From assembly GCA_028554795.2 (NCBI GenBank), contig CM068831.1, positions 29,416,159 through 29,480,158 of the forward strand: a DNA stretch of 64,000 bases. Direction: 5' to 3'. The notes under the pieces were generated by a model. The model was not told where the DNA came from. It did no database searches and saw only the letters and a list, made by a program, of their open reading frames with translations. The first letter of the stretch is position 1. Every line of letters begins with the position of its first letter. This document shows positions 1-64,000 of this stretch, in pieces. The DNA is from Sinohyriopsis cumingii. Lineage: Eukaryota > Mollusca > Bivalvia > Unionida > Unionidae. Both the position numbers and the translations under genes were made by a program.

Positions 1-1244
1 TAAACTACGTTGCTTCCCTAATAACGGCTAACTGGATGAATCTGAAAATAATTTATTTTACTTAACTGGGATCGTCTTGACATGTACAACAAAGATCCAG
101 ACATACATTTTATGTCCTTGGCTCCATTTATGTGACAGTAAGAGTAGTTGAAAATGTCAGCATCTTTTATTTGCTGTATTAATTTGCGCGTAGACGTCTC
201 TTTTTGTTCTGCATGAACACTTCAGAACTTAATCACATAAGGACGTACAGCTTTGGTTGACAGAAAAAAAAAAAAAAAACGTTTTCCATATGCAAACCAT
301 GAATGCTAAAGTGACTCAGTAAATCAATACACTTAAACTGGCTTCTTACCGCATGTCTACAGTTCTTTGTTTCTACCATAGTTGACAGGGTTGACGTGTG
401 AGACTATTTCAATGATTTACGAATATTTCCCTTCACAAATTAGCACGTTAAATAATGCGATAAGAATATATGGACCTTTAATTACACGACTTAGAATCTT
501 TGATAGCATATATTCTAATTTGAGCAATTATTTAATCCAATTTAGGTCAAATTACTTTTTCAACTACGTTATATACGATTATTAAAATTTGGTCTAATTT
601 TTTTTTTATATGTTCAGTTCCGTTCTTATTTGAAGTCTATGTTCAGATTTGAAAAGGTCACCTTGTTGTCACCTTGTTAAACAAGTATAAATCTCTGTAG
701 TGAGTTTACCTTCTTGAGCTAACTTACGTTTTCATTGTAGAAAAACAAGATGTAGTGCTGGAATCAGCAACGAGCAAACATAAATCACACTGAAGGCATT
801 TCTAAAAGAAAAACGATTGTTAAGGTGCATACAATGTGAAATAAATATTGTGATTTTGTTGTTCCTCCAAACAATGACAAGTATATTGAAAAAGTCCAAA
901 ACAGCGATATGCAAGCCAAAGAGAAATTAGTTTTGTTTGTTGTTTTGGAGGTTGTTGACCTCATCCTTAATTAACGATAAATATTCATATCTGTAATCAA
1001 TGTAGAAAATCTTATGTCGGTAAATACTCGTTTTCTCATTTTGCTCGATATGATGTATATATAAACGAAAAGGTAATAACGGCATTATATCTTAATTCAA
1101 AGAACACTTTAGATATGCAGACGTATGTCAAAGCTAAGACGCTGTTACTTTTCTGTATTTTACCATATCAGTAAGACTAGGGGGAAGCCTTTATTTTGGA
1201 TCTATCTTCAAGATGATTCTATCCAACGACTAATCGATCTAATC

Positions 1245-1248
<4 letters not shown>
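1..1248. other. Non-coding AT-rich DNA
   Basis: No convincing gene or repeat seen. Short open frames here have no recognisable domain and stop codons are dense on both strands. A 17-A run lies near 264-280. Confidence 0.6.

Positions 1249-1312
<64 letters not shown>
1249..1312. repeat. (TA)n microsatellite
   Basis: About 64 bp of pure AT dinucleotide repeat. It creates an artificial Tyr-Ile open frame that should not be called a gene. Confidence 0.97.
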
Positions 1313-1315
<3 letters not shown>

Positions 1316-2019
1316 CCTTTCTTTATGTGTGTATCGGATGCCAATCACTGTCTCAAAATCGAAAATTTATTTTTATCATTTTGTATATTTATGTTCAATC
1401 TTTCTTTTAAAATCCCTCATCTTAATTTTTTTACACGCTTAGGCAGTTGCAACAAACTTCGTACTGCCACATACATATGTTGACAGTTCAATAACTTCGT
1501 GCTTACCAAACCACGTGTCAGCCTATACGGTAAACAAGATGCTATTCCAAACAAATTACGGTCATCGACCTTCAATTAATACTTCTTTGTTGTAGTCGTC
1601 TTTTTCAATTAGTGGCGGAGATCACTTAATGATACATAATGCCTTTATCTTTCTATATTAACAATGATTGAAAATGAAAAATCACCGATTACAGACGATG
1701 TTGTATGTTAGACTACTTTCTTGACTAAACAAGCATCTTCATTAACAATTCAGCACCGTGTGTACCAATCAAAGATTTATCTCGGTCTTATGTTACTTAT
1801 AATGAAAACGCTCTTATTATAGTCATAGGTCAAAAATTGACATTCTGCAAGACTGTGGACTAGAGGTTTTACGGATTATTAACTTATTCCTGAATTAATA
1901 CTACATGGTAGATACGAATAATACAAATTTTGTCACCAGATCCCAGTATATATAGACGCATTGAGTTTTTATAGGTCATATACATGGCAGACTGTGTTGT
2001 CTTTTCACTGGGTGTAGGA

Positions 2020-2420
2020 TATCGACTTTGCACTTCTCACACTAAAGACAAACATAATGATCTCGACATGGAGTTTAGTTTACAGACTTTGCACTTGTCA
2101 CACTAATGACAAACAGAATGATCTCGACATGGAATTTATTTTACAGATTTTGCACTTGTCACACTAATGACAAACAGAATGATCTCGACATGGAGTTTAT
2201 TTTACAGATTTTGCACTTCTCACACTAAAGACAAACATAATGATCTCGACATGGAGTTTATTTTACAGACTTTGCACTTGTCACACTAATGACAAACAGA
2301 ATGATCTCGACGTTGAATTTATTTTACAGACTTTGCATGTATCACACTAATGACAAACATAATGATCTCGACATGGAGTTGATTTTACAGGCCTTTCATT
2401 TTTCACACTAATAACAAAAA
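2020..2420. repeat. 61-bp tandem repeat (minisatellite)
   Basis: About 6.5 head-to-tail copies of a ~61-bp unit. Each has a TTTGCACTTSTCACACTAAW core followed by GACAAACA.AATGATCTCGAC. Copies differ at a few positions and the last (from ~2391) is the most diverged. There is no palindromic repeat/unique spacer alternation, so this is a minisatellite and not a CRISPR-like array. Confidence 0.93.
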
Positions 2421-4900
2421 GTTCTATCTTGAAACGTAATTTGAACAAGTAGCATGATTTGATCACATCTTCATAGTTTGTTTGCTGACACCACTTCAGT
2501 TTAGATATATTGCCACTGAATCGGAGGCATAATCTGTTTTGCCCGAAACAACAAGCTAGACAGAGCAATATGCTTCAGACTTGCATCATATGTACAGACT
2601 GTAGAGATATAGGAAATACAACTATTTATGAATGAACACGTTTGTAATGCCTGATACAATTCATAACGCTGCTGCGTCAGATTAGTCTTTCATCATCACA
2701 CTGTCTAAAGTAATACTCATTAAAAGTATCATCGTCTTCCAATTTATGTCACAATGTTGGTCATACGAGAACTAAACTCATGTCATACTTCTGGAAACAG
2801 TTGTACTAATTTTGCTCTATTATATAAGGTATACTCACACCCTCCCTCCTCTTTCTCTCTTTCTCTCTGTCTCTCTTTGTATCCATATACATATAAAGAG
2901 TGACAGGAATATAGAGAAAGAGACAGACAGACAGACATAGAGACAGACAGAGAAGAACAAGGACAGAAAGACACTACCAAATAATTTCAGTTATGTACTG
3001 GTACACCAGAGCATATATTTATTTTTCATCATCTCTTTCTGTCCTTTGTCAATATTTACATGAATCGCTAAAAATCAATGAACATACATAAGGTCACGTC
3101 CTATTACGTTGTTCTAATGCAGGACTTTATTTCATCCACTAATAAAGTAAGATGAAACAACTTCAATTTTGTATGATATACCTTTGTTAGCTATCTTCTT
3201 GGGGTGGGGGGTATAATACATAATCATCATTTGACAGGGCGTACCAATGTGCTGTGTTTGCAAACATCCATTTCAAAGAGATGCGGGCAATCCCGCTTAA
3301 CCTCATGGTACAGTTTGATGACAAATAGGATATAAAAAAATTACGCATCCATTGCTTCAACTAGAATTTAAAGCTTTGAAACAAATTGATCTTAGAGACA
3401 TTAACATAAGAAATAAGAGATGAACATTGGGTTCACCATAAAACCAAATTCTTAAATCATACTTGCCGACATGCCATTTTTAATCGGTCCTTTCGTGTGT
3501 CTAATAAGTCAGTGAAGAACCAGATTTGCTAAACAGTCTACGCACGGATCTATAGACTTACCCGACAATCGATTTAGCAATCTCACATTGAATAAAATTT
3601 AGATTGTAAGACACATATTTACCATTTCATTACACAACGAATTACTAAAGCCAACCGCTGATGGTACATTTACAATAATGCCACATCTCTGTAGCGAATT
3701 AATAATTAGAAGCTTCGTTTAGGCAATAATATATCAATACACGTATAAATCGTTTTATTTTAAAATATGATCGACATTTTGCATCTTATAACCTGCGGCT
3801 TTAGATATCGGTGAACGTAATAACAGAAATATAGTAATACTAGTTGTGGTTATTTTTAATGAAGACCAGTTGCCAAACCCTTTCAAATTCAAGTTTATAA
3901 CTATCCAGGCTTCGCAGATAGTTTTGCGACGATATTATATCATACATCTATACATATATTATGTGGTAGTGGAAAGAAAATTGGATTAAGCCACAACCGA
4001 TTATTATGTTAGCATCCTTACTTTATAAGATAACTACGAATCACAAACAGGTAAATTGTTTAGAGAATATTCTTCAAAAACAATGTTAGGGAACTTCATG
4101 GAGGCTTTCGTAAAATTTTAAAGGGACATTCATATGTGCCATCTGCAGCATTAATAAAACGAATGTTTGGGTTGAAATTCAGGCATGGAGCGCACTCTCC
4201 GCCATTGAATGTTTCTGCGTGACTTAATTTAGACTAGGGAACATCATGTAAAAAATAGACTGGTTACATTCATTTTCACTACCCCTACCCCCACCCTTAC
4301 ACCACAAACAGATGTTATGTACGAACCTGATGTAAAAAAAGAGCATTTTCAGAAAATGATAATTCTCAGATGGAGATTTATATAATGTTATTTACATCGA
4401 ATAACATCAGCCTTTAGAGGAATACATTTTACATGTGTTTCAATTAATATTTGAGATTGTTCTAATTTGTCATCATAAGGCGTTCAAATATAATATCAGA
4501 CTAAATTCTTGTGATCAGGGTGAATTCATTAGAGGCATTATCTTCTAGATTATGTCATTGTGATACATCACGACTCTTAGCTTAACAACACTATTCAAGG
4601 TTATTTGTATATCAGCACATCAACATGGAATTAATTTGGAATACCACTCTTTTTCATTCAGAATACTATATACCTTTAGATTTGTAAAATAACTTGTATG
4701 ACTTGGGGAATTTTAGGATTAGTTCACAAACTGTCACTTCATTTAAAGAAAATGTTACAAAACTTATCGTTTTTCACTCAGTTTTGTTACTTAGTTTAAG
4801 ACCATATTGTCGTATCAAGGATAAATGCAATTTACCATTATCCTGCTAAATGTTTCGTCAGATGCATGAATAGGTTGCATGTGAGCCCTAGGTATCATCC
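2421..4900. other. Non-coding DNA, no supported gene
   Basis: Holds a GA/CT-rich low-complexity patch (about 2845-2960) and otherwise unremarkable AT-rich sequence. No conserved coding motif was recognised in any frame. Confidence 0.5.
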
Positions 4901-4917
4901 GATTGTGTTTTCCTATC

Positions 4918-5470
4918 ATTTGACAGGCATGACAAGATCTGCAGTATTTACAAACACCACTTTTAATTTTTGGCCAATAGAAGTAATTCAAGATCTTGTG
5001 AAAAATCGTATCAACCCCTAAGTAGTTTCATGGGCCAGAAGAAGAAGTTCCTGTCTGTGCGATTTTGGACCTATAAATTGATAGTTCACTGACCAATCGT
5101 CACCGTCAGGTAACTCAGGTGGTCTCCATTTTCTCATAAGAATTACATTTAATGAAATAAGAAACAGGTATTTTGAGGCTTCAGTTTCACTAATGACCCT
5201 TTGAAACAAGTAGGAGATCTCAGGATCATTTTCCTGTTCGACGACAAGTGATTGTCGTTTGTCATCCTGATTAGAATTAAGAGAATGATTAGTTAAAAGA
5301 GGAACACAGTGATCAATATTTTTTGATTGACCCAAACAAGGAATGAAAGTGACCTGAACAAAAGCCTGACCAATATGCGCAACATCATTCTCAAGAGCTT
5401 TCTTTGCCATAGCTATAGTAACTGCACAAGCAGGGAATTCTTTTTCAATTGGATCAACTTTCTAATCCAA
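4918..5470 (-). pseudogene. Decayed retroelement integrase N-terminal part (Ty3/gypsy-like)
   Basis: The minus-strand frame 5410-5018 contains LMRKWRPPELPDGDDWSVNY followed by LLLLAHET, the linker that precedes an integrase zinc-binding domain. Reading on past stops in the same direction, about 4990-4918 encodes ILNYFYWPKIKSG and CKYCRSCHACQ, so the His and Cys pairs of an H2C2 domain are visible. The catalytic core is not recognisable beyond this. It lies directly downstream of a protease-like segment and a gag fragment on the same strand, with no reverse transcriptase between, which fits elements whose integrase precedes RT. Clearly dead: several stops and shifts. Confidence 0.75.
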
Positions 5471-5735
5471 ACAAGGCTTGTGAGTTACAATTGATTAACC
5501 ACAACCAACCTTCTGTCCAGCTAGGTCATTGCCTAGCAATAAATGAATGCCCTCAACGGGTAAAGCAGCTGTCATGGGTCCTGAGACTAAGTGTGATGAC
5601 AAATTTACACAATGTAGAGGAACATTAATAAGGCTGCACTATACTCCCTGAATGAGATCACTCTCAGTTGAAGATGACTTCTTAAAAACATGCAAAGTAC
5701 CTGATAATAAAAGACTCAGAAAAACTCCCATGCCC
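5471..5735 (-). pseudogene. Decayed retroelement protease segment
   Basis: The minus-strand translation, broken by stops, contains SLLLSGTLHVFKKSSSTES and, further on, VEGIHLLLGNDLAGQKV. The latter resembles the C-terminal part of retroviral-type aspartic proteases of gypsy elements. The Asp-Thr-Gly active site is not preserved: the place where it is expected reads Gly-Met-Gly. The segment sits between the gag-like piece (6.1-6.35 kb) and the integrase piece (4.9-5.4 kb), the right order for one minus-strand element. Confidence 0.6.
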
Positions 5736-6092
5736 CTTAAAATTTTAATATAGATAGAACTGTCGAATCACTTATAAGTGATATAGATTCAGTGAATGGT
5801 TTATAATTCTCCATCATAAAATCTGTCTAGGGTTTATGCGACCCAAAATGTATTCCTTTCAACACATGACCGTAACTTTGACTTCTTAGAAATAGGAGCA
5901 TTTTGAATAGGTCTGTCTGAATTATTTTGCTTATTTTTCAACGTGTAGCAATCACAAATAACTTGTCATTTCTTCTTGCAATATTTACGTGTAGGCAGAT
6001 ATAAGGCTTTCTGGTCTATGATATAAGAAACGTGATTTTTAAAAGATGTATCAAACTGAAATTTAGAAGGGCTTATATTAGGCTGAAATACT

Positions 6093-6352
6093 TTTTTACC
6101 AGACAACAGCTGAGTGGAAGACTTGAACTTTATGAGCTAAGGAATACTCGTCAGCAGTACGAACATCATTTTCTAAAGGTTCAACCTTATGTCCATCAAG
6201 ATAAGGCCTACTTTCACTTTGAACACAGTTCTTGAACTCTTCAAGTAATACGAGTTCTATGATAATTTCTAAATCTGTATTAACCTTTTGAGGAGAGTAC
6301 CACCAATCAAACTGTCGTGTTTTTCCCATGCAAAGTCGACATAGGTCTGGTC
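6093..6352 (-). pseudogene. Decayed retroelement gag fragment
   Basis: The frame 6329-6096 encodes FDWWYSPQKV...LVLLEEFKNCV...LDGHKVEPLENDV...ADEYSLAHK. This pattern (aromatic start, then LEEFKNC and a HKxExxxxA-DEY helix) is typical of the SCAN-like capsid domain in gypsy-type Gag. It is upstream, in transcription sense, of the protease and integrase pieces at 4.9-5.7 kb. No zinc knuckle was found intact. The single open stretch is too short for a working Gag. Confidence 0.68.
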
Positions 6353-6489
6353 AGTTGAATTTCTAGATTTCCCAGATCCTTGTCGATATGCCTCGGGTAC
6401 CGACTCGTAACCGTTCAAGATATAGTCCATAACCACATCATAATCAATAACATGTTCCTCTATCTTTCCTCCTTATCTAATTGCATCTG

Positions 6490-7140
6490 TAAGTAAACAG
6501 TGGGGGAGTGCATTTAGCTGGAGATCATTTTAATCTAAGTTGAAATTCTGTTTTATTCATTTTCGTTTTACATATGGATGTCTTTCCTATTTTTCCAATT
6601 GCATTCTCCTCACTCTTTGCTCTGTCTAATTTCATTTGCATTCACTTTTGATCTCTCCTCTTTCTGCAATAACATTTTCCTCTATTTTTACTCCTTATCT
6701 AATTGCATCTGTAAGTAAACATTGTAATAATATAGATCAATACTTTATTGTCCACTTCAAAAGTTTAGCAATTTTCTCAAAATGAAATGATATTGATGTA
6801 CTTCAATTTGCAGAAAAGGGGGTACTAACATGACAGTTCTTAAAACATTAAAAGTGGGGGAGTGCATTTAGCTTGAGATCATTTTAACCTAAGTTGAAAT
6901 TCTATTTTATTTATTTTCGGTTTACATATGCATGTCTTTCCTATTTGTCCAACTGGATTCTCCTCACTCTTTCCTCTAATTTTATTTGCATTCATTTTTG
7001 CACTCTTCTATTTCTGCAATAACATTTTCCTCTATCTTTCCTCCTTATCTAATTGCTTATGTTTCTCCTCTTTCTTCAATTGTATTCTCCTCTCTCTTTC
7101 GTCATTATCTTATTGTATTTGTTTCTCCTCTTTCTGAAGT
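6490..7140. repeat. Direct repeat, possible LTR fragments
   Basis: A block of about 210-280 bp beginning AGTGGGGGAGTGCATTTAGC occurs at ~6498-6720 and again at ~6853-7140 in direct orientation. Both copies contain ATTTTCSKTTTACATATGSATG and CTGCAATAACATTTTCCTCT. The purine run followed by TG at each start resembles a polypurine tract plus LTR 5' end for a plus-strand element. The retroelement fragments just to the left are on the opposite strand, so the two may be unrelated. Confidence 0.55.
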
Positions 7141-9454
7141 TCAAGTTTTATTCACTATAATTCCATTTTGTTTTTAGTTTTAGCTCCTTCACTTTTACGT
7201 TAGAATCTGATACAGTCTTACTAAACAAAACCAAAACACTTTTATCCATTACATTCGTTTTCACCAATTATTAGACAAATATATGTTTTCTTGCTTCGTT
7301 AAAGAAACTTTTACCTTAGAAAGATAAAAGTTTCTGGAAAACTGAATGGATCAATCTTTTCTCAAAGATTCTAACTGCACATTGGTAGGATTTGAAATTA
7401 AGATCTCCACTTTGCATGACATTGTAAAAGTTTGCTGATTTCACTAAAGATATCAAAAATCTGAAATAATATTTGGGATTTAAAAATTCCGAAACTAGAG
7501 GAAAATTAAATTTCAAAAAGTGTTCTGAAATAGTTTAGCAAAATTGCTGTCCCTAGAACGAGCGCAAAAATTTTCTATGCTCTCAAAATAACTAATAGAA
7601 AAGAGTGAAGACATCAAGCTTTGTAAACTTAAACAAGTATATATTTCCCTATAATACAAAGTGAAAAATGAAACACAAAAGGACTTACAGTATTGCGAAT
7701 TCAATCCAAAAATAATCATAGAATTCAAGACACAAGTCCTAGTAATAAAAAGACATGAACAAAGCTCAGTTCAAGTACCGAAGAGATCCAGAATTGGAGA
7801 CGATGACGTGTCTGTTATAACATGCGAAGTGCTGATATGACAACAGTCTCTTGTTGAATCACATCAATGTTATTTTATGTTTGAACTCATTATAAATTCC
7901 GTTGAATGTATTTATCCAAGAAGTTTGTCAGATCACTTTAGTATTTCCAGAGAAAATAATCACTTGATTTCGATATCTGGAAGAAAATAAAATTCATCCC
8001 AAACTGTTCACAAAATAATGTAACTTAAAGTGTTAGATTTTAAAGCACAACTGGTACAATCCTCAGAGTCACAAGATAATAGTTTTCTGTTTGACCTCAG
8101 GTCACAATTAGCATTTTCTAAAAACAACCATTACAAAATGGAAAAAAATCTTATAGATGATCTAATGAGCCTTGTTTATTTACAGCTCAATAACACAGTT
8201 CACTTATGAATCTCCAAAGTCTTGACCTGATTAACATATTTAATCATTCTGTGTTTACCTGAAACATAATCCTGATAATAAGCTCATAAACATCGAGAAA
8301 AATGAGAATATTATTAGTTATTTAAATAAATGAAATAAATTTATTTAAAAAGATGTCAATCAGGTCAAGGAGAAATGAATTTAATTTTGGACAAGGTCAA
8401 GTCCAGCATACAATTTCACATTATCTTAACATGTAAAATGTTATAAAAAAAACAGACAAACAATTAAATTAAATATACTGAACACTCGTTAGATTGTTCC
8501 GTTGAATATAATGTGTTCTCGGTATACAGAGTAGTGTTTGCTGGAAATGTTATGTCGTGTTGATTTATCAATAACTAAAAGCCTACGTACTAAGCACGTG
8601 TATCTGTATATTGGCCAATTATTCTCACTTCAACAATCATTTCAATTATCACAACAATATTCAAAAATTACGTCCATTATATTTATAGCCCGCCACATAT
8701 ATGATCACTTATACATTCATATATTGTCAACCAACTTACAAACATTTTAGGAAAACAAGTCTGCAGAGCGTCTTATCAGGCTAATTTTAGCACAAATGAA
8801 CTGAACATGGTCTAAGTAACTAAATATTATCTTCAAGATATTAATAATTGTATCACATATTTTCCCCTGTCCCATTTTGATGGTGCAAAGTGTCGTTTTA
8901 AAACATTGAAATGACAATAGTGGGTCTAACTGATAAAGATAACGATTCTTAACAAAATGAAACCTTTCTATGTTAGGCGTGTTATATAATCGTAATTATT
9001 CTAAATGTCTTAATCAACACTGCGCGTCGTCTGTTATGGTTGAAAATTTTAAATATTTAAACATAGCGTTCAATTGTTTGTTTTTTTTTAGAAAAATAAT
9101 TCAAAACGATATGAAACTCTTTGGTTTTTTTTATTTTTCCCCCAAAATAATCATGTCCATAAAGAACTATAACTGGTAATAAAACAATTAATAACAATTT
9201 CATAATCATGTGTAATCTATTAGTCACAAGCAGCTTCGTTACGTTTTCGAAGATCTGTACCTCATATATTATATCAAATTTGTATGTAACTTTAATTCAT
9301 CTTGAGTTCACAATCAATTACGGGTTAGAGGGGTTTGTTTTTCTATGACATGTACATAATGTGCATGGTGTGCTCAAGTTTCAATTTTAAATTACTAGCT
9401 TTTTACCCTTTTTGTCTCTGCATTTTTCACAGTACTTCAGATACGAAATATTTT
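7141..9454. other. Non-coding DNA, no supported gene
   Basis: No domain, repeat family or RNA gene was recognised. Short frames on both strands look random. Confidence 0.5.
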
Positions 9455-9702
9455 CGGGGCCCCTAGAAGCAGAGTGGTTTAAAGCTCTCACCGTTACGGA
9501 TTAATGCCATCTCACCTCTGTAGACGTCGGTTTGAGTCTCGGGCTCGGCCAGTGTGTGTACGTATGAAAGCTTAGATTCCACTAGGTCCGTGGTTCTGTC
9601 TTGGGTTTTCCGCGGTTCTTCCTTCACCAGTTATACTGGCCGCCATGTATAACTTATCTTGTGCTAAAAAAAATGGCGTTAAACACCACAACAGCAACAA
9701 AA
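9455..9702 (+). mobile_element. tRNA-derived SINE, family B
   Basis: Begins GGGGCCCCTAGAAGCAGAGTGG with an A-box-like GTGGTTTAAAGC and continues to a B-box-like GGTTTGAGTCTCG. The body carries GGTTCTGTCTTGGGTTTTCC and ACTGGCCGCCATGTATA and ends in an A-rich tail (AACACCACAACAGCAACAAA). The same body occurs on the minus strand at 13.79-14.04 kb and as a fragment at 33.9-34.05 kb. Confidence 0.85.
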
Positions 9703-9907
9703 AGTATTGTCATATTTCATGAGCTTATGTGGTAACATAAGGTATTTAATGCATATCGTCTTACATTCGTTTACAGCTGTTACTTAAGAACCCAGACGAC
9801 ACCTCTTCGTTGTCAAAAGAGAAAAGCAGATGTTGTAAGGCTTTAGTAGCTATTTAAAGATAATTATTTTTGTTACAATTAGACATACCTTTCTCTTTCG
9901 ATAGTGT

Positions 9908-9910
<3 letters not shown>

Positions 9911-9984
<74 letters not shown>

Positions 9985-9990
9985 ATATAA
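9911..9990. repeat. (TA)n microsatellite
   Basis: About 80 bp of alternating AT with one interruption near 9971. Confidence 0.96.
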
Positions 9991-10679
9991 GAGTTCTTAT
10001 CGATCTGAGTTTCATGACGATGTGAAAGTGCGTCAGAATGATATTTAATTCTTGTCATTAGTACAATTCAGATGTCAGGCGAATCCGTACGCAGGTGGTG
10101 CAGAAATCCATATTATACTATATGCAGTATCATTAGCCAGTGAATTAGTCAGATATCAAAGCAACAGGAATAATTTAGCACTTGGACTGGTATTAAATTT
10201 CAATATCCTTTTACAGAGAGTTTCTTGCAATGGCACATTTTCCTCGCAGAAAATAGGTTCGTAGACTTCAACAATCAATACAAAATACACTGACGCGATC
10301 ATCAATTATAAATATCCGTTATCTTGTATATTAAAGGTGTTTTTTTATGAGATTATTTTTCTTCTAATTCAGTATTTAGAATGTTATATCAAAATTTATT
10401 GTATTATATACACGGATGTTTTTAAAAAAAATACACGCATTATGATAACACGAAGCAATTGAGACGACAGCTATTCTGTTGGTTTACGTCATAATTTCAA
10501 GCCAAAGAACGAAGCACCACATGGTAGACTAATTCAAAAACTTAGAGGTCATATTAATATTTCACTCAGTATTGCACTTACGCTTAGGGAGAAAACAACA
10601 CCGTTGTTCTCTGCGTAAACCTTTGCTCGTGTGGTCTTAGTACAGTTTCTTCAGAGTCTATTGCAGTCATGACAATGTC

Positions 10680-10815
10680 AACAAAAACTGAATCTTTAGC
10701 CAAAGTATCAAAGGCAATGTCAAGTTAAAAGTAGAGAAAATATTATCTTTAGCCAGAGCTTCAAAGCCAATGTCAAGAGAAAGCTATCTTTAGCCAGAGC
10801 TTCAAAGGTAGTTTT
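10680..10815. repeat. Short imperfect tandem repeat
   Basis: The phrase TCTTTAGCCARAGYWTCAAA recurs about three times at a ~50-bp period. The last copy abuts the 14-bp target duplication of the SINE to its right. Confidence 0.7.
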
Positions 10816-11143
10816 AAGTGTGTGTGTGTGTGTGTGTAATTAGGATTTTAAACATAGCCTTAATAATTTTTTGTCATATTGCTACGGTTTCTGCAGTGTG
10901 GCACTTTATAGTGATGTCTAGCTCCAGGGTATCATGCTGCTGACATGTAGTATGATGTCCCACCCAGTCACATTATCCTGACACCAGGCCGACCAGCCCT
11001 AACACTGACCTCTTAATGATGTGCGCCTACCGAGGCAGATGTTAGTACTATTTTGTAAGTCTTTGGTATGACTCGGTTGGGGTTCGAACCCACGACCTTC
11101 CGCTTCTGACGAGAATGCTCTATCCACTAGGCCACTGGGGCGG
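10816..11143 (-). mobile_element. tRNA-derived SINE, family A, with target-site duplication
   Basis: On the minus strand it starts with a tRNA-like head (GGCCTAGTGGATAGAGC; B-box-like GGGTTCGAACCCC), then a body with GGTCGGCCTGG and ATAATGTGACTGGG, and ends in a (TG)n/(CA)n tail. The 14-bp TCAAAGGTAGTTTT flanks it exactly at 10802-10815 and 11144-11157, which fixes the ends and shows insertion by target-primed retroposition. Same family as 18989-19312. Confidence 0.93.
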
Positions 11144-11157
11144 TCAAAGGTAGTTTT

Positions 11158-12730
11158 GACTTAATGGTATTGACATATTATATTTAATCTCATTAATTTA
11201 GTGGGTTTTTTTATTGTTTCTTCGAAGCTATTTCAAAACTAATCATCTACGCTGCCTCGTGGGAACACTGAATGCCTTCGCATAAAAGGACAAACAGATT
11301 TTGTAAGGAAAAGCTTTCACTTCTTTGCTGCTAAAAGCCTGGCACAAATATGATATATTTCAAAACTGTTCTTCACAAGACGCAGAAATCGTTAAAACAT
11401 GAACGCCCATCCTAATTTTACAGAACGTCACTTGCTAATTACTATCTTGTTTTGTTCATGGACTCATACCATGTCAGTAATGTACCTTGTAAAAATAATG
11501 GAACACACCCAAAATATGAATTTTAGCACCAGCATCGCTATGTTTTTCCACTAGCGTGAATCATTATAAATAATTAAAAATACTGGTTAATAAATAGATA
11601 TGCACATACAATACGAACCATTCACTCAATACATCATAATGTAGATTTCATAATTTCAGTTCTACCTGATCTTGTTTTAATATTACAACATATGCGGAGC
11701 TACAAGATATTTTCCCATAAATATAAGATAAAGACGTATGTTTTTCAGCGCCTAAACCTTTAGGGTTTTGTCATTATTTGGAGCTGTAGCAACATGATTT
11801 AGGATTGCATCATACGAGTACATACCAGTTTTATATATAGACGAATATTATCAAGTAATACTCTCTTTGCGAGTGAGTATTTAAGTTCGTGATATAATTC
11901 ATCACGTTCTATCAACAAATTAGATTTTCACACGCGTTGATCTAGCCTAATGTGCATCAAAAATATGTTGTTCCTGTCTCATATGTTATGTCATTAAGAG
12001 GGTGGAACTGCTGTTTTGACTTTCGTGAAATATGATCTATTATGGAACACTTGTTCTGGCTGCATAAGTTAAAGATTCTTACTAAACAGAATATATCGGC
12101 CTGTTGTTCTTGAAAGGTGCACAGATCATAAATTAGTTTGATGCCCAAATTAGACTTTATCCACACATGCAGTATGATGTTTATGTATAAATAGATGTTC
12201 ACCGCAGGAAAATACAATGCATGGTAATTGTATGTCATGCCTTGTAAGCTGATAGCTTAATTGACAAAGCCATTTTGATTTATCAAGTCTAATAATATGT
12301 AAATATTCTCCATGCGGATCTATTTCTAACACAACATCAATGCGATTTAAGGCGATTCTGCATGTCTTAACGTAACCCAAGGGATCATGGAGATTTGCAG
12401 TGAATGTGGGCTTTGGATCGGAACATAACCTAATGCATCAATGCAATTTGAAGTGATTGTCCATGCATGGGGTTTTATATATACAATGCAGATGATTATT
12501 TCCACAAAAAATAACTTCATTGGATAAATACAGCAAGAAAAGCAAAACAAATGACATGGAGAAAAACAATTATGATGAAAATGAAATAGTGATGACTGGA
12601 CACTGGGCAATAGCAGAGCCAGTTAGGAACCAAGGTCCCCAAGTTGTCTTCGCACGGAAGCAATGTATCAAGCGAACAAAACGGATCAAAGAAATATCAC
12701 CGAATGATGTTTTCTCCGAGAAACAAATGC
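11158..12730. other. Non-coding DNA, no supported gene
   Basis: No repeat or domain recognised. Overlapping open frames at 11957-12610 on the minus strand have no recognisable motif. Confidence 0.5.
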
Positions 12731-12734
12731 TACA

Positions 12735-13082
12735 AACCGCTCATGGTCTAAGTGGTTCGATCGACCGCCTCGGATGCGGGAGGTCGCGGAATCGTTCTTC
12801 TGCCGAGTCATACGAAGACTTATATAAATGTTATTATCATCTGCCTCGCTTGGCGCTCATCGTTAAGAGGTTAGTGTTAGGACTGGTCGGCCTGGCGTGC
12901 GAATAATATGATTGGGTGTATACATGATGCTACATGTGTGCGGGAATATGCCCCGGTGCTAGACATCACTATAAACTGTCTCACTGAAAACATCGTAGCA
13001 ATGTGACGAATTTTTTTTAAAGCTAGGTTTAAATTTCTAATCGCAGACAGACAAACAGACAGACATACAAGCACAAACAAGA
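12735..13082 (+). mobile_element. tRNA-derived SINE, family A
   Basis: The head AACCGCTCATGGTCTAAGTG and the body phrases CCTCGCTTGGCGCTCAT, AAGAGGTTAGTGTTAG and GGTCGGCCTGG match the family A copies at 10.8 and 19.0 kb. The B box is diverged. It ends in a (CAGA)n/(CAAA)n-like tail. Part of an apparent 128-codon frame at 12520-12906 is made from this SINE. Confidence 0.88.
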
Positions 13083-13628
13083 GGCTGTTGACAACATGTA
13101 TCTCTAAAAAATTAAAAGAAATGGTGAGGGTATCTTACGCTGCTCGTTCTTATGTGCGTGGACGTAATGCCCATTCGTGCGACTTGATACATTTTCATAT
13201 GATTATTAAACTAACAGCATTGACAATATGTGTGTGTGAGTGTGTGGGTGTGAGGGTGTTGTCTGTGTGCGCGATGCCAATCCATGTATTCACATATAAC
13301 ACCTTGAATCAGACCTATGCGTCATTCCCCTGAGGCACATAGGTTTGGCTTCTCAGGCATAACTAAAAGGTAATGAGAGCCCCACCCTTGATCAATATCT
13401 TCCGATTAATTAGGATATGCAATAATCTGGTCTTTAAGTTTATTCTTGCCACCAGGGGTTAAGTCCCAGGGCTGATGTTGATGTCCCTGCCCGACACCTA
13501 CACACAAACTCACACATGAAATGACAAATTCAGATATCCGGATGAAAGTGGCCACTTAGTCGCTTTTAGATCCACATACCAGGGGACTTGAGGCAGGTAC
13601 TTTTATAATATGTTTACTTATATAATTG

Positions 13629-13631
13629 TTT

Positions 13632-13690
<59 letters not shown>
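13629..13690. repeat. (GT)n(GA)n compound microsatellite
   Basis: GT repeat followed without a gap by a GA repeat. Confidence 0.95.
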
Positions 13691-13692
<2 letters not shown>

Positions 13693-13794
13693 AGGTAGTA
13701 GATATGCATTTTACAACCATTGTACAATACAGGCTACTTTGTTGATAACGTCGTCGATGTAATGCTCAGTTTCAGGACCCTCTCGTCCGTTGAT

Positions 13795-14037
13795 GTTGTT
13801 GTTCTGGGTTTAACTCCATTTTTCAGCACACGGCTATACATGGCGGCCAGTATTAATGGTGGAGGAAGAACCCGGGAAAACCCCGGAAAGAACCACCGAC
13901 CCACGAGAAGCTACTGGCAAGCTTTCTCACATACCCACATTGGCTGAATCCGAGACTCGAACCCACGCAGACAGAGGTGAGATGGCAGTGATCCGTAACG
14001 GAGATCGCCTTAAACCACTCGGCCACTCGGGGCCCCT
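13795..14037 (-). mobile_element. tRNA-derived SINE, family B
   Basis: Reverse-oriented copy of the 9.46-kb element. The minus-strand head GGGGCCCCGAGTGGCCGAGT is followed by the B-box-like GGGTTCGAGTCTCGG and the body phrase ACTGGCCGCCATGTATAG. It lacks recognisable flanking duplications. Confidence 0.86.
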
Positions 14038-15420
14038 TCTCTAGTCCGTATCATACTCTCTAAAATCGTTCTTGTTTTAGAAAGCATCAATAGTATCATT
14101 CCATAATTCTCTCAGTGACAATCACTACATTATTAAATGTTAAAGATATATTATGTAGGATTTCTTGGGAATGCCTAAACTGCGAAAGAGTGAATCGTGA
14201 TCTGAAGACACGTATTTACTCATCGTTAGGTACGTATCGAATTTATTAATGCCCTTATGGAATATCGAGGAAACCTCTTTCAAAAGAATATCTGAAGAGA
14301 TTTAGAATTGCCCCTTCTATGCTAAGATATTCGTGTAAAACAGGTTTCTAGTTTTTAGAATGCTCTCTATTATTCTTCTGATATTTTCCCTATGTATGTG
14401 CCAAAGAGGTTTTGCCAACTTGCATAGAAGTGAGCTTATACTAGTTAAGAATCAGATCCTTGTCAACAATCTCCGAAATGCTGGACACAGTTGTTGAGAG
14501 TTTAAACTTAAACCCAGAAGGAAGTATGTTGAGGTGAACTGGGGCAAACAAAACAACTTCACAATGTTGTATCACCCGAGAAAAAAAACTAACAGAAAAA
14601 GCGAGGAAAAAAATCCACGTTTTGTAAAACTTAAGTTTTTTAAATGTAGATATGAATGTTATGAAGTAACTCTTTAAGATCAGCTTACATTATTATGAGC
14701 TGAATCCAAAATAATCCTCAAACAGTTATAATAAAGACCCCAAAATTAAAAATGTTCCCTAAACATTTAAGATCCGCGAACATACCGATCCACCAAAAAT
14801 CTTGACGTGTGAAAATAATATTGACCAAAACTCCTTTGAATAATTCAGATTAGTTCCAGAATAATAGTATAGTCCAATTTACACTTGCTATTTCCATTGC
14901 ATAATCCAAGCAAATGTTTTTCCTCTCAAATAATATCTAACTGCAACATACAATACTTAAGCAGCCTTGATCTTACAACAAGAACACAAGGAATAAGAAC
15001 GAGAACATGTCCAGTTATAGGTTCTTATATACAGGAGTAAGAAACGAAACATGCATTTATCATCCTGCTACTTGAATAATTGCAAAGCAACAGCGTGGTG
15101 AAAACAGCAAAAGCCAAAAAAACAAACCTACGATGGGAATTAAAGTAATTCTAATAAGAACCCAACTAACCAACCTGTCTAATAGGAAACTACTTGAATC
15201 GTGTCAAAATATATACTAATAGTTTCATTATTGGTAAATATAAAATGTATACTTTATAAAACAATATAGAACTCATATACATGTGATCGTGCCTTTATGA
15301 TTAGAGTTTCATTTTCCTTTATGTTACTAATGTCGATGTTGAATTCTTGAAGCATTCAACTCCACATCAACGATCTCTGATTATTGTTTCATCTTGCCAG
15401 TGAAAGAAAAGAAGTTGTGA
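14038..15420. other. Non-coding DNA, no supported gene
   Basis: No gene, RNA or repeat family recognised. Confidence 0.5.
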
Positions 15421-15422
15421 TC

Positions 15423-15454
<32 letters not shown>

Positions 15455-15467
15455 TGAGAGAGAGAGA

Positions 15468-15530
<63 letters not shown>
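15421..15530. repeat. (TA)n - (GA)n - (TA)n compound microsatellite
   Basis: TA repeat at 15421-15449, a short GA run near 15456-15469 and a second long TA repeat to ~15529. Confidence 0.95.
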
Positions 15531-15531
<1 letters not shown>

Positions 15532-17600
15532 TTAACAGATTTCTTGTCACAACATAATATTTTCCGTTTGATAATTTACATACGTTATAAACGAAATGTG
15601 TTTTAAACCCGACCAGTTTCACTCATATTTACATTATTAAATATCGCACACTTATGAAGTCAAACTGTGTCTTTCTTAGATAGAGATTAGAAATGAAATT
15701 CAGGGTGACTAATATCACCTGGTTTTAACTATAATCTTTATTTGGAGTATTCACATTTGATAAATGTTCCAGAAGGTCTTGATAGAGAATAGTCATAATT
15801 AGAAATGAACTTTTCCACAAATGTATGCAACCGCTACGATCTCTGCTTGACAGTCGAAACGATCGATGAAAGCTTTGGTGCCTGTCTCAGGTGATCCATA
15901 CACGGATACAAAAGCACAGTCTCAAAATGCTTAATGCGCAAACTGACACACATAGTAGCATCGATAACACTATTCTAGTGACTGGTACAGCATATATTCA
16001 CGAATCATAGCTACTCCTTAATGGATGTGAAAATATTGTTTTGAAAAATATACACATCGATGCAACCATACATGGGAAGTGCGAGATGATCGATCGAAAT
16101 AAGTTAATTGATTTCGTTTTTGAAATTCAGGTAAGGAATACTTGTATTATTTATGTATCATTAGTTCTAATCAAAGTTACAATAAATACAAATTAATCAA
16201 GGATATTGGATGAACACGTTCCCGAATATTGTCGCACAGGAAATATAAGCATCACTCAATCTTTTCTGAAATAACTAAATATTAAGGAGAAGTTTATTTC
16301 TGATTTGTTCTCGTACTTATCATTATATTTTCTTCCAATGATGAGACAAGAAAAAAATTATATCACGGGAAGAAAGAGTTCTGTATTTTTTGTATATAGT
16401 CCGTTCCATTATATGTTCTTGGAAAGACTTTTTAGTACTACATACTTTTATATAAGATGCATCAAAATATTTAGTGCGTTTGATATAAGGCGTTTACGTT
16501 TGTCCTATTTTTAGAAGATCTTCACTAAAGACTGCTTTAACGTCTATGATACGTTCTCTGCTGTGCTGTGTTTGTTTCTGTTTTGCTTTTGACATTAGGG
16601 CTTTGCAAAGTAAACCAACTTTAAAACCAGTATTATACCAGGAATATAGCCATTTAGTTGCTGTATATATTGATAATGAAGCAATTAAATATATTCGTAT
16701 CATTGATCTTGCCCTCATCTATTGTCAAATCAGTATAGAGTTCTGTATGAAGTGAATGGCATATAGTAACTCAACCTTTCTCGGCAAATACCGAAAGTAA
16801 AGTGCCAGTGTTCTTTTTTTACCCTTATTTGGCAAATTTTGATTAGCCCATAAAATGCAGCTTGCTGTAGTAAAGTGTTACGGACTTTGGGCAAATCATT
16901 CGCAGACGGTATGCAACAGTTTGCAAAGTAAACAAATGCATCGAGAAAATTATATCAGATACACAACTGAAACGAACAATACTACATAGAATGAAATATG
17001 CAGAGATTTATATGCAGTAATAAGCAGCAAATGGCATAATTCAAATCATTGGCCATATATGACTGTGCAAGTTATTAATGCCGGCTATGTGCTGTCAGTT
17101 AAGAATGTATGCTGAGATTACAATGTATTGGTTATACATACCGCACATTAGCTATTTTACCATTGATGAATTTAAAAATAGATTTATTCTGGAACATTGT
17201 TTTGTTTTTTATTTCTTGAAAAGCACCTGCTAACAAAAATGACAATTTCGGCGTTGAGTGCTTTCTTTTTCTGTCTTGGAAGACAAAAAATAAATAGCGA
17301 TTAATAATAATCATTAATATTAATTAAGCACATGTGCATTTCCGACTGTGTTGGGACGAGTTTACTAAAAATTTCATTAAATTTGACTTTTATTCTTTTT
17401 TACCAAATCAACATTTGTATACGAACTGTTAATACCATACGTTTCTTTAGTTAGTTTAACAGTTATTGATTCTCAAAATATGTTTCCAAATAGGTTAGAT
17501 AAATGTAGAGTGCAAGCACCGTATTCAAAAGGCAATGGTTTAAAGCAAAGGTACACTTGGGTAAAGAGACGATGAAAGAATGTGAAAATAATGTACATAC
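15531..17600. other. Non-coding DNA, no supported gene
   Basis: AT-rich with dense stops. No recognisable coding motif or repeat. Confidence 0.5.
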
Positions 17601-17602
17601 GA

Positions 17603-17604
<2 letters not shown>

Positions 17605-17695
<91 letters not shown>

Positions 17696-17700
17696 TAGAT
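17605..17700. repeat. (TA)n(GA)n compound microsatellite
   Basis: TA repeat to 17638, GA repeat to about 17690, then three GATA units. Confidence 0.96.
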
Positions 17701-18751
17701 AAAGCTGCGTAAATTAAAGGAAGAAATGAATTGCACTCTTTGGAAGGAATTCATCCGAATTATTTACGACCGATTGCTGGAGTTACTATAGTTTTGTAAT
17801 ATAAGCTTTCAAATGCTACATTAATTATATTAAATTCGTTACTGAACTAGTGCTAATGAAACTGCAGAATCATATGACATGCAAATGATTTTGCATGGCT
17901 TTGTCAGTCATTAGATGATGTCAACCTGTTCACCATTGGATATATTATGTGTGGGCATTCACCTAAACAGTAGTTGTATGTATTACATAATGGTCACCCT
18001 CACTGGTCACATATCATATGATGACAATCTTTTGCCACATTTTGTAGTAACACATTAAGCACACTCATACAGCTGCGACTTTGGTTATTGGAAAATCACC
18101 AGTGTCTTAAGTACTACACAAAATGTAAACATTTGGTGGCTTGAGAAAAAATTAATTAACATAATTGAAAAGCATATTATATTGGCTGTAAGCAGTTTAT
18201 CACATATGACTATACAACTCGTTTCATATATTTCATATTCGATTAACTTTGTGTAAGAGTTCCTAGAAAATGTTAAATGTGGACTCTGCACAGTACTTTT
18301 AATCAGCAATTTTCAATAACGTTTACCATTTTCATTTTAACTAACATATCTGCATTATACCAAATAGAGTGTCACTACTTTACAGGTATTTAAACAGTGA
18401 TTAAAAACGGCTTAGTTTGTACATAATATATGGCAAAATTGTTTATCATGGGCAAAATTTCTGGGGCTGTCCATGGAAAATAGAAATTTGTTGGCATTTA
18501 ACACAGATTGGATTGGGTATAGGGACATTAGGAATGGAACAGGTAAGGTATCGTCACGGTACTGGTTATTAGCAACAATGTTGCAAGTGGAAGACCTCAA
18601 CCGGGCCAAACAGGGACAGCGGGATAAAAAAGGCTAGAATGCTTGGCGCGGCGGGAACCAGTACCGTTCATAGAAGAAAAAACCCACAAACATAGTCTTG
18701 CGGGGCAAGGCATATGACTGGATAGACATAGACAAAGGACATAGATTTATG

Positions 18752-18754
<3 letters not shown>
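17701..18754. other. Non-coding DNA with a GC-richer patch
   Basis: No gene supported. A relatively GC-rich stretch at about 18595-18720 stands out from the AT-rich surroundings and lies just left of Polinton copy A. Whether it belongs to that element is unclear. Confidence 0.4.

Positions 18755-18796
<42 letters not shown>
18755..18796. repeat. (TA)n microsatellite
   Basis: About 42 bp of AT repeat just left of the copy A Polinton remnant. Confidence 0.95.
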
Positions 18797-18798
<2 letters not shown>

Positions 18799-18856
18799 CA
18801 TAAATTCGACTGAAAAAAAATTAGGCACGAGAGTAAACTTTTCCAAGCAATGGACT

Positions 18857-18872
18857 GGCCTTGAATAGGGCC
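18857..18872 (-). terminator. Histone-like 3' stem-loop, copy A cassette 1
   Basis: The minus strand reads CCCAAA, then GGCCCTATTCAAGGCC, a six-base-pair hairpin (one C-A mismatch) with a four-base loop, then AGTCCA and, 10-15 nt on, GGAAAAG. Layout and size match the 3' end of replication-dependent histone mRNAs: stem-loop, ACCCA-like cleavage region, purine-rich downstream element. Slightly degraded relative to the 50.97-kb homologue. Confidence 0.65.
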
Positions 18873-18908
18873 TTTGGGTAACTTTTTTTTTCATTCTCTC
18901 TCCTCTAT

Positions 18909-19608
18909 TCAAAGTCTCCACCATCTTAGCATGTTCATTGCCATTGTCTTCTTCTTCTCTGTATTCGCCTCTTTCTCTTCTTTCTCCTAACCGCTCCTGT
19001 GGCCTAGTGGTTAGAGCGTCCGCCTCGGATGTGGGAGGTGGTGGGTTCGATCCCCGGCCGTGTCATACCAAAGACTTACAAAAAATTGTACTACCAGCTA
19101 CCTCGCTTGGCGCTCAGATTTAAGAGGTTAGTGTTAGAACTGGTCGGCCTAGTTTCAGGATAATGTGACTGGGTGGGACATCGTGCTACATGTCTGCGGC
19201 ATGCTGCCTCAGTGCTAGACATCCCTATAAACTGCCACACTGCAGGCATCGTAGCGATATGACTGAAAATTTTTTAAAGCTACGTTACAAAAATCCAAAT
19301 CACACACACAAATCTTCTTTCTCCTTCTCCTCCTCTTTCTTCCTCTCCCCATTATCTTCTTCTTTTTCTATTCTTTCATTCCAGGCTATCATCATCTGTT
19401 TGTTTTCTATTTCTTCCTTCTCCACCTTTTCTTGTTTCATTAGCTCCTTTAATATGTCCTTTGACTTTCGTAAATATTTATATACCATCTTAACTCGATG
19501 GGGACTACACTAGTAATCATCATCCAGTTTGACTAGGATCTCTTCTAATATTTCCAAATTTTCCACGACATCATGCAACTTCTTCATTATATGCATATTG
19601 CTTCCCAT
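18909..19608 (-). pseudogene. Accessory cassette 1 (copy A): E/K-rich coiled-coil protein, SINE-split
   Basis: Homologue of the 129-residue gene at 51.0-51.4 kb. From the ATG at 19608 it reads a helical N-terminal part, an in-frame TAG just before CSPHRVKM, then ILKELMKQEKVEKEEIENK and WNERIEKEEDN. The E/K-rich tail is cut by a SINE (18989-19312, 13-bp target duplication) and resumes to an RWWRL end and TGA at 18909. Upstream are a TATA box and the shared cassette promoter block; downstream is a histone-like hairpin. Function unknown: expected to be alpha-helical and highly charged. The TAG and the SINE show it is dead here. Confidence 0.8.
18989..19312 (+). mobile_element. tRNA-derived SINE, family A, full length with 13-bp TSD
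   Basis: tRNA-like head TGGCCTAGTGGTTAGAGCG (A box) and GGTTCGATCCC (B box), body with GGTCGGCCTAG and GACTGGGTGGGACATCG, tail AAATCCAAATCACACACAC. The 13-bp TCTTCTTTCTCCT lies exactly on both sides (18976-18988 and 19313-19325), so the ends are certain. It interrupts accessory cassette 1 of Polinton copy A. The tRNA-like head is not a tRNA gene: it is followed by a long unrelated body and lacks a clear anticodon arm. Confidence 0.95.
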
Positions 19609-19652
19609 GGCTTATTATTCAATATTGAATGGAGCAAATGACGAACTCTATA

Positions 19653-19694
19653 CTTTATATACTTCAAGCACGGATATTGAAGGAAAACATCCCT
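19653..19694 (-). promoter_or_regulatory. Cassette 1 promoter, copy A: shared block plus TATA box
   Basis: The minus strand reads GGGATGTTTTCCTTCA, diverges in the GC part, then AGTATATAAAGTATAG, 45 nt before the ATG. The first block matches those at 20619, 51458, 52383 and 53146. TATA box and spacing suit an RNA polymerase II core promoter. Confidence 0.72.
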
Positions 19695-20086
19695 TACACT
19701 AACTTCACATATTATATCATATCAACACAGAAGGGAAGGAAAAAAACCAATATCTACTATCAACATAAGGGAAGGAGAAAAAAAAAACAGTATCTGCTAT
19801 CAACACAGAACGAAAGAACAAGAACATTATATACTATCCACTTAGTTAGTGTAGGGACTGTGGCTTTTTGTTAAGATAAAAAAAAACATATACAAAAAAT
19901 ACGAGTGCACGCAAACACACATACACACAAAAAAGTACGTGAGCATACAAACACACAAACTCACTCAAACACACACATTCACACAAACACACATATCAGT
20001 AAAGGAGTTAGTGTTTATAGTCACACTACTTCACAGTCACTCAAATTGTCAATTTGAATAGTGTATTTTTTTCTAGCGATCTGGTT

Positions 20087-20102
20087 AGTCCTGAAAAGGG
20101 TT
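20087..20102 (-). terminator. Histone-like 3' stem-loop, copy A cassette 2 (degraded)
   Basis: The minus strand reads AACCCTTTTCAGGACT with the TTTC loop kept but two stem pairs lost, then AACC and a purine-rich CTAGAAAAAAATAC downstream. Homologous in place to the intact hairpin at 51894. Confidence 0.6.
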
Positions 20103-20130
20103 GGCTTTTTCGATGTTTAGATGTACCCAA

Positions 20131-20242
20131 TTAATGATAGCGCCTTCCAGGCCTGGCACCAGAGACACATCGTCAGCTCCAGTCCTGCTCCCAATTCAAA
20201 CGTTGACTGGTTTCACTCTCCCAGTCTTCACTTTCAGGGATA

Positions 20243-20287
<45 letters not shown>

Positions 20288-20580
20288 TGTGTGTGTGTGT
20301 GTGTTTATAGTTAGTGATTGTAGGTAAACACTGGGGTGTTGCTATTGGTTGTGGTGCTGGTGCTGGCTGTGTAGGTCTCCTCACCTAAGGCTTGACCAAA
20401 AGTCATAGCATGAGGTAAGGAAGAATTCTAACTTCTTTTTCCTGCTTCTTTTTCTACTTATATTCCTCCTCTTCTATCCTTGATGGGTCTGCTAAATTCT
20501 CCATAACCAGCTCATCTAAAGGACGCCTGTCATGCTCCAGTTGCATCTGAAGATCGAGTAATGTTGACTGGTAAACGACG
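20131..20580 (-). pseudogene. Accessory cassette 2 (copy A), decayed
   Basis: Colinear with the gene at 51938-52318. The minus-strand translation shows LLDLQMQLEHDRRPLDELV and RIEEEEYK, matching LLELHVHLEYARRILKELA and the E-rich part of the main copy. The 3' end matches GARPGR and the TAA at 20131. No ATG is evident at the start. A (GT)n microsatellite (20246-20302) has grown inside the charged region and the frame is broken by stops. It sits between a cassette promoter block (20619-20643) and a histone-like hairpin (20087). Function unknown. Confidence 0.65.
20246..20302. repeat. (GT)n microsatellite
   Basis: GT repeat with two interruptions, inside the decayed cassette 2 of copy A. Confidence 0.95.
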
Positions 20581-20618
20581 GGTAGCAAAATTGACAAAGG
20601 CTTCGCTTCGTGTCAGAA

Positions 20619-20643
20619 GCGCGAACGTGAAGGAAAACATCCT
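20619..20643 (-). promoter_or_regulatory. Cassette 2 promoter block, copy A
   Basis: The minus strand reads GATGTTTTCCTTCACGTTCG, one change from the main-element blocks. About 45 bp further upstream is AACGCGCGGACCTAAAA (plus strand 20688-20704), found at the same distance from the main cassette 2 block (52455-52471). No clear TATA box follows in this copy. Confidence 0.7.
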
Positions 20644-20940
20644 ACTACACCAAAACGTATGATACAACTTTACTATTGATAACATGGAACGCGCGGACCT
20701 AAAAGTAATACTCGCTCACTTTATTCATACATCCACTAAATATAAACACACAAGCACACACACACGCACCCGCACACGCACACTATTTTACAAGTCAGGG
20801 AAACGTATTGTTTATAGGCACACATCTATTTATTTACATAAAACAAAGAAACGAATTCTTATAGACACATTTATGTTGTTTTACTACAAATACACATTTT
20901 GGCAATTGGACTAGTATTTTTTTTCTAGATAGTTGGAGGT

Positions 20941-20956
20941 AGCCCTGAAAAGGGCT
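20941..20956 (-). terminator. Histone-like 3' stem-loop, copy A cassette 3
   Basis: The minus strand reads AGCCCTTTTCAGGGCT, a perfect 6-bp stem with TTTC loop, identical to those at 51894 and 52773. It is preceded by an A/C-rich flank and followed by ACCTCC and a purine-rich CTAGAAAAAAAATAC. It lies about 24 nt past the stop of the small gene at 20980. Confidence 0.82.
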
Positions 20957-20979
20957 GATTGTTTGTTTGTTCTTGTTTG

Positions 20980-21288
20980 TTATTGTCTAAGAATGCTTTC
21001 CCACAGGATAAGGTCTGCTTCTTCGGAATAAGAATGAGAACTATTTCGTGTCCACACGGCAGTCCACAAAACCATTGTCTGGCTCCTGATGTTTATGCTG
21101 CTATCTCTGCTGTTTCTGAAGTCTATATTTCTCAGTCCATTCTTCTTATCTTTCATGATTTCGTCTCTGAATTCCTCTAGTATCATGTCAGCTGTCACTT
21201 TTAACATCCTGGCATTCTCAGTCTCATCAGGTTTTGTTATCAGGTGTTGCATGACACGATGTAAATTAACGTACGCTTTATTCAGCAT
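20980..21288 (-). CDS. Accessory cassette 3 (copy A), 102 aa, function unknown
   Basis: Open from ATG 21288 to a stop at 20980. The N-terminus AYVNLHRVMQHLITKPDETE and RMLKVTADMILEEF match cassette 3 of the main element (YVNLHRVRHSLIPKPEEIE, RMLKITEDLIEELF). The glutamine run of the main copy is absent. It is predicted helical, with no signal peptide or membrane segment. The promoter block is poorly conserved here: only GATGTGTTC remains recognisable just upstream. The ATG right before the conserved N-terminus suggests this copy shows the original start. It is followed by a perfect histone-like hairpin. Confidence 0.65.
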   Translation of the reverse strand: MLNKAYVNLHRVMQHLITKPDETENARMLKVTADMILEEFRDEIMKDKKNGLRNIDFRNSRDSSINIRSQTMVLWTAVWTRNSSHSYSEEADLILWESILRQ

Positions 21289-21308
21289 GGCTAGTCATGA
21301 ACACATCT

Positions 21309-21611
21309 TCATAGGAGAATGAGTGAACAATGGATGGTCAGACTGGAGACAACCTCGCTTTATAATTCTAAAGAGAACCATCCCTACGGTTTTGTTGGGT
21401 CTGAACGCTATAGAGCTTATCTTTTTGTTGAGGTGTAGGGAGAAGTAATGAGCATATATTCACATTGTTTTAAAACAACAAAAAACAAATGACAGACAAG
21501 ATATTTCAAAACATTTTGTATTCAACGAACAAACATCAAATAACCAACAATTTTTCAAACAAACAAGCAAACAAACAAACTACTTTCGACTAGGTTGACA
21601 CAGTTGTGAAA
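21309..21611. other. Spacer between cassette 3 and protease, copy A
   Basis: AT-rich. It includes a TTTCAAAACATTTTGTATTCAA stretch similar to the 3' region that holds AATAAA in the main element (53.29-53.31 kb). Confidence 0.5.
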
Positions 21612-22016
21612 TCATATTAGACTTCCGCTGGGCGAGGTCATTAGACCATTGATGTACACTACGTCTTCTTTTGTAGAAGGGTTACGATCAAACAAAGTCA
21701 GTAAATATTCTAAGGAATATCCAAGACTGCGTTGATGAAGAAAATACACACAATATTGTCCACACACCATGGAATCTGTGCCTTGTAATTTCACATTATT
21801 GAATCTTTTTGACTATGCATTTCTTCTCATAAAGTCGATAATATCGTCTTCCAAAGGATGCAATCGATACGAATCGAAATAATCCATACAACCAACACGT
21901 GGAACGTAGACAGCTGCGAAATGGGTTCCTGGGAAATGACTGTCGTCCATGTTGATGACGTAAGTTAGATGTTTCCGCTGAAACCGTTCATTTTTAGCAC
22001 ACATGAAGGATTCCAA
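21612..22016 (-). pseudogene. Adenain-like capsid maturation protease (Polinton type), broken
   Basis: Polinton/adenovirus-type cysteine proteases cleave virion precursor proteins. The minus-strand segment has the three active-site regions in order: FPGTHFAAVYVP (His), MDYFDSYRLHP (acidic residue) and DSMVCGQYCVYFLH (oxyanion Gln region and Cys nucleophile), about 130 residues in all. An in-frame TAG separates the second and third regions near 21822, and the N-terminal part before MESFMCAKN is not clearly open. It lies between cassette 3 and the capsid remnant of copy A. The main element has no such gene at the corresponding place. Confidence 0.85.
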
Positions 22017-22530
22017 GAAGCAGTGTACGAACTATTGTTCAAAAGGTAATAAAGTTCCGATGTATCAATTTTTGTTTTGTCTCTTCTTGTTTATCGACAG
22101 GTAATGTTAAGTCATCAATTCAATTCTAAAATTTTGCTTGAAAATCTCTGACAAGTTACCATTGCTTCGCTTCGACTCCAGGCTCTATGCAAAGAGAGCT
22201 TCGATGTGATGGGTCTTTAATTTAATCAATGGAGGAGATGAATAATCACGCAAGTCTTTATGCAATTGATGCAAATCTGTTTTTCCGAGATGAGGTCCCA
22301 AGAGTCATCCAGATTCTAGTCCAATTTTTCTTCTCAGCGTCAGACATATATCGTGTTGAATTTGACTGGGATGATCATTTTGACATCTTTGCGATCTTAT
22401 TGATCAATTACGTAATTCTATCTGGCAGGTGTTTAGCAAAAGAGGACACTAAAAACTCTCCATCATTCAAAGAAGAATTACAGATTTCCATAGTATTTAA
22501 TAGTCTAGAATGCGTTTTCTCAAGCTGTTG

Positions 22531-23400
22531 ATTTCTATCTCATTATTTAATTTGTCATACAAGGTGATGTTAACCGTCTGATTTAGTGGTTATGCAAACT
22601 GAAATTCCACACGAATCTCATCGGATTTCATAGGGCGGAAACGTCCCTCGTAGCTGCTTTGGTCTGACGTGAAATCGAAAGAACACAAAGCGTGACCTCC
22701 ATCATAATCATCGTACGTAATACCGTGACTGGTGTTAGTCCCTAGCTGCCCGGCTGCTTTGTACAGGGACAAGTACGATCTCAAGTAATTCTTCCCGTCA
22801 AAGTTAGGCTCAAAGGGTCTGGCACACAAGGTCTTTCCATCTCGACTGACTTAGATATCGAAACGTCGAAGCGTTGCAAGTTGAAAGGATGGTATTTGAG
22901 GGTTCCGCTGAAGGCTCCATTGCTCACCATACCAATGATAAAACGTTACCATGGAACAGATGATCTTCGACCAAGGATCGCTGATCCCTGGGAATGGTGA
23001 AAGTTTTCACTTTCACTCGTCATGTTGGATACTTGGCGGTCTTTCTGCTCAAAATATGACTGATCTCGTTTCCCACTTTAGGTAACACTTCACGCGACGC
23101 ACTTAGAGTCTGGCTTCTTGGATGATGGTTTTATAATATGTAGCATCAGCCATCAAATGGAAGGTGATTCTGCATCGATTCATTCTCAGGAAAACATCCA
23201 CGCCGTTCAACAAATACCTCTCTTGCAAACAAATGTCAAATGCAAACAATCCATCAGTACTTAAACTTTATCTTTAAGGATTTTCGCTCTATGTTCTTTA
23301 AATCCCACATTTTATTTTTCCGATATGGTGTCGAACTTGTCTGGCGTGTCAGGCTTCCATACCACGAAAGGATCCAGATGGGTCAACACTGATCGAACTT
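22531..23400 (-). pseudogene. Polinton major capsid protein remnant (copy A)
   Basis: Colinear with the C-terminal two thirds of the major capsid protein at 53.4-54.7 kb. The best open part (22829-22590) encodes NYLRSYLSLYKAAGQLGTNT and ITYDDYDGGHALCSFDF, close matches to the main copy. Upstream pieces include KTFTIP and VVWKPDTPDKF. At the position of the in-frame TAA of the main copy this remnant has a sense codon. Several other stops and shifts make it a pseudogene. The N-terminal third is missing and is replaced near 23.4 kb by unrelated plus-strand sequence. Confidence 0.85.
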
Positions 23401-23419
23401 CTGATCAGAGCTTTACGAG

Positions 23420-23745
23420 GTGTCATACGAAGAATTTCTTCAGAGAAGACGGCAGACTACTTCCCCTCCCTTCGAGATAAAATTCAAGATACTTGCTATA
23501 TCTGTCAAAAGAAAGGGCATTGGTCTTCTTTTTGTCCACAACGTCAAAGTATGGCAGCTGTCAGAAGAGAAAAAAATTCAAGATATATGTTATCACTGTC
23601 AAGAGAAAGGACATTGGTCTTCAGACTGTTCTACGAAACAACTGGAGCAGACAGAAGACAGCGGTTCCGAACAGGAAGAAGAGGTAACCTCCAAAAAGGA
23701 AAAACCCAGACACGTTAAGAAAGATAAGAAAAGGATACGAGAAAG
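23420..23745 (+). pseudogene. Tandem CCHC zinc-knuckle protein fragment
   Basis: Two zinc knuckles lie in tandem: CYICQKKGHWSSFC (about 23494-23535) and CYHCQEKGHWSSDC (about 23590-23631). Their reading frames differ by one base; the change falls at or near the AGAGAAAAAAATTC tract around 23570. An acidic then basic tail (SGSEQEEEVTSKKEK, KKDKKR) follows. The two knuckles and their leads are near copies, so one arose by duplication. CCHC knuckles bind single-stranded nucleic acid. This could be a gag remnant or an accessory gene near the right end of Polinton copy A. No protein is expected unless the A-run permits frameshifting. Confidence 0.55.
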
Positions 23746-23756
23746 TTATAGTGTCT

Positions 23757-26215
23757 ATGTTAAATTCCCATTGTCCCCAGACAACCCACGAATTTTTTTT
23801 CATTATCAATCAGAATCTTGTTAATAACACGTTTTCACTCGGATACAGCAAAATATTTTACATTTTCCACTTAATGTTTATGCTGCGGAAAGAGCTGACC
23901 CATCTTCTACTTGTACATATCATTGACACTGAAATAATGTGTGTGTTTGTGTGGTTGCATGTGCATTGGATTTTTAACTTATATTTAACAAGTTTAGTCA
24001 AATAAAGCTACGTCTGCAATGTAGCAGCTTATAACTATGTCTAGCACTGAGGCAGCAGACGTGTAGCATCATGTCACATGACTCATCCGGGGTTTAAACC
24101 GACGATCTCCAGCATCCGATAGGGACGTTATATCTACGCACACAAAGAAACCGTTTGTATTAATCATCTTATAGATCACAACGAAAAGCAGATTTCATTA
24201 CCTTTGTTGCCTTCGTGTTCTTTGTCACCCCCAAATGAATGTCAATAATATTATCATTACTATAAAGAAAGAATTTAACATATATATCTATACGATTTGC
24301 TATATCTTGGGAAGATTATTTGTATCATCACAGGGTCGATTATATAGAGTTCAAAATTTTATAGGAATATAGGCCTGGTAGATAGTATGGGTTTTTTGAT
24401 GCATGAATGTAATAAATATAACTATGCGGCTTGCATTCGACTGATCAAGTAGTGTTTCTTTATTTTAATTTATTGTAAAATCTTGCTGTAATTATTTAGT
24501 TGTGATATTGCACCTTACATATTAACAGCTGAAAAATAATAAGTCGAATTTCATAAATGTTTGGTTAAGCTTCCTTTAAGATGTATACATTGTAATGTTA
24601 GATTCTGAAATATATCGATTCCGGCACAGCGACATTTTATCATATTCCCACGAAAGCGTTCAGGTACATAGGTTGGTATCTTTAAGGGACTGATAGATCG
24701 TAAAACGTATTGGCTTGTCATTTTATAATACTGTCGTATTCTAATTGGTTTAATTATGCTAATGAAACCATAACTCTTTCTCAATACGCTCTATCTTGAT
24801 TGAAACGTATAGTCAATATTGTATAAACGAAATTTGTCTGCAAATCAACATCAAATTGTACTGGCAATATAGTTACTTTATGTCACTCGCTCTCCATTGG
24901 AGAGGTTAGAAAATCGTTGTGTTAGTAAGTTTCGTATCTCCTAGCCTGAATTTCACCAGCAGTATTTTGCAAATCAAACACACTCACCTGATGGGCAAAC
25001 TTTAAAGTCTGAGTTCAAATTGTCCCCAGCAATATCTGGGCTTAGCTTAAGACTTGTGTTGGCGACATTACCAGTACATGTTGATGTTTAGGCCCGCGTA
25101 GCTTACACAACAGCTTTTTTGTTTTGAGGGGTTGTTGTTAATCTGTTAAATCTGTATCATCAACGATGTCTACCAGATGTGTTCTATTCAGAATAGTAAA
25201 TCATGATTAACTATGCATGAAACAGCGCTAAAAGTGACACTTAATGTCCTATTCCCTTGTCCGCTTCATTTAGTACCTCTTGTTTCTCTTTTAATTTTAA
25301 AAGAGGACTGTGGCTGTGTGTTTATTAGAATTAAATATCTTCAAATATAAACACACATGTTGGCGTATCTATAATGCATTTACTAACTATCCTAATAATA
25401 AATATATACACAGCTTAGACAGTGGCGTCTTTATTTAACATGGGCTCCCGGCTGATATGAAGAATACATTTGATGTGCCTGGGTCACATCATATGAAACA
25501 CCTTTGACGTTGTATGTGTATCGTAATGATGTTCTAGATGAATTGGTTTTCGATATTTTATAAAATCAACTGACACTGTAATTTATGCATTTCTTCCCTG
25601 GTTTATTGCTACAAATTTTTGTATTGTCTAGCTCTTCAGTGTACTATGCAATCTTGATTGTGCTGATGTGTATTTGAAATATGTGCACAAGAAAAACCAC
25701 ACCTATTATTTAATATCGGCATATACCTATATCGGACAATACAAAAGGAACATAGGGGCAGACTGAAAAGGCAAGCTTGCTAATCGTCCGTTGTAATTCC
25801 ATCAATATCTAAGATAACACAATTGTGGCCCAGTAATTTGTCCTGATGATGAAATCATCTTACGTAGATACATATATGTACACTGATCAGGACTCTTATG
25901 ACGAGAAGCAACAAATCACAACTATAAATCGAAGATGATATATCTGAATCAATAATGGATATTCAACGGTTATATTTACTGAGACAGTTCCAATGCTGAA
26001 TAATTAGTGTTATAGGTATGGTATCGATTCGCAGTGCACGTACTGTGAAACTGAAAGTAATGATTTTGTATAAATTTATTACAAGTTGCTAAGATGCCAG
26101 GCATGCATGATATTTCGCTGCCCTTATATAATCTTATTTCCTTTTATAGCAAGCGAATGCGTTCTTTCCTGCCTCGGTACCTCGAGTATATATTTGAAGA
26201 AATACGAAACAGAAT
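23757..26215. repeat. Segmental duplication, copy 1
   Basis: Matches 31010-33850 in direct orientation over its length with roughly 80-90% identity by eye. Shared anchors include TTAAATTCCCATTGT at the left, AACAGCTGAAAAATAATAAG in the middle and ATTTATTACA.RTTGC near the right. It contains a truncated family A SINE (24.0-24.13 kb) in both copies, so the SINE predates duplication. No gene was seen inside. Confidence 0.9.
24000..24135 (-). mobile_element. Truncated family A SINE (in duplication copy 1)
   Basis: On the minus strand, CATGATGCTACACGTCTGC and GCCTCAGTGCTAGACAT match the SINE body. Part of the tRNA-like head (GGTTTAAACCCCG, B-box-like) remains and an internal piece is deleted. The same truncated element recurs at 31.3-31.44 kb. 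Confidence 0.75.
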
Positions 26216-27541
26216 ACGAAACACAGAAGAAGCTTTGCTTCTCTGCTAACTTTATCTGGTGTACCAGAGCATGGCAATAATTTATAAGATCAATTCTAGG
26301 GAAGCTTACAGCTTGAAGTTCGGCAGTTCGCGTAAGTTGTTTATGGGTAATATGACATTTTACTCACTATTTTAACCTAATATATGAGGTTCAAATTGAT
26401 ATTAAATCAAAATCATTTATAAGTTCAACACTGTAAGAAAGACAACATATTAACAAATAGTCCCTAGTTACGATCCAAGTCCTCAAGGAACTTGTTTAAT
26501 TTAGCCTGGCTCATCGCCTTATACAATATATGATCTAACGAAAATCGCGTCCTTCATTTTCGTTTGCTTAAATTTGTATTAGACTTTGCCCTTGCAGAGA
26601 AGCTTCTCTTCATTATGATTAATTGACACCTGACAACATTTTCAACTGTCCTACAGCAATGTTCTCGATCGAATTATACTCGGTTGAACTACTGAATCAC
26701 ATCGTATGATATTTAATCTTGAAAATTCAAGAAGAGAGATGCCCACTTTCCCTGTGTAACTTCCTTTTCTTCTTAATGACCAGGTGATATCACTCTCATG
26801 CCTATTATGAACATCTCTATTATATTGTATTCTCGTACAATGCATGGGAGACTGGCGGATGCGACTTCAGTTCCGTACTTTAAATTGACCATCTTCGGAT
26901 AACATCAAGAAGAGATAAAAATTGTAATTTCCGCTTTTCGGGAACATTTACAACAGATAGAGATATTTGCACAGTTTTACGACAATAATAATTCTGGTGC
27001 TTCCTTTCGCTATAAGGATATTACAACTTGGAGATGCCACATGGCCTTGTTTGTAATAGCGTAGTTGTTTACTGCAATTAATAACATTCTGAAGCCGTAA
27101 CAATCTTACAAAGCCGTAACAATCTTACAAATGTTTCAGATAATAATATTAATAAAAAATTAGATAATGTATTAAACAATAATAAAATAAACAGTATAAT
27201 GAACAATACAAAATAAAACAATACAATATTTTCAAAGTATGATTATCACTCTGTAACGGATATGATTGAAATTGACAAAAATGAATCAATCTAGCCGAAA
27301 AATAACTTGCACTAAATAACGTACTGATAGAACCTGTCTGAAGATGCCCCTGAATCACATTACTAATGAATATAATTTGATGGACAGTGGAGGCCACATC
27401 TTTTGTATTTAACACTGTAAATTTGGGAATTATGTCATCTATGAATGGTTCATTATTGGGCACGTTTAATGTTTGCCTTTTTAATTTCTCGGACGTTTCA
27501 CTAAGAATCATTTATTGTCATATGAGAGGACTTTCACACAC

Positions 27542-27586
<45 letters not shown>

Positions 27587-28084
27587 AGGGAGAGAGTTAT
27601 ATAATAAAAACTTTCCTGTCCTTTTGTTTATTCTTAATATTTATTTTATTTTTTGGGGAGTGGATTTGTCTTCCTTTGGGACTTTACACAAAAGATTGTT
27701 CGCTTAGCCAAGATAAACATCCTAAAATAGCACAATATTGTTTTCTGCGGCTTGTATTTACTTGGAATGGCATTAATATATAATGTGTATCCTTCGATCG
27801 CCTTATAACATATCGTCTATGTTCGTACAACCGTATTACCATTATGCATGGCAACCAGTTTAACCATTCTATTATTTTGCAGAAATTTGTATATTGACTG
27901 TTTCTTTTTACAAGAATCAACTATTTGTTATTTTTCAATCAAACTGTCAAAGGTATTCATCACTTGAACTTGATTAGGTCCTTGTGAGCATATATCTCAA
28001 AATGCCATTACTTATCATGATCCTTACACTGTTGCTTTTAATAACCGACTGTTTGGTTTGGGGACACATTATCATATTAAAGAC
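26216..28084. other. Non-coding DNA, no supported gene
   Basis: Holds an 18-bp tandem duplication (AAGCCGTAACAATCTTACA, ~27093-27130) and a (GA)n tract at 27546-27583. Short open frames have no recognised domain. Confidence 0.5.
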
Positions 28085-28215
28085 TATTTTGTACAGAGGC
28101 AGATGCTACAATGCCTTTGTCTAGAATCACACGACAGTGGGCAGCCTGGGCTGATTTAGGCAGAATTTGAACCCAGCATCCAACGTTTTAACCACCGAGC
28201 CACATGCTCACTGCT
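28085..28215 (-). mobile_element. tRNA-derived SINE fragment (other family)
   Basis: The minus strand has GTGGCTCGGTGGTTAAAAC (A-box-like) and GGGTTCAAATTCTGCC (B-box-like), then sequence that does not match families A or B. Only the 5' part is evident. Confidence 0.6.
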
Positions 28216-28507
28216 CATTCCGTGTTACATGTATTTAACTCCGATGAAATAGAACGAGAAATACCTTCAACATGCGTCATGAAAGAGAAAGCAATCACTA
28301 CGCCATTGCATATCCAAATATAGGCAAATACGCACACTACTTGTTGTGTCGGTAGATTGTATGACAGGCTTACTTATTCCTTAATTGGGACTCTCGTCTT
28401 GGTTTCTAATTAAGGTGCAAAAGCTTGCAACCAGATCAAAATAGTGGCTCAAATTTAAAACGATATCACAAGGAAACAAATTATCTCTTCAAATGCTATG
28501 TCATCTC

Positions 28508-28519
28508 ATATATATATAT

Positions 28520-28590
<71 letters not shown>
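28508..28590. repeat. (TA)n microsatellite
   Basis: Long AT repeat with a short internal CACACA. Confidence 0.96.
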
Positions 28591-28591
<1 letters not shown>

Positions 28592-28681
28592 CTCCAGAGT
28601 CATGTCGTGACTAGTTTGCTCTGTTGAACTGATGTCCGAAATATCGATCGAAAATTATACATGAACATTACGCAAACCTCT

Positions 28682-28683
<2 letters not shown>

Positions 28684-28753
<70 letters not shown>
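28684..28753. repeat. (TA)n microsatellite
   Basis: About 70 bp of AT repeat. It lies just left of the unrecognised copy B genes. Confidence 0.96.
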
Positions 28754-28755
<2 letters not shown>

Positions 28756-28854
28756 AGGGGGACTCCTAAGGATGAGTGGGATATATCATCATACTTAAAT
28801 GGTCGTCAGAGTAAGTCCTAGACTTCCTATCTTCGACCTGTGGTGATATATACT

Positions 28855-29287
28855 TTATTGTGAGTGCTTTACGTAGACACTTCTCAAAACCATTTTCAGA
28901 TTATTTTGACCTTGACAAGCTACGCACACATCGTTGTAAACATCTTCAGTGCTTAAAAGTTGACGAATCATTTTTCCCATACAGGTCGAGAAGTATTGAG
29001 ATGAAATAGCAAATCTTTTAACAGAACGAGTCTCTCGTGTACATTTAATGATACCACACCCATGGTTTTTGTCGTACTGTGTTGTACAGATCATAATGAG
29101 CCCTCAGTGAATCAGATGGTGAACGAAATCCTAGAACGTATGTCACTAAGACACACGCATCACGACGACCTAAATTCATGGGATACATTTCTGGTAAAAA
29201 GCGTTGGTATTCCACCACCGTCTGAATATTGTCATTGATTTCCTTCCACGCCAATCGTTTTATTGCTAATGATACAGGTCGTGGCAT
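28855..29287 (-). pseudogene. Unrecognised gene B2, frameshifted
   Basis: Starts at a true ATG (29287) with MPRPVSLAIKRLAWKEINDN and runs 80 codons to LYNTVRQKPWVWYH. An overlapping frame (29094-28855) then continues with CTRETRSVKRFAISSQYFST and a cysteine-containing VYNDVCVACQ, which looks like one gene broken by a single frameshift near 29.05 kb. Total about 140 residues. I do not recognise the family. It lies downstream of gene B1 on the same strand, between two copies of a duplicated flank. Codon composition is more even than in the surrounding AT-rich DNA. Confidence 0.45.
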
Positions 29288-29454
29288 GGTTGTTAATTTT
29301 AATACCTCTTTTTGTTTGATCTAATAAGTGTACCTTTTGCACAGAACTAGTCATACATTGTCGCTGTATCCAAAACGTTTAGTCATTAGTTTGCACGTCA
29401 AACACCACTTATAATTTCCATCTACAGATACAATTTGATAGGAAACATTTAGTT

Positions 29455-30405
29455 ATTCCTTGAACTCTTCCTCTGGAATTCCATTAGTACAGCAAACTTC
29501 TAAGTAGTAGGACGAGTAGCAACCAAAGTCTTATAGTCCTCATCCAGTTGAACAATGACCAATGGAACGTTTTCAAATGAATCAGTCCTCTTATACCATT
29601 CAAATTCCAGTGGTTTCAACATTGGTGACGTAAGGATGCAATTGTTCTTTGCGTTGAACTAGTATTTTGACCAACTCTTGGTACATGCCTTTTCTCAAAT
29701 CCACAGGTAAACTACGAATGTTCTCTTTTAAAGAACCCCAGTGATTATTGACGTCGTCCCACTATATGTAGGTAGTGACAATCCGGAGACCATCGAGCAT
29801 GTACCAGGTAAGTCGATTCGTTCTGGTCCCACTGGTGTAGTGACACACCGAAACTGATACTATTGACTTTATCCCTTCGTCGAAGCAGATAATTTCTGCT
29901 CTGGCTAATTCTTCTGGGTTTGGTCTTCCCAGATATTTAGGTTATTTTCTTTGGCAGGTTTGGAATCGACTTTCAAAGTCGCAGTATTTAGGCAAACGCA
30001 CAGGGAACGAATATACATCTTTCACATGTTCATTTCGATAAGGGTATGATGAAATCCACAGGAAAACGCATAGAGTTGGATAACATCCGTAGGGTTTTAG
30101 CCACATGGCTTCATGTCGAGAATGGCACTGTCAAAGAAAAACAGTAAAACCAAAGGTGTACGATAATGAGTGACATCGCATTCGCATTCGTCAGGTTTAA
30201 CAAGCATATCATCACTTTCCATGGTACGTGTGGTAGTAGTGGTAGTAGTTATAGCAAAATTTCCAAGCCGTCCTGCTGAAGTAGTCATAAAGCAGTTCCA
30301 ATGATTTGTTATTGAATCGCTGAGGTCATTTACATCGCAAGGCACAGCATCGCACTCCACTTGGAAGTCACGGAACTTGAATGGTGTCTGTTTAAAAATA
30401 TTCAT
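29455..30405 (-). pseudogene. Unrecognised gene B1, multiply broken
   Basis: An ATG at 30405 opens a 102-codon frame (MNIFKQTPFKFRDFQVECDA...), with a short Thr run encoded by a GTA/GTG repeat, ending in a TAA. Coding character continues in shifted frames: VYSFPVRLPKYCDFESRFQ, then RPNPEELARAEIICFDEG, then DDVNNHWGSLKENIRSLPVD and ENVPLVIVQLDEDYKTLVAT down to about 29.47 kb. The ancestral protein was therefore probably about 300 residues. No family was recognised. A TATA box with the same TATAAAAAGG core as the Polinton genes at 58-61 kb lies 60 bp upstream, suggesting that B1/B2 come from a related element. Confidence 0.5.
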
Positions 30406-31009
30406 CTTTCTCGCTTGGTGTTGATAGTTACAATGAACTATCCGTCTTGGCCTTTTTCCCTTTTTATACTAGCTATAACGAAGTCTCGAGATTGTAAATC
30501 TTTCATTTGTATGCCTAATTTAGGAAGTCTTCGATTTTGCTTGCTGGACAACGTACCACCTTATCTAAGGTACCGTCATAAAGGGACCGCAGTGTGATGA
30601 GTGCAAAGGCCATATAAAGGTACGGGCACCATCGAGTATGTTCCAGAATAGATGAATCATTATGGATACGTCGATCCATATGCAACTTCAGACCACTACT
30701 GAAACACTGTACTTCTTATACTAATCCAGTCTCAGGTCACAAGTAGACAACTCATGTTCAAGTTAAAACATTCTAAATAGGCAATCCTTCCCTGTTTGAA
30801 AATACTCTATCTGTTTCAATCCGCTCTTTCACTACAATTAACCACATTTCACTTCATCCCCTTCATCTGTTCTCGTCACAAGATCTGGACTAACGTAGAA
30901 TCGACTACCCTCCTATCGTCTATCCTATTCAACCAGGACTAACGCATGTATGTCACATCAGCATGGGCTATCATGCAAATGACAGAGACAGAGCCCTAGG
31001 GATTTGCCC
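30406..31009. other. Right part of copy B, no gene seen
   Basis: Apart from the TATA box, nothing recognisable. It runs into the terminal-type motif at 31.01 kb. Confidence 0.4.
30458..30469 (-). promoter_or_regulatory. TATA box of gene B1
   Basis: The minus strand reads AGTATAAAAAGGGAAAAAGG, about 55-65 bp before the B1 ATG. It shares the TATAAAAAGG core with boxes at 58754, 58311 and 60946 in the main Polinton. Confidence 0.65.
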
Positions 31010-31299
31010 ATGCTAAATTCCCATTGTTCCCAGACACCCCAGGACCTTTTTGACCCGGATTTCAATTGTCCCCTGACAGCCCCACTACAATACTAATACC
31101 TTCACAATATCAATCAGAATCTTGTTAACAACAAGTTTTCACTCTGATACAGCAACATAGTTTACCTTTTGCACTTAATGTTTATTCTGCGGAAAGAGCT
31201 GACCCATCTTCCACTTGTAAATATCATCCACTCTTTAATAATGTGTGTGTTTGTGTGGTTGTATGTGAATCAGATTGTAACTTATATTTAAGAATTTTA

Positions 31300-31440
31300 G
31301 TCAAATATCGCTACCCGGTAGTGTGGCAGCCCAATAGTATGTCTAGCATTGAGGAAAGCAAACATGTCCCATGACTCAGCCGTGGTTCGAAACTACGATG
31401 GTCCAGCATCCTAAAGGGACGTTCTAATTACGTAGGCTAC
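31300..31440 (-). mobile_element. Truncated family A SINE (in duplication copy 2)
   Basis: Counterpart of 24000-24135, with the same truncation. Confidence 0.72.
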
Positions 31441-33264
31441 CAGAGAGGTCACACACAAAGAAATTGTCTGTATTAATCAATATGCAGAACACATAGGAAA
31501 AACAGATTTCATTATCTTTGTTGTCTTCGGGTTCTGGGTCATCCACAAATGTATGTTAACAAATGTATCATTACTATAATGAATACAATTAGCAGATATA
31601 TCTATATGACTTGCTATATTTCGGGAAGGTTTAATAACATTTGCATCATCACAGGGTTGATTATACAGTGTTCAAAATTTCACTGGAAGATATGTTTGGT
31701 AGACTTATGGTCATTTTAATGCATGAATGTAGCAAATGTAACTATTTCATTTGTATTGCATTGATGAAGTAAAGTTCATTTTAATCACATGTTGAATCAT
31801 GCTGGAATTTTGTGGTCATAATATAACACTTTTCATATTAACAGCTGAAAAATAATAAGTCGAATCATAAATGTTTGGTTAACGCTTCCTTTAAGATGTA
31901 TATATTGTACTGTTAGATTCTGGCATATATTGAGTCCTGCACAGCGCCATTGTATCGTATCACCACGAAAACGTTCAGGTACAATGGTTGATATCATTAA
32001 GGGACTGATAGATCGTAAAGCGTATAGGCTTGCGATTTTATAATCCTGTCGAATTATAATTGGTTTAATTATGCTAATGAAACCATAACTCTTACTTTCA
32101 ATACCCGCTATAATTTGTGAAGCTTATAGTCAATATTGTACAAACGAAATTTCTCTACAAATCCGTATCGAATTGTACTGGCTGTATAGCTACTTTATGT
32201 CACTCGCTCTCATTTGGAGAGGTTGATAGAGTCTTTGTGTTATTAATGTTCGTGTTTCCACGCCTGGATTTGACCAGCAGTACTTAGGTCTGAAACGAAA
32301 ATGCAAATCCACCAACCTGATGGGCAAAATTAAAAAGTCTGAGTTCAAATTGTCCGCTTCAAATTATTATCTCTGGGCTTAGATTAAGACTTGTGTTGGT
32401 GACATTATCAGTATATGTTGATGTTTAGGCTCACGAGCTTTTCACAAGGGTTTTTTTTTTTGTTTGTTTGTTTTGGGGGGTTGTTGTTAAATCAGTTAAA
32501 TCTGTATCTTCAACGATGTCTACCGGAAGTTGTCTATTCATAGTAATAAATGGTGCTTAAGTATGCATGAAAGAGCACTAAAAGTGAGACTAAATGCCCT
32601 TTTCCCGTGTCCGCTTCTTTAAGTACCTTTTGTTTCTCTTTTAATTTTACAAAGAGGACTGTGGCTATATGTTTTTAGAATTAAATATCTTCAAACATAT
32701 ACACATATAATGGCGTGTCTATAAGGCACTTACTAACTAACCTAATATTACAATCTATACACAGCTTATACAGTGGCATCTTTATTTAATATGGGCTCAC
32801 GGCCTAGTCTGAGATGACGAATATATTTGATGTTCCTGGTGTATATCGTAATAAACAACTTTGCCCTTGTATGTATAATGTGATGATGTTCCAGCTTATA
32901 TCATTTTCGATATTTTACAAGCGATAGGTTTATATAAGCAAGTAACACTGTAATTGAAGAATTGTATCCGGGTCTGTTGCTACATCCTTTTGTGTTGCCT
33001 GACTCTTTACTTTTGCTATATAACCTTGCTTGTGCTGATGTGTATTTGAACTATGTGCATACCAAAAACCACACATATTACATCATATCGTCTTATTCCT
33101 ATGTCTGACAATAAATAAGGAATACATGGTTTGACTCATAAAATGACCGAAAATACAAGCTAGCTATCCGTCCTTTGTAATTCGATCAATATCTAAGATA
33201 ACACACTTATGGCCCAATTATTTGTCTTGAGGAGGAAATCATCTTACATAGATCATAACTGACA

Positions 33265-33435
33265 TGCATATATGTAAACCGATCATGACTCTTATGACGA
33301 AAAACAACACATATATGTAAACCGATTAGGACTCTTATGACGAAAAACAACACATGTATGTAAACCGATCAGGACTCGTATGACGAAAAACAACACATGT
33401 ATGTAAACCGATCAGGACTCGTATGACGAAAAACG
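33265..33435. repeat. 47-bp tandem repeat
   Basis: About four copies of a unit containing TATGTAAACCGATCAGGACT and ATGACGAAAAACAACACA. Duplication copy 1 has a single unit at about 25875-25925, so the array expanded after duplication. Confidence 0.9.
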
Positions 33436-33474
33436 AAGATGATAGATCTGAATCGACAAAGGATATTCAGCAGT

Positions 33475-33725
33475 TATATTTTATGAGACAGGTCCAAGGC
33501 TGAATAATTAGTGTTATCAGTATGGTCTTGATTCGCAATGCACGTACTGTGAAATTGAAAGTAATGATTTTGTATAAATTTATTACAAATTGGGAAATTC
33601 AACGGTTACATTTTTGAGACAGGTCCAAGGCTGGATAATTAGTATACTCAGTGTGGTCTTGATTTGCAGTACAAGTACTTTGAAATTGAAAGTAATTTGT
33701 TTGTATGAATTTATTACAGGTTGCA
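33475..33725. repeat. ~115-bp tandem duplication
   Basis: Two adjacent copies, each with GAGACAGGTCCAAGGCTG and a GAAATTGAAAGTAAT...TGTATRAATTTATTACA end. Only one copy exists at 25.97-26.09 kb. Confidence 0.88.
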
Positions 33726-33864
33726 AAGATAGCAGTCATGCATGTTATTTGACTGCCCTTAAATAATCTCGTTTCTTTTTATAGTAAGCGAAGGCGTTCT
33801 TTAGTGCCTCGATATCTCGAGTATACACTTGAAGAATGACAAAACAGAGAGCAAGCTGTACACA

Positions 33865-33869
<5 letters not shown>

Positions 33870-33905
<36 letters not shown>
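33870..33905. repeat. (TA)n microsatellite
   Basis: AT repeat adjoining a SINE fragment. Confidence 0.94.
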
Positions 33906-33910
<5 letters not shown>

Positions 33911-34055
33911 TGAACCTTGCATCTGAGTAGCTTCCCGTATGTCGGTGGTTCTTTTGGGGATTTTTCCGGCGTCATCCTCCAGCAAATATACTGTCCGCCA
34001 TGTGGAGCCTTTTAGTTGCTGAAATACACTGCTTAACCCAAAACAACATCAACAA
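33906..34055 (+). mobile_element. Family B SINE fragment
   Basis: GGTGGTTCTTTTGGGGATTT and CTGTCCGCCATGTGGAG match the 3' body of the 9.46- and 13.8-kb SINEs; the tail CAAAACAACATCAACAA is the expected A-rich end. The tRNA-like head is missing. Confidence 0.72.
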
Positions 34056-34884
34056 GATCATTTGTTCCTTTAATCAAATCATTGCAACCCTAATCTGATC
34101 TTGTGGTGCGAGTCCAAAATGAATATGACATCTTTACTAGCCAAGGGGTATTGATACTTTTAGTTCCACATAGGCGCAAACCGAAATGGATCGACGACCC
34201 TTGACTAGTAAAGGTGAGTCTATATTTCTTGGTGCCAGGTGAATATGCTAGTAGACGAAAACCCTACTCGCTACATATACGCGATAGTTTTGCTGATTGT
34301 TTACGATTGGCGTTGACGTTTCTGAAGTAAAATATATCATATTATTTTTTGAATATATGACTTAAATTATGTATGACAATGTATTACAGATTACCACTTT
34401 CTATTGTTACAACGAATGTAACTTTCCATTACCTAGCTTTGCACCTGCATTGGTGAATAACTAATTTCATTGTCGATATTGAAACTATTTTCGAAATTTC
34501 AAAACCATCCCTAATTATGTATGTTCTGTAGTTCGTTTAAACACATTCCTTAGCACTTTCTTCATTAATTGCAGGTACTAGAGGTACACAGAATAAAGGC
34601 GCACAGAAACAATTCTTCGAACATCTCCTTGACGTTTTTGAAGCTCATAAATATATCATTTTTGTGGCGAGAGGAAACTGTCTGCACGAAATTATCATCA
34701 AGATCGGGACAATTACCGTGTTACATTTGGATTCATACATTGTCACAAAAGCCTAAATGTGTGGCTATCATTTTTGAAAATATTTAACTAACTTATGTTA
34801 GATGTTGCACTTCACTGATAGTAATGGATTAGTTGTGTATATGACAGTTTAATTCTTTTGTTACATCAAACTATTTTAAAAAAA
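34056..34884. other. Upstream region of the GPCR gene
   Basis: AT-rich. No TATA box or conserved element can be assigned with confidence. An upstream non-coding exon cannot be excluded. Confidence 0.35.
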
Positions 34885-36060
34885 ATGGAACTTGGAAATA
34901 TTTCCGTTAGCTTTAGTTTCCTGCACCCACTGCACAATTCAAATGTCAACACAAGCCTCCCAAGTAGTAACAGTAACATGTACTTTCCAACACTGCAGGA
35001 TTATGAAGCCTGGGACCCGGACACAGTTGCCAAAGCTTTCCAAGCCGAACTGTACACATACCAGAACCCTTTCTTCGTTGCACTTATCCTTGTTTATGGA
35101 ATCGCGTTCATTGTTGGTCTCGTGGGCAACGTTAGCGTGATATTGGTGATAGTCAGATTCAAACATATGCGCACGTTAACCAATGTATTTTTGATGAACC
35201 TAACAGTAAGTGATATACTTGTAGTATGCGTTTGCATACCTATTACTCTAGGAAACTGCGTGTACCGTGACTGGATATATGGGGAGATAATGTGTAAGAT
35301 TACCCCTTTCATACAAGGGACAGCTATTGGAGTGAGTGTTCTTAGTCTGTTGTCCATAAGTGCAGGCAGATATTGCGCCATTAACAGGCCCCTTACAGCA
35401 AAAATAATATTCTCTAAACGAAACGTCAACTTGAATTTGACTGGTATATGGTTAATTTCCATGGCAACATGCTCTCCATTGCTTGCGGTTAATTCTATTG
35501 AGACTAGCGGGTTCCCGGGTATCTTCGTTACGCACATTTGTGTTGAAAAATGGAACACGAATAAGGATCGAGATGTTTATAATATGTTTATATTCTGCAT
35601 TCTCTTTGTCTGGCCATTCACTCTCATGACCGTTGCATACATTCGTGTAGGAATGATTCTGTGGAATGGGGATTCTCGTCTTTTCACGGAGTCAAATCAG
35701 CACAGAACGAGTAACGTGCTGATTCAAAGAAGGCGCTCTGTAAAAATGTTAATCTGTGTTGTAGCACTCTTCGGAATCTCTTGGCTGCCATACTATTCTG
35801 TAAACATATGGATCGACCAGAATAGGCAGTCTATGATGGGGACTAATACCATGTCCATGGTGACAGAATATATTTACCCAATAGTCTTATTACTGGGTCT
35901 CTCAAATTCATCAGTAAATCCTATTTGTTATTGTTTTTTCAGCAAAAGTTTCAGAAAAGGATTCATTAGAGTTTTTTGTCCAAGAGGCTTAAGACGCTGT
36001 GGAGCTTCGTTTTCTATCAAATCTTCTGCGGATGAGAGCATAGAAACCGCAATTCTCTGA
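34885..36060 (+). CDS. Class A (rhodopsin-like) GPCR, probable neuropeptide receptor
   Basis: A single uninterrupted frame of 391 codons starting at ATG 34885 (A at -3, G at +4). The frame is open nine codons further upstream but without an ATG. Seven hydrophobic segments are visible. Family landmarks: GNVSV (Asn82, TM1), LTVSDIL (Asp110, TM2), Cys137 and Cys219 for the extracellular disulfide, GRY at 161-163 in place of the usual Asp/Glu-Arg-Tyr, ISWLPYY (Trp300, Pro302; TM6) and NPICY (345-349; TM7). N-glycosylation sites (NIS at 5) lie in the extracellular N-terminus. Overall it resembles invertebrate peptide receptors of the allatotropin/orexin/QRFP-like group, but the ligand cannot be assigned. 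The C-terminal tail is Ser-rich with Cys residues that could be palmitoylated. A possible AATAAA is at ~36371. The only intact host-type gene in the window. Confidence 0.88.
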   Translation: MELGNISVSFSFLHPLHNSNVNTSLPSSNSNMYFPTLQDYEAWDPDTVAKAFQAELYTYQNPFFVALILVYGIAFIVGLVGNVSVILVIVRFKHMRTLTNVFLMNLTVSDILVVCVCIPITLGNCVYRDWIYGEIMCKITPFIQGTAIGVSVLSLLSISAGRYCAINRPLTAKIIFSKRNVNLNLTGIWLISMATCSPLLAVNSIETSGFPGIFVTHICVEKWNTNKDRDVYNMFIFCILFVWPFTLMTVAYIRVGMILWNGDSRLFTESNQHRTSNVLIQRRRSVKMLICVVALFGISWLPYYSVNIWIDQNRQSMMGTNTMSMVTEYIYPIVLLLGLSNSSVNPICYCFFSKSFRKGFIRVFCPRGLRRCGASFSIKSSADESIETAIL

Positions 36061-39000
36061 ATAGCATTTGAAGCAAATGTATGAATTTATCTTATTAAAA
36101 AGGAAAATCAATTAATGCCAGACCAAATGACGTTTGTTATTGAGTTTTAAATGGCCGACACGATCGGGGTATATTTCATCAAAAGGGTATAATTAAACAT
36201 GGCCCGGTGTTATTTTAAAAAGAAATAGTGTTTGTCCTAAACAGATTTTGTAATATTTTATTTCAATATCTACATCAAATAATAATGACGGTTTGGATAT
36301 TGACCAGGACGGAAACTTGTGACACACTAGAACAATCATTCTGCGATTGGAGGAATGTACCCCCTTATAACAATAAAAAATAGCATTTTGCATTTGTTTC
36401 CTTCAAGTTCAATCGTTTGATTTTAAATTTACTAAGCATGTGTGTTACAGATGTTATCTTAGTTCAATTTTCAGATATCTTTTCTTTACAATAGTGGCCC
36501 TGAAAACGGTATTGACATATTCATATCCCGCACATGCCAAGTATATTTGTAACGTTTAGTAAGTTCGCTATCCAGGCTATTTCCAGAAAAAAGAGCTGGC
36601 TCTTATGTGGTCTATTCTATCGGACGTATCTAAGTTTGTGCGAGGGAGAGTACTAGTTCGGCTTCAGAATTTGACATATTTGTACAAGGATTAGCTTTTC
36701 AAGAAAATGTGTTATACCGATTTTACCAGTAGTAATTACCACTATAAATATTAAATATGATATCCTAGGAAAGTTTTGGAGCACCTGATATTTTCTTTGT
36801 TAGATATATGAGTGATTGGGGTGGATTTGGATTTGAGTGAACACAGCTTTGCCTTACTTATGTAAATCTCCTCAAAGAGTGATAATTTTACGTGGCTTTT
36901 TTCTGTTTAGTCTTTATTTTGAAAATAATTTGAAAGTAAGAATATTTATAAGCGGGTTTTCAGAAGAGAGTAAAGCCTGCTTTACGAAACGTCGCTTTTA
37001 TATAGCTGGTACATACAAATTTAAAGTACGCTGTGCTGTTTCAAGGTACATTTACCCATCAAGCAGCTTTAGTTAGTTTCTGTTGCTATCTAATACAGAG
37101 ATTACATGCTTATCCTTGTGGTAATCATAATAAATATCAATCGGTGTGGGTGAAATACACACAAGTGTCTATTAGTTTTCTCTACGTTAAGAGATCTGAA
37201 GAGAAAACAACTTGTTCTCTGTGCAGTTCTAAGTTTAGCATCACGCTAGCGTTTCAGAACACCGTATCGCAAATGTAAGCTCCAAAGAGATGTCATTATA
37301 GTTTAATTTTAATTTTTGCATGATATAAATGCAAATTTTTAATTGCTTGCGTATAAATAGTTTTTCCTGATAATTATCTTTCATCTCTGCCACAGAATAT
37401 TACCTTGTACTAAGGCACCACGAAGCCTCAAAATCTGCCGGCCATAATTACATACGAAGATAAACATTGAGCTGTTTCAAATGTACATTGCATCATAGCA
37501 ATCACTGATATGCTACAAAGGGTAACGCACAACTTGCCACAATTATTCCTGACCTTTCACCCATTAATTGATTTGATTGAGTATCAATGGAAAGATAAGC
37601 ACTTCGCGGTCAAATATAAAATGGTAAAATGTTTGCTATTAATTCTGATATTTAGAATCACTTGTAGCTGCTCTTTCAGTATTTGTTCCTAAGCTGATCA
37701 AACTTAAATCTAAACATAAAGTTGTGAATTATTTATCTTTCTTCTAATCCAGCGTTTGTATTCTTATGTAAATTTTATTCCTATATCGTAAGATTTTAAG
37801 TTCCCTATAAGTAGGTACACATTTAATACACAATACTGCTTCAGGGCACGTTGTATGACAGCGAGTAACGCGTTCAAACATTTTGAGAACAGGCAAAATT
37901 AGTGTACTTTGTCCTTTAAAAAAATATTTTCCCAATACATAGAGGCTAGCCGTTTAATCAGCAGTTTACAAGAGACAGTATATGGATTTTTAATAGTGAG
38001 AAAAATAGTATGAATCCATGCAAGCAAAAGAAATGTATATTTACACTAACCGTCTCTATGTTTTGATAGTTGTGGAGGAAATAAAAATTTTTTTCCCTAT
38101 GCCTTCCCCATCTTCAGCCAGGCTCCAAACTCAGATAGCAGAACTAAAGTCATAAAAACTCTCCTATACCGATCAATATATACAATTTCAAATTTATTGA
38201 TACAACTCTAGTTGATCTTCACGTGTGTGCAAAGGTTTACCAAATTTGAATCATTATGTTACTGTTGGGTGAAAGAGCTAGACAGGTTTTACATACATGA
38301 AAATTTACTCCCAAATTAAGCAGCATACGCTGCTGAAAATCAGCGTTGGCTATAATCGACTCAAATGATAACGAGTGTCAGATTATATTTTAATGGGATT
38401 AGTCAATTTCTGGGGCAAACAAGTGTGGCGTCTAGGCCACAAGTTCGCATCGTTCGGTATCTCTATCATATATGAACATTTGCTAGGCGAAGCACGACGA
38501 ATTTTGAAGGGATGCTGACTTAGTCTAGGTGTTTGTTCATTTCTGCTTTGACTTGGTAATAAGGGTACGTATTTCGGGGTTGTTGGAGAAAATCATGACA
38601 TCTCGCTTAAAGGTGTTTCAAAAACACTCTAGTGTTGATAGTTTGCCTTGACATCATTGTAATACAATTCATTATAGACATCCCTTTATTATGGTCCGTG
38701 CGAACGGGAAAGACCGGACAGAGCGGATGATGGATAGGAGAGTACAACCAGAAATGTTGCACTGTTCACTCCTAGTATTACCGAATCTCTGTTTTAATGC
38801 ATATCGATTATCTGTGAATATAAACTTTTTTATTGGAATAATGTCGAACAAAAGTTACCCCAAAGCTTGCTCATTTAATAATATAGGATTTGGAATAAAT
38901 AAATATGCTATTTATAAATTGTTGTCTTCTTTGTTTGTTTGCTTCCTCTGTATCTGTGTTGTGGAATGACAAAACAAAAAGAAAGTTAAATCGCGAAACT

Positions 39001-40316
39001 TATGCGAGTAGACGAAAATCCTGTTTTATTACCCTTTCTGTAGTACAATAATACATCACTTTCATTATTAATCAGGAACACGCTATCAGTCTGGAGCCTT
39101 AACAGATAGGTATCAATATTTCGTAAAGTTCCACCGTTGGAATTTTTCCTGGGATTATTATTCCTTACTTTATTATTCAAGTCGAGTTTAAATCTCAATC
39201 ACAACAATTATTTGATACCATTAATGTTCAACGATTTAAAAAGCAATACTTACAATCATTATATTAAGTAATCGTTGTCATGGGAACCCGCACATATGGG
39301 AGGGGGTGGGGTGGGCACTTTACACCACCCCAAATCCCCGGATTTCTCCTCTATACATGATTTTGCGTTACATCCGTTAAACATAATAGCTGACCACTCC
39401 ATGCCCACCCACCACGAAAAATGTATATTAATGTTTGAATCATTACATCACAATATAGAAAGACAATTATCACTCAAGTCTATTTCTTTAATTGTAGATG
39501 TCAAATCGATTTTGAGTAGTTTCGCTTAGTAATACTAATAACATCACATCTATACCCGGGTTACGACACTGACTGTCTAACACGCTGCTAGGAGGAACAA
39601 AACACTTAAAGCTCATTTTACAGACTATCCAAACTTAGCTGAAATTATGAATGAAGAATAATAAATGGAAAATGAGGGCAATACAGATGCTTTCGTTGCT
39701 CCAATGAACCACTGTGCAATGCATGGGGTTATGCGCATATAATTTTAAGGCTGGTCCTCGACTACTGGTTCTAGACTTATATTTCATGAACCCCACCACC
39801 TGCATGTCCATATGTATCATAAACTGAAAACGCCGTTTTGCAAAAGAACAATTATGGATATAACTATCTCCACCAGTCATAGTGTAATAAATTCCTTTTT
39901 CCGATAATCCAAGTACTATTAGCTCTGCCCAGCTCAAAGAACCACAGTTTTATTAGCAATGCCTGTTCCGTACTAAACAAATTAAAAGCTTCATTTTGAA
40001 TAAATTTGGTTGCCAAAGGGAAAATTGATGTAGAAGAACTTTTCTCGGGTCAATCGCGATAATATATATATGTCGGAGTACTTTGGTATCTTGGGTCTTA
40101 AAGTTTGCGGTCGGCATTTAAGTGAATCAAAGCAGTGACCTTCACGAGGTAGAGTCGGCATTGTCCCAAAGAATGGACAACCAACCAACATGAACATAAA
40201 CATGTAAGATAAGTAAGCGTATGGTCATGTAGTGAATGTAAGATAAATAAGCGAAATGTGGCGTTATGCAGAAGAAATTCTGAAAACATCGAGCACTGCA
40301 ATAGTATTCAACTCTA
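36061..40316. other. Non-coding DNA, no supported gene
   Basis: AT-rich. No domain, RNA gene or repeat family recognised. Confidence 0.45.
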
Positions 40317-40319
40317 CAT

Positions 40320-40372
<53 letters not shown>

Positions 40373-40380
40373 TACATACA

Positions 40381-40411
<31 letters not shown>
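40317..40411. repeat. (CATA)n(CA)n(CATA)n compound microsatellite
   Basis: CATA units, then CA units, then CATA units again. Confidence 0.95.
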
Positions 40412-43400
40412 GTGGACACAAAAGGTAAATAATAAGAGAAAAACATCAAACCAGAAACAAGACGAAAGATGAGAGCGGAGACAAAAGTAGCAGCTTAATT
40501 ATAAAATGCACAAGTGCCATAAGACAAAAAAGGATAAAGTGAAAGTACATATTCATATTATATTTATAGGTTACTACATTTGTATCGGAAAATATGAACG
40601 AATTTTGGGATGGAATACTGTACGACCTTGGGAGTGCAGTATATCTTTCCGACACAACGAGTTCATATTTTCCCACACAAATGCAGTAACCTTTTTATTA
40701 TATGCTCATTTTGTTTAATTCTACCTAAGGTTTAATTATATAAACACACTACACTACAAGAAACAACGTAAATGAATGTATGCCCCATTCCAAACTAAAT
40801 ACACAAGCACATATTCATCATTACACAAATCAACATTATTAATGCGCACATAACTCCGCCCAGATCACATTTGAACTTAGTCGCGCGCTCGACATAACTT
40901 TCGAAACAAAAAGGCGTGTCTAGTTAAACTTGAAATTTGGAGTCATATTGTGAATGAATGTGCATTGCAACAACTTTTCCATTTGATCTGGAATGATAGA
41001 TTTTGGTATTTTTCTCGATTCTAGGAAATTTCGTGATTATTGACGGGATGTGTATGTGACGATTCCATATGAAATACATGAGATTTAATAAGATAGGGAG
41101 AAGCGTGTTGACATCTGCAAATGTGTTTCTGTTTCTGTCAGTGAATGTTTGAAATCATAAAGTGGGAAAAATACTAAGTCTTTCAATTGAATTATCAAAA
41201 ATACGCTATGGAATTTAATGTTTATTTCATTTTGAGCGCAGTAAGGAGGATGCAGTTGCACTTATCATCGAAATTACAGCACAATTTCGAAACGTGTAAT
41301 CCAGATTGAAAACCTAAGACGTGGCTCATGCAATTAGGATTTGCAGAATTAAGAAAATACATTTTGAGGAAATTCAGGATGTAAAACTAAGTATATTTTA
41401 TTTTGCCATTCTTATCACCAGCTAAAGAAGAGAGTATATGGCTTGTCACTTGTATGTTATTTGCAAGGACCTTATCTTGCGTCTGTTATATAATGTAGCT
41501 AGCCTAAATCCGTAACATTGTATCAACGCGGAATGCGCCAAAGCAGATGGTATGTGCCAGTACACGAAACATATGTTTTAGTTCATTCAGAAACAAATTT
41601 AAACAACCAGAACGTAAAGAGCCTCTTACGCGAGTGTACATGATTTGTGTACAAATCAAAAGTGCTGGCGTCTGCGTCCATTGTTTGTTTACAATAGAAA
41701 GTAGTTCTTTTATGCACGTGAATGCTATATGTGTATTTGTCGCGCGAGTTCAGTATCGGGTAATACTGAACGATTCTGACAATGTAAAGTTAACGGGGAA
41801 AAATATGAGCATACAATAAATAAGAGGTACATGTCTTAACAAAATTAACGAGTGACAGATATAAAGATTCAAGTTTTGCAAAGAATCAGTACTAGTAAAA
41901 TAAAATTAAATGACAGTGTTAGTATTTAGTATATTGATTGTGGCCTAACACTCATGTACGTTTGAGTTTTAAATTATGATGCAAGACAACGAGTCCATTA
42001 AATATTAAATTAAAAGAGGACTACACCATCAAGATGGAAAAGCCGAACGACTACTTGGGCGTGTTTGTAAATCATGAACAGATAAGTTAAAATCGTGAAC
42101 ATGCTATTAAAACATAAAACAAATGCCCGTCTCATATGGATTAAAATAAAATGGTTAATACAGCTGCTTAGTTATGAATATAGCGACAAAAAATGAAGGT
42201 GTAAATTTTGATAATTTTCAAATCTTTGTATAAATTTTTCGTTCAATATATAAATCAAACTACTTTACAGTCATTTTCATTATTTCATAATAAAGGACAA
42301 TCGATGATGGACTGGCTCATTGGCAACTGCATATTGTGTGTCGTTCAGCAACTGCAAGCTCACAGTTAGATATCAATGCAGGCTTGCTCCACGAAGAGAT
42401 TTCGACAGACATTATATGCATTACGGAATATCCCAATGAAACGAAGTGTTTCAGGACTACAATAAACAATATTAAGACCTCCTACTATATGAATTGACAC
42501 TGTATTTGATGTAGCATGCTTTCAGCTATTTAGTAGGAGACCCAGTATGTAAACTGAAATGAAGTTTATATTTAATAAAGTGTAATTGTACGCTATTAAT
42601 ATAACATATATAATATAAAGAACAACACAATATCTTCGCAGTCAAGTTACATTGCAAACGCTATGCGGCTTACAATGAACCATTAAGTTGAGCATGGTTA
42701 TTTGGTATGTTGGTAAATTAGCCGCTTGCAACACAGAGGAATGCGGTTCGTGTCCTACGTTTTGAGTATTTGTTGTGTCTTTTTTATGTTTGTCTATTTA
42801 TATGCAGACATAATGACACATTTAAATGTGCAATTAAACCTGAAGCAGTTTATGATGACGTGTAATTTGGGCATTTTATCTCCAATGACTCCTAGGAGCA
42901 TGATTTTATCTGGGTTTTTTTAATAATTATATATGACTAAAATTTTTTACAACTATGTCAAAGGTCGTTAGATATATGCAGATATGCTCATGAATGAGAA
43001 GGATATAAATAGACTGGAAACTTTGACCATCTTTTCTGACCTCACTTCAGAACACTATTTTTAACACAGGTGCCAGGTTAACATACGATTTGTGTCAGTG
43101 GCAGAAAAACTAAAACAACCTCATGTAATATACATATTATGAAGATAATTCATTTACAAGCGGATGTATTCCACAGTTGCAACAATTAAGATATGCATGA
43201 CTTTTCAATGACATTGAATCTTATCTGAACTATACAATCATTTGAAAACATCGGCAATTTGGTTATATGAAGGTTCAAATGAGACTTAAGGATCGAAAGT
43301 TGGAAACGACACTCTCAAAAGTTGTGAAAATAGAGTTTATCATCTTTTACTGCTGTCATGAATATTTGATTTAATTTATATTTGACTTAATTCAATTGTT

Positions 43401-45594
43401 TGTTTGTTAGTTTTAAATATTTTTATTCTGTTACATGCTAATGTCATGTAATTTTATTTACTGGATTTGACATTTTCCAGAAAATTAATTCAGTTCAGTT
43501 TGACTAGACTGTTTTTCGTAAACACTGAAGATAGAAACGTTGTATCTAATGCAGAGCTGGTTCCTGGCCTTGATTGAGAAATCGGACTGAGTTGAAGTAA
43601 ACAACTTTTTTCATTCTTTCTCAGAGTAAAGATTCATTAAATGAAATCGAGGCCATACTGGGAGTACGTGATATTAGGCATGTAAAAAGCTTATATCTTG
43701 TTTTAGAAACATGATCAGATGAACCACCTCCGGACATCTGTTTTGCCTCTTAATAAGACTTAATAGTGATATTTTGAGAAATAATAGCTTTTCTTACCAT
43801 AACACTTGAGAAGTCAAATTGTTTTATGTTGTGAGCTTTGTTTTTGGCTAATTATTTTGTTTTCTTCAAATCAGTTGGATTCTAAGAGATTATGTTTCCT
43901 TGGAAATACTTGTGCGCTAAATTAATTCTTGAACAAGGACAGTTATCGAAATTTACAGAATTCAAACACTGGAATATCATTTTTGTGATTCAACAAAGAA
44001 CTGTAGACACATCAGGACGACGCTGACAACAACATGCGATATCGTTGTCTATTTTGGATTTCATCGGGATTCGAACTCGTTTCATTAGGAAATTTTATTA
44101 TTAGGACTTTTATTTTTAATTCTTGGATTAATTTTGGATTAGTTTGGGATTTTGTTTCTTAAAACCGTAAGTTCTTTTTCTCGTGTTTACTTTGTTTTCT
44201 AGGGAAATAAATTATTTGTTAAATTTTACAAAGCTTGTTGTCTTCACTTTTTTTTGTTACTGTTTAAAAGAGCCTAAGCACGTAACACTGCAGTGACCAC
44301 AAATCTGACGATGCCACAATCCATCATTTCACGTTTTACATACCTCAATTTGACAGAATATAAGCGAAAGTACAAACTTGATGTTTGGCAGAATTGCATG
44401 GCAGAACTGCATATTTGTACACATAAATCCCAAACCCTGACAGAAAAACGATTCACAGATTTGTACACAGTTGTTTAGAACAGAAAACGTCTATTAATAT
44501 ACAATATGGTCGGAATAAAAGATTTGTAAAAATAAGCTGTGACGTACAGTACACACGAAAAAAGAAACAATGTTTCCTTATAGATTGTTGGTTTTGATTT
44601 AAACAAGAAAGGTTATCAAGAAAAGTAGTGGTTCAATTTGTACAATAAACTGAAACCAGTTAGGTGAAATTACTACTAAATAATGCAGCGCGCGGTAAAA
44701 AGCTGTCGAACAAGTTAGAAAAGGAACATTGGCTGTTATTTATTGGCTGCTTAATTTTGCTTGAGTGCAAAACTGGCCTACAAATTGAAAGAAAGCAATT
44801 ATAGACGATGCCTATATACAAGTTAATTTGAACAACAGGAAAATCAAATCAAGATAGTCACTTTCTAGTGTACATTTACAGTTAGAGTAATAAAAATAAT
44901 AGGCAATAATGACTGCCAGAATAATAGCATGCGAGAATGTGCTTTCTCATGTATTATTTTGACACTGTGCATATATAATGAATATAATGAACACAAATCA
45001 TTTGGCGAAGAACAGTCCCTTAAGTGCGCGTTATGGAGCAGTGGATCGTGTGTGACATGGATTGATTAAAATAAATGCACTGAACTGATAACGAACAGTT
45101 TAACTATTCTGAATGTAGTGTCTTGTATGTAAACTGGATGGGAGAAGAGACTGATGTTTATCATTTAGTATTAAGTCGATGTCTATATGGAGTTTGGTTT
45201 CAGCTAGTCCGGTTGTTGTGTTCAAACAAACGTGATTCTCGATCTGGGTTTGAGCCCACGCGCAAAGACACTTGGCAGAGGTAAGCTGCAAACAGGCACT
45301 GAAGAGATCATCCACCGACTAATTCACAACCCCAAATGAATCAGAGGAAAATATCAACCGCGACCAACCTATATTCCGAAATAAAAATTTTTGGCACACC
45401 TGAAGCTCATGTCCAGATCTATAAGCCTGTGTCTTCTGAGTTGAAAACAACACCTCAAAACACGTCAACCATGCAAGCTGATATTCTAACTTGACCAAAG
45501 AAGAAGACGATGGCTGTAAGAGGATATAACTGGATGGATGCTTGGATCGAATGACAACACAACACAATGTGATGAAAGATGCAAATTTATAAAA

Positions 45595-45596
<2 letters not shown>
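40412..45596. other. Non-coding DNA, no supported gene
   Basis: No coding motif recognised. The stretch around 43.9-44.26 kb ends with AAATAAATTATTTGTTAAAT after several short TTTGGATT-type repeats. It could be an LTR-like 3' end, but no partner copy was found. Confidence 0.4.

Positions 45597-45680
<84 letters not shown>
45597..45680. repeat. (TA)n microsatellite
   Basis: Long AT repeat with one GT interruption near its right end. Confidence 0.96.
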
Positions 45681-45681
<1 letters not shown>

Positions 45682-46019
45682 GTCACAAATACAGTGATTT
45701 TTTCACGCTCCAAACATACGTCTCATTCAAATACTCTATCCAAACATTAACAAATTGGTAAACTAAAAATGATTCATGTATTCTCATGTGTGAATAAGAT
45801 TCAAATAGTCTCCTGTAACTTTGTGTAATAAAAGTGAGATTCACATAATCTCATCTAATCAAAATAAAGATTCAAATAATCTTATGTAATTAAAATGACT
45901 CACTTTTACTCAGTTGAAAAAACAGCTAATTTTAACAAACATGACTCGGTCATTTGTACAGCCGTATGATTCATAAATATTTGTAAAACTTGCAAATGTG
46001 TCCACTGACAAACCACACA

Positions 46020-46385
46020 GCTCTCCCGAATTCTTGGGTTGGCCCTCACTTGTATTGGCCGTACACACCCTTCATGGATCCACCATGTGCACAAGTTTAC
46101 AAACTAGCGGTTTCGTCTTCTTATGGCCTTGATGGTTACATCATCTTCCATATCGAAACACAGACTGCCAGACAGATACCCTGAGATACCTGCACACGCA
46201 TACGCACCGACAGCACACAATTCTTCTAAATTGTGTTGGCACACTTGTATTGGCCACGCCCACCCCTCATGGATCCACCATGTGCACAGACATACGTATA
46301 GACATACGTACAGACAGCTGCATACAGCCCTAGACAGCTACCGCCAGCCCTAAACAGCTTCAGGCAGCCCTAAACAGCTGTAGTA
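46020..46385. repeat. Local direct repeats
   Basis: A ~60-bp segment (CACTTGTATTGGCC, CATGGATCCACCATGTGCAC) occurs at ~46045-46100 and ~46233-46290. It is followed by short tandem units with CAGCCCTAAACAGCT at 46325-46380. Non-coding. Confidence 0.8.
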
Positions 46386-46776
46386 AATAAAAATGGTCAT
46401 AATAATTGGTTCAGAATACAATCTAAATATACATGCTACAAATTAAACTCTAATAGCAGCTAGTAATTCAAAAGTTCACAACGTTTCAAATCTGCTTAGT
46501 AGTAAAGGCTTCATTTCACGATACAGTAAAAACTGAATACGCTTCAAATATCAACTAAATTACAAATGTAACAATTACCCCTATGGCTGGCGAACACAAA
46601 TGGAGAATGTTGATTCCTTGACAGGATCCATAGACCAGCGTGTCAGTTAGAAACGGAACTTGCCTTAGCTACACAGGAGAGTGAGTATTAGTCAGGGTAA
46701 AATACCCTTGCAAACCGTGCTTTTAGTAACTCTCGCCGCAGGCGATCTACGACGAGATACATAATAGTTCAGTTGC

Positions 46777-47295
46777 TTACCTGGAAAAACAATTATCTAC
46801 CCTAGGTAACGTTGTGCGCATGTACGACCAAAATGATGAAATCGTTCTAAGGCGAAACCAAGTTATTTCTTGCCTTATTCTGTGACAATACCTCCCCAAA
46901 AGAGAACAATATACACATTTGTTTAGCTTGCACAGAATAAAAGAAAAATGACTACTAATCCTGTCTTTCTTCCAGACAAGGACAACGGGAAATGAATATG
47001 GCGAATTAGATAGTTCAGTCACCCCCAAGTGCAGCATTTTCCTAATCTCTTCATCCACAGTCTCTCGCGCATTAAATGGAACTAGATAGCTCTTTATCCT
47101 AATTGGATCAGATGTACATAGCTTTATATTTAGCTCTACTAGAGTTGTGCATCCTGGACTATCAGTGAAAACATCAGAATACTTTCCTAGGAGCTCTTTG
47201 ATCAGTTTAAATTGACCGTTGGGTAACTCTGCGCTCAAATTCACCTGATCTGTCCCTTCTATTTGAATTAGCAAGGGACATTCCAGTGGAGCATC
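46777..47295 (-). pseudogene. Ty3/gypsy-like reverse transcriptase, N-terminal part only
   Basis: Encodes LLGKYSDVFTDSPGCTTLVE, then KSYLVPFNARETVDEEIRKM and LGVTELSNSPYSFPVVLVWK, the approach to and start of a gypsy-type RT. The frame degenerates after KKDR and ends at CFSR (46777) before the catalytic Asp-Asp box. RNase H is absent. It is joined upstream, in the same sense, to the integrase C-terminal part through a linker with only a few stops, so integrase precedes RT in this element. Confidence 0.85.
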
Positions 47296-47439
47296 TATCT
47301 CAGTTCTCTCATTACCGCGTCATCTTCAATAACCGTTGAACACACTACATTCAATACCCCTTTTTTCTATCGCGTCTTCGCTCCTTTCCACGCACAACTT
47401 TAGCATATTAGCAAGAAATATGCTCAACCTACGGTTCAC

Positions 47440-48437
47440 GTAGTTTTTATAGTCCATATCACCTTAGACTTCCTTAACCTCGTATGGACTTTTCCACTGA
47501 ACCAGTAATTTATTAGAACTTGTGGGACGAAGTACTCAAAACACGATCACCCACAACAAATTTCCTAATGCGCGTCTTACGATTGTATTATTTAGCATAC
47601 TTGCGACTCGTTCTTGTTAGGTCTTCACGTGCCATTTTACATGTGTTCTCTAGTTTCTCGCGCAAATCGAACACATACTGGTAAGTAGTTTTCACGTCGT
47701 CGTCAGAAACATCACCTGTCCAAAGTTCGTGTAGGATTTGCATAGGACCCCGTACTGTTCTTCCATACAACAATTCAAAGGCGAAAATCCTAAACTTTGT
47801 TGCGGCACTTCGTGGTACGCGAATGTGATAGCATTCAAATATGGATTCCAGTCTTGTTGACGTTCCTCGCACATTCAACGTAACATCTGTTTCAACGTTT
47901 CTACCAGACCGTTACACATGGGATGGTACGGTATTGTGTTCAATTGTTTTATGGATAACAGCCTACTAACTTCACAAAGGAAGTCGGAAGTGAATTGGGT
48001 TCCGCAATCCGTTAAAATTTCTTCCGGCACTCATACCCTACTGAATATATCCACCTGCGCCTTGGATACCCTCTCTGTTTCGATACTAGGCTGTGCTACG
48101 GTAGCATAATCGACAAGTGTAAGGATATACCTGTTTTTCTTACCGGTTACAAGTTGTATGGCCCCGACAATATCCACAGCCACTCTTTTGAAAGTTGTGT
48201 TGATCAAGGGCATTTGGCCTAGGGGAACATGTGAAACTCTCCCCTTAGACAGTTTTCTGACATAAGTCACAAGACCGACAAAACCTATTAATGTCACTAA
48301 TTACACCAGGCCAATAGAACTCAGCCAGTACTCTGCTGGTAGTCTTTCCCGTACATAGATGACCTGCCATGCAAGATTCATGGGCTACCTTCAATACACG
48401 AGACCGGTATATTTGAGGTACTACTAATTGCCATTAT
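47440..48437 (-). pseudogene. Ty3/gypsy-like integrase, decayed
   Basis: The zinc-binding part reads RVLKVAHESCMAGHL, EFYWPG and RFCRSCDLCQK (48430-48250), a complete H2C2 arrangement. After a frame change the core shows FKRVAVDIVGAIQLVTGKKN (first Asp region) and YILTLVDYAT. Later pieces include FELLYGRTVRGP, then KTRIRKFVVGDRVLSTSSH and LLVQWKSPYEVKEV at about 47.57-47.47 kb, the C-terminal GPY/F-type region. Multiple stops and shifts. The protease lies immediately upstream and the RT start immediately downstream. Confidence 0.85.
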
Positions 48438-48508
48438 TTCGTTCCCCCTTGCGTGGTAAACACCCAATTAATTAACCCATTTCTTTTGACAAACCTCGAA
48501 CAACCCGT

Positions 48509-49081
48509 TTAAATGTAGTTAGACGCGATTTTCTCATTATTCGAACTCACTGATGTGTCGCTCTCCAGCTCCCAGAGTAATTCGTCACGCGAGATGCCTT
48601 GGCTTGATTCGGGGACGGTTAACTTCCGTAACGCGCATTTATCCCGCTTGGTTTGTGCTCTGGTTTCAACGGCTAGAGCTATGGGTGTTTTAAAATCTTC
48701 CATAATCGACAAACGAGACCCTTCAATGTTGCCGATTGTCAAATCGTAAATTGGATTATTCACACAGAGCGCACCAGCTGTTCGGTTCAAGAAAGGAGTT
48801 TCAATCCTAACTCTTGCAAAAGGTACGCGATCGATCGTGTGATCGAGTAGCATGCAGAGATTCTCTATGACCAGCGTTTGGTTATCCTTCACGAGACTAC
48901 GTTTGATAACCACACCTGTAAAACCTGTATCACGTAAAACTGTGACCGCCTGACCGTTAACTGTAGCGTTCGATGTTAGTACGCACACTTCCGGGAACAT
49001 ACACGTACCGAATAAAGGAATATCTATATGAAACCTATCATACCCGTTCTTGTTATGTATTGCTACGGCTGCCTTATGCAT
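48509..49081 (-). pseudogene. Retroelement aspartic protease region
   Basis: An open frame of 190 codons with the retropepsin active site in VTVLRDTGFTGVVIKRSLV (Asp-Thr-Gly) and a typical VNNPIYDLTIGNIEGSR segment. The open frame overlaps the end of gag by a few bases (49074-49081), as expected for a Gag-Pol junction. It is the best-preserved part of the element, but the neighbouring genes are broken, so the element as a whole is inactive. Confidence 0.8.
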
Positions 49082-50000
49082 AGTAAGTACCCTTTCTGTT
49101 AGGACAATTTGATTTTATATGGCCCCATTTGTTACACGCATAACATTGTACACCTTGACGTCTTGTTTCTCTTTCAGAATTACCCATCTCAGCTAGTTTC
49201 GCTGGCTCTCTGGGAGTCAAACCCTTAGACGGATTCCAAGACTTATCTCTCGAAACCACGTTTTGAGTTCCACCATGTGCTTCAGCGAAACGGTCTGCCT
49301 GCATTGCCATGTCTTGAACATCTTTGAATGCGTTTTCCTTAAAAAATTGGTTCAACTCCCGCTCTACTATACTTAATAACTGATCTCGGAGCATGAAATC
49401 CACTAAACCCTCAAACGTTATTTTTACCTAGGCAAATTAAATCCAGCGTTGGAAGTAATTATCTATTCTAGCGATGAATTGCCGAAAGGTTTCCCCCTTC
49501 TCATGTTTACAATACCTAAACTTTTTCCGGAAACCTTACTTTGTGAATTCGTGCTGTTTTAGTAGTGCTTCCTTCAGAGCGTTGTAGTTAAACACATCGC
49601 TTCTAGGAAGTCGCGAATATACATCGAGAGCGATGCCCTTTAACAAAGCACTGAGATGAAGAACCCAATCATCTCGCTTCCATTTCTGGTTATCGGCTTA
49701 ACACTCGAACCTGTGAAGATAACTATCCATGTTATCTGTTTCATCGTCAAAGAAAGGTAATTTAGGGCATTTTAATTTGCTAGAGGCAGAATCTTGTTCT
49801 CCTTTTCTAGCATGTGCTAACTCTAATTGTCTCTCGTACTCTTTCTTTCTTCTAATTCTATAATCTCTAACCATGCCTGTTTTTCTAACTGAACCCTTCT
49901 TTCCTCTGCTTCCTTTGCTAATTCGCATTCTAATATCAATCTTTCCTTTTCTGATTCCCGTTTTCTTTCTTTGAGTTGTTGTTTCATTTCTTTATCCAAT
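49074..50000 (-). pseudogene. Retroelement Gag with CCHC zinc knuckle, decayed
   Basis: The C-terminal open frame (49403-49074) includes a charged helix and the zinc knuckle CYACNKWGHIKSNC. Upstream frames (to about 49.93 kb) give LKCPKLPFFDDETDNMDSYL and, past a stop, LKEALLKQHEFTK and KHEKGETFRQFIARI, the SCAN-like capsid domain. In-frame stops occur at several points. An E/K/Q-rich N-terminal region reaches about 50.0 kb. Confidence 0.8.
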
Positions 50001-50039
50001 TCCCTTTTCTCCTATTCGAGTTGGTGTTCCCTTTCCAAT

Positions 50040-50132
50040 CTTTCCTTTTGCATCACTATACACTGTAGACATGGTAGCAATATGGCTGAACAAATTGGTA
50101 AAGATACCTTCAAAAATCCAAATCACACACAT
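50040..50132 (+). mobile_element. 3' end of a family A SINE
   Basis: TGGTAGCAATATGGCTGAAC...AAAATCCAAATCACACACA matches the terminal ~80 bp of the SINE at 18989-19312. Confidence 0.75.
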
Positions 50133-50653
50133 AATCCTGGTGTGGAGTTATGTATATAGCAATCTTTTCTATGGATTTCTACAAAAAACGTTAACAAGAA
50201 TCTATACACTACTACACAAAAAGCACAATAAATATATATGGTAATATACCTGTCAGGAGAATGTTCATTGAATTTATTTACTTTATTTTGTCTTGGGTTT
50301 TCATGTGTTCCCTTTTTTACTGGGTGCATTGATGGAATAGGTTATGATTAGAGGATGAATTTGGCTGAATATGAACATTTGAAAAAACATCCTATATATT
50401 ACGTCAAAAGAAACTCACCAACCCTATTACAGCCAATCCGTCATTTGTCTCATTTAGTGTCGTCGTGGCTCTATTTGAAACCTGTAGTCCTTTTTCCCTC
50501 AGTCATGTATAATTCTTACGGTTCCGGTTACATCTTGATCAAACGGGTGAAGCAGACGATTTCTTCCGGGAATAACTAACTTTATATATTGCTAATACAA
50601 TAACCGCTACTTCTGCAGCCATTTTCGGGCTGTATTATTCGTAAGTAGTAAAT
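50133..50653. other. Spacer between retroelement and Polinton, no gene
   Basis: No recognisable coding sequence or repeat. Confidence 0.4.
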
Positions 50654-50860
50654 GGGGCCACATTAGGGACAATGGGACTTAGCATTAAAAACACCCCTGG
50701 GCCACTTTAGGGACAATGGAAATTTAACATGGAGAAAAACGCTGGGCCACTTTAGGGACAATGGGAATTTAACATAGAGTTTGGGTCTGTCTAGGGACAA
50801 GGGAAATTAACATGGGAATAGAGTTTGGGTTTGTCTAGGGACAAGATGAATTGAATATGG
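50654..50860 (-). repeat. Polinton terminal-region tandem repeat (~45 bp, five copies)
   Basis: Five units, each with GGGCCACTTTAGGGACAATG or the variant GGGTCTGTCTAGGGACAAG, followed by an ATTTAACAT-type end. The inverse complement of this motif (ATGTTAAATTCCCATTGTCC) is at 23757 and 31010, at the right ends of the older remnants. Opposite orientation at opposite ends is what inverted terminal repeats would give. A (TTTAAA)n patch follows at 50895-50925. Confidence 0.7.
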
Positions 50861-50968
50861 GATTGTTTTAAATTTTTTTTTTAAAACGTTTTTTTAAATT
50901 TAAATTTAAATTTAAATTTAAAAAAGGGTAGGCAATGGAAAGGCTATCTCTTTTCGAGAAATATGGCT

Positions 50969-50984
50969 GGCCCTGATAAAGGCC
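50969..50984 (-). terminator. Histone-like 3' stem-loop, main cassette 1
   Basis: The minus strand reads CCCAAA-GGCCTTTATCAGGGCC-AGCCA: a six-pair stem (one T-G wobble), four-base loop, histone-like flanks on both sides and a downstream CGAAAAGAGATAGC. It is 32 nt past the stop codon of the E/K-rich gene. No AATAAA is seen nearby. Confidence 0.78.
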
Positions 50985-51015
50985 TTTGGGTTTTCTTCTT
51001 CTTCTTCTTCTGCTT

Positions 51016-51405
51016 CTAATTTCTTCTTTTTCTCCACCAAGTTCTTATTTTATCTCCTACACTCTTTCTCTTCTTCTCTTTCTTTTTTTTCTCCTGCTCT
51101 TCTTTCTTCTTCTCTTCCTCCTCTTCTTTCTTCCTCTTCTCATTTTCTTCTTCTTTTTCAATTTTTTCGTTCCATTTGCTTATTCTTATTCTTTCCTCTT
51201 CATCCTCCTTCTCCTCCTTTATCTCTTTCATGACACCACTAATCTTGTCCTTTACCTTTTTTAAGTTATTAATTTCCATCTTTACACGATGGGGACTATA
51301 GGAATAATGGTCTTCAACGAGTCTTATTAACATCTGTTCCATCATTCCTAAGTTGTCTAAAACGTCTTGCAATGTTTGTATTTTGTCCATTTGGTTAGAA
51401 GCCAT
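51016..51405 (-). CDS. Accessory cassette 1: E/K-rich coiled-coil protein, 129 aa
   Basis: The start is taken at ATG 51405, since the shared promoter block and TATA box lie directly upstream of it. The frame is open further upstream only because the promoter happens to be stop-free. Residues 1-60 form a helical domain (LQDVLDNLGMMEQMLIRLVE; SPHRVKMEINNLKKVKDKIS), then come about 50 residues of nearly pure Glu/Lys/Arg coiled coil and a basic end with IRTWWRKRRN. No membrane segment or known domain. A SINE-broken homologue is at 18.9-19.6 kb in copy A. The E/K tail and basic tip suggest a nucleic-acid- or protein-binding scaffold, but that is only inference. Confidence 0.7.
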   Translation of the reverse strand: MASNQMDKIQTLQDVLDNLGMMEQMLIRLVEDHYSYSPHRVKMEINNLKKVKDKISGVMKEIKEEKEDEEERIRISKWNEKIEKEEENEKRKKEEEEEKKKEEQEKKKKEKKRKSVGDKIRTWWRKRRN

Positions 51406-51444
51406 CTTCTTTGTAGGATGGTTTGAACGACGAATACTGTGGGT

Positions 51445-51483
51445 TCTTATAGTGAAAGCGCGGACGTGAAGGAAAACATCCCC
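51445..51483 (-). promoter_or_regulatory. Main cassette 1 promoter: shared block plus TATA box
   Basis: The minus strand has GATGTTTTCCTTCACGTCCG at 51480-51461, then CGCTTTCACTATAAGAACCC, with the ATG 40 nt after the TATA box. The same block with the same TTTCACTATAA continuation is at cassette 2 (52.37-52.41 kb). Confidence 0.8.
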
Positions 51484-51499
51484 TACTTTTCTCATTTCA

Positions 51500-51775
51500 T
51501 ATAATAAAACCCAAACTATACTCTCCACATACGCTAAGAAACAATAAACAAAATCCATAATCTACTATCCACACAATCGTACGTGAGCGGTTACAAAACC
51601 CAAACTATACTCTCCACATACGCTAAGAAACAATAAACAAAATCCATAATCTACTATCCACACAATCGTACGTGAGCGGTTACAAAACCCTAACTATACT
51701 CTTCACATACGCTAAGAAACAATAAAGAAACCCATAATCTACTATTCACACAAACATACCTTAGCTCTTACAAGC
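51500..51775. repeat. ~91-bp tandem repeat upstream of cassette 1
   Basis: Three adjacent copies beginning AAAACCCWAACTATACTCTY and ending near CGTACGTGAGCGG. The third is diverged. They lie between the promoter of cassette 1 and the 3' region of cassette 2 and could be spacer or enhancer-like repeats. Confidence 0.93.
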
Positions 51776-51893
51776 ACCAACACACAAACACATACCCTCA
51801 CACTATCTTAGAAAAGAGTTAGTGTTTATATTCACACTACTCTACCTACACATTGGCAAATTCATGGTTATTTCTTTAAAAAGAGTATTGGGT

Positions 51894-51909
51894 AGCCCTG
51901 AAAAGGGCT
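51894..51909 (-). terminator. Histone-like 3' stem-loop, main cassette 2
   Basis: The minus strand reads AAAAAAAC-AGCCCTTTTCAGGGCT-ACCCA, then ATACTCTTTTTAAAGAAATAACC. Perfect 6-bp stem, TTTC loop, ACCCA flank identical to histone mRNAs, and a purine-rich AAAGAAA about 15 nt downstream. It follows the cassette 2 stop by 28 nt. Confidence 0.85.
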
Positions 51910-51937
51910 GTTTTTTTGGAACTTCATGGACACCTGG

Positions 51938-52318
51938 TTAATGGTGGCACCTTCCAGGCCTGGCGCCGCATATACATCTTATCCCCCAGTTACTTTTTAC
52001 CTTTTGGGGGGAGAGAGCAGAGGCAGGATATGTGGCTTCAGAATCCCAATTTTCGGTTTCTGGGATTCTGAAATTTCTTCTTCTTCTCTCCTTTTCCTCT
52101 TCCTCTTCCTCTTCTTTGTATCTTCTCTCCTCCTCTTTGTATCTTCTTTCCTCTTCTTCTTTATATCTTCTCTCCTCCTATTCTTTGTTTCTTCTTTCCT
52201 CTTCCTCTCTTATCCTTCCCTCCTCCACAATGGCTTCCGCGGCCAGTTCTTTTAATATGCGCCTGGCATATTCCAGATGCACATGAAGTTCCAACAGTTT
52301 CTCCAGTCTCGTGTTCAT
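51938..52318 (-). pseudogene. Accessory cassette 2: E/R-rich protein, one in-frame TAG
   Basis: From ATG 52318 (51 nt after the TATA box) the frame encodes LLELHVHLEYARRILKELAA, then an E/R-rich region with YKEEEERR-type repeats, and ends GARPGRCHH at TAA 51938. Copy A keeps the same ending. A TAG at codon 47 (52180-52178) interrupts the frame at the start of the repeats, so either a 46-residue product is made or the gene is dead. The helical N-terminus followed by a charged repeat tail resembles cassettes 1 and 3, which suggests one gene family. No known domain. Confidence 0.6.
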
Positions 52319-52368
52319 TTTTGGTGTTGATCAATCAACAAGGGTAGTTGGACTGCCGAACGAGTTTC

Positions 52369-52408
52369 AATTTATAGTGAAAGCGCGGACGTGAAGGAAA
52401 ACATCCCT
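52369..52408 (-). promoter_or_regulatory. Main cassette 2 promoter: shared block plus TATA box
   Basis: The minus strand has GATGTTTTCCTTCACGTCCG, then CGCTTTCACTATAAATTG; the ATG is about 50 nt downstream. A second GC motif (AACGCGCGGACCTAAAA, plus strand 52455-52471) lies 47 bp further upstream, as in copy A. Confidence 0.82.
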
Positions 52409-52772
52409 TAAAAACATAAAATTGATCTTACCTACATCATGACCAAAACACAACAACGCGCGGACCTAAAACAAACACTCACTCACATTTTATGCTACCC
52501 ATCACTATTTTAAAATTTTTTATAAATCACTTCAATAGACTATCCACATACGCAAAGCAATCCAATCTAACCCCAAATTTACACCTCAAACACCAAAAAA
52601 AAGACATCATTTTAATCTACTATCCATACCAACTTACTTAACCACTTACAAACACAAACACACAAACACATACCCTCACATTTTTTAAAAAAAGAGTTAG
52701 TGTTTATTTTCACACTACTCTACCTACACACATTGGCAAATGGATTGTTATTTCTTTTCTAGAGCATTGGGT

Positions 52773-52788
52773 AGCCCTGAAAAGGGCT
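52773..52788 (-). terminator. Histone-like 3' stem-loop, main cassette 3
   Basis: The minus strand reads AAAAAAAAC-AGCCCTTTTCAGGGCT-ACCCA, then ATGCTCTAGAAAAGAAATAAC. Identical hairpin to 51894 and 20941; the downstream AGAAAAGAAA could pair with a U7-type CUUUU. It is about 30 nt past the stop of the poly-Q gene. Confidence 0.86.
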
Positions 52789-52817
52789 GTTTTTTTTGTT
52801 TGCTATGGCATTCTTTT

Positions 52818-53192
52818 TTAGTTTCTAAGAATGCGATGTCCTCTGAGGATAGACTTTCTGGCGATAGGTCTGCTTCTTCGAAAAGAGAAGAAGAACTCTT
52901 TGGTGTCGATACGACAATCGACAAAGCCTCTGTCAGCTTCAGGTTGCTGCTGCTGTTGTTGTTGTTGCTGCTGTTGCTGCTGTCTCTGAAGTCTGTACTT
53001 CTCTGTCCATTCTTCTTTTTCCCTGTTCATTTCTTCTCTGAAGAGCTCTTCTATCAGGTCTTCAGTGATTTTTAACATTCTCACATTCTCTATTTCTTCT
53101 GGCTTCGGTATCAGACTGTGTCTGACCCTATGCAAATTCACGTAGGCGCGGACGTGAAGGAAAACATCCCCCACACGGTTTTTGAGTCGCAA
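52818..53192 (-). CDS. Accessory cassette 3: poly-Q protein, up to 124 codons
   Basis: Encodes YVNLHRVRHSLIPKPEEIE and RMLKITEDLIEELFREEMN, then a run of 13 Gln and a charged C-terminus. The open frame has no ATG at its beginning: the shared promoter block is fused directly onto the conserved YVNLHRV coding start and is itself read as GDVFLHVRA. The first ATG is the Met of RMLKI (53078). In copy A a true ATG sits just before the conserved start, so the promoter fusion here seems to have removed it. Ends in a histone-like hairpin. Function unknown. Confidence 0.6.
   Translation of the reverse strand: MRLKNRVGDVFLHVRAYVNLHRVRHSLIPKPEEIENVRMLKITEDLIEELFREEMNREKEEWTEKYRLQRQQQQQQQQQQQQQPEADRGFVDCRIDTKEFFFSFRRSRPIARKSILRGHRILRN
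53146..53172 (-). promoter_or_regulatory. Shared promoter block at cassette 3 (no TATA)
   Basis: The minus strand has GATGTTTTCCTTCACGTCCG, then CGCCTACGTGAATT. The block is perfect but the TATA part present at cassettes 1 and 2 is missing, and coding sequence follows at once. Confidence 0.72.
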
Positions 53193-53299
53193 CGTTTAGT
53201 GAGTGTCATGAGAGGGATAGCAAGAAATGAAAGAGCATCAATCCAACATTCTTATAGCTAAACAAAAGACAAAGGCATTTTTTTCAAAACACAACATTT

Positions 53300-53305
53300 T
53301 TTATT
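53300..53305 (-). terminator. AATAAA polyadenylation signal after the capsid gene
   Basis: The minus strand reads TGAATAAAAAATG about 110 nt past the capsid stop. It shows that core genes use ordinary polyadenylation, unlike the cassettes. Confidence 0.6.
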
Positions 53306-53413
53306 CAAAAATCACTTAACACTAAACAACAACAACTCTAACATTTTTTAACAATAATCCAACACTAAAAGTTTCTCCACTAGGTAAAGAGGGATAACAG
53401 TCTTCCATGGTTT

Positions 53414-54727
53414 CTAGTAATCTAGGATGACTTCTCTCAAACTGTTGATTTCTATGGTATTATCGAATTCTGCATACAGGATGACGTTCACCGTTTCATC
53501 AGGGTCTCGGTTTGCAAACTGAATTTCCACAAGAATCTGGCCGGATTTTATAGGGTGGAAATGTCCCTCGTCGCTGCCTTGGTCTGGAGTGAAATCGAAA
53601 GCCCACAAAGCGTAGCCTCCTGCATAATCCTCGTACGTAATACCGTGACTGGTATTGGTTCCTAACTGTCCGGTGGCTTCGTACAGGGACAAATACGATC
53701 TCAAATAATTCTTCTTGGTAAAATCAGGTTCGAAAGGTCGGGTACACAAGGTCTTGCCATCGCGGCTGACTTCGATTTTGGACACGCCAAAGTGTTGAAA
53801 GTAGAAAGGATTTTTTTCGGCAGCTCCATAGAAGGCTGTATTCTCGACGATACCAACGATGAAACGTTTGGGTAACTGTCCTTGGAACAGATGATCTTCG
53901 ATCATGGATCGCTGTCCCTTGGGAATGGTTTAGGTTTTCACTTCCACGCGTCGTATGGGATACTTGGCAGTCGTTCTGCTCAACGTCTGACTGATGTCGT
54001 TTCCCACTTTAGGTAACACTTCCACACGGCGTACGTAGAGTCTGGCTTCTAGGATTTTGGTTTTGTAACCGTCACTATCAGCCATCAAATGGAAAGCGGC
54101 ACTGCTACGATTCAGTCTCAGGCGGACATCCACCCCGTTCAGCAAATACTTTTCTTGCAACCACATGTCCAAATGCAAACGATCCATCAGTTCTAAACTT
54201 GTGTCGGCTCCCGTGATTCTCTTTCTTCGTTCTAGAAATCCATCATTGTTGTCTTTCTTTTCATCAGTTTCCAATATTTCAAACTTGGTAGGTTCGTCAG
54301 CTTCCCATACCACACAGGCATTGAGATGAGTGTTCTTGGCATCTATTCCGTACGTCAAGAGATTTTCCAGGTAGGCACGACAAGGGTAAGTATCCATGCT
54401 GCTACTGACCAGTTTGTTATTCAAGTACAAGTCCACTCCACTGAACAAGGAATGCATGAAATTGTTGACGGGAGCTACTGCTTCATCGTCTATAGCACCT
54501 CCAGTCTTATCTAGAATTTTGACTTTCAGGTACAAGTAACTGCTATTCAGATCGATGTAATCTTCGGGCTGTCCTTTGATTTCAAACTCGATGGGAGCGG
54601 AATCGGTCAGTGAGGAGACGGGGTGAAATTCCACCCACTGGGTTTCTTGCATCGTCATCATCTTGGGGGGCATGGCAAACAGATCCAGTTCCGTCTTGGA
54701 ATAAGCGCAAGATTCTCGGTGCATCAT
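53414..54727 (-). pseudogene. Polinton major capsid protein (double jelly-roll), one in-frame TAA
   Basis: The minus-strand frame from ATG 54727 contains FHPVSSLTDSAPIEFEIKGQ, YIDLNSSYLYLKVKI, LFSGVDLYLNNKLVSSSMDT and, in the second part, PKRFIVGIVENTAFYGAAEK, NYLRSYLSLYEATGQLGTNT and EFDNTIEINSLREVILDY. This is the Polinton/adintovirus major capsid family (the family of C. elegans F54H12.2-like proteins), about 437 codons in all, which forms the capsid trimers. A TAA at 53932-53930 splits it into 265- and 163-codon pieces. The copy A remnant has a sense codon there, so the stop is a later event in this copy. It follows the small basic virion-type gene and precedes cassette 3. Confidence 0.92.
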
Positions 54728-54743
54728 TTTTTTGTCTCTTTTC

Positions 54744-55160
54744 TCAATAATCGAAAACGTCTAAGTCTCGAACGGTTCTTCTTTTCTTGGCGTTTCTCGC
54801 TTGAAGTCTGGTGAAAGGGTGTTTTCTTCGTCGTCTCTTTCTGCCTTATCCTTGCTGAATGCCTGACTCGGTAGCGTGCAGGGCATTTATAGGTGTTTCT
54901 CGTTGGCCTAAAATGTCTTTGCCCGTTTGCAGCAAGACATTTTTGCCTGCCCTCATGAAGGCTTCTTTAGGGTTTTGTTTGTCGATGATGACATTTTGGA
55001 GAAATTCTTTGCCTTGCGTCAGTGCCGCATCTTTCAAGGCGTGCAATCCGCGTGTCACCATCGGTTTCAACACCGGGGCCACCGAACGAAAGGCCAATTT
55101 TAACATATCTCCTAAGCCGTGTCCTCGCTGTCGAGCAACCCCTCGGTACACTGGATACAT
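54744..55160 (-). pseudogene. Small basic virion-type protein, one in-frame TAA
   Basis: From ATG 55160: a Gly/Arg-rich start (YRGVARQRGHGLGDMLKLAF), amphipathic helices (VAPVLKPMVTRGLHALKDAA), then ESGIQQG and a TAA at 54848-54846. The same frame continues with a strongly basic KRRRRKHPFT and KKRRTVRDL segment to a TGA at 54746-54744 (138 codons in all). Small proteins with this design sit beside the capsid genes in many Polintons and recall adenoviral minor core proteins. That role is inferred from position and composition. The start is 4 nt after the penton-like gene's stop. Confidence 0.7.
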
Positions 55161-55163
55161 GAC

Positions 55164-56087
55164 TTAAGAGTCGTGAGAGAACCGTTTTCGAAAATGGAGT
55201 TTCACCGTGACTTTTCCTTTGGTGAATGGAATATTTTGTCCCAGATCTCCTTTTATAGCAATGTTGACCGTGTCCAAATACGACTTACTGACAGGCAAAT
55301 AGTGAGGATGGACAAATTCGCGGTGGACGTGGTAAGTGTTTCCACCTTCCTCGTCAGTGTTCGTGGCAGAATCCACTTTGAAAGGAATGACACGCAGTAA
55401 CGGTACGGAGGTGTGTCTCACCACGTTGTACTCCACCACATCAGAATACACGAACATCAAATTCAGTCCTTGGTTCAGTTCTACCGGGGCACGAAATAAC
55501 TTGCTAAAAGACTCGTTGTCGTAAACGATGGGTAATTCGTTTTTCTTGAGCATGGCCTCTCTCATGTCCATGTCTCCGCCCAACATGTCAAACAATTCAG
55601 GACAAAATAAAATGGACATGATTTTACTCCGTTCAAATTTCATCGAGAAGCGACGAGCTGCTTTGTGGTACTCCATGGTGACACTTTTGTTGACATGCTC
55701 CAAAGCTTTCAGAAACACGACATTAAACCTGGAGGCTATGGTGCTGACCAAATGTTGACCACTAAAATAATAGCCTGGGGGAATGAACAAGTGATAGGTG
55801 GTGTACTTTTGTGTACGGGTTTTCTTGTCATATTTGACATTGCTATCCATCCACTGTTGCATTTGCTCGTCATGAACTTCCACATCAAAAAAATTTTGAT
55901 TGGGAAGGACATTGAGGACTTGGGTCGGGTGAATGATTTCTACTAAAGCCACTTCCCAATGGGCTTCGTGATCTAATTGGATGGCCTGAGGTAATTTGGC
56001 CGTGTAACAGCACAACGTTTTGTTGGGAAACACCTCCATGGAACTGTCACTGGGTAAAGTTAAGTAAAATTGGCTTTGGTGACTCAT
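55164..56087 (-). CDS. Polinton penton-like minor capsid protein, 307 aa
   Basis: An intact frame from ATG 56087. The N-terminus FYLTLPSDSSMEVFPNKTLC, LPQAIQLDHEAHWEVALVEI and IIHPTQV, and later YHLFIPPGYYFSGQHLV, match the single jelly-roll minor capsid (penton) family of Polintons, with the expected length of about 300 residues. Its ATG overlaps the TGA of the two-TM gene (ATGA), so translation or transcripts are tightly arranged. The product would sit at capsid vertices. There are no breaks, unlike the capsid gene downstream. Confidence 0.86.
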   Translation of the reverse strand: MSHQSQFYLTLPSDSSMEVFPNKTLCCYTAKLPQAIQLDHEAHWEVALVEIIHPTQVLNVLPNQNFFDVEVHDEQMQQWMDSNVKYDKKTRTQKYTTYHLFIPPGYYFSGQHLVSTIASRFNVVFLKALEHVNKSVTMEYHKAARRFSMKFERSKIMSILFCPELFDMLGGDMDMREAMLKKNELPIVYDNESFSKLFRAPVELNQGLNLMFVYSDVVEYNVVRHTSVPLLRVIPFKVDSATNTDEEGGNTYHVHREFVHPHYLPVSKSYLDTVNIAIKGDLGQNIPFTKGKVTVKLHFRKRFSHDS

Positions 56088-56497
56088 AATTCCAGAGTTC
56101 TGTGGCTGTCCGAGGGGTTAGTGGACGTCAGAGGCGTGTCTCCGTCTAAAATGGGGTTCTGGTTGTGGTTGAAGTGGTGACTGGCACTGGCACTGGACAC
56201 AAGGTTCCCGTGGTTCCCGTTCGAGGTGAATTTCAGGTTGGGATTAGGAAGCAGGTAACCGATGCAACTGCTCAATAAAATGGTCCACAATTGCTTGTCT
56301 CCTTGTTGCAAACTCAAATTGGCGATGGCTGCCCCGATGACACAATACACCACGAAGATTTGGCAGAAAAAGACGATTTGCGTTTTAGGCACACGTTCTC
56401 CACACCACACCCACAAGGGTTGTTTTTGTAAATCTTGCACAGAAGAACTAGGTGAAGGAGGAGTGGTCGACGTAGCTGCGTCTGTGTGAAAAGGCAT
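56084..56497 (-). CDS. Two-TM membrane protein, 137 aa (Polinton core neighbour)
   Basis: ATG 56497 to TGA 56084. Two hydrophobic stretches: TQIVFFCQIFVVYCVIGAAI (about 39-58) and LWTILLSSCIGYLLPNPNL (about 70-88), with a short NLSLQQGDK turn between. The N-terminus is Ser/Pro/Thr-rich and the C-terminus is polar with His and Asn. Small membrane proteins of this form are found next to the penton gene in Polintons; the function is not established. The start lies within the end of the integrase frame, and TATAAAAAG is 22 nt upstream, probably too close to be its TATA box. Confidence 0.7.
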   Translation of the reverse strand: MPFHTDAATSTTPPSPSSSVQDLQKQPLWVWCGERVPKTQIVFFCQIFVVYCVIGAAIANLSLQQGDKQLWTILLSSCIGYLLPNPNLKFTSNGNHGNLVSSASASHHFNHNQNPILDGDTPLTSTNPSDSHRTLEL

Positions 56498-57612
56498 GAT
56501 GGTCGCTTCTTTTTATAGTCGATGACTTGCGAAGCGTCGATCCAAGAATCAAAACTGGGTGGATATCCTTTCCAACGTACTTTGACTTCTTTGACACGTC
56601 GTTTGCCCACTTTACGGGTTCTGCGTTCGAGAATGCTTTCGATGTCGTACACGTCGTCTTCTTTTTTGGTGACACGTTGTAACTCGGGCAAATAAAACGT
56701 TCCTTTGAGCACTTCTCCGTTCATGTCTTCCAATTTATAGACGGCAGGATGACGGCCATGCACTCGTCCAGTGACGCGAAACAATTCGGTCGTCCAGTTA
56801 GGTAAGTAACCTTTGTCGAAAGTGCGTTTGGTTTTGCCAATGCGCACCCAATCTCCTACGGCCAACATTCCACTTTTCTTGGGGACAACCCTCGTCGGGG
56901 ACGTACCAAACAGGCGCTCAAACACCAACACTTCGTTGTCGGGAGTCACGTCTTGCGGGGCACGTCCGATGCTTCGATGGTAAGATTGGTTGTACGCTTG
57001 CACCAGGTGCGGTAAGATGTCGATGTACTTCAGAGTGTGGTGATGCGTAAAATATTTCCACATGCGTTCTTTCAAAGTGCGTTGAAAACGTTACACGATG
57101 CTGGCTTTGGTTTCGGGATTCTCGGTGGTAAACAAATGAATGTCACGTTTCTTTAATTCTTTTTGGAAAGCTTGGTTCAGAAATTCGGTGCCTTTGTCCG
57201 TTTGCCATCGAAGAGGGTGACGACCGCTTTGTTTCAACACTCGTTGCAGGGCTCGCACTAACTCGCTGCTCGATTTGGAAGTCAAGGGCACGACCCAGGC
57301 AAATTTGGAAAAGACGTCGATGACACAAAACAAATATTTGTAGCCACGATTGTAGCTGGCCAAATGAGAGACATCGGCTAAATCGGCTTGCCATTGATGA
57401 TCGATGCCTTCCACTCGGGTGTGACTTCTGGCAAACTTGCGTCGAATGGGTTTGTGTAAAGTGTAGGTAGCTTGTTCTTGTAACCATCGTTGCACTTGAG
57501 GTAAACAGAGACTTTTCAGTTGCGTTTTGGCAGCACTATACAATTTTTGAACTCCTGCGTAACCTGCAGGATGGGAGGGATCGTAGTAAATGCTGGCTAA
57601 GACTTTTTCCAT
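56314..57612 (-). pseudogene. Polinton integrase (retroviral-type DDE, chromodomain), stop at catalytic Glu
   Basis: Start at ATG 57612, since the frame further upstream has no ATG. The zinc-type and core regions are followed by WQADLADVSHL (first Asp), YKYLFCVIDVFSKFAWVVPL and RWQTDKGTEFL (second Asp). The core then reaches PETKASIV, where TAA (57093-57091) stands at the position of the third catalytic acidic residue, and the frame continues RFQRTLKERMWKYF. The C-terminal part has a chromodomain (IESILERRTRK, VKVRWKGYPPSFDSWIDASQ), which would target integration to chromatin marks. The last ~60 codons overlap the next gene and are probably not original. The integrase would insert the element into the host genome; this copy cannot make a complete enzyme. 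Confidence 0.9.
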
Positions 57613-57632
57613 TTTTTGTGTTGGTTGGTGTG

Positions 57633-58268
57633 TTAATAAGGCACCCACTCTTGGAGGATGCTAATCTTTTTCTCTTGGGGTATTTTCTTGGATTGCAATG
57701 CTTTGCGTGTGCGACCGGCAATAGGTGTTGAAGAGGAGGAGGATGTCTGAGCGGGGGATATCGGTTCTTGTTTCACTTCTGTCTTCACTTCTATCTTCAC
57801 TTTCTTTTTCTCTTGTGAGGAAGAAGGGGTGGCCATCATCTTTTTAATCCATCCAATTCTGGAGGTAGGTGGTGTTGTTAACTTGCGTACTTTTTCTGGT
57901 GGAGTTTGAAACCCTTCTTCTTCTTCTTCTTTTCCTTTTTCTGTCTTGGTCACTGGTACTGGTACTGGTACTGGTGATGGTGCTGGACTTTTCATCAAGG
58001 TCTTAAAATCTTTCAGAGTGGGTAGAGCTGTTTCGTCTAAAGCTTTCTGGTGAAAGAGTTGCAGTCGTTGCAAGAGTTGACCGTACTTTTGCGATTTTTC
58101 TGTTTCGGACAAATCTTGGCGATACATCAAGGACTGCAATTCGTGTTGTAACTGGGACATCTCGCTCAAATTGGGATTGGGAGGTAAATGCGGGGTGTGT
58201 TGTTCTTGCCACCGATGGTATTCCATCCATCGTTTGTAAGGCACTAAAGCTAGTTTTCGTCCTTCCAT
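57633..58268 (-). CDS. 211-aa Polinton protein with SUMO-consensus cluster
   Basis: An intact frame from ATG 58268, 50 nt after a TATA-like box, ending 20 nt before the integrase ATG. The N-terminus RKLALVPYKRWMEYHRW and a Gln/Leu-rich helix (LQHELQSLMYR) resemble a conserved Polinton protein of unknown role found next to the integrase. The centre is Pro-rich with a VPVPVPV run, a Glu run and TPPEKVRKL. Residues 157-172 (VKIEVKTEVKQEPISP) hold three successive matches to the SUMO acceptor pattern (hydrophobic-Lys-x-Glu), the last extended as the phosphorylation-dependent form. It is probably nuclear. Confidence 0.7.
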   Translation of the reverse strand: MEGRKLALVPYKRWMEYHRWQEQHTPHLPPNPNLSEMSQLQHELQSLMYRQDLSETEKSQKYGQLLQRLQLFHQKALDETALPTLKDFKTLMKSPAPSPVPVPVPVTKTEKGKEEEEEGFQTPPEKVRKLTTPPTSRIGWIKKMMATPSSSQEKKKVKIEVKTEVKQEPISPAQTSSSSSTPIAGRTRKALQSKKIPQEKKISILQEWVPY

Positions 58269-58310
58269 GGGGTTGTCAGGGGTCGATTCTGAGATCTTGG
58301 AACTTCCGAG

Positions 58311-58323
58311 GCCTTTTTATCTT
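58311..58323 (-). promoter_or_regulatory. TATA-like box of the 211-aa gene
   Basis: The minus strand reads AAGATAAAAAGGCCTC, 45-55 nt before ATG 58268, inside the stop region of the upstream gene. Confidence 0.6.
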
Positions 58324-58703
58324 GCTCCCACCAGTCCTCCCAACATGGTTCCCAAGACTCCTTTCAGTATGGGGCCTAACAAGAGAGGTAAAATACCTCC
58401 ACGTTGCACTAACATCTTCTTTTTTTGACGAATGGGAATTTTCTTTTGAACCATTTGGCGAGGAACGTGACGATGTTTGCCTAAGCATTGTTTCTGGTGT
58501 TTGGACAAAGGTATCGTGCCTTTCAAAACGTTCAAACAACATTCGCACACGGTATCGATGACCTCTTTGGAGGCCGTTTGAATGAGTTTTTATCGTAGTG
58601 GTGGAGAAGCTTTGGACAGGACAGATAACATGTCCCCATGTTTGGCTAAACGTGGTGGCAGTCCTTTCCTTTTCTTTCCTTGGGGTTTTCTGGAGGGTGA
58701 CAT
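58317..58703 (-). pseudogene. Basic/Zn-motif/hydrophobic small protein, one in-frame TAA
   Basis: ATG 58703 lies about 55 nt after a TATA box. The first part is basic (SPSRKPQGKKRKGLPPRLAK) and ends at TAA 58592-58590. The same frame continues at once with KLIQTASKEVIDTVCECCLN, a Cys-Cys...His...Cys cluster (CECC, SKHQKQC), another basic stretch and a hydrophobic, Gly-rich end (GGILPLLLGPILKGVLGTML). The hydrophobic end could disrupt or bind membrane, like minor capsid lytic proteins, but that is inference. No family assigned. Homologous copies would show whether the TAA is a real break. Confidence 0.6.
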
Positions 58704-58753
58704 CTTTGAGTCTTCAGGAGCACCAAAAAACACTGATACCCCGACTTGGTCAC

Positions 58754-58770
58754 AGGCCTTTTTTATACTG
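58754..58770 (-). promoter_or_regulatory. TATA box of the Zn-motif gene
   Basis: The minus strand reads CCAGTATAAAAAAGGCCT. Its TAA is also the stop codon of the upstream basic gene. Confidence 0.68.
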
Positions 58771-59704
58771 GAACGCGTCGCCACTGATTGTCTTGACGTC
58801 GTATTAGTTTGAGGACAGGCATGACACGTCGTGCAGGGGTACGTAACGGACTAAATCGAGCCAGTTCTTGCTTGGACAAATCCAGTAAACTTTGTAACAT
58901 GCCCGATCTTTCTTGAACTTTGATTTTGGGAGAAGGTACTTTGTGAGCAGCAGCCACTGCCACTAAATTGGAAGATCCTGCCACTGGGGAAGTTCTTTTG
59001 GGGGTCATCAACGGAGAAGTTCTTGGTGTGATCAACGTCTCCAAGTACTCTTCAGTTCTGGGTGTCATTAACGGAGAAGTGGACAAACGTGAGGCTGCCG
59101 GAGACGCAGTCACCGCCGTGGCAGGTCGTGGTTTGCGAGTGTAAGGTTGCGTCCTGGCCGAAGTGCCTCTCTTGCGACTAGTTTTCTGTGGACTTTTCTT
59201 TTTCTGGGGACATTTTCTCTGTTTCTTTTTCTGGGGGCTTCTTTTCTTTCTCCGGGGTGGTGGTGTCTGGTCAGAGGAGGGTCCTGCCACTGGAGAAGTT
59301 CTCCTTGGGGACCTGGTCTTTTTCTTCTTGGGGCTTCGTTGGACTTTTGTCTTGGGTATAACTTTGGGGGCATTAGGATCCCATCTTAAGAGTGAGTGAA
59401 TGATGACCCCTCCTAGAGTACCGCTCCCTCCAGGTTTCAAAATGATTTGGTTTTTGGTTTGAGTGTCGATGAGGGGATCGGCCAGTTGGACCAAAGCGAC
59501 TTTGTTTCGATCGAAAAAGCGTTTGGTTTAATGAGGAATCTGAATGATTCCTTGGAGTAATTGACGTGCCGTCACCGTGAACCATCGTAAGACTTCTTTG
59601 AGACTAGCTTCTAAGACACGAGCTCGTGTTTATGGATCTTTTTCTCGACTGATGCCATACAAGGCACGAATCAATTTGACGGGAAGATGCGACTGAAGGG
59701 ACAT
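58763..59704 (-). pseudogene. Basic (SP-K/R)-rich DNA-condensing-type protein, two in-frame TAAs
   Basis: The coding frame starts at ATG 59704, passes TAA at 59632-59630 and TAA at 59530-59528, and is then open for 244 more codons to 58763. The N-terminal part (MSLQSHLPVKLIRALYG) and FFDRNKVALVQLADPLIDT flank the stops. Further on come IILKPGGSGTLGGVIIHSLL, a Lys/Arg/Pro-rich core with repeated SP(K/R)K-type motifs (KVQRSPKKKKTRSPRRTSP), and repeated TSPLMTP units. This composition suits a virion DNA-binding core protein; homology to a named family is not established. The open 3' part begins at TTG 59494. Confidence 0.65.
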
Positions 59705-59762
59705 CATGCTCGCACTGAGAGTGAGACAGACGAGAAAGGGTCTGAGGTTTTAATAGATTTTT

Positions 59763-60506
59763 TTATGTGGAGTGAAATGAAGTCGAGGACGGAGACGTGT
59801 ACAGGACAGGCCCTCCGTCTTGGCACCAGTGATGAAACAAGTGGGTACGAAATCGCAAATCCTCGGGAGTCGTAGGTTTCAAATCGACGAGTAAATAGGC
59901 GTGTGGAGTTTGAGTGGCATCGTCGTACGCCTGAGTCAGCCAAGGCGTTCCTAACTGTTTGGCTAAGACTTGCACTTGCGATTTATCTCGAGGGCTTTTA
60001 AACAAGACCACGTAATGCGCATTGAGACTGATGGTGCGATGGGCTTTACTTTGTTGAAACAAATTTTGGGTGATGTAAACGACACTGGCATTACGGTGAT
60101 GCCCTTTGCGCGTGAACCACAGTTTAATTTCTTCTTCGTCTTCTCCTAACATGTCGTCAAAAATGACCAAATGGGTTTGACGGGAGTCAGAGATGATGCC
60201 GTCGTCTTCTTTAGGAATGCCTTCCACAAACACGATGGAATCGCCTTGACTTTCTCGCAAGAGGCTGTACGCCGATTGCCACTCTTTGTAACACCACACG
60301 ATTCGTTGAGGGGGTCGATCGATCAAATGATGTTTATGTTCGATCAAACGTTTGACGAATTCGGTTTTGCCTGAACCGCTAGGTCCAGCAATGAGCATGT
60401 TAAAGGGATGGCGAAGATACAAAGCCTCCCAACTGGCACGATCTAAGTGTTCGTCGATGACTTTGACAGTAGACGAAGAGGGAGCAGAGACAGCAGAAGT
60501 AGCCAT
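59763..60506 (-). CDS. Polinton DNA-packaging ATPase (FtsK/HerA type), 247 aa
   Basis: An intact frame from ATG 60506. Walker A GPSGSGKTEF (residues 41-50), Walker B HLVIFDDML (112-120) with two acidic residues, and a following SVVYITQN (141-148) with the polar sensor. The length of about 250 residues matches Polinton/A32-like packaging ATPases, which drive genome entry into the capsid. A good TATA box lies 47 nt before the ATG. The 3' end is close to the basic protein gene. No breaks, and codon use is GC-richer than in host flanks. Confidence 0.92.
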   Translation of the reverse strand: MATSAVSAPSSSTVKVIDEHLDRASWEALYLRHPFNMLIAGPSGSGKTEFVKRLIEHKHHLIDRPPQRIVWCYKEWQSAYSLLRESQGDSIVFVEGIPKEDDGIISDSRQTHLVIFDDMLGEDEEEIKLWFTRKGHHRNASVVYITQNLFQQSKAHRTISLNAHYVVLFKSPRDKSQVQVLAKQLGTPWLTQAYDDATQTPHAYLLVDLKPTTPEDLRFRTHLFHHWCQDGGPVLYTSPSSTSFHST

Positions 60507-60552
60507 TGTGTGAGAAATGTCACTTGTGACACGAAAACAAACAAGACAAGAG

Positions 60553-60560
60553 TTTATATA
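60553..60560 (-). promoter_or_regulatory. TATA box of the ATPase gene
   Basis: The minus strand reads AAAGTATATAAACTCTTG, ending 47 nt before the ATG at 60506. Confidence 0.72.
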
Positions 60561-60577
60561 CTTTATTTCAGAACACG

Positions 60578-60583
60578 TTTATT
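60578..60583 (-). terminator. AATAAA signal after the 60.6-kb small gene
   Basis: The minus strand reads TTCAATAAACGTG, 8 nt past the stop at 60591. A second AATAAA overlaps the ATPase promoter at 60563-60568. Confidence 0.6.
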
Positions 60584-60590
60584 GAATGTT

Positions 60591-60897
60591 TCAAACATGA
60601 ATACGAAAGACAAAAATACATAAAAACCAAAGGCTTAAGTACAAGAATAAAAGGCACATGATAACCATGAACGTGGAATAAACACAAGTGTCTGTACAAC
60701 ATGTTTTGGGTAAAGTTCTAACCAGTTCTATAGTAGGGGGTAAGGTCACACAAGTGTCCTGCCGAAAGGGTCTTGTTCTGGCACCGTCACTAACACGGGT
60801 TGAAAAGTAACTTTTTTCCTTGAATAACTCTCGTGCATACTGGGCCACCTCTTGGGTCCAAGCCAAACCAATCTGGTTTCTTCTTCGTCAACGACAT
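60591..60897 (-). pseudogene. Small Cys-containing membrane-type protein, start frame uncertain
   Basis: A strong TATA box at 60.95 kb and an ATG at 60897 define the gene, but the ATG frame closes after 36 codons. The long frame (60866-60591, no ATG) encodes LAWTQEVAQYARELFKEK, a Cys pair region (LPKTCCTDTCVY) and a hydrophobic C-terminus (FMVIMCLLFLYLSLWFLCIF) like a membrane anchor. A one-base shift near 60.88 kb would join the two. AATAAA follows directly. Not recognised as any known family. Confidence 0.5.
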
Positions 60898-60923
60898 GGT
60901 AAGTTACTTCAATGAACAATGAA

Positions 60924-63900
60924 CTATCGATCTTGCCTAGGGTTCCTTTTTATATACAGACCAATACCGACGTGACCGTACGGCAACGTAAAGTGATTAG
61001 GAAGTCGCACTCGCTTCTGGTATACAATTTGATAGACTTTTTCCAAGGGTCGACTGACGATGTGGTGAGTGGGTAAACGTACAATCTTGTTCGGTTGATA
61101 CGTGGTCACTTTAAAGTTTCCATCCTCTCCCGATTGCAAGGCTTCTTTCAATACCCCAAAGTTGACCACTCGACTGGTTCGATAATTCAGAGTCAGTCCT
61201 TTCACTTTGCACGTCGTGTGCACTTCTCCTTGTTTGTCCCGGTATTCGTAGCCGTAATTTTTGGGGCCGCCACTGACGAAACTTAGAATCTTGTCGTCGG
61301 CATGCTCGTCTGTCCAGGCTCCTAAACGGTCTCCTTCGATGTCAGGGTGATGTTGAATCGGGTGATGGATGTAAATGCAACTGTCCGTGTCAAAGTACAG
61401 GACGCGTTCTTCTAACAGTTTTAAAGCTTCGTACAATTTTAAGCGAGCATGAGCTGTCACGTAAGCCGCAATGATGACATTTCCAAAAGGGTCGTCTTCT
61501 ACAAAGTCCAGATCTTCTTCGTAATTGACCAAGATCAAATCCTCTCGAACGACGTCCACGTGTTTCATGTATTTGGTTTTGTCGTGAATCATCTGGAAGT
61601 AGCGGGAAGGTTCTGTCAAATATTCCGTCTTGGGTAAACACGGTCGTTGTGCCATTTTACCCCACAAGCAATTTAACATCACTTTGGCAAGCGATCGCCT
61701 GCCTTCGTTTTTTTCGATGTGGTCTAAAGAGATGCCTTCTTGTTCGTAGTATTTCTCTTTGAATTGTATTTGGTCTTCGGGAGTGTGACACCAGGAAGGA
61801 TAGCCGCTGGCTTCTTGTTTCAGTTTCAAAAAGGCATCCACGTAGTCGGCGAAAATGCCTTTCTGAGTAGGGTCACCCTTGTGGTACTGTTGTGTCTTGG
61901 GAAAGTGGCAAATTTCGTACACTTCTAACAGTTGGTATCCCATGTCCAGAGCTTTGAACAATTCCACGCTGACCCAGGTTCCCGTCAAGGCACGTTCTTC
62001 CTGGCTGTGATGGCAAGGTTGGTCCTGGTTGCACGTTTGGACACAAGTACGGCACAATGGAAACATCAGTTTCCCTTGACAATGGTGAGGTAAGACGGGA
62101 TGGTATAGGTTCGTGGGAGGCAAAACTTTACACTTGATCAAGCCTTCGTATTGTCGAATGTTTTTCAGGTCGATGTGTTCCGTCAGCAATTGCGGGTGCC
62201 CTACGGGAAAGCGACAATATTTGCACACGTAGGGATACAACGAACACACGTCCAAGTATTTGATTTCTTCTCCTTTCTCTTCGTCGGTTTGGTACAGCAA
62301 ACAGGTGGCATTGGTCCTTCCTCCGTACAAACTATCCCTCGGGATCAACGGGTCCATGAACTGGTAACTTTCCACGAGGCGTTTAAACTCGGGATCGGTT
62401 TTCATACGGTGATCGTACTCGTGTTCCCACATCTCCACCACTTGGTATCCTTGCTGTTCTAACTTTAGGCACCGCTGACAAGTGTCCTTGTACAAGTTTT
62501 CCATGGTTCGTTGTAAAAACTGATTTTTAGTGTCACGGTCAGGGTAACAGACGGAACATCCATGAAATAAGCAACCGTTAAACTCGTACACGATCTTGGG
62601 GTTTTCTAAGTCCCAGCGATCGACCGAATACGTTCCGATGGTCTTTTCGCCTCCTTCGTTGCGGGCATGCTGAATCCATTTGTCTTCCTTGTCGCACAAG
62701 TAATGTAACCAGCGTAGGGCTTTGACCGAGTATTGACGTTTGACAAAGTGGGTCGTTTGAGGACTGATGACAGCCACGGTGTTTTCAGGCATGAATCGTT
62801 GGCGGTACACCAAGGAACACGCTTTGGCAATGGTGCAAGCTTCTTTCAAAGGATCGACCCCTCCGTGTTCCATGAACAGTTCTCGAAATTTTCCACAGCA
62901 ACGTCGTAAAATGTCCACGTCGGAACGACAATACTTTAGCATTTCTTCCTGAAAGTCGAAAGGGTCCGAGGCGTGAGCCTGGTACCAAGCGTAGAAAGCT
63001 TCTCGTTGTTCGGTACGCATGTTGTCGGGGTCGTAATAGTGAGCCTCAGGCAAATGGGGTAGAACGGCGTGTTGATTGGCTTCCGTATTGAAAAAGTGAG
63101 GAAAGTACCCTTTAGCCATTTCTGTCATTCCAAACGTTTTAGGCATTCGGCTCAAAGGCATGGCCAAGTAACTCATCGAATCTTTAAACTGCACTTGTCC
63201 CACTTGCATGAAAATGATTTTGGCTCCGTTCAAAGTCACTTTAGGACGTTCGGTGCCTTGTTCCGTATAGTATCTGAGAAGAAACTGTCCATCGTATCCG
63301 GAGAAATTGTGAGCCATCACCGTGGCATGACGATGACAATCTCCGTAACGTTCGATGTCCTCTTGGCTCCACGTCTTGTCGATGGGGTCTAAGACCCATC
63401 GAGCGAAATCGGCTAACGTGTTCGGTCCCCGAAAGATTTTTTCACGTCCTCCAGGAATCTTGCTGCAGTGAGGGCAATGACTGAAGATAGGTTCTTGAAT
63501 GCACTTCTCGCACGCTCGATGAACCACGCAGAAATTAGGAATGTGAATGCCGGTCTCTTGCATGCATTCGAAATCGAAAAAGATGAAATTGCTTTTCTTC
63601 TTGTGACCGTCCTCTTTCTCTGGTGGGGGTTGGTATTTTTGCACGTAGCATTGGTGTTCCAAGTCGACGATGTGGTGACAAATGTGAAATTTTTTCTTTC
63701 CTCGACATACGTGTGCCTTGGTACTGTTGGTGCGTATGCCTTGTCTACACGTAGGGCACAATCTCAGGAGTTGACAAGCACATTTCTTCTGTGAACCTTG
63801 TGTTTTCAAATGTTGTTGGTAACATGTAGGGCTGACAAACGTGCGCAGACAAGTCGAACAAGGCACTGGTTCTTCGCTCAGACAGGGTGGAGAGGCCAAA

Positions 63901-64000
63901 CATCCTGGGCATTTCCATCCACAATGCTTGTGTTGCTCTCGATTGTTATAACCATAATCACATTTCTCACAGTAATATCTGTATCCCAGGAATCCGGTGA
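60924..64000 (-). CDS. polB: Protein-primed DNA polymerase B (Polinton type), N-terminus beyond window
   Basis: Replicates the element by protein priming. The frame is open from the window edge to TAG 60921. The TTG at 63899 is not the start: at least 33 more codons precede it, with CEKCDYGYNN, HKHCGWKCPGC and other Cys/His pairs forming an N-terminal zinc-binding cluster. Counting from 63899, exonuclease motifs are FFDFEC (107-111), NFSGYD (198-203) and YCRSDVDIL (323-331). YEFNGCLFHGCSVCYP (438-453) is a block conserved in this polymerase family. Polymerase motifs follow: A, LDVCSLYP (549-556); B, KVMLNCLWG (739-747); C, YFDTDS (835-840); then KVKG (898-901). All key acidic residues are present over 1,024 codons without a stop, so this gene could still be functional or is recently inserted. 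Confidence 0.95.
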   Translation of the reverse strand, partial: TGFLGYRYYCEKCDYGYNNREQHKHCGWKCPGCLASPPCLSEEPVPCSTCLRTFVSPTCYQQHLKTQGSQKKCACQLLRLCPTCRQGIRTNSTKAHVCRGKKKFHICHHIVDLEHQCYVQKYQPPPEKEDGHKKKSNFIFFDFECMQETGIHIPNFCVVHRACEKCIQEPIFSHCPHCSKIPGGREKIFRGPNTLADFARWVLDPIDKTWSQEDIERYGDCHRHATVMAHNFSGYDGQFLLRYYTEQGTERPKVTLNGAKIIFMQVGQVQFKDSMSYLAMPLSRMPKTFGMTEMAKGYFPHFFNTEANQHAVLPHLPEAHYYDPDNMRTEQREAFYAWYQAHASDPFDFQEEMLKYCRSDVDILRRCCGKFRELFMEHGGVDPLKEACTIAKACSLVYRQRFMPENTVAVISPQTTHFVKRQYSVKALRWLHYLCDKEDKWIQHARNEGGEKTIGTYSVDRWDLENPKIVYEFNGCLFHGCSVCYPDRDTKNQFLQRTMENLYKDTCQRCLKLEQQGYQVVEMWEHEYDHRMKTDPEFKRLVESYQFMDPLIPRDSLYGGRTNATCLLYQTDEEKGEEIKYLDVCSLYPYVCKYCRFPVGHPQLLTEHIDLKNIRQYEGLIKCKVLPPTNLYHPVLPHHCQGKLMFPLCRTCVQTCNQDQPCHHSQEERALTGTWVSVELFKALDMGYQLLEVYEICHFPKTQQYHKGDPTQKGIFADYVDAFLKLKQEASGYPSWCHTPEDQIQFKEKYYEQEGISLDHIEKNEGRRSLAKVMLNCLWGKMAQRPCLPKTEYLTEPSRYFQMIHDKTKYMKHVDVVREDLILVNYEEDLDFVEDDPFGNVIIAAYVTAHARLKLYEALKLLEERVLYFDTDSCIYIHHPIQHHPDIEGDRLGAWTDEHADDKILSFVSGGPKNYGYEYRDKQGEVHTTCKVKGLTLNYRTSRVVNFGVLKEALQSGEDGNFKVTTYQPNKIVRLPTHHIVSRPLEKVYQIVYQKRVRLPNHFTLPYGHVGIGLYIKRNPRQDR
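60946..60958 (-). promoter_or_regulatory. TATA box of the small gene after polB
   Basis: The minus strand reads CTGTATATAAAAAGGAACC, about 50-60 nt before ATG 60897 and inside the end of the polymerase gene. Confidence 0.72.

What the first reader, a model, noticed from the sequence alone, without database searches (positions are those of the whole stretch)
50969..52788. Histone-type 3' stem-loops end each accessory gene of a Polinton
Each of three small minus-strand genes is followed within about 35 nt by a 16-nt hairpin: AGCCCTTTTCAGGGCT twice (51894, 52773) and GGCCTTTATCAGGGCC once (50969). Size (6-bp stem, 4-nt loop), TTTC loop, A/C-rich 5' flank, ACCCA 3' flank and a purine-rich element (AGAAAAGAAA, AAAGAAA) about 12-15 nt on all match replication-dependent histone mRNA ends processed by SLBP and U7 snRNP. 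Only the first stem pair (A-T rather than G-C) departs from the usual pattern. No AATAAA follows, whereas core genes of the same element have AATAAA. I know of no Polinton described with this. It would tie expression of these genes to S phase and give non-polyadenylated mRNAs.
Basis: partly seen in the sequence, partly recalled or inferred. Interest (0 to 1): 0.92.

Follow-up and report, generated by a model that had tools for sequence, protein, structure and literature searches.

The report
Virus-like element wearing histone-gene control signals
In a freshwater mussel, a very abundant virus-like mobile element carries small genes whose ends, and in most cases starts too, copy the control signals of the mussel's own histone genes, so it has probably tied part of its own gene expression to the moment when host cells copy their DNA.

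Summary
The hairpins are real histone 3' ends, and the finding is larger than reported. The element is a full-length Polinton (50644 to window-equivalent 67286; 16,643 bp; 6-bp target duplication) in a unionid mussel. A covariance model built only from the host's five histone genes finds the three window hairpins at E 7e-10, 6e-7 and 1e-5; the gene-1 hairpin outscores host H1. The downstream element (CTMGAAAAGA, usually 10 nt past the stem) is the host's own.

The same three genes carry the host histone promoter box: 23 of 25 bases match host H2B and H1; a second box matches H4 at 15 of 15. Of 74 hairpins in 26 sampled loci, 72 have the box upstream and 72 the downstream element. The right end adds two more hairpin genes, without the box. 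An older broken copy in the window keeps the hairpins in order, one exact and two decayed. AGCCCTTTTCAGGGCT occurs 21,286 times in the genome; its reversed control, 0.

Not shown: tail-less RNA, S-phase expression, SLBP binding, U7 pairing (no U7 gene found). Ten searches of an open-licence library listed no earlier description.

The parts
50644..64000 (-). Polinton, left end at 50644; runs past the window to window-equivalent 67286 (16,643 bp). Core genes on the minus strand
   Evidence: Ends AGTAGTAAATGG / CCATTTACTACT with TTCGTA on both sides; TIR 354 bp, 96% identical; Pfam DNA_pol_B_2, rve, Chromo, Pox_A32
50638..50643 (.). 6-bp target-site duplication TTCGTA (left copy)
50644..50993 (+). 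Left terminal inverted repeat, contains the gene-3 hairpin and its downstream element
52773..52788 (-). Histone-type stem-loop of gene 1, AGCCCTTTTCAGGGCT
   Evidence: host-only model R1 52.1 bits, E 7.1e-10
52747..52764 (-). Histone downstream element of gene 1, CTCTAGAAAAGAAATAAC
   Evidence: host H2B CTCTAGAAAAGATG
51894..51909 (-). Histone-type stem-loop of gene 2
   Evidence: R1 40.4 bits, E 6.3e-7
51867..51885 (-). Downstream element of gene 2 (altered in this copy)
   Evidence: other copies have CTCTAGAAAAGA
50969..50984 (-). Histone-type stem-loop of gene 3 (mutated here; GGCCCTTTTCAGGGCC in 21 of the 24 sampled loci in which it was found with up to 2 mismatches), inside the TIR
   Evidence: R1 35.3 bits, E 1.2e-5
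50944..50958 (-). Downstream element of gene 3, CTCGAAAAGAGATAG
53146..53169 (-). Histone-type promoter box GGATGTTTTCCTTCACGTCCGCGC before gene 1
   Evidence: matches host H2B and H1 promoters
52383..52406 (-). Histone-type promoter box before gene 2, followed by TTTCACTATAAA
52457..52471 (-). Second, H4-type box TTTTAGGTCCGCGCG before gene 2
   Evidence: 15 of 15 to host H4 promoter
51458..51481 (-). Histone-type promoter box before gene 3, followed by TTTCACTATAAG
52818..53145 (-). Gene 1 (poly-Q, charged protein, about 118-121 aa where intact elsewhere); start region missing in this copy
51920..52318 (-). Gene 2 (E/R-rich, 98-128 aa where not truncated elsewhere); in-frame stop in this copy; left limit approximate
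51016..51405 (-). Gene 3, 129 aa K/E-rich, open in this copy
20941..20956 (-). Hairpin of gene 1 in the older, broken Polinton; identical to the young copy
   Evidence: (27.8 bits), (33.7 bits, E 3.2e-5)
20087..20102 (-). Decayed hairpin of gene 2 in the older Polinton, with downstream element
   Evidence: (21.8 bits, E 0.032)
18857..18872 (-). Decayed hairpin of gene 3 in the older Polinton (GGCCCTATTCAAGGCC after CCCAAA), beyond a tRNA-derived SINE inserted in gene 3
   Evidence: (22.1 bits, E 0.027)
20628..20642 (-). Promoter box of gene 2 in the older Polinton
19678..19692 (-). Promoter box of gene 3 in the older Polinton

Best explanation
The accessory genes at both ends of this unionid Polinton are built as replication-dependent histone genes without histone proteins. 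SHOWN: the three left-end genes have, in order, a promoter box shared with the host's H1 and H2B (and before gene 2 also H4) genes, an uninterrupted ORF where the copy is intact, a stem-loop 14-50 nt after the stop of ORFs of usual length (host 27-38), and the host's histone downstream element about 10 nt later; two right-end genes have the 3' half only. INFERRED: host factors that switch on histone genes at the start of S phase (NPAT pathway, a HINFP-like factor; recalled) transcribe them; SLBP binds the stem-loop, U7 snRNP pairs with the downstream element, CPSF73 cuts between, and the mRNA ends in the stem-loop without a poly-A tail, being made and kept only while DNA is copied. That would give a DNA element which needs host replication a burst of accessory proteins just when the cell is permissive.
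For: Host-only covariance model R1 finds the window hairpins (52.1, 40.4, 35.3 bits; E 7e-10, 6e-7, 1.2e-5), both right-end hairpins (49.9, 46.2 bits), and gives 74 matches in 26 sampled loci at 27.8-52.8 bits; host H1, a training sequence, scores 51.8. Downstream element at 72 of 74 hairpins (up to 1 mismatch), exactly 10 nt on in 61; host H4, H2B, H3 10 nt, H1 11, H2A 12. Promoter box (up to 4 mismatches) upstream of 72 of 74 hairpins; 22 of 23 loci with three hairpins have it at all three. Box 23 of 25 to H2B and to H1, best of 60 shuffles of the histone unit 17; H4-type box 15 of 15, best shuffle 12. In the window ACGTCCGC occurs 3 times, all at hairpin-gene promoters (expected 0.35; 1 of 100 shuffles reaches 3), GGATGTTTTCCTTCA 5 times, all at hairpin-gene promoters of two elements (expected 0.23; 0 of 100 shuffles reach 5). 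BLAST hits between host histone unit and sampled loci fall at H4, H2B, H1 promoters and H4, H2B, H2A, H3 3' ends; 9 of 372 fall elsewhere (H2B coding region). Hairpin 1 is unchanged in a copy 69-78% identical in its longer aligned stretches. First stem pair A-U in genes 1 and 2, G-C in gene 3 and host.
Against: No RNA data. No U7 snRNA gene found in the host by Rfam (its controls silent) or by patterns, so pairing is untested; the host SLBP search did not complete. Genes 1 and 2 have A-U, not G-C, as first pair, which none of the five histone genes in L043 has. 25 of 74 hairpins have AATAAA within 120 nt, so polyadenylated forms are possible. The best match of the downstream element in the histone unit (15 of 17) and of the stem-loop (14 of 16) are each equalled by the best of 60 shuffles, so these two matches alone are not significant; the combination and position are. 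No BLAST hit at the H1 3' end. The two right-end genes lack the promoter box. The sample was chosen by exact hairpins 1 and 2 and comes from one contig. In gene 1 the downstream region is no better conserved than a stretch further on (0.955 against 0.971). Window copies of genes 1 and 2 are damaged.
Confidence: 0.87

Rival explanations
1. The signals were captured from histone genes but are not used as such: transcripts of living elements are polyadenylated at AATAAA further on, and the hairpins are leftovers or only stabilise RNA.
For: AATAAA within 120 nt downstream of 25 of 74 hairpins, and 64 nt after the window's first.
Against: Parts not used in choosing the copies are well conserved: downstream elements 0.992 mean column identity in 20 copies, where 30-nt bins range from 0.75 to 0.98; gene-3 hairpin exact in 21 of 24. 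Host H4 also has AATAAA past its hairpin.
Confidence: 0.08
2. The hairpins act mainly as DNA or RNA signals of the element itself (TIR structure, replication, packaging) or as decoys that soak up SLBP, not as mRNA ends.
For: One hairpin sits in each TIR; 21,286 exact AGCCCTTTTCAGGGCT in the genome could titrate a host factor.
Against: Three of the five lie outside the TIRs; they follow the stop codon of the gene on the same strand at histone-like distance in ORFs of usual length (14-50 nt; host 27-38), though the 137-aa right-end gene is about 170 nt away; the histone promoter box has no place in this reading.
Confidence: 0.04
3. Chance or low-complexity resemblance; an ordinary hairpin terminator.
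For: Rfam alone leaves the window's three hairpins below its gathering score.
Against: Host-only model E-values down to 7e-10; stem-loop plus element 0 in 40 shuffles; 21,286 copies against 0 for the reversed control; promoter match.
Confidence: 0.01

Closest known systems
Metazoan replication-dependent histone genes (Rfam RF00032 3' end; SLBP, U7 snRNP)
   Same: Short genes with uninterrupted ORFs; stem-loop soon after the stop, downstream element at the same spacing; same promoter boxes as H1, H2B, H4 of this host
   Different: Products are not histones; the genes belong to a mobile element; genes 1 and 2 have an A-U first stem pair
Polintons / Mavericks (adintovirus-like elements of animals; family features recalled)
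   Same: PolB, rve integrase with chromodomain, A32-type ATPase, adenain-like protease (weak match), capsid-protein homologues, TIRs, 6-bp duplication
   Different: Accessory genes at both ends carry host histone-type 3' ends, three of them host histone-type promoters; my searches listed no such description
Viral histone genes (bracoviruses, giant viruses, recalled; PMC9145170, searched for five terms only)
   Same: Virus-like DNA touching histone biology
   Different: Those take the histone protein; this element takes the regulation and leaves the protein. The paper's held text has no occurrence of stem-loop, polyadenyl, Maverick, Polinton or S phase

Membership tests
Replication-dependent histone 3' end (SLBP/U7 type) | 6-bp stem, 4-nt loop, U-rich loop, G in second pair, A-rich 5' flank | tested here: met
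   second pair G-C in 71 of the 73 hairpins aligned (23 of 24, 26 of 26, 22 of 23); G7 is the base described as contacted by SLBP Arg181 (PMC10388802, passages)
Replication-dependent histone 3' end (SLBP/U7 type) | Score above Rfam gathering threshold | tested here: inconclusive
   Window hairpins below (32.7, 29.7, 24.7 against 34); 4 of 14 in six other loci above (35.6)
Replication-dependent histone 3' end (SLBP/U7 type) | Purine-rich downstream element as in the host's own histone genes | tested here: met
   72 of 74; host sequences
Replication-dependent histone 3' end (SLBP/U7 type) | Complementarity of the element to host U7 snRNA | tested here: inconclusive
   U7 gene not found
Replication-dependent histone 3' end (SLBP/U7 type) | mRNA without poly-A tail, S-phase abundance | not testable with these tools
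   no RNA data
Host histone promoter class | Shared box at promoters of H1, H2B, H4 | tested here: met
   23/25, 23/25, 15/15; no match seen before H3 in the printed 180 nt, H2A has an inverted weaker form (20/25)
Polinton / Maverick | PolB, rve integrase, packaging ATPase, capsid protein, protease | tested here: met
   Peptidase_C5 match weak, below cut-off; capsid protein by homologues only, no Pfam match
Polinton / Maverick | TIRs and 6-bp target duplication, about 15-20 kb (recalled) | tested here: met

The most novel reading that the evidence does not exclude
A virus-like mobile element has taken over the whole control programme of host histone genes, promoter and 3' end, for accessory genes at both of its ends (three with both halves, two with the 3' half), giving tail-less, S-phase-limited mRNAs; with thousands of copies it may also load the host's histone processing machinery (SLBP, U7, histone locus bodies) and has kept the package through at least two diverged lineages.
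Probability: 0.65. Interest if true: 0.94.

Novelty: new variant of a known kind. Interest (0 to 1): 0.9.

Why it matters
As far as I know, replication-dependent histone genes are the only animal genes whose mRNAs normally end in this stem-loop without a poly-A tail (recalled). A mobile element that uses the same start and end signals for unrelated proteins would show that this programme can be transferred to other genes, offer a natural test of which parts suffice for S-phase control, and suggest how integrating DNA viruses of animals time their genes to host replication. It also makes open questions testable: what the accessory proteins do, and whether over twenty thousand hairpins affect host histone supply.

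Tried and rejected
Relatives in IMG/VR: none with the capsid protein (one sequence and an alignment), PolB, ATPase or accessory protein, nor with two stem-loop patterns. Two bacterial bins hold distant Polintons (L001, L002; 44% capsid identity) without a Histone3 match, but their accessory regions are short or decayed, so this tells nothing either way.

U7 snRNA of the host: the Rfam model found nothing, with its 14 controls silent. Pattern 1: 20 hits against 37 for the reversed control; the best-looking pair (L049, L050) has an open frame encoding similar membrane-protein-like stretches (read by eye) and was rejected. Pattern 2: 32 hits against 20, several of them one repeated sequence; of the 24 examined none was convincing as U7, by eye, on its 3' hairpin and flanks; 8 were not examined there. 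U7 stays unfound.

Considered and rejected: that the hairpin is a plain terminator; that AATAAA separates core from accessory genes. HINFP as the binding factor is a recalled resemblance; the motif was not found in print; PMC5283814 (passages) says only that HINFP is enriched near human H4 and H2B start sites.

Literature: ten searches of the held open-licence library, seven on whether this is known or on Polintons, viruses, mussels and histone ends and three on the promoter factor. Their listings, capped at 10 or 20 papers (of 819, 268 and 3,089), show no Polinton or virus with histone-type 3' ends. Papers opened, passages only: PMC7026596, PMC10388802, PMC5283814, PMC11351757, PMC9145170 (no passage matched), PMC8097293.

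Full report
OBSERVATION. Over the whole window Rfam's Histone3 is the only family besides two microRNA models (mir-297, mir-1277) with E below 0.1, and it hits all three plus a fourth place, 20916-20961. All four lie below the gathering score.

ELEMENT AND HOST. Minus-strand genes from right to left: PolB (DNA_pol_B_2, 1e-42), A32-type ATPase, integrase with rve and, in the next ORF, a chromodomain, structural genes, capsid protein, then the accessory genes. The capsid ORF (53930-54727) has 383 homologues at E up to 1e-3; of the 120 listed, the named ones are molluscs (Mercenaria, Crassostrea, Ostrea, Littorina), a ribbon worm (Lineus) and a bacterial bin. The stretch beyond the window was fetched (L045): the element ends at window-equivalent 67286, with 354-bp repeats 96% identical and the duplication TTCGTA. 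A receptor gene at 34885-36060 is 90% identical to Sinanodonta woodiana and 91% (over 74% of its length) to Potamilus streckersoni, so the host is a unionid mussel. The genome is 2.9 Gb; AGCCCTTTTCAGGGCT occurs 10,516 + 10,770 times, its reversed control 0 + 0.

A SECOND COPY. At about 18.8-24 kb lies an older, broken Polinton, 69-78% identical to the young one over the five longer aligned stretches. It keeps hairpin 1 exactly (20941-20956), and decayed hairpins 2 (20087-20102) and 3 (18857-18872), in the same order, the third beyond a SINE inserted in gene 3. The two decayed ones reach only E 0.03 with the host model, so position and flanks carry that reading.

HOST HISTONE GENES. A search with H4 gave 114 matches, many in tandem units of about 8.27-8.29 kb. 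One unit (L043) holds H4, H2B, H2A, H1 and H3. Their 3' ends: stems GGCCCT/AGGGCC in four and GGTCCT/AGGACC in H1; AAAC 5' flank in four; downstream element CTAGAAAAGA in H4, H2B, H3, H1 and CCGAAAAGGA in H2A; stop to stem-loop 27-38 nt. The Polinton has AGCCCT/AGGGCT (genes 1, 2) or GGCCCT/AGGGCC (gene 3 in most copies, both right-end genes), and CTAGAAAAGA or CTCGAAAAGA.

TEST WITH A HOST-ONLY MODEL. R1 was built from the five host ends and nothing else. It finds the Polinton ends in the window, at the right end and in the sampled copies with the scores given above. A regular-expression count in the same 26 loci is also 74; the two lists were not compared one by one.

PROMOTERS. Upstream of genes 1-3 stands GGATGTTTTCCTTCACGTCCGCGC, often followed by TTTCACTATAA or a close form. 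Host H2B has TGATGTTTTCCATCACGTCCGCGCT, host H1 GGATGTTTTCAATCACGTCCGCGCT, host H4 TTTTAGGTCCGCGCG; the last stands letter for letter before gene 2 of the window. H2A has an inverted, weaker form (20 of 25); H3 shows none in the 180 nt printed. In the sampled loci 72 of 74 hairpins have a box (up to 4 mismatches) between them and the preceding hairpin or the start of the stretch; the two without are in L010 and L018. A TATAA, TTTAA or TATAT starts 6 nt after the box in 63 of the 75 boxes that have one within 20 nt. The resemblance to the binding motif of HINFP, a histone H4 regulator, is recalled and untested.

SAMPLE AND ITS BIAS. Of the 100 places listed, all on contig C1, I analysed 6 distinct loci given by the tool and 20 pairs that I chose because two hairpins lay under 1 kb apart. 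Hairpins 1 and 2 are therefore selected to be exact, except the second hairpin in the first six loci. Not selected were hairpin 3, the downstream elements and the promoters. Hairpin 3, sought with up to 2 mismatches, is seen in 24 of 26 loci (in L009 and L022 the stretch ended first), exact in 21. One of the 24 was dropped from the pair counts because its stretch was short. Downstream elements: 72 of 74; mean column identity 0.992 at both elements in 20 copies, where 30-nt bins range from 0.75 to 0.98. In one search the gene-1 downstream region (0.955) does not exceed every neighbour (0.971 at +46 to +65), so conservation alone is modest evidence in these young copies.

RIGHT END. L045 holds two more hairpin genes: a minus-strand ORF of 137 aa with a hairpin at window-equivalent 65868-65883, about 170 nt after its stop, and a plus-strand ORF of 78 aa with a hairpin at 66950-66965, about 27 nt after its stop, in the right TIR. 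Neither has the promoter box (sought with up to 5 mismatches). So five accessory genes have histone-type ends, and neither Rfam (window) nor R1 (window and L045) finds one on a core gene.

PROTEINS. Where intact, the sampled loci encode proteins of about 118-121, 98-128 and 126-129 or 194-198 aa, highly charged, gene 1 with a poly-Q stretch; several ORFs are truncated or shifted. The gene-3 slot holds one of two different ORFs between the same ends. No Pfam family above cut-off for one example of each. The 198-aa form has nine homologues (51-62%) on short unnamed contigs. Their function is open.

READING. The simplest account is that the element captured, or evolved by copying, host histone control regions and keeps them on the accessory genes near its left end, with the 3' half also at its right end. 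What is shown is shared sequence at matching positions; use by SLBP, U7 and the S-phase machinery is inferred from that identity. Direction of transfer (host to element) is inferred from the fact that the host's histone genes share these signals among themselves.

Noticed in passing
window 18800-24000: Second, older, broken Polinton on the minus strand with the same gene order where it can be compared; a tRNA-derived SINE interrupts its gene 3 (about 19000-19290).
   Followed up: partly
just downstream of the histone downstream elements, e.g. window 52725-52745: A further block (ATTTGCCAATGTG) recurs after the downstream element in genes 1 and 2, in altered form also in the old copy; no function known to me.
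   Followed up: no
L005, L006, L011, L013, L014, L018, L024, L025, L028, L029 gene-3 slot: The gene-3 position holds one of two different ORFs (about 128 or about 198 aa, some truncated) between the same promoter and hairpin, as in an exchangeable cassette.
   Followed up: partly
L045 3124-3700: Plus-strand ORF with CCHC knuckles, interrupted in this copy, runs towards the right-end minus-strand hairpin gene.
   Followed up: no
window 48509-49394: Two minus-strand ORFs, one with a CCHC knuckle and one that looks like an aspartic protease region, just left of the Polinton; looks like a retroelement remnant.
   Followed up: no
window 34885-36060: Uninterrupted QRFP-like peptide receptor gene, 90% identical to Sinanodonta woodiana.
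   Followed up: yes
L001, L002: Animal-type Polinton DNA sits in bacterial genome bins (a Breoghania bin and an Escarpia endosymbiont bin), probably contamination.
   Followed up: partly
G000 places, e.g. L066, L075, L078: TCTTTTCTCTATAAATTTTGTCTTG recurs at many places in similar surroundings; looks like a dispersed repeat.
   Followed up: no
window 50969-50984 and L045 4950-4965: Within one element the left TIR hairpin is mutated and the right TIR hairpin is intact.
   Followed up: yes
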